Positions 1 to 24,284 of a DNA stretch of 24,284 nt are shown here, one piece after another. Under the pieces are notes generated by a model. That model saw only the letters and a list, made by a program, of their open reading frames with translations. It was not told where the DNA came from and did not search any database. Numbering within the stretch: the stretch's first letter is position 1; each line of letters begins with the position of its first letter. The position numbers were made by a program, and so were the translations under genes. Source of the stretch: a virus; IMG/VR virus record IMGVR_UViG_3300005531_000031, positions 1 to 24,284 of that record. One strand, written 5' to 3'.

Positions 1-11
1 GAACGTGAGCA

Positions 12-21
12 GGGGGGGGGG
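12..21 (+). repeat. G10 homopolymer tract before the first methyltransferase
   Basis: Ten consecutive G residues stand immediately before the coding region of the adenine-type methyltransferase. A GTG codon at 5-7 is out of frame with the methyltransferase and meets TGA at 26-28. One extra G, or two fewer, would put that GTG in frame. The methyltransferase frame itself is open to the left edge of the window, so it could also start upstream and read the tract as three glycines. Tract-length change could therefore switch expression, but it is equally a place where sequencing errors occur. Confidence 0.6.
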
Positions 22-24
22 TAT

Positions 25-641
25 TTGACCGCTGGCCAGCTCACTAGCGCGCCGCCGAAAGGCTCCCGCGGTCTCGGCGGGGCGCGCGGCTTTGCGCGCG
101 AGAAGGACGACTTCTATCCCACGCCTGCCTCCCTGGTGACGCCGCTGATTGAGCGTTGGCGCCACCAGTTCGACGACGGCGTGTGGGAGCCGGCATGCGG
201 CGACGGCGCCATCTGCAGGCTGCTCGAGGCCGCCGGCATCCCGTCGATCGGCAGCGACCTCGTCGATCGCGGGCATGGCGAAGCGCGCCGCGATTTCCTC
301 ATGGAGCTCGCACCGCCTAAAGGATTTCACGCGCTGATCACCAACCCGCCGTTCCGCCTGTGGCGCGAGTTCGCGCAGCACGCGACGTCGATGGATCTGG
401 GCTTTATCGCGTTGCTCGGCCGCCTGCAGCTGCTCGAAGGCAAGCGCCTGTCGGCGCTCTTCCAGGAGACCAAGCTCGCCGAAGTCATGGTAAGCGCCGG
501 CAGGGTAACATGCTGCCGGCCGGCGCCGTCGACAAAGGTCACAACGGCATGATCGCCTGGGCGTGGTTCATCTGGGTGCCCTATGCCGCCTACCAGCGCG
601 AGCCGCGCATCGTGTGGTTCACGCCGGAGAAGGCGCCATGA
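25..641 (+). pseudogene. DNA N6-adenine-type methyltransferase, frameshifted
   Basis: The N-terminal 155 or so residues look like an amino-group (N6-adenine type) DNA methyltransferase: a DFYPTP segment near residue 29, the SAM-binding motif I EPACGDG at residues 55-61, and the catalytic motif NPPF at 107-110. The first reading frame stops at 552, but the expected continuation (NMLPAGAVDKGHNGMI, then AWAWFIW and a C-terminus ending TPEKAP) runs in the next frame to the TGA at 639-641. The switch falls around 495-505, near AGGGTAAC, and is consistent with one lost base. The start is uncertain: TTG at 25 has only the G-tract before it, and the frame is open to the window edge. The intact protein would methylate phage or host DNA, probably against restriction. 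It may be truly broken, or the frameshift may be a sequence error. Confidence 0.7.
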
Positions 642-1018
642 CCGGCGCGCGAACCGACGCGCGGAAGCACCGCCGTTCGCTCTGGAACGGCGGCGCCCGC
701 TACGTCAACGGCCACCAGATCGCAAGCGTGAGCTCGCGCCCTTTGCCGAAGCGCAGTGTTAGCCAAAACAGGGGTGCCATGAGGGCCTCCGCGTTCGGGC
801 CGCAGTCGACCGCAGCCTTGTTGGACTGCGTGAATGACGTCACTCGTGATTTCGCTTGGGCTGTCGCTGCGGAAGTTCCCTTGTCGAAGCTCCATGCCGA
901 AAGGCTGCGGTTGGCTCCGATGTTCACTTCCCTGCTTGGCGATGCCGGGCGCAACTCCACGATACAGATCGCGGGCATTCGGTCAAGCGATTTTACCAGC
1001 GGTTGCGGTGTCCGATGA
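638..1018 (+). CDS. hypothetical protein, 126 residues
   Basis: I do not recognise this protein. The ATG at 638 overlaps the TGA of the methyltransferase continuation frame (ATGA), and its own TGA overlaps the ATG of the following cytosine methyltransferase. That spacing is typical of translationally coupled phage genes and is the main argument that it is real. The N-terminal part is basic (HRRSLWNGGARYVNG). The C-terminal two thirds contain no motif I can name. From about 740 onward the DNA has more A/T-ending codons than its neighbours, which suggests a separate origin or non-coding DNA that happens to be open. Confidence 0.4.
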   Translation: MTGARTDARKHRRSLWNGGARYVNGHQIASVSSRPLPKRSVSQNRGAMRASAFGPQSTAALLDCVNDVTRDFAWAVAAEVPLSKLHAERLRLAPMFTSLLGDAGRNSTIQIAGIRSSDFTSGCGVR

Positions 1019-2649
1019 GAAAGATCCTCGTCGCCGATCTCTTCTGCGGCGCCGGCGGCTCGTCGACCGGCGCGCGCCAGGCGATCGAGCAGCTCGGCCG
1101 CACGATGGACCTGGTCTGCGTCAACCACTGGGACCGCGCTATCGAGACCCACAAGCGCATGCACCCCGAGGCGCGGCACTACTGCCAGGACGTGGCCTCG
1201 GCGCGGCCGATCGAGTGCGTCCCGGAGGGCCGGCTCGATCTCCTGATGGCCTCGCCCACCTGCACCTATCACAGCCGTGCCCGCGGCGGCCGCCCGACGT
1301 CGGACCAGCAGCGCATGGATCCGTGGCACGTCGTCACCTGGCTGACCGAGCTCCGGGTCGAGCGGCTGCTGATCGAGAACGTGCCGGAGTTCGTCGACTG
1401 GGGCCCGGTCGATGCCCGCACCGGCCGCCCGCTGAAATCGAAGAAGGGCCAGTATTTCCGCGAGTGGATCGCCACGCTCGAGCGGCTGGGCTACGCCGTC
1501 GACTGGAAGTTCCTGAACTGCGCCGACTATGGCGACGCCACCACCCGCCGGCGGTTCTTCCTGCTGGGCCGGAAGCGCGGCCGCATCCGCTGGCCCGCGC
1601 CGTCGCACACCCGCGAGCCCGCGCACGACCTGCTGGCGCCGCTGCAGAAATGGCGGCCGGCGCGCGAGTGCATCGACTGGAGCCTCAGGGGCAACAGCAT
1701 CTACGGGCGCAAGTTCCCGCTCAGCGTCAAGACGCTGCTGCGCGTCTATGCCGGCGTGACCCGCTTCGGCTGGCCGTCTCGCTACGAGGTACGGTTGCGG
1801 CGCGAGCTCCTCAGCCGAGGCGTCGAGCCGCCGGCGATCAAGGCGGTCGGCAACGGTCGCAATCCGGAGCCCTTCATAGACGTGCTGCGCAACAACAACC
1901 GAGCACGCGGGCTGGACGAGCCGGTCGCCACGGTCAATGCGCAGGGCGAGCACCATGCGCTGGTCGAACCGTTCCTGCTCGGCCAGCACTTCGAGCGCCG
2001 GCCGCGATCGACGGACGAGCCGCTGCGCACGGCCACCGGCATCGCCCGCCAGGCGCTGATCGAACCCTTCATCATGGCGCAGGGCGAGGGCGGCATGGCC
2101 CGCGAGCTGCGCGAGCCCATGCCCGCGATTCCGACCGGCGGCGCGCATGCGCTGATCGCGCCCTACTACGGCTCGGGCTCAGGCAAGACCTGCAAGAGCG
2201 TCGACGAGCCGCTCGACACCGTGACGGTGCAGGACCGCTTCGGGCTGATCGTGCCCATCACCCACGCCAACGGCATGAACCGCGTGCGCGACATCACCGA
2301 TCCGCTGCCGACGCTGACGACGGCGAAGCGCGGCGAACTGGCCTTCATCACGGCGAGCTACGGCGAGCGCGACGGACAGCTGCCGAGAATCCACGACCTG
2401 GAATTGCCGCCGCCGACCATTGCGGCCAGCGGCTCCGTCCGCATGGCCGAAGCGGACGAGAGCGACGACATCTCCTACCGCATGCTGCACTGGCGCGAGC
2501 TCGCGCGTGCGATGAGCTTTAGCGATGCCGACAGCGACTACGAGTTCGCCGGCACCAAGACCGAGATCACCAAGCAGATCGGCAACGCCGTTCCGGTGCG
2601 CACCGCCCGCGCCCTGGTCGGCGCGGCGCTGTGGGACGTCGCCCAATGA
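1015..2649 (+). CDS. DNA C5-cytosine methyltransferase with repeated target-recognition region
   Basis: This 544-residue protein would transfer a methyl group from SAM to cytosine C5 in DNA. Motif I is DLFCGAGGSS (residues 8-17). The catalytic loop reads SPTC (80-83), so the usual PCQ is replaced although the cysteine is kept. Motif VI is ENV (121-123), motif VIII is TTRRRF (near 176-181), and motif X is GNAVP (523-527), so the order is unpermuted. Between VIII and X lies a long target-recognition region with about six degenerate repeats of 31-33 residues. Each has a DEPL-type core and an EPF-type ending (roughly residues 284-478). The start at 1015 overlaps the previous stop and the stop overlaps the next ATG, so it belongs to a coupled early operon. 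No endonuclease gene is adjacent, so it is probably a solitary anti-restriction methylase. Confidence 0.93.
   Translation: MRKILVADLFCGAGGSSTGARQAIEQLGRTMDLVCVNHWDRAIETHKRMHPEARHYCQDVASARPIECVPEGRLDLLMASPTCTYHSRARGGRPTSDQQRMDPWHVVTWLTELRVERLLIENVPEFVDWGPVDARTGRPLKSKKGQYFREWIATLERLGYAVDWKFLNCADYGDATTRRRFFLLGRKRGRIRWPAPSHTREPAHDLLAPLQKWRPARECIDWSLRGNSIYGRKFPLSVKTLLRVYAGVTRFGWPSRYEVRLRRELLSRGVEPPAIKAVGNGRNPEPFIDVLRNNNRARGLDEPVATVNAQGEHHALVEPFLLGQHFERRPRSTDEPLRTATGIARQALIEPFIMAQGEGGMARELREPMPAIPTGGAHALIAPYYGSGSGKTCKSVDEPLDTVTVQDRFGLIVPITHANGMNRVRDITDPLPTLTTAKRGELAFITASYGERDGQLPRIHDLELPPPTIAASGSVRMAEADESDDISYRMLHWRELARAMSFSDADSDYEFAGTKTEITKQIGNAVPVRTARALVGAALWDVAQ
1864..2447 (+). repeat. six degenerate ~32-residue coding repeats in the methyltransferase TRD
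   Basis: Units start at EPFID, EPFLL, EPFIM, APYYG, VPITH and TASYG. In the middle they carry DEPVATV, DEPLRTA, REPMPAI, DEPLDTV, DPLPTL and ELPPPTI. Spacing is 31-33 residues. The repeats are clear at protein level and weaker at DNA level, so they are old duplications rather than recent slippage. Confidence 0.75.
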
Positions 2650-3299
2650 GCCGCCGCAAGTCGTTCGTCTATGACATGTACCCGCAGGACTTCAACGACG
2701 GGGTCAAGGGACTGCCCGACGAGGTGGTCGGCGTGTATGTCAAACTGATCAACCTGATGCGCATCGAAGGCGGTCCGCTGCCGCCGCGCAAGCTCAGGCT
2801 GGCGCGCGCCGAGTTCGACGAATGGATCCGCGACAAGCTCGGCCACAAGAACATCCGCACCTGGCTGCGCGCCAAGCGCGTGCTGCTGGGCGACCCCGAC
2901 AAGCTGGTCGAGCTGCCCGACGGCCGCATCGCCAACCCGCGCACCGAGCGCGATCTCGCGAAGCGCCGTCACGACGACGACGACAGCTCGGCCGGCGGCA
3001 ACGGCCAGACCGTGCTGCCGTTCCGTGCGCCGTCGGCGGCGGCTGTGCATGAAGCTGTGGACGACGTTGGGGATGAGCGCGGGACGGATGGCGAGCAAGT
3101 CGCCGCATCGGGCGATGATCGATCGAACTTCGGGCGAAGTTCGGGCGAAGTTCGACCGATCCGGGCCGCCAAGTCATTGAAATCGCCCGGTTTCCGGTGC
3201 GCCTCTCCTTATCCCTGTATCCGTATCCCTCATGAGTCTGTGGCTGCTGTCATGACGGTTGCCGCACGCGCGCGAGGCGATCCGCGCGCCGTTGCATGA
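2646..3299 (+). CDS. DUF1376 (YdaU-like) phage replication-associated protein
   Basis: The 217-residue protein starts SRRKSFVYDMYPQDF, then has GLPDEVVGVYVKLINLM and an EGGPLPP turn. This is the pattern of the DUF1376/YdaU family found in phage early regions, often next to replication initiators and methylases. The family domain fills roughly residues 5-100. It is followed by a low-complexity tail with a D-rich patch (HDDDDSS) and no recognisable fold. The ATG at 2646 overlaps the TGA of the methyltransferase (ATGA). The 3' end contains an inverted/direct repeat at 3121-3160 and a pyrimidine-rich TATCC-type stretch at 3208-3232. A neighbouring frame would end there at 3235, so the true C-terminus is uncertain. 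Confidence 0.75.
   Translation: MSRRKSFVYDMYPQDFNDGVKGLPDEVVGVYVKLINLMRIEGGPLPPRKLRLARAEFDEWIRDKLGHKNIRTWLRAKRVLLGDPDKLVELPDGRIANPRTERDLAKRRHDDDDSSAGGNGQTVLPFRAPSAAAVHEAVDDVGDERGTDGEQVAASGDDRSNFGRSSGEVRPIRAAKSLKSPGFRCASPYPCIRIPHESVAAVMTVAARARGDPRAVA
3121..3160 (+). repeat. interleaved inverted and direct repeats in the 3' end of the DUF1376 gene
   Basis: GAACTTCG (3125-3132) and CGAAGTTC (3135-3142) form a perfect 8-bp inverted repeat around GG. An 11-bp unit, TTCGGGCGAAG, is repeated in tandem. The left arm TCGAACTTCG (3123-3132) can also pair with CGAAGTTCGA (3146-3155), so two alternative stems are possible. The region codes for a degenerate NFGRSSGEVR-type peptide. Confidence 0.6.
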
Positions 3300-3339
3300 G
3301 GCTCGGCAAATCGGAGTTGGGGCAGCAGCGGAGCGGAAA

Positions 3340-3924
3340 ATGGCCAAGGTCGCGGTGGTGGAGACGAATCTGGACGAGCCGGTCGAGGTGATCGGCGGCA
3401 GGCTGGCGGGCAGCTACGTGCGGCGGGCACGAACGCGCTTCGTCGAGGAAAAACCGGCCGTCCTGCCGATGCCGCCACGCCTCGGCGATCGCTGGGAGCC
3501 GCTCACCGTGCGCGCCCGGCTGCAGCGCATGGCCGAGGTCTTTCGCCGCGTGCCGCACGATCCCGACACGCGGCCCGGCCAGTACCGCTCGTGCATGCCA
3601 ACGCCGGTGCGCGAGATCTTCAAGGATCAGCCGGCCGAGCCGATGCGCGTGCCGGTGAGCCGCGCCGAACTGGCCGCGGCGAAGCAGGTGCTCGACAGCC
3701 TGATCACGCTCACCTGGGAGCAGCGCGTCACGGCGTGGGCGATCGCCAACAAGCTCAGCGATCGGCGGCTGGCGAAGGAGATTCACTGCAGCCATCCGAC
3801 CGCATCTGATCGAAAAAATGCGCTGCTGCGCCAATTGGCGGCCGACTGGAACGCACGCGGCTGGACGCCCGACGATTTTGACCTCGAGCACGCGCGGTCA
3901 CTTATCCGCAGAATTATCGATTGA
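3340..3924 (+). CDS. DUF6362-like phage protein with C-terminal helix-turn-helix-like region
   Basis: This 194-residue protein resembles the small phage proteins of the DUF6362 type that lie just before packaging genes. The middle segment has RLQRMAEVFRRVPHDPDTRPG and then a YRSCMPTPVREIF stretch. The C-terminal part (about residues 128-185), with EQRVTAWAIANKLSDRRLAK followed by HCSHPTASDRKNALLRQLA, looks like a helix-turn-helix in which the second helix would read DNA. ATG 3340 was chosen over upstream starts because GAGCGG precedes it at a fitting distance and the family-like sequence begins after it. A role in late transcription or in DNA binding near packaging is possible, but this is inference from the fold and position only. 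Confidence 0.6.
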   Translation: MAKVAVVETNLDEPVEVIGGRLAGSYVRRARTRFVEEKPAVLPMPPRLGDRWEPLTVRARLQRMAEVFRRVPHDPDTRPGQYRSCMPTPVREIFKDQPAEPMRVPVSRAELAAAKQVLDSLITLTWEQRVTAWAIANKLSDRRLAKEIHCSHPTASDRKNALLRQLAADWNARGWTPDDFDLEHARSLIRRIID

Positions 3925-3959
3925 GCGGTTACCAGACTTTCCAAAATTCGTGTAGCTTC

Positions 3960-3986
3960 CTGTCACGCTCGCGCGAGGTGCGACAG
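3960..3986 (+). promoter_or_regulatory. imperfect inverted repeat upstream of the 240-residue gene
   Basis: CTGTC at 3960-3964 faces GACAG at 3982-3986, and the 10-bp palindrome CTCGCGCGAG (3968-3977) lies between them. The preceding 30 bases (3930-3960) are less GC-rich than the surroundings. This is the only non-coding gap (67 bases) between the early and packaging genes, so a promoter or operator could lie here. I see no convincing -35/-10 pair. Confidence 0.3.
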
Positions 3987-3991
3987 TCCAC

Positions 3992-4714
3992 ATGATCAAG
4001 CTGGACGTGCGCACGAACTTCCCCGAGTTCCTCAGCAAAATCGACAAGACGCGCGCCGATCAGCTGCCCCAGGCGATGGCATGGACCTTGACCGAGGTCG
4101 CCAAGCGCGGCCGCGATGCCGTCATCGCCGAGATGCAGCGCGTGTTCGACCGGCCGACGCCGTACACGCTCAATTCGCTCTACGTATGGGGCGCGACCAA
4201 GAAGAAGCTGGTCGCCGAGGTCGTGATCAAGGACGACCAGAACAAGGGCACGCCGGCGTCGAAGTATCTCGCGCCCGAGATCGAAGGCGGCGAGCGTTCG
4301 TTCAAGCGCTTCGAACGATCGCTGCAGCTCGCCGGCCTGCTCCCGTCGGGCATGTACGCCGCACCGGGCCACGAAGCGCCGCTTGACCAATACGGCAACA
4401 TGCCGCCGCAGCTGCTGGTGCGCATCCTGAGCGATCTCAGGGCATTTCCCGAGGCGGGGTACCGCGCCAACCGGAGGCTCTCCAAGGCGAGCACGTTCTT
4501 CGTTGCGCGGGCAGGCTCGCACCTAAAGCCGGGCATCTACTGGCGGCTGCCCAACCGCATGCTGGTCTGCATCGTGGCGTTCGTGCGAACGCCGCACTAC
4601 AGCGTGCGGCTGGCGTTCTACCCGCTGCTGCAGCGGACCGCGGCCGCCGAATTTCCCCGCGTGTTTCCGCTGATGTGGCAGCGCGCGCTCTCGACCGACC
4701 GCGGCGCGCGCTAA
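3992..4714 (+). CDS. phage structural-type protein, minor-tail Z/connector-like (tentative)
   Basis: The 240-residue protein begins MIKLDVRTNFPEFLSKI, followed by QAMAWTLTEVAKRGRDAV and a PTPYTLNSLYVW segment. That layout (an N-terminal helix set, then a short loop with a threonine/proline turn, then β-rich sequence) recalls minor tail protein Z/HK97 gp10-type proteins, which bridge head and tail. I cannot confirm membership. The C-terminal half contains RMLVCIVAFVRTPHYSVRL and is rich in aromatic residues. A location before the terminase, rather than after the portal, is unusual for a connector. The ribosome site is weak: the nearest GAGG is about 13 bases upstream. A gap of 146 bases separates it from the terminase small subunit. 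Confidence 0.5.
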   Translation: MIKLDVRTNFPEFLSKIDKTRADQLPQAMAWTLTEVAKRGRDAVIAEMQRVFDRPTPYTLNSLYVWGATKKKLVAEVVIKDDQNKGTPASKYLAPEIEGGERSFKRFERSLQLAGLLPSGMYAAPGHEAPLDQYGNMPPQLLVRILSDLRAFPEAGYRANRRLSKASTFFVARAGSHLKPGIYWRLPNRMLVCIVAFVRTPHYSVRLAFYPLLQRTAAAEFPRVFPLMWQRALSTDRGAR

Positions 4715-4860
4715 CTCTACTCCCTCGCAAGACCTGGCCGCCCTAAAACGCCGGGTCCTTCCAGAGGGAGGGCCCGCCTGCGAGTAATTCGACCCGCGTC
4801 GGGGTTGTGGTTTTTCCCTTTTTCGAAATCGTCGATTTTTCTTGTTCGTGTTGAGGTCGC
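4715..4860 (+). promoter_or_regulatory. AT-rich intergenic region with a 13-bp palindrome before the terminase genes
   Basis: The 146 bases between the 240-residue gene and the terminase small subunit contain an AT-rich island at 4809-4850, exceptional in this window. It has T-runs flanking the palindrome AAATCG-T-CGATTT (4826-4838). In lambda-type phages the cohesive-end site, with terminase and IHF binding sites, lies directly before the small terminase gene, so a cos or terminase-binding function is possible. A late promoter is the alternative. Neither can be shown from sequence alone. GAGG at 4853-4856 is the ribosome site of the next gene. Confidence 0.4.
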
Positions 4861-5409
4861 ATGCTGGTCAACAAGGCCGAGCTGGCGCGCGTGTTCGGCG
4901 TCAGCGCGCCCACGGTAGACCGCTGGATCGTCGACGGCTGCCCGATCGTGAAGGGCGGCAGCAACGGCGTGGCCTACGAGTTCGACACCGACCAGGTGAA
5001 GGACTGGAAAGACCGGCGCGAAGCCGACGACAAGCGCCAGGCGGAGGAGCGCGAGCAGGAAATCCGGCGCATCCAGTCGGAAATGTTTGCCGCGGACGAG
5101 CCGCTCGGCCCCGCCGGCATGAGCCAGGCCGAGATCCGCACCTATCTCGAGAACCAGCAGCGCGTCGAAGTGCTGAAACGCCAGCGCGGTGAACGCCTCG
5201 ACCGCGCCGACGTGCTGAACGACTACCAGGCCGTCTTCAACGTCGTGCGCCAGCACACGCTCGGATGGTCGACCACCGTGGGGAGGCTTCTTTCACTCGA
5301 TGCCGCGCAGCAGGCTCTCGTCGAGCGCCTGGTGCGCGAGCTCCTGGGCGACATGATGCGCCAGATCAAGGACCCGGCCTTGCGGCCAGTGCTGAGAGAT
5401 GCAGCTTGA
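4861..5409 (+). CDS. terminase small subunit, Nu1-like
   Basis: This 182-residue protein opens with a winged helix-turn-helix of the Nu1 type: NKAELARVFGVSAPTVDRWI (residues 4-23), then a G-rich wing near residue 30 and YEFDTDQVKDW. A charged helical stretch (about 50-70, KDRREADDKRQAEEREQE) and a further helical C-terminal region would mediate oligomerisation and contact with the large subunit. It recognises the packaging site on phage DNA and brings in the motor. The size is close to lambda gpNu1. The stop lies 11 bases inside the next gene, so the two subunits are translationally coupled. The start has GAGG at 4853-4856. Confidence 0.88.
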   Translation: MLVNKAELARVFGVSAPTVDRWIVDGCPIVKGGSNGVAYEFDTDQVKDWKDRREADDKRQAEEREQEIRRIQSEMFAADEPLGPAGMSQAEIRTYLENQQRVEVLKRQRGERLDRADVLNDYQAVFNVVRQHTLGWSTTVGRLLSLDAAQQALVERLVRELLGDMMRQIKDPALRPVLRDAA

Positions 5410-7552
5410 CCTCCAGCAGTTCCGCCTGCCGCCGCTGCCCCGCGCCGCCGAAGTGCGCGCGATCGCGGCCGACATCCTCGAGCCGCCGCCCGACATCGAC
5501 GTGGCTGAGGCCGCCGAGCTGCACCGACACCTGAGGAACCCCGGCGGCGGCTATTCCGGTCCGTGGCGCAACGCGATCGCGCCCTACCTGGTCGAGCCGA
5601 TGCGGGCCTGCACCGACCCCCGCTTCGGCATCGTGGTGTTCGTGGCGCCGGCGCAGTCGGGCAAGACCGAGATCGGGCTCAACTTCGCGGGCTACGCGAT
5701 CGAGACCGACCCGGCCGACTTCCAGATCGTGCTGCCCGAGAAGCAGCTCGCCGAGGATTTCTCGGCGCGCCGCATCGGCCGCATGATCGACGCCTCGCCG
5801 GCCTACGAAAAGCGGCTGAAGGAGCGCAAGACCTTCTCGGCGACGTTCGACCGCTGCATCGTCAACCTCTCCTGGCCGACCTCGACCAACGCCTCGTCCA
5901 AGCCGGTGCCGTGGAACTGGCTCGACGAGCGCGATTCCATGGCCGACGACGTCGACGGCGAGGGCGATCCGGTCGCGCTGTACGACAAGCGCTCGCAGAC
6001 CTTCGGGGCGCGGCGCAAGACGCTGGTCACCAGCTCGCCCAAGCGGCCGCCGAAGAAAGGCGCGCCCAAGCCCGTCGGTGCGCACGAAGCGCCGGCCTGC
6101 GACGGCGTGCTGGCCCTCTACAACGAGGGCACGCGCAAGTTCTTCTACTGGCCGTGCCGCGAATGCGGCGATTTCTTCGTCACCCGCGCCCAGGATCTGC
6201 AGTGGCAGCCCGGGGCGAAGTCGACCGACGAGCTGATCGAGGTGACCTTCGCCTGCCCGCACTGCGGCGGCGTGCACGGCGAGAGCGACCGGCGCGAGCT
6301 GTGGGCGCGCGGCGAATGGCGCGCCGAGGACGCCAGCCGCTTCACACGCATCGATTCCTACTGGCTGTTCGGGCCGCAGGCCAAGTTCATCACCCTCGAG
6401 GAGCTGGTGCGCAAGCGCCTACGCGCCGAGGAGAAGCTCGGCGCGATCGGCAGCGACACCGACCTGCGCACCTGGTGGAACGTCGACGCGGGCGAGGTTT
6501 ACTTCCCGGCGAGCGACGACGAGACCGGACTGGCGGCCGAGGATCTGCGCGCCGCGGCCAAGGAACTGCCGCTCGCGGTCATGCCGGAGCGCGCTTCGGT
6601 GCTGATGGCCTCGATCGACGTGCAGAGCGACCGCTTCGAGTTCCAGCTCACCGCCTTCGGCCGCGATTCCGAGTCCTGGCTGATCGATCACCAGCGCCTG
6701 GTCGCGGTCTCGAGCGACGGCAAGCCCATCACCACCGGCGGCGGCGCCGGCGGCGCGGTCAGCCTGCAGGGCAGCGAGCCCTGCGACCCCGCCCACCGCC
6801 AGGATCACTGGCAGGCCCTGGTGCCGGCGGTGTTCGATCGCGTCATCCCGCTCGAGCTGGACCCGGCCAAGGGCCTGACGCCGCTGATCGTGGTCATCGA
6901 TACCGGCGGCCCTTCGGGCGTCACCGACAAGGCCTACCGGTTCGCCCGCTGGCTGCGCCGCGAGCGGCCCGACATCGCCCCGCGCGCCATGTTCATCAAG
7001 GGCCGCGGCGGCCGCAATCCGGTGCGCGTGGCGCGGGCGCAGTGGGATCCCAAGATCACCGCGACGCGCCAGGCCAACCGCCGCGGCGTCGATCTCTGGC
7101 ACGTCTGGGTCGACGAGCTGAAGGACGCGGTCGCCGCGCGCCTGCGCCGCTTCGTGAAAAGCGGCGGCGAGCCCGGTCCCGACCGCCTGCATGTGTCGGC
7201 GCTGCTGCCGGAAGCGATCTTCCAGCAGCTCTGCGCCGAGACGCGCGACGGCGAGGAGTGGGTGAACGAGCGCCGCGTCTCCAACGAGGCGTGGGACCTC
7301 GCCGTCTATGCGCTGGCCGGCTGGCTGCGCAACAACGGCGACAAGATCGACTGGGACGACCCGCCGCGCTGGGCCCAGCCATCCGCGATGGCGACCCCCA
7401 CCAGCGCCGCCGCCAAGGCGAAAACGGCCGAGCGTCTCCCGGTCAAGCCTGCGCCGCTGGCTCCCCAACAGCCGGCGGCGCGGGCGCCCATTCCGTCCCG
7501 GCCGCCGCGAACGGGCGGCTGGGTGTCGGCCTTCATGCGTAGAGGATTCTAG
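5399..7552 (+). CDS. terminase large subunit, GpA family
   Basis: The 717-residue packaging motor cuts concatemeric DNA and pumps it into the prohead. The ATPase domain has a Walker A-type loop APAQSGKT (residues 83-90) and a Walker B-type WLDERD (174-179). A CxxC...CxxC pair (C253, C256, C286, C289) looks like a zinc-binding insertion, as in GpA-family terminases. The nuclease domain begins around residue 400 with the acidic strand ASIDVQSDRFEF (D407) and a second acidic strand ending in VVIDTGG (D501). Length and order match the lambda gpA family. It overlaps the small subunit by 11 bases and is followed with no gap by the head-tail joining gene. The last 60 residues are a proline/alanine-rich tail. 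Confidence 0.95.
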   Translation: MQLDLQQFRLPPLPRAAEVRAIAADILEPPPDIDVAEAAELHRHLRNPGGGYSGPWRNAIAPYLVEPMRACTDPRFGIVVFVAPAQSGKTEIGLNFAGYAIETDPADFQIVLPEKQLAEDFSARRIGRMIDASPAYEKRLKERKTFSATFDRCIVNLSWPTSTNASSKPVPWNWLDERDSMADDVDGEGDPVALYDKRSQTFGARRKTLVTSSPKRPPKKGAPKPVGAHEAPACDGVLALYNEGTRKFFYWPCRECGDFFVTRAQDLQWQPGAKSTDELIEVTFACPHCGGVHGESDRRELWARGEWRAEDASRFTRIDSYWLFGPQAKFITLEELVRKRLRAEEKLGAIGSDTDLRTWWNVDAGEVYFPASDDETGLAAEDLRAAAKELPLAVMPERASVLMASIDVQSDRFEFQLTAFGRDSESWLIDHQRLVAVSSDGKPITTGGGAGGAVSLQGSEPCDPAHRQDHWQALVPAVFDRVIPLELDPAKGLTPLIVVIDTGGPSGVTDKAYRFARWLRRERPDIAPRAMFIKGRGGRNPVRVARAQWDPKITATRQANRRGVDLWHVWVDELKDAVAARLRRFVKSGGEPGPDRLHVSALLPEAIFQQLCAETRDGEEWVNERRVSNEAWDLAVYALAGWLRNNGDKIDWDDPPRWAQPSAMATPTSAAAKAKTAERLPVKPAPLAPQQPAARAPIPSRPPRTGGWVSAFMRRGF

Positions 7553-8161
7553 ATGGACTATCCGAAGCGCGAACCCGACATCGTCACCATCGGCACGACG
7601 TGGGCGTGGCGCCGCGACGACCTCAACGACGACTTTCCCGGCGGTTCGGGCGGCTGGACGCTGGCCTATACGCTGAGCCAGAACGGCCAGACCGCGCTGC
7701 AGGTCAACGGCGCCGCCGTCACCTATGATGGCGAGGGCTACCTGATCAAGACCGCGGCGAACCTGGCCGCGGCCGCTGCAGCGGGTCTCTGGACGATCAC
7801 CGGCCAGGTGACCAACACGGGCACCGGCGAGGTCTACGAGGTCTATCGCGGCACGGTCCGGCTCCTGCCGGCGCTGGGCAACAACGTCGACGGCCGCACC
7901 TACTGGCAGATCACGCTCGACAACATCGAGGCGGTGATCCAGGGCCGTGCCACCAAGGACCAGATGGCCTATACGATCGACGGCCGCCGCCTCGATCGCA
8001 CGCCGATCGCCGAGCTGCTGCTGTTGAAGGACGACGCGCGCGCCGAGGTCGAGCGCGAGCGCCGCGCCCTGCTGCTGAGCCAGGGCCGCGATCCCAAGCG
8101 CAAGATCGGCACGCGCTTCGTCGGGCCGACCGGGCCGTTCTCCTGGCCGTGGCCGTTTTGA
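7553..8161 (+). CDS. head-tail joining protein (gpW-type C-terminal region)
   Basis: This 202-residue protein lies between terminase and portal, where lambda carries the small W gene. The C-terminal portion (about 135-190: YTIDGRRLDRTPIAELL, then a long charged helix EVERERRALL) matches the ordering of small head-tail joining proteins with an A-x-x-I-D-G-R start and a leucine-rich helix. The N-terminal 120 residues are a β-rich domain (WAWRRDDL, WTLAYTLSQNG, LWTITGQVTNTGTGE) not present in lambda W, so it is either a fusion or a different family with the same position. ATG 7553 abuts the terminase stop, and GAGG stands about 8-9 bases upstream. Confidence 0.6.
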   Translation: MDYPKREPDIVTIGTTWAWRRDDLNDDFPGGSGGWTLAYTLSQNGQTALQVNGAAVTYDGEGYLIKTAANLAAAAAAGLWTITGQVTNTGTGEVYEVYRGTVRLLPALGNNVDGRTYWQITLDNIEAVIQGRATKDQMAYTIDGRRLDRTPIAELLLLKDDARAEVERERRALLLSQGRDPKRKIGTRFVGPTGPFSWPWPF

Positions 8162-8172
8162 GGAGGCCCTGA

Positions 8173-9798
8173 ATGTGGCCCTTCACGCGCGCCGCGGCGC
8201 GCCGCGCCGCCGTCGAGCGCATCGCGCCCACGGTCAAGCTCCTGCCGGTGGCCCAGCAGGCCGGCAAGCGCAGCTTCGTGTCGGCGGTGCCGACCGAGCT
8301 CACCGCCGACCTGCCGACCTCGATCTTCGCCATCAACGCGGCGCTGCGGTACAACATCTACGCCATGCGCAGCCGCAGCCGCTGGCTGGCGCGCAACAAC
8401 GACTATTACCGCGAGTGGCTTCGCAGCCTGCGCCGCTCCGTGGTGGGCGCCAAGGGCTTCGGCCTGCAGCCCACCGTCAAGCAGCCGCCGGCGGCGAAGG
8501 CCGAGGCGGGAGCCAAGCCGCAGCCCGACGTCATGGCCAACCGGCTGATCCGCCAGGCCTTCGACGAGTGGAGCGGGGCGGCGACCTGCACGGTCGAGGG
8601 CAGCATGGATCGCCCGCACCTCGAGCGGCTCCTGATCACCCTGCTCGGGCGCGACGGCGAGTTCCTGCTGCGCAAGGTGCGCGGCGCCGACGTCGGCGGC
8701 CGCTTCGGCTACAGCCTTCAGGTCATCCCGATCGACCTGCTCGACGAGCAGCTCAATGTCGGCGTCGGCGGCGCGCCGCCGTCCAATCCCGGCGGCAACG
8801 TCGGCTGGGCGCAGGACCATGAGATTCGCATGGGCGTGCAGCGCGACAAGTGGAAGCGCCCGTTCGCCTACTGGCTGCGCACCTGGTACCCGGGCGACGA
8901 CCCCGGCATGGCGGCGTTCCAGAACGTCGGCCGCTGGCAGGTCGTGCCGGCCGACGAGATCGAGCACGTGTTCGAGCGCGAGGACGCGGCGCAGGCGCGC
9001 GGCTTTCCGCGCGCCGCATCGTCGATCACCCGGCTGAACCAGATCGGCGGCTACGAGGACGCCGTCGTCGTGGGCGCCCGCGTCGGCGCCTCGAGCATGG
9101 GCTTCCTCGAGGGCCAGAACACCGACGAGGTGAAGGGCGACACGACCGGCGCCGAGGGCGAGCTGCTGAACGAGGTCGTGCCCGGCACGGTCGCCAAGCT
9201 GCCCAATGGCGTCACCTTCAAGTCGTTCAATCCGAGCCAGCCCGCCTCGACCTACGCCGAGGGCCGCAAGGGCTTCCTGCGCGGCGTCGCGGCCGGCATG
9301 GGCGCCAACTACCACTCGATCGGCAAGGATTACGAGTCGGTCAACTTCTCCTCGCTGCGCGCCGCCGCCATGGACGACCGCGAGGAATGGAAGATCCTGC
9401 AGGACCTGCTGCTCGACATGTGGCGGCGCATCGTCAGCGACTGGCTCTCCCATGCGCTGCTGCGCGGCGCCATCAATCTGCCGCTCGGCAAGTTCGACAA
9501 GTTCAACGATTTCACGCTGCATCCGCGCGGCTGGGACTGGGTCGACCCGGTGGCCGAGATCACCGCCGCCGCCACCGAGGTGGCGCTGGGCGTCAAGAGC
9601 CGCCGGCAGATCTGCGAGGCGCGCGGCCTCGACTTCGACCAGATCATGGACGACCAGGGCGACGAGCTGCGCGTCGCTAAGAGCAAGGGCGTCGACCTCT
9701 GGCAGCCCGAGCCGCGCCTGCCCAAGGGCGTCACGGCGACCACGCCGCCGGAGACGGTGGCCGGCGCGCCGAAGCCTGTCGACCCGCCGGCGGCCTAG
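8173..9798 (+). CDS. phage portal protein, lambda gpB family
   Basis: The 541-residue protein forms the dodecameric ring at the packaging vertex. Recognisable features are the N-terminal helix RSRSRWLARNNDYYREWL (near residues 60-77), VVGAKGFGLQP, VIPIDLLDEQLN, a long IEHVFEREDAAQARGFP region near 256-280, and the stem-to-wing region with VNFSSLRAAAMDDRE, all typical of lambda-type portals. The C-terminal 30 residues are proline-rich and variable. ATG 8173 follows a strong AGGAGG at 8161-8166 that overlaps the stop of the previous gene. In lambda-type portals an internal protease region can be encoded separately; here the protease is instead in the capsid polyprotein. Confidence 0.92.
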   Translation: MWPFTRAAARRAAVERIAPTVKLLPVAQQAGKRSFVSAVPTELTADLPTSIFAINAALRYNIYAMRSRSRWLARNNDYYREWLRSLRRSVVGAKGFGLQPTVKQPPAAKAEAGAKPQPDVMANRLIRQAFDEWSGAATCTVEGSMDRPHLERLLITLLGRDGEFLLRKVRGADVGGRFGYSLQVIPIDLLDEQLNVGVGGAPPSNPGGNVGWAQDHEIRMGVQRDKWKRPFAYWLRTWYPGDDPGMAAFQNVGRWQVVPADEIEHVFEREDAAQARGFPRAASSITRLNQIGGYEDAVVVGARVGASSMGFLEGQNTDEVKGDTTGAEGELLNEVVPGTVAKLPNGVTFKSFNPSQPASTYAEGRKGFLRGVAAGMGANYHSIGKDYESVNFSSLRAAAMDDREEWKILQDLLLDMWRRIVSDWLSHALLRGAINLPLGKFDKFNDFTLHPRGWDWVDPVAEITAAATEVALGVKSRRQICEARGLDFDQIMDDQGDELRVAKSKGVDLWQPEPRLPKGVTATTPPETVAGAPKPVDPPAA

Positions 9799-9845
9799 CC
9801 GCCAACCGCGTCAAGTTCCGCGTGACCATTTTCAGGAGAAACCTC

Positions 9846-10250
9846 ATGTCCCAGATCGATCTCGTCGACAACGTCCTCGCCAAGCACTCGATCGACCCGC
9901 AGGCGCTGGGCTCCAGCGCCACCGTCACCGGCGCCTCGGTCGACCTGTTCGGCTACGACAGCGCCATGGCGCTGTTCTCGGCCGGCGCCTGGACCGACGG
10001 CACGCACACCATCACGCTCGAGGACTCGTCCGACAATTCGAGCTTTTCGACGGTCGGCGCCGGTAGCCTGCAGGGCTCGATCACCAACATCACCGGCACC
10101 GGCCAGCAGAACGCGGTGCAGCAGGTGGGCTACATCGGCAGCAAGCGGTACCTCCGCGCCAAGGTCGTCAGCAGCGGCGTGACCACCGGCCTCGCCGGCT
10201 TCGCCGCGCTCATCGTCAAGGGTAACCCCAAGGTCTACCCGGCCTCTTAA
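9846..10250 (+). CDS. small head-associated β-rich protein
   Basis: The 134-residue protein sits between portal and capsid genes. Alternating hydrophobic β-strand patterns (SSATVTGASVDLFGYDSAM, THTITLEDSSDNSSF) suggest a β-sandwich, similar to small head decoration or head-associated proteins often coded next to HK97-type capsid genes. ATG 9846 follows AGGAG at 9834-9838 with a 7-base spacing. I prefer this over the in-frame GTG at 9822. The function is an inference from position and fold pattern. Confidence 0.55.
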   Translation: MSQIDLVDNVLAKHSIDPQALGSSATVTGASVDLFGYDSAMALFSAGAWTDGTHTITLEDSSDNSSFSTVGAGSLQGSITNITGTGQQNAVQQVGYIGSKRYLRAKVVSSGVTTGLAGFAALIVKGNPKVYPAS

Positions 10251-10254
10251 GTCT

Positions 10255-10304
10255 GCCCCGCGCTCTCGGCCGCCCCACCAACCCCGCTCGCGCGGGGGCC
10301 CGAT
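10255..10304 (-). repeat. palindromic intergenic element, copy 1 (reverse orientation)
   Basis: This 50-bp element runs from GCCCCGCGCTC to GGGGGCCCGAT and is the reverse complement of the family form (see copies 2, 3, 4 and 6). On the transcript it can form CCCCGCGC/GCGCGGGG. The G-run at 10294-10298 is 4 bases from the ATG at 10303, which opens an alternative, longer start for the capsid polyprotein. It begins 4 bases after the stop of the 134-residue gene. Confidence 0.85.
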
Positions 10305-10317
10305 GAGGAGTTCCTCA

Positions 10318-12303
10318 ATGCCGGATGGTTCCGTAATTCGCATGAAGCGCCAGTATCGCAACGTCGTCGTTGCGCGCGGCGCGGTCGACACCGACAAGCG
10401 TACGGTGTCGGTGAGTTTTTCCTCCGAGGAGCCGGTCGAACGGTTCTTCGGTGATGAGATTCTGGGGCACCAGCCCGGAGAGGTGGACCTCTCCTTCATC
10501 GGCAGCGGGAACGCGCCGGTGCTGGTGAACCATGATCCCGACCGTCAGGTCGGGGTCGTCCAGAGCGCGACGGTGGCCAACGACCGTGGTCAGGCGGTGC
10601 TCCGCTTCGGCCAGGGCGACGCGGCCAGCGAAGTGTTCCAGGACATCGTCGACGGCATCCGCAGCAACGTCTCGGTCGGCTACGAGTACGACGAGATGGT
10701 GCTGGTCGCGGATGACGACGGCGACCGTTCGTACCGCATCACCAACTGGCGACCGCTGGAGATCTCCATCGTGGCCATTCCCGCCGACCCGACCGTCGGC
10801 GCGAACCGGGCCGGCGAGCAGGAGCGTGCCGTGCGCGTCGTCGAACCGCAAAAGGAGCAAAGGGCCATGCCCGAAGTCGTTCAGACCCCCCAGACCGTCC
10901 CGCCCACCGTGCCGCCGACGGTCGCCACTCCGCCCGTCAACCTCGACGAGGTGCGCAACCAGGCGCGCCAGCAGGCGCTCGACAGCGAACGCGAGCGAGT
11001 CAAGCAGATCAGCGAGCTCGGCGCCCGTCACAACCGCAGCGACCTCGCCCAGAAGGCGATCGCCGAGGGCAAGAGCTTCGCCGACTTCCAGGGCCTCATG
11101 CTCGAGGCGGTCGGCACCGCCAAGCCGCTGAACGCGATCCCGTCCGAGGTCGGCATGTCGGCGCAGGAGCGCAAGCGCTTCTCGCTGTGCCGCGCCGTGA
11201 TCGGCGCCGCCGATCGCGCCGCCGGCCGCAAGCCCGCGATCGACGACGCCTTCGAGATGGAGGTCAGCGACACCATCGCCAAGCGTCTCGGCAAGGCGCC
11301 GCGCTCGATCTACCTGCCGATGGACCCGTTCCTCGAGGGCGTGATCCCGGCCGGCCAGGAGCAGGCCGTGCGCATGGCGCTGATGGGCCAGCGCACCAAC
11401 CTCAACGTCGCCACCGGCAATGCCGGCGGCTACTTCGTCGCCACCGAGCTGCTCGCCGGCAGCTTCATCGATCTGCTGCGCAACCGCATCATGGTGGCCA
11501 CGATGGGCGCCACTTTCCTGCCGGGCCTGGTGGCCAACATCACCATTCCCAAGCAGTCGGGCGCCGCGACGGCGAACTGGCTGGGCGAGGGCAGCGCTGC
11601 CACCGAGTCCCAGCTCACCGCCGCGCTGGTGTCGCTGTCGCCCAAGACGGTGCATGCCATGACCGACTATTCGCGGGAAACGCTGCTGCAGAGCACGCCG
11701 GCGATCGAGGCGCTGGTGCGCTCCGACCTGATCGCCGTCATCGCCCGCGCCATCGATCTGGCGGCGCTGTCGGGCTCGGGTTCGTCCGGCCAGCCGACCG
11801 GGCTCGCCAACCAGTCCGGGCTCACCGTCGAGGCGGTCGGCACCAACGGCGGCACGCCGTCGTGGACCAACATCGTCAACATGGAAACCGACGTCGCCGC
11901 GGCCAACGCCGACTTCGGTTCGCTGGGCTACCTCACCAACGCCAAGGTGCGCGGCAAGCTGAAGCAAACGGCCAAGATCGGCTCGACCTATCCGGTGTTC
12001 ATCTGGGAGAACAACCCCGGCTATGGCCCCGGCTTCGGCGAGATGAACGGCATGCGCGCCGGCGTCTCCAACCAGTGCCGCAGCAACCTCACCAAGGGCA
12101 GCTCGTCGGGCGTGTGCTCGGAAATCTTCTACGGCAACTGGGCGGACCTGCTGATCGGCGAATGGGGCGTGCTCGACATGCTGGTCGACAACATCACCCA
12201 GGCGGCCAATCGCATCATCCGCATGCACGCCTACGAGACGGTGGACGTCAACGTCCGCCACATCGAGAGCTTCTCGTACTGCGCCGACGCCACGACGACT
12301 TAG
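10318..12303 (+). CDS. prohead protease / scaffold / major capsid polyprotein
   Basis: This 661-residue protein fuses an S78-type prohead protease to an HK97-fold major capsid protein. Protease residues 1-160 include NHDPDRQVG (candidate His72) and SNVSVGY (candidate Ser119), then PLEISIVAIPADP (E148). A linker rich in P, T and V follows, then a charged helical delta/scaffold-like region (about 205-275). The capsid domain begins around residue 340 (NVATGNAGGYFVATELLAG). ATG 10318 has AGGAG at 10306-10310, whereas ATG 10303 lies at the end of repeat copy 1. An internal ATG at 10867, with AAAGGAG at 10851-10857, would yield a protease-free product of 478 residues. The protease would cleave the scaffold part during maturation. 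Confidence 0.93.
   Translation: MPDGSVIRMKRQYRNVVVARGAVDTDKRTVSVSFSSEEPVERFFGDEILGHQPGEVDLSFIGSGNAPVLVNHDPDRQVGVVQSATVANDRGQAVLRFGQGDAASEVFQDIVDGIRSNVSVGYEYDEMVLVADDDGDRSYRITNWRPLEISIVAIPADPTVGANRAGEQERAVRVVEPQKEQRAMPEVVQTPQTVPPTVPPTVATPPVNLDEVRNQARQQALDSERERVKQISELGARHNRSDLAQKAIAEGKSFADFQGLMLEAVGTAKPLNAIPSEVGMSAQERKRFSLCRAVIGAADRAAGRKPAIDDAFEMEVSDTIAKRLGKAPRSIYLPMDPFLEGVIPAGQEQAVRMALMGQRTNLNVATGNAGGYFVATELLAGSFIDLLRNRIMVATMGATFLPGLVANITIPKQSGAATANWLGEGSAATESQLTAALVSLSPKTVHAMTDYSRETLLQSTPAIEALVRSDLIAVIARAIDLAALSGSGSSGQPTGLANQSGLTVEAVGTNGGTPSWTNIVNMETDVAAANADFGSLGYLTNAKVRGKLKQTAKIGSTYPVFIWENNPGYGPGFGEMNGMRAGVSNQCRSNLTKGSSSGVCSEIFYGNWADLLIGEWGVLDMLVDNITQAANRIIRMHAYETVDVNVRHIESFSYCADATTT
10851..10869 (+). 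promoter_or_regulatory. internal ribosome-binding site and ATG for a protease-free capsid product
   Basis: AAAGGAG (10851-10857) is the best Shine-Dalgarno match seen inside a gene here. It is followed after 9 bases by an in-frame ATG at 10867, which encodes residue 184 (MPEVVQTP) of the polyprotein. It falls exactly at the protease/scaffold border. Confidence 0.65.
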
Positions 12304-12319
12304 GCGCGAGGCGCTTAAG
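12299..12319 (+). repeat. hairpin across the capsid stop codon
   Basis: CTTAGGCGC (12299-12307) pairs with GCGCTTAAG (12311-12319) with one G-T wobble and a GAG loop. It includes the capsid stop codon TAG (12301-12303). Confidence 0.6.
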
Positions 12320-12335
12320 TCGATCCATCCCACAG

Positions 12336-12351
12336 GCGCGCGACTGCGCGC
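12336..12351 (+). repeat. short GCGCGC hairpin
   Basis: GCGCGC (12336-12341), a GACT loop and GCGCGC (12346-12351) form a 6-bp stem. It is the second of four inverted repeats in the gap behind the capsid gene. Confidence 0.45.
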
Positions 12352-12358
12352 ACTCTCA

Positions 12359-12382
12359 CTGCCGGCCCTTCGGGGCCGGCAG
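12359..12382 (+). terminator. 10-bp hairpin with TTCG tetraloop, no T-run
   Basis: CTGCCGGCCC and GGGCCGGCAG form a perfect 10-bp stem closed by TTCG (12369-12372), a very stable RNA loop. What follows is TTCCCC rather than a run of T, so it is not a classical intrinsic terminator. A pause, an RNA-stability element or a factor-dependent stop behind the highly expressed capsid gene is more likely. Confidence 0.55.
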
Positions 12383-12427
12383 TTCCCCATGACCACGGCC
12401 CGGGCGGCGCGTGGTCATCGGGAACTG
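12380..12427 (+). repeat. long inverted repeat overlapping the TTCG hairpin
   Basis: The 18-base arms 12380-12397 and 12410-12427 pair perfectly except for one C-C mismatch (12388/12419), around a 12-base loop. The arms are CAGTTCCC plus ATGACCACG and their complements. It shares 12380-12382 with the TTCG hairpin, so the two stems compete. The right arm ends 17 bases before the next ATG. Confidence 0.75.
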
Positions 12428-12444
12428 CAAACCGGGAGTTCACT

Positions 12445-12612
12445 ATGAAGATCAGGCTGCTGCGTTCCGTCGTCACCTCGCAAGGCGTGCACGACGTCAA
12501 CGAGTACAGTGAGAAGGGCAAGCCGACCGGCGGCACGCGCGAGGAGATCGTCGAGATCCCCGACGCCGAGGCCCGGCCGCTGATCGCCCGCGGCATCGCG
12601 GAAGCCGTCTGA
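12445..12612 (+). CDS. small phage protein, 55 residues
   Basis: The 55-residue protein starts MKIRLLRSVVTSQGVHDVNE and ends with an acidic-to-helical segment (REEIVEIPDAEARPLIARG, then IAEAV). The pattern 'short β-strands, then a segment about residues being placed at a helix end' is common in small phage proteins behind capsid genes, but I cannot assign a function. CGGGAG stands 8-9 bases before ATG 12445, and the stop overlaps the next start (TGATG), showing coupling to the decoration-like gene. Confidence 0.6.
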   Translation: MKIRLLRSVVTSQGVHDVNEYSEKGKPTGGTREEIVEIPDAEARPLIARGIAEAV

Positions 12613-13034
12613 TGGCCGCCCTCACCATCACCGCCGCCAACGTCGCCTGGGTAAGCGGTCCGGAAAAGGGCGACCAGGTCGCGGGCGAGGCCTTTACCGC
12701 CGGCTCGCAGGTGTATTTCAACGTGCCGGATGGCAAATGGTACAAGGCCAAGTGCAATGGCACCGTGAACCAGGCCGGCCAGGACGGCCTCGGCATGGCG
12801 CTCGGCTCGGCCGACGCCGCCGGCGCGCGGGTCAGCATCGCCCAGCCGGGCGCGATCGTGGCGATCGGCACCGGCACCGCGGGGCACACCTACTATCCCG
12901 GCGCCACGGCGGGGCAGCTCGTCGAATGGTCGGATCTCGTTGCGACCAACAAGGCGGTCCCGGCCGCGGTCGGCGTCGGCAGCAACCAGGTCCTGCTGCT
13001 GGGCGGCAGCTACAACGCGGGCTCGGTTCTCTAG
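12612..13034 (+). CDS. capsid decoration/cement-like protein
   Basis: This 140-residue protein is β-rich and glycine-rich (EAFTAGSQVYFNVPDG, DGLGMALGSADAAGARV, GAIVAIGTGTAGHTYYPG), with the alternating pattern seen in small proteins (DUF2190-like) encoded directly behind HK97-type capsid genes. Such proteins bind the outside of the mature shell. Its position behind the capsid gene, and coupling by TGATG to the 55-residue gene, support a head role. I cannot distinguish decoration from another capsid-associated role. Confidence 0.55.
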   Translation: MAALTITAANVAWVSGPEKGDQVAGEAFTAGSQVYFNVPDGKWYKAKCNGTVNQAGQDGLGMALGSADAAGARVSIAQPGAIVAIGTGTAGHTYYPGATAGQLVEWSDLVATNKAVPAAVGVGSNQVLLLGGSYNAGSVL

Positions 13035-13053
13035 TCACGACCGCAGCGGCCTC

Positions 13054-13102
13054 ATCGGGGCCCCGCATTCGCGGGGTTGGTGGGGCGGCTGCGAATGCGG
13101 GG
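13054..13102 (+). repeat. palindromic intergenic element, copy 2 (forward)
   Basis: The 49-bp element begins ATCGGGGCCCCGCATTCGC and ends GCGAATGCGGGG. Here the 12-base arms CCCCGCATTCGC and GCGAATGCGGGG pair perfectly, whereas the other copies have GC in place of AT in both arms, so the stem is kept by compensatory change. The closing GGGG (13099-13102) is 6 bases before ATG 13109. Confidence 0.88.
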
Positions 13103-13108
13103 TAACAG

Positions 13109-13420
13109 ATGGCCGTCGAGACTGACGACGATCGCGCGGCGCTGCTCGCCGACTTCGGCCAGGCGGGCAGCTATACGCACGCGGGCGCGACCGTCTCGAT
13201 GACCGGCATCTTCACCGGACCCTATGTCAGCCACGCGCTGGGGCACATGGGCGTCGAGTTCGAGGGCGGCAATCCCGCCTTCCTGGTGCGCTCGATCGAT
13301 CTGCCGGCCGGCGCGGTGCAGGGCGACACGCTCGTCACCGGCGGCACGACCTACAACGTGCGATCCGTCCAGCCCGATGGCACCGGCATGACCAAATTGG
13401 CCCTGGAGCTGATGTCGTGA
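13109..13420 (+). CDS. head-tail connector, gpFII-like
   Basis: The 103-residue protein has the order typical of lambda FII-like connectors: an N-terminal helix with DDDRAALLADFG, a β-strand pair around HAGATVSMTGIFTGPYV, and a C-terminal part with GDTLVTGGTTYNVRSVQPDGT. It would join the filled head to the tail tube. The start follows repeat copy 2 (G-run 6 bases upstream). The stop TGA at 13418-13420 abuts repeat copy 3. Confidence 0.65.
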   Translation: MAVETDDDRAALLADFGQAGSYTHAGATVSMTGIFTGPYVSHALGHMGVEFEGGNPAFLVRSIDLPAGAVQGDTLVTGGTTYNVRSVQPDGTGMTKLALELMS

Positions 13421-13467
13421 ATCGGGATCCCCGCGCGAGCGGGTTGGTCGGCGGCGCGAGCGCGGGG
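13421..13467 (+). repeat. palindromic intergenic element, copy 3 (forward)
   Basis: The 47-bp element starts directly after the stop codon of the connector gene. It opens ATCGGGATCCCCGCGCGAGC, has a central GGGTTGGTCGGCGGC, and closes GCGAGCGCGGGG. The final GGGG (13464-13467) is 5 bases before ATG 13473. CCCCGCGC pairs with GCGCGGGG. Confidence 0.88.
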
Positions 13468-13472
13468 CAAAC

Positions 13473-13922
13473 ATGACGACCCATGTCCGGCAACAGATCC
13501 GCGCCAAGGCCGTGTCCCTGTTGAGGGGCCTGGCCACGACCGGGCCCAACGTCTATCCCGGCCGCTCCTGGCCGACCGGCGCGGCACAGCTGCCGGCGCT
13601 GCTGGTCTACACCCGCACCGAGCAGGCGCAGGACGCCACGATGATGGCGCAGACCCTGCAGCTGCGCACGGTCGAGCTGGTGGTCGAAGGGCGCTGCCGC
13701 ACGGCGTCGCAGGAACCGGACGACGAGCTCGACGAGATCGCGCTCGAGGTCGAGACGGCGCTGCTGGCGTCGGGCGCCTTCGGCACGCTGATCAAGTCGA
13801 TCGAGCTCAAGCGCTCCATTTCGGCCTCGCTCGCCAGCCAGGACCGCCGCTCGGGCGAGATCGAGCTCACATTCGACATCGAGTACCTGACCGCGGCAGG
13901 CGCACCCGCGACGGCCCTCTAA
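13473..13922 (+). CDS. minor tail protein U-like / tail terminator
   Basis: This 149-residue protein has an N-terminal helix (HVRQQIRAKAVSLLRGL), then PNVYPGRSWPTGAAQLPALLVY and TVELVVEGRC, which fits the tail terminator (lambda gpU/DUF3168-like) proteins that cap the tail tube. A long acidic helix (EPDDELDEIALEVETALL) and a C-terminal strand follow. It lies between the connector and the tail tube, the right place for this role. The start is 5 bases after repeat copy 3. Confidence 0.65.
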   Translation: MTTHVRQQIRAKAVSLLRGLATTGPNVYPGRSWPTGAAQLPALLVYTRTEQAQDATMMAQTLQLRTVELVVEGRCRTASQEPDDELDEIALEVETALLASGAFGTLIKSIELKRSISASLASQDRRSGEIELTFDIEYLTAAGAPATAL

Positions 13923-13938
13923 ACTCAGGAGTGACAGA

Positions 13939-14322
13939 ATGGCCCTGCATCATGGCAAGGATGGCGTCGTCAAATCGGGCGCCAACGCGATCGCCTCGGT
14001 GACCGCGTGGAAGTTCACCGGCAAGATCGACCTCGTCGAATCGGCCGTCATGGGCGCGACCAACAAGACCTACCTCGAGGGCCTGACCGACTTCGACGGC
14101 ACGGTCGACTGCTACCTCGATCCGACCGACGCGACCGGGCAGGAGACGCTGACCGTCGGCGCGTCCGTCACGCTCACGCTCTATCCGCAGGGCGTGTCGG
14201 CGACGGCCAACTGGGTGATCAGCGCCATCATCACCCAGCTCGACGCGCAGGCCTCGATGACCGAGGTCGTCAAGCGGTCCTTCACCTGGAAGGCGACCGC
14301 TGCTCCGGCCTGGACGGCGTAA
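13939..14322 (+). CDS. major tail tube protein
   Basis: The 127-residue protein has the hallmarks of a tail tube subunit: ALHHGKDGVVKSGANAI, then SVTAWKFTGKIDLVES, ATNKTYLEGLTDFDG and a strand with TLTLYPQGV. The length is typical of small phage tail tube proteins. Hexameric rings would stack on the tape measure. ATG 13939 has AGGAG at 13927-13931 with a 7-base spacing. Strong hairpins follow the stop codon. Confidence 0.72.
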   Translation: MALHHGKDGVVKSGANAIASVTAWKFTGKIDLVESAVMGATNKTYLEGLTDFDGTVDCYLDPTDATGQETLTVGASVTLTLYPQGVSATANWVISAIITQLDAQASMTEVVKRSFTWKATAAPAWTA

Positions 14323-14325
14323 GAG

Positions 14326-14342
14326 CGCGAGCGAAGCTCGCG
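14326..14342 (+). repeat. 7-bp hairpin after the tail tube gene
   Basis: CGCGAGC (14326-14332), GAA and GCTCGCG (14336-14342) form a perfect 7-bp stem starting 4 bases after the stop. There is no T-run. Confidence 0.55.
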
Positions 14343-14357
14343 ACGGCGGGGAAAGCG

Positions 14358-14372
14358 CGACGCGCAGCGTCG
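14358..14372 (+). repeat. second hairpin between tail tube and chaperone genes
   Basis: CGACGC (14358-14363), GCA and GCGTCG (14367-14372) form a perfect 6-bp stem. Together with the 7-bp hairpin it fills the 91-base gap before the chaperone gene. It may trim transcript levels behind the abundant tube gene. Confidence 0.5.
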
Positions 14373-14413
14373 TCGCGACTCCGCTCGGCGCAGAATGAAC
14401 AGGGGAGGCTCGA

Positions 14414-14776
14414 ATGGAACCAAATGTGCTCGGCGAAGCGATCGCCGCCGCCGCCCGCGCCGATTTCGACGCGCGCGGCCTCGGCAAGGTCGAAGTGCCG
14501 GAATGGGCCGTCGCCGGCCAGCCGACCGTGATCTACTTCCGGCCGATGACGATCTCGGAGCAGTTCGAGATCTCGTCCTACCGCTCCGAGGACGGCCCCA
14601 AATACGGCATGGTCCGCACCATCGTGCTGAAGGCGCTCGATTCGGACGGCAAGCGGCTGTTCACCGTCGAGCACGAGCGCGTGTTCCTCGAGCAGGTCTC
14701 GTCCGACGTGGTCATGCGCGTCGCCACCGCCATCGCCAAGGGGGTGCCGGTCGGCGAGGCAAAAAAAGACTCCTAG
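14414..14776 (+). CDS. tail assembly chaperone, G-like (zero-frame product)
   Basis: The 120-residue zero-frame product lies between the tail tube and tape measure genes, the place of lambda G. Recognisable are the N-terminal helix NVLGEAIAAAARADF, FRPMTISEQFEISSYR, YGMVRTIVLKALDSDG and a C-terminal helix with VVMRVATAIAKGV. It probably coats the tape measure during tail assembly and is absent from the finished tail. It ends GEAKKDS at a TAG codon (14774-14776) just beyond the slippery A7. GGGGAGG precedes ATG 14414. Confidence 0.72.
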   Translation: MEPNVLGEAIAAAARADFDARGLGKVEVPEWAVAGQPTVIYFRPMTISEQFEISSYRSEDGPKYGMVRTIVLKALDSDGKRLFTVEHERVFLEQVSSDVVMRVATAIAKGVPVGEAKKDS

Positions 14777-14943
14777 CCGATCCAGATCGGCAGACCCTGT
14801 TCGCGCTGGCGGACAAGCTCCGCATGCTGCCCGGCGACCTCGCCCGGCGCCTCACCCGGACCGAGCTCGCCGAGCTGATCGCCTGGGAAGAAATCAAGCG
14901 CGAGCGGGACCAGCAGTCTGGCGATCTCGACGACCTCGAGTAG
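14414..14943 (+). CDS. tail assembly chaperone GT-type fusion by -1 frameshift
   Basis: A minus-one shift on A AAA AAA (14761-14767) extends the chaperone by 58 codons (14767-14943), giving 176 residues. The added part reads RLLADPDRQTLFALADKL, then TRTELAELIAWEEIKRERDQ and an acidic end. TEL-AELIAWE resembles the T-part of lambda-type GT chaperones. No independent start with a convincing ribosome site precedes this second frame. The T part would contact the tube protein while the G part binds the tape measure. Confidence 0.78.
14761..14791 (+). promoter_or_regulatory. -1 programmed frameshift site with downstream hairpin
   Basis: A7 at 14761-14767 is read as GCA AAA AAA GAC in frame zero, so the A AAA AAA heptamer fits the X XXY YYZ rule exactly. 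After an 8-base spacer, GCCGATC (14776-14782) and GATCGGC (14785-14791) form a hairpin, near the ideal distance for stimulation. The zero-frame stop TAG (14774-14776) lies at the spacer end. Confidence 0.85.
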
Positions 14944-14949
14944 CTGTTC

Positions 14950-14997
14950 ATCGGGGGCCCCCGCGCGAGCGGGTTGGTCGGCGGCGTGAGCGCGGGG
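14950..14997 (+). repeat. palindromic intergenic element, copy 4 (forward)
   Basis: This 48-bp copy starts ATCGGGGGCCCCCGCGCGAG, six bases after the stop of the chaperone fusion, and ends GTGAGCGCGGGG. The final GGGG (14994-14997) is 6 bases before ATG 15004. CCCCGCGC pairs with GCGCGGGG. Confidence 0.88.
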
Positions 14998-15003
14998 AAA
15001 AAT

Positions 15004-17292
15004 ATGGCCAACGAGACGTACGATTTCGCCCTGACCGCGCAGGATCTGTCGGGCCCGGCATGGCAGAGCCTCAAGCGCCAGGCGCAGGAAGCCAAGGCGC
15101 AGGTCGAGGCCATGGGCACGCCGCTGCAGGGCCTCGTGGGCTACGCCCAGCAGGCCAAGGCCGCGTTCGAGACCTTCATCGGCGCCGAGGTCGTGTCGCG
15201 CTTCCTCGAGTTCAACAACCAGGTCAAGGAAGCGTCGGCGCTGCTGGTGCGCCAGGCCGATGCGCTCGGCCTCAACACCGACCAGCTGCAGGCCTACCAG
15301 ATGGCCGCGCGGCACAGCCAGACCAGCACCGACGAGATGCAGAACATCCTCGCGGTGTTCAACGGCCGCATCGGCCAGGCGACGCAGGGCAACAAGCTGA
15401 TCATCGACGCCTTCAACCAGCTCGGCGTCAAGATCCTCGACGTGCACGGCCAGCTCCGGCCCTTCACCGACATCCTGACCGAGACGTCGCGGGCGCTGGT
15501 CGCCGAGTCCGATTCCTCGGTGCGCGCCGCGCTCACCAAGGAGCTGTTCGGCCGCGCCGCCCAGCAGGCGACGCCGCTCCTGCGCGAGCTCGCGCTCGGC
15601 GTCGAGGCGCTCGACCAGGCCAGCAAGCAGACCGGCCAGACGATCGACAAGGAAGCGATCGAGACCTTCCAGAAGCTCAAGGAGCGCAGCGAGCAGCTCG
15701 AGGCGCAGATCCGCTCGCTCTATGCCAGCTTCGCCGCGCCGATCCAGCTCACCGCGATGGAGAAGGTGACGGGCTGGATCGACCTGTTCCGCCAGAAGCT
15801 GCGCGATGCGAAAGCCGACTGGCTGACCTTCGTGGCGTTCCTCGCCAATCCCGGGGGAACCATCGGCGGCATTCTCGCCTCGCCGTCGCCGGTCGACCAG
15901 GCGCGCAAGCACATGGCCGATCTTCAGGGCCAGATCGACCGCAACCAGAGCGTCATCGATTCGACGCCCGACGCGCGCATCAAGGCGCGCCGGCAGCGCG
16001 AGAACGACGAGCTGCGCCGCCAGCTGCAGGACCTCGTCCAGCAGGCGGCCTCGGGACAGGGTGTCACCGACGCCATCAACAACATGGTCGGGCCGCCGCA
16101 GGCGGGACCAGACGTCGTGTTCGGCGGCACGACGAACCCGAAGCCCGTAGGAAGCGGCAGCAAGCGCGACCGCATCGGCGAGGAGCTGGCGCAGCTGCAG
16201 GGCCAGACGAAGGCGGCCGAGGAAGCCTTCAACCGGCTGAAGGCCGCGGCGCAGCAGGCGATCCCGCTCGCCGACCTGCAGCGCGAGGTCGACCTGCAGA
16301 AGCAGATCGGCGACGAGCTGGCGCGCATCGGCAAATACAACAAGGACGATCCGCGCATTGCGCAGGTCAAGCAGCTCGTCACCGCGCACGAGACATACAA
16401 CAGCCAGCTCAAGCAGCTCGAGGAGGCGCTCAAGACCGCCGACCAGACCGAGCGGCAATACGGCGACGGCCAGCTCGCCTTCCTCGAGCAGCAGAAAAGG
16501 CTGAACGACGCGCTCGACACCGGGCGCCTCTCGATGGACGCCTACAACCTTGCCATGAAGCAGCTCGCGCTCCAAACGGAGGAGACGCGGCTGAAGAACA
16601 TCGGCCTGCAGGGCGGCGTCGAGGGCCTCGCCGCCGGCTGGCAGTACGCCATGCTGCAGTACCAGCAGGCAGGCAAGTCGTTCCAGGACGGCCAGCAGCT
16701 CTTCCAGGGCATGCTCAACCTGATGGACCAGGGCGTGCAGCAGTTCGTCAGCAAGGGCAAGGTGAATTTCGACAGCCTGCTGGCGTCGTTCCTGTCGATG
16801 GTGGCGCAGATGGAGCTGAAGGCTGCGACCTCGCAGATCTTCAATGCGCTGGGCCTCGGCGGCGGTGGCGGCTCCGGCAGCGGAGGCGGCGGCATTCTCG
16901 GCGGCCTGCTCGGCCTGTTCGGTCTCGGCGGCAATTCAAATTCGGGCGGCTTCGCCACGGTCGGCTCCGGCGCCGGCGTCACCGACGGCGTGCCCAATTT
17001 CACGGGCATGGCCGGCGGCGGTCAGCCGCCGCTTGGCCAGGCGACCCTGGTGGGCGAGAACGGCCCCGAGCTGTTCGTTCCCAACTCGGCCGGCCAGGTC
17101 GTGAGCAACAAGGACCTGAGCGGCGGCGGCGACGGCGTGACCATTCGCCAGAACCTCGTGTTCGGCTCCGACGTCGATCGCGGCTGGCTGGAGAATCGCC
17201 TCGCGCGCCACAAGCAGGAGACGGTGGACGCCGTGCTCGCCGCCAAGCGTCAGGGCGGCCGCAAGATGGCCGCCGCGTTCGGCGGCAGGTAA
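15004..17292 (+). CDS. tail length tape measure protein
   Basis: The 762-residue protein has the coiled-coil-rich, Q/A/K-rich character of tape measures. The N-terminal part contains YDFALTAQDLSGPAWQSLKR and LGLNTDQLQAYQMAARHSQT. A long helical middle (about 210-560) includes EELAQLQGQTKAAEEAFNRL. The C-terminal part has a glycine-rich segment (GGGGGSGSGGGG near 620-632) and the characteristic VGENGPELFVPN (683-694). Its length sets the tail at roughly 110 nm if each residue spans about 1.5 Å (rule of thumb). ATG 15004 lies 6 bases after repeat copy 4. No protease or lysozyme domain is evident. Confidence 0.92.
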   Translation: MANETYDFALTAQDLSGPAWQSLKRQAQEAKAQVEAMGTPLQGLVGYAQQAKAAFETFIGAEVVSRFLEFNNQVKEASALLVRQADALGLNTDQLQAYQMAARHSQTSTDEMQNILAVFNGRIGQATQGNKLIIDAFNQLGVKILDVHGQLRPFTDILTETSRALVAESDSSVRAALTKELFGRAAQQATPLLRELALGVEALDQASKQTGQTIDKEAIETFQKLKERSEQLEAQIRSLYASFAAPIQLTAMEKVTGWIDLFRQKLRDAKADWLTFVAFLANPGGTIGGILASPSPVDQARKHMADLQGQIDRNQSVIDSTPDARIKARRQRENDELRRQLQDLVQQAASGQGVTDAINNMVGPPQAGPDVVFGGTTNPKPVGSGSKRDRIGEELAQLQGQTKAAEEAFNRLKAAAQQAIPLADLQREVDLQKQIGDELARIGKYNKDDPRIAQVKQLVTAHETYNSQLKQLEEALKTADQTERQYGDGQLAFLEQQKRLNDALDTGRLSMDAYNLAMKQLALQTEETRLKNIGLQGGVEGLAAGWQYAMLQYQQAGKSFQDGQQLFQGMLNLMDQGVQQFVSKGKVNFDSLLASFLSMVAQMELKAATSQIFNALGLGGGGGSGSGGGGILGGLLGLFGLGGNSNSGGFATVGSGAGVTDGVPNFTGMAGGGQPPLGQATLVGENGPELFVPNSAGQVVSNKDLSGGGDGVTIRQNLVFGSDVDRGWLENRLARHKQETVDAVLAAKRQGGRKMAAAFGGR

Positions 17293-17294
17293 CC

Positions 17295-17942
17295 ATGTCC
17301 GGGTCCGGTTTCACCTATCCGCTCGCCTTCCCGACCTACACGGGCGTCAAGGGCGCGACCATCCGCTACAACAAGGTGGTCGGGCAGAGCACCTCGCCGG
17401 GCTCGCTGGTGACGCAGGTCTATGAGTGGCCGGGCGAGCGCTGGGAAGCCGACATCCAGCTCCCGGTGATGACGCGCGCCAATGCCGAGCAATGGGCGGC
17501 GTGGCTGCTGTCGCTGCGCGGCCCGGTCGGCTCGTTCCTGATGGGCGATCCCTCGGGCGCCGTGCCGCGCGGGGCCGCTTCGTCGGCCTCCGGCTCGCCG
17601 ACGGTGTCCGGCACCAACAGTGCGCTGTCGCGCACGCTCGCGATCGCGACCACCGGGTTGGGCAGCGTGTCGAACTGGCTGCTGCCCGGCGACTGGATCC
17701 AGCTCGGCAGTGGCGCAACCACGCGGCTCTACAAGAACCTGACGGCGGCCAGCCTGGTGGCGAACGCCGTCACGCTCGACATCACGCCGCCGCTGCGCGT
17801 CGCGCCCAACCCCGGCGATCCCGTGGTCGTCTCCGGCGCGCTCGGCAAGTTCATGCTGAGCAGCGGCCAGGTGCAGCATGCGATCGACAATGCCCTGCAC
17901 TTCACGCCGGCGACGATCGCGGCGGTGGAGGATCTGCGATGA
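17295..17942 (+). CDS. tail-tip protein, lambda M position (distal tail type)
   Basis: The 215-residue protein directly follows the tape measure. It is β-rich, with TYPLAFPTYTGVKGATIRY, then QVYEWPGERWEADIQLPVMT, RANAEQWAAWLLSLRGPVGS and FLMGDPSG. The W-x-x-W-L-L-S-L-R-G-x-x-G-x-F pattern occurs in small tail-tip proteins that build the ring below the tape measure. I cannot place it in a named family with confidence. ATG 17295 is 2 bases after the tape measure stop, and its TGA overlaps the next ATG. Confidence 0.6.
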   Translation: MSGSGFTYPLAFPTYTGVKGATIRYNKVVGQSTSPGSLVTQVYEWPGERWEADIQLPVMTRANAEQWAAWLLSLRGPVGSFLMGDPSGAVPRGAASSASGSPTVSGTNSALSRTLAIATTGLGSVSNWLLPGDWIQLGSGATTRLYKNLTAASLVANAVTLDITPPLRVAPNPGDPVVVSGALGKFMLSSGQVQHAIDNALHFTPATIAAVEDLR

Positions 17943-18499
17943 GGTCCCTTACGGCGGCCATGCAGTCCGCCATCACCGGCGGTTCGGTCACCCTGGCGCT
18001 GCTATTCCAGGCGAGCTTCACCAGCGGCACGGTCTATGTCTGGACCGGCATCGGCAATCTCAACTGGAACGGCCAGATCTGGCAGGGCATCGGCACCCTG
18101 ATCGGCTTCGATCGCGTCGACGAGACCGACGACGTCAAGGCGCAGAGCGTGGTGCTGACGGTCAAGGGCGTCTCGCCGGCCGACGTGTCGACGGCGCTGG
18201 GCGAGCTCGCCAACGGTCAGGCCGGCCTGATCTATCTCGCCTGCTTCGACAATGCCGGCAATCTGCTGGCCAGCCCGCGCGTGATCTTCCGCGGCCGCCT
18301 GGACGTCGGCGAGATCGACGATTCCAACCCGCAGAGCCCCCAGATCAACCTCACCTACGAGCACGAGCTGGTCGACCTCGAGCGGCCGCGCGAATGGCGC
18401 TTCACGCACCAGCAGCAGCAGCAGCTCTATCCCGGCGACAACGGGCTGCAATACGTCGCCGGCCTGCAGGACGTGGAAATTACGTGGGGTCAAAATTGA
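17939..18499 (+). CDS. tail-tip protein, lambda L position (DUF2163-like)
   Basis: The 186-residue protein starts within the previous stop (ATGA). It contains LALLFQASFTSGTVYVWTG, GQIWQGIGTLIGFDRVDET and a strand series (VVLTVKGVSPADVS, VIFRGRLDVGEIDD) matching the pattern of hub-adjacent tail-tip proteins, with a 'Y/W-x-G-x-G-x-L' motif. A QQQQQ run lies near residue 160. The end (ITWGQN) is polar and bears no cysteine cluster, unlike lambda L. The family assignment is tentative. Confidence 0.55.
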   Translation: MRSLTAAMQSAITGGSVTLALLFQASFTSGTVYVWTGIGNLNWNGQIWQGIGTLIGFDRVDETDDVKAQSVVLTVKGVSPADVSTALGELANGQAGLIYLACFDNAGNLLASPRVIFRGRLDVGEIDDSNPQSPQINLTYEHELVDLERPREWRFTHQQQQQLYPGDNGLQYVAGLQDVEITWGQN

Positions 18500-18505
18500 T
18501 TTTTA

Positions 18506-18577
18506 GCCCCGCGCTCGCGCCGCCCGCCAACCACGCGCCAAGCTCCGCTTGCGCGGACTCGACGCGGGGGCCCCGAT
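18506..18577 (-). repeat. palindromic intergenic element, copy 5 (reverse, with 20-base insertion)
   Basis: The longest copy (72 bp) is the reverse complement of the family form but with about 20 extra bases in the middle that form a further hairpin (GCGCCAAGC, TCC, GCTTGCGC). The core CCCCGCG/CGCGGGG stem is kept. The last two bases of the element are the first two of ATG 18576, and the GGGGG run (18566-18570) is 5 bases before it. Confidence 0.8.
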
Positions 18578-18983
18578 GAGTGTACTCGCTCGAACGAACG
18601 GCTGGCTGCCGCGGCTCAACGCCTTCTTCCACGAGCATGCCGACACGCCGTTTGCCTGGGGCAGCCACGACTGCGTCACCTTCGCCGCCTCGGCGATCGA
18701 GGTGCAGACGGGGCGCCGCATCTGGGCGCCCGACTGGAAGAACGAGGACGAGGCCGTGAGGCTGGCTGTCTCGCTGCGCGGCCTCGAGGCGGCGGCGAGC
18801 GCGGTGCTCGGGCCGCCGATCTCGAACTGGCGGCTGGCCCGTATCGGCGACGTTTGTTTGGTGCGCAGTGAGGGCAAGCCCGCGCTCGCGGTATGTACGG
18901 GGCAGACCCTCGCGGGACCTGGACCGAAGGGGTTGAACCACCTGCCGCTCGATGCGGCCGAAAAAGTGTGGAGGGTGGGATGA
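18576..18983 (+). CDS. DUF6950/NlpC-P60-like tail-tip protein (lambda K position)
   Basis: The 135-residue protein contains FAWGSHDCVTFAA (residues 27-39) with Cys33, typical of the tail-associated NlpC/P60-type and DUF6950 proteins that may open peptidoglycan during DNA entry. A possible partner is His122 (LNHLPLD). The second half (GDVCLVRSEGKPALAVCTGQ) is β-rich, as in that family. I chose ATG 18576, fused to the repeat element, because residues before it look like the translated element. Alternative starts are 18549 or GTG 18579. Catalytic activity is unproven: the region is small and lacks a clear triad. Confidence 0.68.
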   Translation: MSVLARTNGWLPRLNAFFHEHADTPFAWGSHDCVTFAASAIEVQTGRRIWAPDWKNEDEAVRLAVSLRGLEAAASAVLGPPISNWRLARIGDVCLVRSEGKPALAVCTGQTLAGPGPKGLNHLPLDAAEKVWRVG

Positions 18984-18988
18984 CGCTC

Positions 18989-19035
18989 ATCGGGGTCCCC
19001 GCGCGACCGGGTTGGCCGGCGGCGCGAGCGCGTGG
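18989..19035 (+). repeat. palindromic intergenic element, copy 6 (forward, diverged)
   Basis: The 47-bp copy begins ATCGGGGTCCCCGCGCGACC and ends GCGCGAGCGCGTGG. One base in the closing run differs (GTGG), which breaks a pair in the stem. The run ends 7 bases before the GTG start at 19043. It follows the stop of the K-like gene by 5 bases. Confidence 0.82.
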
Positions 19036-19042
19036 CTAAAAA

Positions 19043-21715
19043 GTGCCGCCGGTCGTAGGCGCCCTGGTCACCGCCGCCCTGACTTCGACCCTCGGCGCCA
19101 CTCTCGCATCCGTCGTCGGCGCCGTCATCTCGGCCGCGCTGTCGTTCGTCGCCCAGGCGCTGCTGACGCCGCCCGCCTCGAGCGCGCAGCGCCAGAAGCC
19201 CGAGCGCCAGCCGATCGACAACAAGGTGACGATCCGCCAGCCCGCTGGCGCGCGGCCGATCGTCTACGGCAACACGCGCGTGGGCGGGACCTACGCCCTG
19301 ATCCATTCCGACCAGAACAACCAGAACCTCTACCTGGTGATCATGCTGGCCGGCCACGAGATCGAGGCGGTCGACCAGATCTGGTTCGACGATGCCATCC
19401 TGACCTTCGACGGGTCCGGCTGGGTGACGGGCGGCACCTGGGTCGGCCGCTCGCCGCCCGGCAACGACGTCACCAAGTTCAACAACCTCGCGCGCGTCAC
19501 CGTCCACCTCGGCACGCCGACGCAGGCCGCCGACGCCAATTTCCTGAGCGAGATCCCGAGCGTGTGGGACGCGACCTGCCGGCTGCAGGGCATCGCCTAC
19601 CTCGCCGTCAAGCTGGTGTGGAATGCCGAGACCTACAGCTCGGGCATCCCCAACATCACCGCCGTGGTGCGCGGCAAGAACGACATCTACGACCCGCGCA
19701 CGGCGACGACCGGCTACTCGAGCAATCCCGCGCTCTGCCTGGTCAACTATCTCTGCGATCCGACCTACGGCGTCGGGGTGAGCTATGCGAGCGGCATCGA
19801 CGAGCCGGCTCTGATCGCGGCGGCCAACGCCTGCGACCTGCAGGTGAGCGGCGGCGGCGCCAGCGGCAGCGGCACCGAGGCGCTGTTCTCGGCCGACGGC
19901 GCCTCGCTCAGCTCCGACACGCCGCAGGTCATCATCGGCAACCTGCTGGGCGCCATGCACGGCAAGGTGGCCTACGACGGCAATCTGTGGCGCGTGCTGG
20001 CTGGCGCCTACCAGACGCCGGACAACTCGTTCACCGACGACGACCTGCGCACCTCGAGCCGCGGGCCCAAGATCCAGACGCTGACGTCGCGCCGCGATCT
20101 CTTCAACTGCGTCAAGGGCACCTACATCGGCGCCGACCAGAACTGGCAGCAGGGCGATTTCCCGCCCCTGATCAGCCAGCCCTACATCACCGCCGACGGC
20201 GGCCTTCAGGTCTACAAGGACATCACGCTCGCCTACTGCAACTCGGCGACGCGCGCCCAGCGCATCGCCCAGATCGACCTTCTGAAGGCGCGCTGGCAGA
20301 TCGTGGCGACCATGCCATGCAAGCTCTCGGCCTGGCAGGCGCGCGCCGGCGACACGGTCTACTGGACCAGCGCGCGCTATGGCTGGACCAACAAGCCGTT
20401 CGAGGTGAGCGAGGCGCAGCTCACGATCGAGCACGGCAAGGAAGGCCCGCAGCTCGGCGTCGACCTGACGCTGCTCGAGACCGACCCGTCGATCTACAAC
20501 CCCTCAAGCTCCATCCTGGTGCTGCCGCCGGCCAGCGCGCACACCAACCTGCCCGACGCCATCAACGCCGGGCCGCCCAGCAATCTCAGTGCCACCGAGC
20601 AGCTCTACGTCGCGCGCGACGGCGGCGGCGTGAAGAACAAGGTGGTGCTGAGCTGGACCGCCTCGCCGGACGCCTTCGTGACGTCGGGCGGCGGCTACCT
20701 GGTGCAGTACCAGCTGCAGGGCGCGAGCTCGTGGATCTCGCTGCCGGTCACCAGCGCCACCTCGGCCGAGATCCCCGACGTCGCGCCGGGCACCTACAAT
20801 TTCCAGGTCGCCTCGGTGAACTGGGCCGGCAACGCCTCGACGCCGATCACGCTCGCCCAGGCGATCGTCGGCCTCAATGCGGCGCCGGTCACGCCGCAGA
20901 GCTTCTCGGTCAATGCCATCGGCGGCGCCGCGCTCTGCCGCTGGTCGCTGCCCACCGACCTCGACGTGCTGCAGGGCGGCTTCATGGTGATCCGCTTCTC
21001 GGGGCTCACCAGCGGCGCCACGTGGGACCAGGCGGTGTCGATCGGCGAGGCGGTGGCGGCCAATGCCATGGCCTGCGTTCTGCCGCTCAAGACCGGCACC
21101 TATCTCGCCAAGTTCCAGAACAGCAACGGCGTCTATTCGCTGTCGCCGGCGAGTTTCGTGTCGAGCCAGACCTCGATGTGGGCGTTCACGGCGCTGGGCA
21201 GCCTGGTCGAGAACCCGGCCTATGCCGGCGTCATGACAGGCGTGGCGCTCGATCTGGACGACGGCCACCTGAAGCTCGACAGCGCGCAGTCGTTCGACAG
21301 CGTGAGTTACGTCGACGGCATGGCGTCATGGGACTATCCGGGCGGCGTAGGGGCGAGCGGAACCTACGCCTTCCATGCGCCGCTCGACCTCGGCTCGGTG
21401 CAGTCCTGCCGGCTGACCTCCGTGCTCGCGACGCAGGTCTACGACGTGATGGACGAGTTCGACACGCGGCCGGGCGACGTCGACGACTGGCCGACATGGG
21501 ACGGCACCGTGACCGGTGAGGAATGCGACGCGCTCCTGACCGTGCAGACGACGCAGACCAACCCGTCGAGTTCGCCGACCTGGAGCAACGCGCAGCGGCT
21601 CGATTCGGCGGAGTTCAGCGCCCGCGGCTTCGAGTTCCTGCTCACGCTGTCGAGCAGCGACGGCAATTACAACATCGGCGTCTCGACCCTCGAGGCGATC
21701 GCGGAGGCTCCGTAA
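19043..21715 (+). CDS. tail tip attachment protein, J-like
   Basis: The 890-residue protein is the largest tail-tip protein. It begins at GTG 19043 with a hydrophobic N-terminal helix (LVTAALTSTLGATLASVVGA) and then PIVYGNTRVGGTY (near 73-85) and EIEAVDQIWFDDAIL, which mark the J-like hub of alphaproteobacterial-type prophages. The middle contains ITAVVRGKNDIYDPRT. Two fibronectin-III-like regions follow: about 507-611, with LSATEQLYVARDGGG and VVLSWTASPDAF, and 613-705. A final domain of about 175 residues (715-890) is β-rich and could be a receptor-binding part. The start codon is GTG, 7 bases after repeat copy 6. It abuts the fibre gene with no gap. Confidence 0.82.
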   Translation: MPPVVGALVTAALTSTLGATLASVVGAVISAALSFVAQALLTPPASSAQRQKPERQPIDNKVTIRQPAGARPIVYGNTRVGGTYALIHSDQNNQNLYLVIMLAGHEIEAVDQIWFDDAILTFDGSGWVTGGTWVGRSPPGNDVTKFNNLARVTVHLGTPTQAADANFLSEIPSVWDATCRLQGIAYLAVKLVWNAETYSSGIPNITAVVRGKNDIYDPRTATTGYSSNPALCLVNYLCDPTYGVGVSYASGIDEPALIAAANACDLQVSGGGASGSGTEALFSADGASLSSDTPQVIIGNLLGAMHGKVAYDGNLWRVLAGAYQTPDNSFTDDDLRTSSRGPKIQTLTSRRDLFNCVKGTYIGADQNWQQGDFPPLISQPYITADGGLQVYKDITLAYCNSATRAQRIAQIDLLKARWQIVATMPCKLSAWQARAGDTVYWTSARYGWTNKPFEVSEAQLTIEHGKEGPQLGVDLTLLETDPSIYNPSSSILVLPPASAHTNLPDAINAGPPSNLSATEQLYVARDGGGVKNKVVLSWTASPDAFVTSGGGYLVQYQLQGASSWISLPVTSATSAEIPDVAPGTYNFQVASVNWAGNASTPITLAQAIVGLNAAPVTPQSFSVNAIGGAALCRWSLPTDLDVLQGGFMVIRFSGLTSGATWDQAVSIGEAVAANAMACVLPLKTGTYLAKFQNSNGVYSLSPASFVSSQTSMWAFTALGSLVENPAYAGVMTGVALDLDDGHLKLDSAQSFDSVSYVDGMASWDYPGGVGASGTYAFHAPLDLGSVQSCRLTSVLATQVYDVMDEFDTRPGDVDDWPTWDGTVTGEECDALLTVQTTQTNPSSSPTWSNAQRLDSAEFSARGFEFLLTLSSSDGNYNIGVSTLEAIAEAP

Positions 21716-22972
21716 ATGTCTCAGGCTACGAACGTCATCCCAGGCGGCGCAGGCGTCGGCGGCCTGACCACGCGCACCAACATCAACAACGCGCTGGCGG
21801 CGATCGTTTCCGGGCATGGCGGTTCCTCCCGGCCGTCCTATGCCGTGGCGGGGATGCTGTGGTGGAACACCAGCTCGCCCAGCGCGACAGTATGGACGCT
21901 CAACGCCTTCGACGGCACCAACGACGTCTCGCTGGGCACACTCGACACGGTGGGGCACGTCTGGTCGCCGGCCGGCGGCACGGTGAACTATGCGCTGGCC
22001 TCGGGCTTCGTGAACAAGCTGCGCAACGGCAGTTTCGTCGCCTGGCCGAACGGCACCTCGGGCACGATCGCGGCTGCCGCCACCGGCTCGCCCGCGATCG
22101 CGGCCTCGGGCTGGGCCGTCCAGGCGACCGGCGCCAGCGTCACCTTCGCCCAGGTGCAGAGCGGCAACAATGGCGCGCCGCAGAGCCTCAAGGTCACCGG
22201 CAACACCAGCGTCACCGACGTGATCGTGGGCCAGCGGATCGAATCGAGCGACGCCGCGCCGCTCGCCGGCAAGGTCTGCACCTTCCAGATGGCGGTGTTC
22301 AACAACACCGGCGCCTCGATCACGCCGACACTGCGCACGCGCTACGCCAACACGACGGACAGCTGGGGCGCGCCGGTCACCGACCTCGCCGCGACCAACC
22401 TGCAGGCCTGCCCGAACAGCGCCTGGACGATCGTCTCATATAGCTTCACCGCCAATGCCAACGCGGTGAACGGCTACGAGATCGAGGTCGATTTCGGCAA
22501 CAATTTCTCGACCACCGGCAAATACGTGCAGATCTCGGCCGCCGACCTGCGCGCCACGCCGGGTGTCTCGACCGGGCTCAATGCCAGCCCGCCGGTGCCG
22601 GAGTTCATGTCGACGGCGCAGGAGCTGGTGCGCTCGGCGCGCTATTTTCAGACCAGCTACAACAACGGCGTGGCGCCCGGGACGGCGACGCGGGCCGGGC
22701 TGCAGAACTTCGGCAACAACGGCTCGACCGGCGCCACCAACGCCAGCGGCTTCACCTTCGCCGTCCACATGCGCGCCTCGCCGACCATGAGCTACTGGGA
22801 CGGCGCCGGCAATTCCGGCAAGTGCAGCCGCTACACCTCGGGCGCGTGGACTGACAATGCCGGCGCCATGGCGACCCTGCAGGGCGGCGAGGCGGGGGTC
22901 GTGGTCACCACCGGCGCCACCGCCAACGTGACCGACTTCGCGCACTTCACCGCGTACGCCGACTTCTGGTGA
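21716..22972 (+). CDS. tail fibre / receptor-binding protein
   Basis: This 418-residue protein has a short N-terminal region with TNVIPGGAGVGGLTTRTNIN, then a β-sandwich rich in S/T/G (about 100-290) like carbohydrate-binding modules, and a C-terminal part with STAQELVRSARYFQTSYNN (near 299-317). The latter segment resembles the 'RYY/RYF' end domain of short tail fibres. It probably decides host range. The start ATG follows the J-like stop without a gap. The fibre's own stop overlaps a GGGAGGG ribosome site for the next gene. Confidence 0.7.
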   Translation: MSQATNVIPGGAGVGGLTTRTNINNALAAIVSGHGGSSRPSYAVAGMLWWNTSSPSATVWTLNAFDGTNDVSLGTLDTVGHVWSPAGGTVNYALASGFVNKLRNGSFVAWPNGTSGTIAAAATGSPAIAASGWAVQATGASVTFAQVQSGNNGAPQSLKVTGNTSVTDVIVGQRIESSDAAPLAGKVCTFQMAVFNNTGASITPTLRTRYANTTDSWGAPVTDLAATNLQACPNSAWTIVSYSFTANANAVNGYEIEVDFGNNFSTTGKYVQISAADLRATPGVSTGLNASPPVPEFMSTAQELVRSARYFQTSYNNGVAPGTATRAGLQNFGNNGSTGATNASGFTFAVHMRASPTMSYWDGAGNSGKCSRYTSGAWTDNAGAMATLQGGEAGVVVTTGATANVTDFAHFTAYADFW

Positions 22973-22983
22973 GGGAGGGTTGA

Positions 22984-23472
22984 ATGGCCGCAGCCTACCG
23001 TCTGGCGCCGAGCGGCGTCGTGCGCGCCAGCGATGGCGCCTTCATCCCGGCCGACCTGGCCAACGCCGACTGGGGGCGCTACCAGGCATGGCTCGCGGTG
23101 CCCAACACGCCTGACCCGGTGCCGGCCGCGGCGCCCAAGGACACCTTCAATCTCGCGATCGCCGCCGGCCTCGCCGTCACCTCGAGCGGCACGCCGGCGC
23201 TCAACGCCACCTATGCGCTCGACCGCGACGCCCTGTTCAACATCACCAGCGAGCAGGTCTATATCGCCACCAAGGGCACCTTCACCAACGGCGGCGCAAC
23301 GCGCGCCTGGCTCGACGCCGCCGGCACGCCGCACGTCTTTCCCTCCGTCGCCGCCTTCACGGCCTTCGCCGAGGCGGTGGCGCAATATGTCGACTCGCTC
23401 AACACCGCCCTGGTGACGGCCGAGCAGGGCGGCACGCCCGCCTGGCCGGCCGCGGCGGCAAGCATTCCCTGA
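22984..23472 (+). CDS. fibre-associated / assembly protein with DUF4376-like region
   Basis: The 162-residue protein has an N-terminal segment YRLAPSGVVRASDGAFIPA, DWGRYQAWLAVPNTPDP, and a C-terminal segment with VYIATKGTFTNGGATRAWLD, then VAAFTAFAEAVAQYVDSL. These segments match the pattern of DUF4376-type proteins seen behind phage fibres, where they may assist fibre folding or form the fibre's last part. GGGAGGG stands 5 bases before ATG 22984. The function is not proven. Confidence 0.62.
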   Translation: MAAAYRLAPSGVVRASDGAFIPADLANADWGRYQAWLAVPNTPDPVPAAAPKDTFNLAIAAGLAVTSSGTPALNATYALDRDALFNITSEQVYIATKGTFTNGGATRAWLDAAGTPHVFPSVAAFTAFAEAVAQYVDSLNTALVTAEQGGTPAWPAAAASIP

Positions 23473-23480
23473 GCGCCGCG

Positions 23481-23816
23481 ATGGACAAGTTCAGCCTTTC
23501 CGACTTCGCCGCCTCGGCCGCGCCCTACCTGCCGCCGGCCTTCGGTGCCCTGGTGGGCCTGCGCTGGGCGCAGAACCAGACGCCGCTGCAGAAGCTCACC
23601 GGCTTTGCCGGCGGCTTCGGACTCGGCGTGTGGTTCGGGCCCGCCGTGGCCGAATGGTTCTCGCTCGGGCCGCGCGCCACCATCGCGGCCGGCATCCTGA
23701 TCGCCGTCGTCGGCATGGACGTGATGGGCGGCATCATGGCGGCGGCCAAGGCGTTCGGCAGCGACCCCATGGGCACACTCACCTCGTGGTGGAGCGCGTG
23801 GCGGGGCAGAACGTGA
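23481..23816 (+). CDS. holin-like membrane protein
   Basis: The 111-residue protein has two or three hydrophobic helices: YLPPAFGALVGLRWA (near 16-30), LTGFAGGFGLGVWFGPAVAEW, and ATIAAGILIAVVGMDVMGGIM (near 66-86). It has a small, charged C-terminal end (WWSAWRGRT). It stands directly before a tiny membrane protein and an endolysin, the usual position of a holin, which would open the inner membrane for the endolysin. No named holin family is certain. The stop TGA overlaps the next start (GTGA). Confidence 0.68.
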   Translation: MDKFSLSDFAASAAPYLPPAFGALVGLRWAQNQTPLQKLTGFAGGFGLGVWFGPAVAEWFSLGPRATIAAGILIAVVGMDVMGGIMAAAKAFGSDPMGTLTSWWSAWRGRT

Positions 23817-23935
23817 CCTGGGGCGAAGTCCTGATCGGGCTGGGCCTGGCCTATTTCCTCTTCCGCGAGCTCCTGCATCAGGCCTGCCGGTCGGCCCACA
23901 AGCGCCGGCTGGCCGAGCAGGAGCGCGAGCCATGA
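23813..23935 (+). CDS. 40-residue single-span membrane protein
   Basis: The small protein starts at GTG 23813, overlapping the holin-like stop, and ends overlapping the ATG of the endolysin. The sequence is one hydrophobic stretch (GEVLIGLGLAYFLFREL) followed by a basic/acidic tail (HKRRLAEQEREP). Alternative in-frame GTG starts at 23786 and 23798 would add 9 or 5 residues. Translational coupling on both sides argues that it is real. A role in lysis, as a holin partner or antiholin, is possible. It has no lipobox and is not a clear Rz. Confidence 0.55.
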   Translation: MTWGEVLIGLGLAYFLFRELLHQACRSAHKRRLAEQEREP

Positions 23936-24284
23936 TCGACCGCAACAAGTTCTTCGCCGCCGCGCGCGTCAACCCGTTCGGCGGCTTCATGACCGTCGGC
24001 CAGGTCGAGGGCTGCACCGCACTGCTCGACGAATGGGAGGCGCGCGTGGCGTCCGGCCAGATGGCGGGTGACGTACGCTGGCTGGCCTACATGCTGGCGA
24101 CCGCCAAATGGGAGACGGCGCACACCATGCAGCCGGTCGAGGAATATGGCCGCGGCGCCGGGCGTCCTTACGGCCGGCCCGACCCCGACACCGGCCAGAC
24201 CTACTACGGCCGCGGCTACGTGCAACTCACCTGGAAGTCGAACTATCAGCGCATGGCGCTGATCACCGGCGCCGACCTGGTGAA
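23932..24284 (+). CDS. endolysin, GH19 chitinase/lysozyme-like, cut by the window end
   Basis: The first 117 residues are visible. AKWETAHTMQPVEEYGRG (near 58-75) holds the two candidate glutamates E61 and E70. YYGRGYVQLTWKSNYQRM (91-108) is the conserved substrate-cleft segment of family 19 glycoside hydrolases, which cut the sugar backbone of peptidoglycan. ATG 23932 overlaps the stop of the 40-residue gene (ATGA), so holin, small protein and endolysin form a coupled lysis cassette. No signal peptide is present, so export would depend on the holin. The C-terminus lies beyond the window. Confidence 0.9.
   Translation, partial: MIDRNKFFAAARVNPFGGFMTVGQVEGCTALLDEWEARVASGQMAGDVRWLAYMLATAKWETAHTMQPVEEYGRGAGRPYGRPDPDTGQTYYGRGYVQLTWKSNYQRMALITGADLV

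Follow-up and report, generated by a model that had tools for sequence, protein, structure and literature searches.

Short intergenic palindromes that occur in both orientations and have a variable centre are familiar in bacteria as repeats of the REP/BIME and MITE types. Among phages, the SAS of cluster K mycobacteriophages are 13-bp asymmetric boxes (GGGATAGGAGCCC) that contain AGGAG and lie 3–7 bp before starts; they are present in 11–19 copies at non-structural genes, almost always in one orientation, and are conserved between relatives (PMC3203893). Some SAS/ESAS repeats of this cluster have imperfect inverted repeats of 17 bp on the upstream side, and few or no copies of them occur in those host genomes that were checked (PMC3203893). 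Cluster O mycobacteriophages carry 17-bp dyad repeats in more than 30 copies, many of them intergenic and some within genes (PMC4351075). Phage-specific start-associated or palindromic repeats are thus already known from these two clusters.

The DNA analysed here (the window) is a 24,284-b record, obtained from environmental DNA, of an uncultivated virus of bacteria whose late operon is lambda-like. One hairpin-forming palindromic repeat of ~55 nt was found in six copies (E1–E6; table 1), all of them intergenic, at capsid-to-tail gene junctions and in both orientations. The approximate consensus in element orientation was TCATCGGGGNCCCCGCGCGAGCGGG(G)TTGGTCGG(GG)CGGCGCGAGCGCGGGGCNAAA. Palindrome arms were 8–12 bp long and mismatched in E6, E1 was 83% complementary to E2 across 53 nt, and the centre of E5 held ~23–30 extra nt with a GCAA-loop hairpin of their own. 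A profile HMM built from the six copies gave no significant seventh copy in the window. The elements occupied their gaps entirely, with ~0–15 nt remaining to the upstream stop as well, and since they are flush with stops too, their proximity to starts is a by-product of gap filling and gives no start-specific evidence. We consider it probable that E1–E6 are phage-confined, dispersed palindromic inserts; they would have pushed aside the signals by which the genes were once coupled, and would act today as makeshift leaders.

Table 1. Positions of genes, repeat copies and associated features (window coordinates, except for the L101 family, which is given in coordinates of that contig).
Feature	Position	Strand	Remarks
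Portal gene	start 8173		
Bbp16-like gene	start 9846, stop 10250		
Protease-capsid fusion gene	start 10303 or 10318		
FII-like head-tail gene	ATG 13109		
gpU-like (U-like) gene	ATG 13473		
Tape-measure gene	ATG 15004		
DUF6950 gene	ATG 18576		
Tail-tip J gene (putative)	GTG 19043		
E1	10256..10308	−	reverse copy; between Bbp16-like gene (stop 10250) and protease-capsid gene
E2	13050..13108	+	forward copy; before FII-like head-tail gene; 12-bp outer arms
E3	13421..13472	+	forward copy; before gpU-like gene
E4	14947..15003	+	forward copy; before tape-measure gene
E5	18500..18579	−	reverse copy; before DUF6950 gene; ATG 18576 comes from element end
E6	18986..19042	+	forward copy; before tail-tip J; G-run broken (GCGTGG)
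Capsid SD and alternative start ATG 10318	10306..10320	+	AGGAG (TGAGGAGTTCCTCAATG); in frame with 10303
Mini-ORF over E3	13417..13476	+	GTGA overlap with upstream stop, ATGA overlap with downstream start
Mini-ORF over E5	18496..18579	+	TTGA to ATGA
Mini-ORF through E6	18969..19039	+	TGGAGGGT SD, ATG 18980, 19 codons, TAA 3 nt before GTG 19043
L101 palindromic family	4290–4350	+	gene junction
L101 palindromic family	6553–6610	−	gene junction
L101 palindromic family	9060–9122	+	gene junction

The gene at 19043 was named J from its position and its homology to the tip proteins of relatives, by which it would be the tail-tip gene. Palindromes were present in two other long gaps, 12304–12443 and 14323–14413: the hairpin CCGGCCCTTCGGGGCCGG plus an imperfect palindrome of 50 nt in the gap that separates the capsid gene from the next small gene (12361–12428; no plasmid match), and two more GC-rich hairpins between the tail-tube and G-like genes (14323–14413). 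Late in the G-like gene there is an A-run (CAAAAAAAGAC) with an overlapping open frame to 14943 (14760–14943), an arrangement that fits the usual G/GT programmed frameshift.

No matches to E1–E6 were found in phages, a plasmid search returned one weak partial match (36 nt, E 0.04), and the one viral contig with the element was L003, from this same phage (100% over 13,195 nt). No host-genome repeat family of the REP/BIME kind was found: a single exact-pattern scan with the degenerate core gave four unrelated, single-copy, chance-like hits in 84,980 species genomes, and with a shorter core no genome was clearly enriched among 398 sampled, sets in which the phage's own host may be missing. Comparison of the terminase as a route to the host gave best matches of 34–35% only. 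Rfam families gave 0 matches above gathering score in the window. An intrinsic terminator was rejected from the A-rich tails after the forward copies and the absence of a T-run after the reverse copies. A MITE was also rejected: the element is palindromic, but by eye no target-site duplication flanked it at any of the six sites. As no such duplication and no mobilising enzyme or linked transposase was seen, transposition as the route of spread is unsupported.

Viral relatives were retrieved through J and then mapped (30–55% protein identity). Of the six junctions, those of E5 and E6, and that of E3 in one relative, were comparable. An in-frame start lay no more than 12 nt from the upstream stop in 27 of 31 relatives at the 17942/DUF6950 junction (E5 here) and in 21 of 27 distinct relatives at the DUF6950/J junction (E6 here), the stop/start signals often being TGATG or ATGA, and the FII/U junction (E3 here) was overlapping in the single scorable relative. 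The window has gaps of 76 nt (17942/DUF6950) and 59 nt (DUF6950/J), filled by E5 and E6, respectively. In many relatives, TGGAGGGT or a close variant was located at the end of the DUF6950 gene, directly before J; the window retains TGGAGGGT at 18969, 66 nt upstream of the present J start. J begins GTGCCGCCGGTC in the window and ATGCCGCCGGTG in the L012 counterpart, and the first residues MPPV are common to the window, L012, L013 and L014. These comparisons suggest that E1–E6 are insertions made in the lineage of this phage.

The nearest relative (L019, equivalent to L101; J 53% identity) and its sister L102, 98.2% identical to L101, carried an unrelated palindromic family in three copies (two forward, one reverse) with shared outer arms and a variable centre, at the FII/next, TMP/L and G-T/TMP junctions; inside these elements L101 and L102 showed few differences. 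A normal SD (AAAGGAG, CGGAGG) followed the L101 element at two of three junctions, so SD supply is not the common denominator. At L019 9774–9848, a near-perfect inverted repeat with arms of ~31 bp fills the DUF6950/J junction; this hairpin sits at the same junction as E6, has another sequence and is separate from the three-copy family.

According to the initial annotation, a G-run lies 4–7 bases before the start codon in all six copies. This held in five, in which G4 ends 4, 6, 5, 6 and 5 nt before ATG 10303, 13109, 13473, 15004 and 18576, respectively. It did not hold in E6, as the sequence upstream of GTG 19043 is GCGTGGCTAAAAA (GCGTGG), with no run of at least three G, and the E1 case is weakened by ATG 10318, which has AGGAG at the usual spacing and is probably the likelier capsid start than ATG 10303. 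G4 at such spacing was found for 2% of all start-like codons in the window; because E1–E6 are one repeated sequence, the five cases are not independent. The suggestion that the element G-run, a partial match to the anti-SD, can act as an SD was supported by 16S-tail duplex energies of −6.6 to −8.7 kcal/mol for E2–E5 versus a window median of −3.5, which would make it a moderate one, and the genes behind these copies have no other obvious SD. Most neighbouring genes without elements are preceded by AGGAG or GGAGG, and the tail-tube, G and capsid genes have canonical SDs. E1 and E5 have kept the G-run arm intact although in these copies it is the arm more distant from the next start, whereas E6, in which it ought to be used, has it mutated; its conservation thus follows the palindrome and not SD use.

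Base-pair probabilities were computed on the natural leaders with two flank sizes. Pairing of the G-run with the 5′ C-run of the same element (far stem), as had been proposed for every copy, was preferred in the E3 and E4 leaders (P ~0.9) and did not dominate in E2, E5 or E6. The E2 leader preferred the local hairpin, with the G-run partly open; in E5 and E6 neither structure was dominant, the G-run of E5 pairing mostly elsewhere and the run of E6 being mostly unpaired. The E1 leader was split between two stems, and as one downstream G-run is the partner in both the far stem and the local hairpin, the run is freed in neither state. The local CCCCGC/GCGGGG hairpin, which had been proposed to free the run by competition, was complete only in E1 and E2 (in E1 it buries the run); E3 and E4 have a shorter form of it, and it is disrupted in the other two copies. 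Among the predicted folds, no mutually exclusive SD-hiding and SD-exposing structures were common to the copies, and a two-state switch shared by all of them was not upheld: the copies differ, in that the far stem prevails in E3 and E4 and the local hairpin in E2, while E5 and E6 favour neither and E1 has no freed run.

Opening of the SD region was calculated to cost 2.1–11.4 kcal/mol in E2–E6, a range that includes the random median of 8.2. An alignment fold of the copies gave 11 pairs, of which 2 had changed on both sides, both in E2 only. These compensated pairs support complementarity of the arms, not a switch; a selected RNA or DNA hairpin and a decaying repeat fit them equally well.

At three junctions (E3, E5 and E6) the upstream gene ends in TGA, and in all three an NTG overlapping this stop begins a frame that runs across the element and ends at the next start or 3 nt short of it. 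The joint chance of such bridging mini-ORFs was ~0.01 in a random-phase simulation, the test having been picked after the pattern was seen, and the bridging at E3, E5 and E6 is suggestive in this post hoc sense. The strongest of the three is E6, since the old GGAGGG (−10.9 kcal/mol) serves its ATG 18980; the SD and the overlap position of this mini-ORF correspond to those at which J starts in relatives. The element is read in different frames in E3 and E6, and on that ground a conserved element-encoded peptide was rejected. The J start codon region is strongly paired and requires 13.8 kcal/mol to open. Within 19010–19060, the first J codons (GTGCCGCCGGTC) can pair with the central part of E6 (GGCCGGCGGCGC), to which they are complementary, and this pairing buries the J start unless the element is translated.

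If E1–E6 are inserts of this kind, the ~55-nt palindrome would have spread in both orientations into the late-operon junctions of this phage, where each insertion would have cut off the downstream gene from the SD and the overlapping stop/start that it originally had. The genes behind E2, E3, E4 and E5 would now be started from a weak, G-rich SD derived from the element and the capsid gene behind E1 from the native AGGAG adjoining it, and at E6 most clearly, possibly also at E3 and E5, re-initiation would follow a mini-ORF that begins where the old overlap was and reads through the element. The probable effect of the hairpins is to reduce or adjust the translation of morphogenesis proteins needed in low copy. 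It is unlikely that the family is instead a selected, SAS/ESAS-like regulatory repeat, a portable weak RBS with a hairpin that confers low expression and is perhaps bound by a host or phage factor. The FII-, U-, tape-measure-, DUF6950- and J-like genes that it precedes are expected to be of low copy, the tail-tube, G and capsid genes have canonical SDs instead, and cluster K repeats likewise lie 3–7 bp before starts, with inverted repeats upstream (PMC3203893); but the elements occur in both orientations and abut stops just as they do starts, the arm at the SD end is no better kept where it would be used, and the analogous L101 family supplies no SD at two of three junctions. A coupling-preserving mobile palindrome, with a weak RBS end and an in-phase mini-cistron, related phages repeatedly recruiting unrelated palindromes, is decidedly unlikely; were it true, late-gene translation would stay coupled after insertion.

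Strong, GC-rich, intercistronic hairpins such as these, together with the palindromes in the other long gaps (12304–12443 and 14323–14413), might also be mRNA processing or stability signals between late genes, as RNase III/E sites or 3′ stabilisers. We hold this to be very unlikely, because at the junctions compared most relatives have no gap large enough for a hairpin and the elements, with an A-run after or a T-run before the hairpin, are not intrinsic terminators. The least probable explanation is the switch, in which the 5′ C-run would hide the terminal G-run SD by pairing with it (off) and leave it free by pairing with a local G-run instead (on). The far stem predicted in E3 and E4 (P ~0.9), the local hairpin in E2 and the two compensated pairs in the far stem accord with it, but both E1 hairpins bury the same G-run and E1 also has its own SD, neither structure dominates in E5 or E6, E6 has no G-run, and the SD regions of the elements are not consistently harder to open than random ones. 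On the preferred reading, that of inserts which displaced the coupling signals, a compact phage operon can accommodate short palindromes inserted between genes that touch in relatives, and the locus provides a natural before/after case for the replacement of lost Shine-Dalgarno and stop–start coupling. The second, sequence-unrelated family in the nearest relative suggests that the insertion process has recurred.

The nearest known kind is the SAS/ESAS start-associated repeats of cluster K. Like these, E1–E6 are phage-confined, short and placed just before starts, part of the SAS having inverted repeats upstream. Unlike SAS, they lack AGGAG and have G4 only, in five copies, and they are whole palindromes, found in both orientations (E1 and E5 reversed) and at structural genes; beside the 17-bp inverted repeats of cluster K, their arms measure 8–12 bp, are mismatched in E6 and have another sequence. 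E1–E6 resemble the REP/BIME and MITE types as short intergenic palindromes in either orientation with a variable centre, but no REP tetranucleotide, target duplication or linked transposase was seen, nor, with the pattern searched, a matching family in 84,980 species genomes. The cluster O dyads, unlike E1–E6, are short, resemble protein sites, number more than 30 copies and lie in part inside genes; with them E1–E6 share the character of phage-specific, dispersed, intergenic palindromes.
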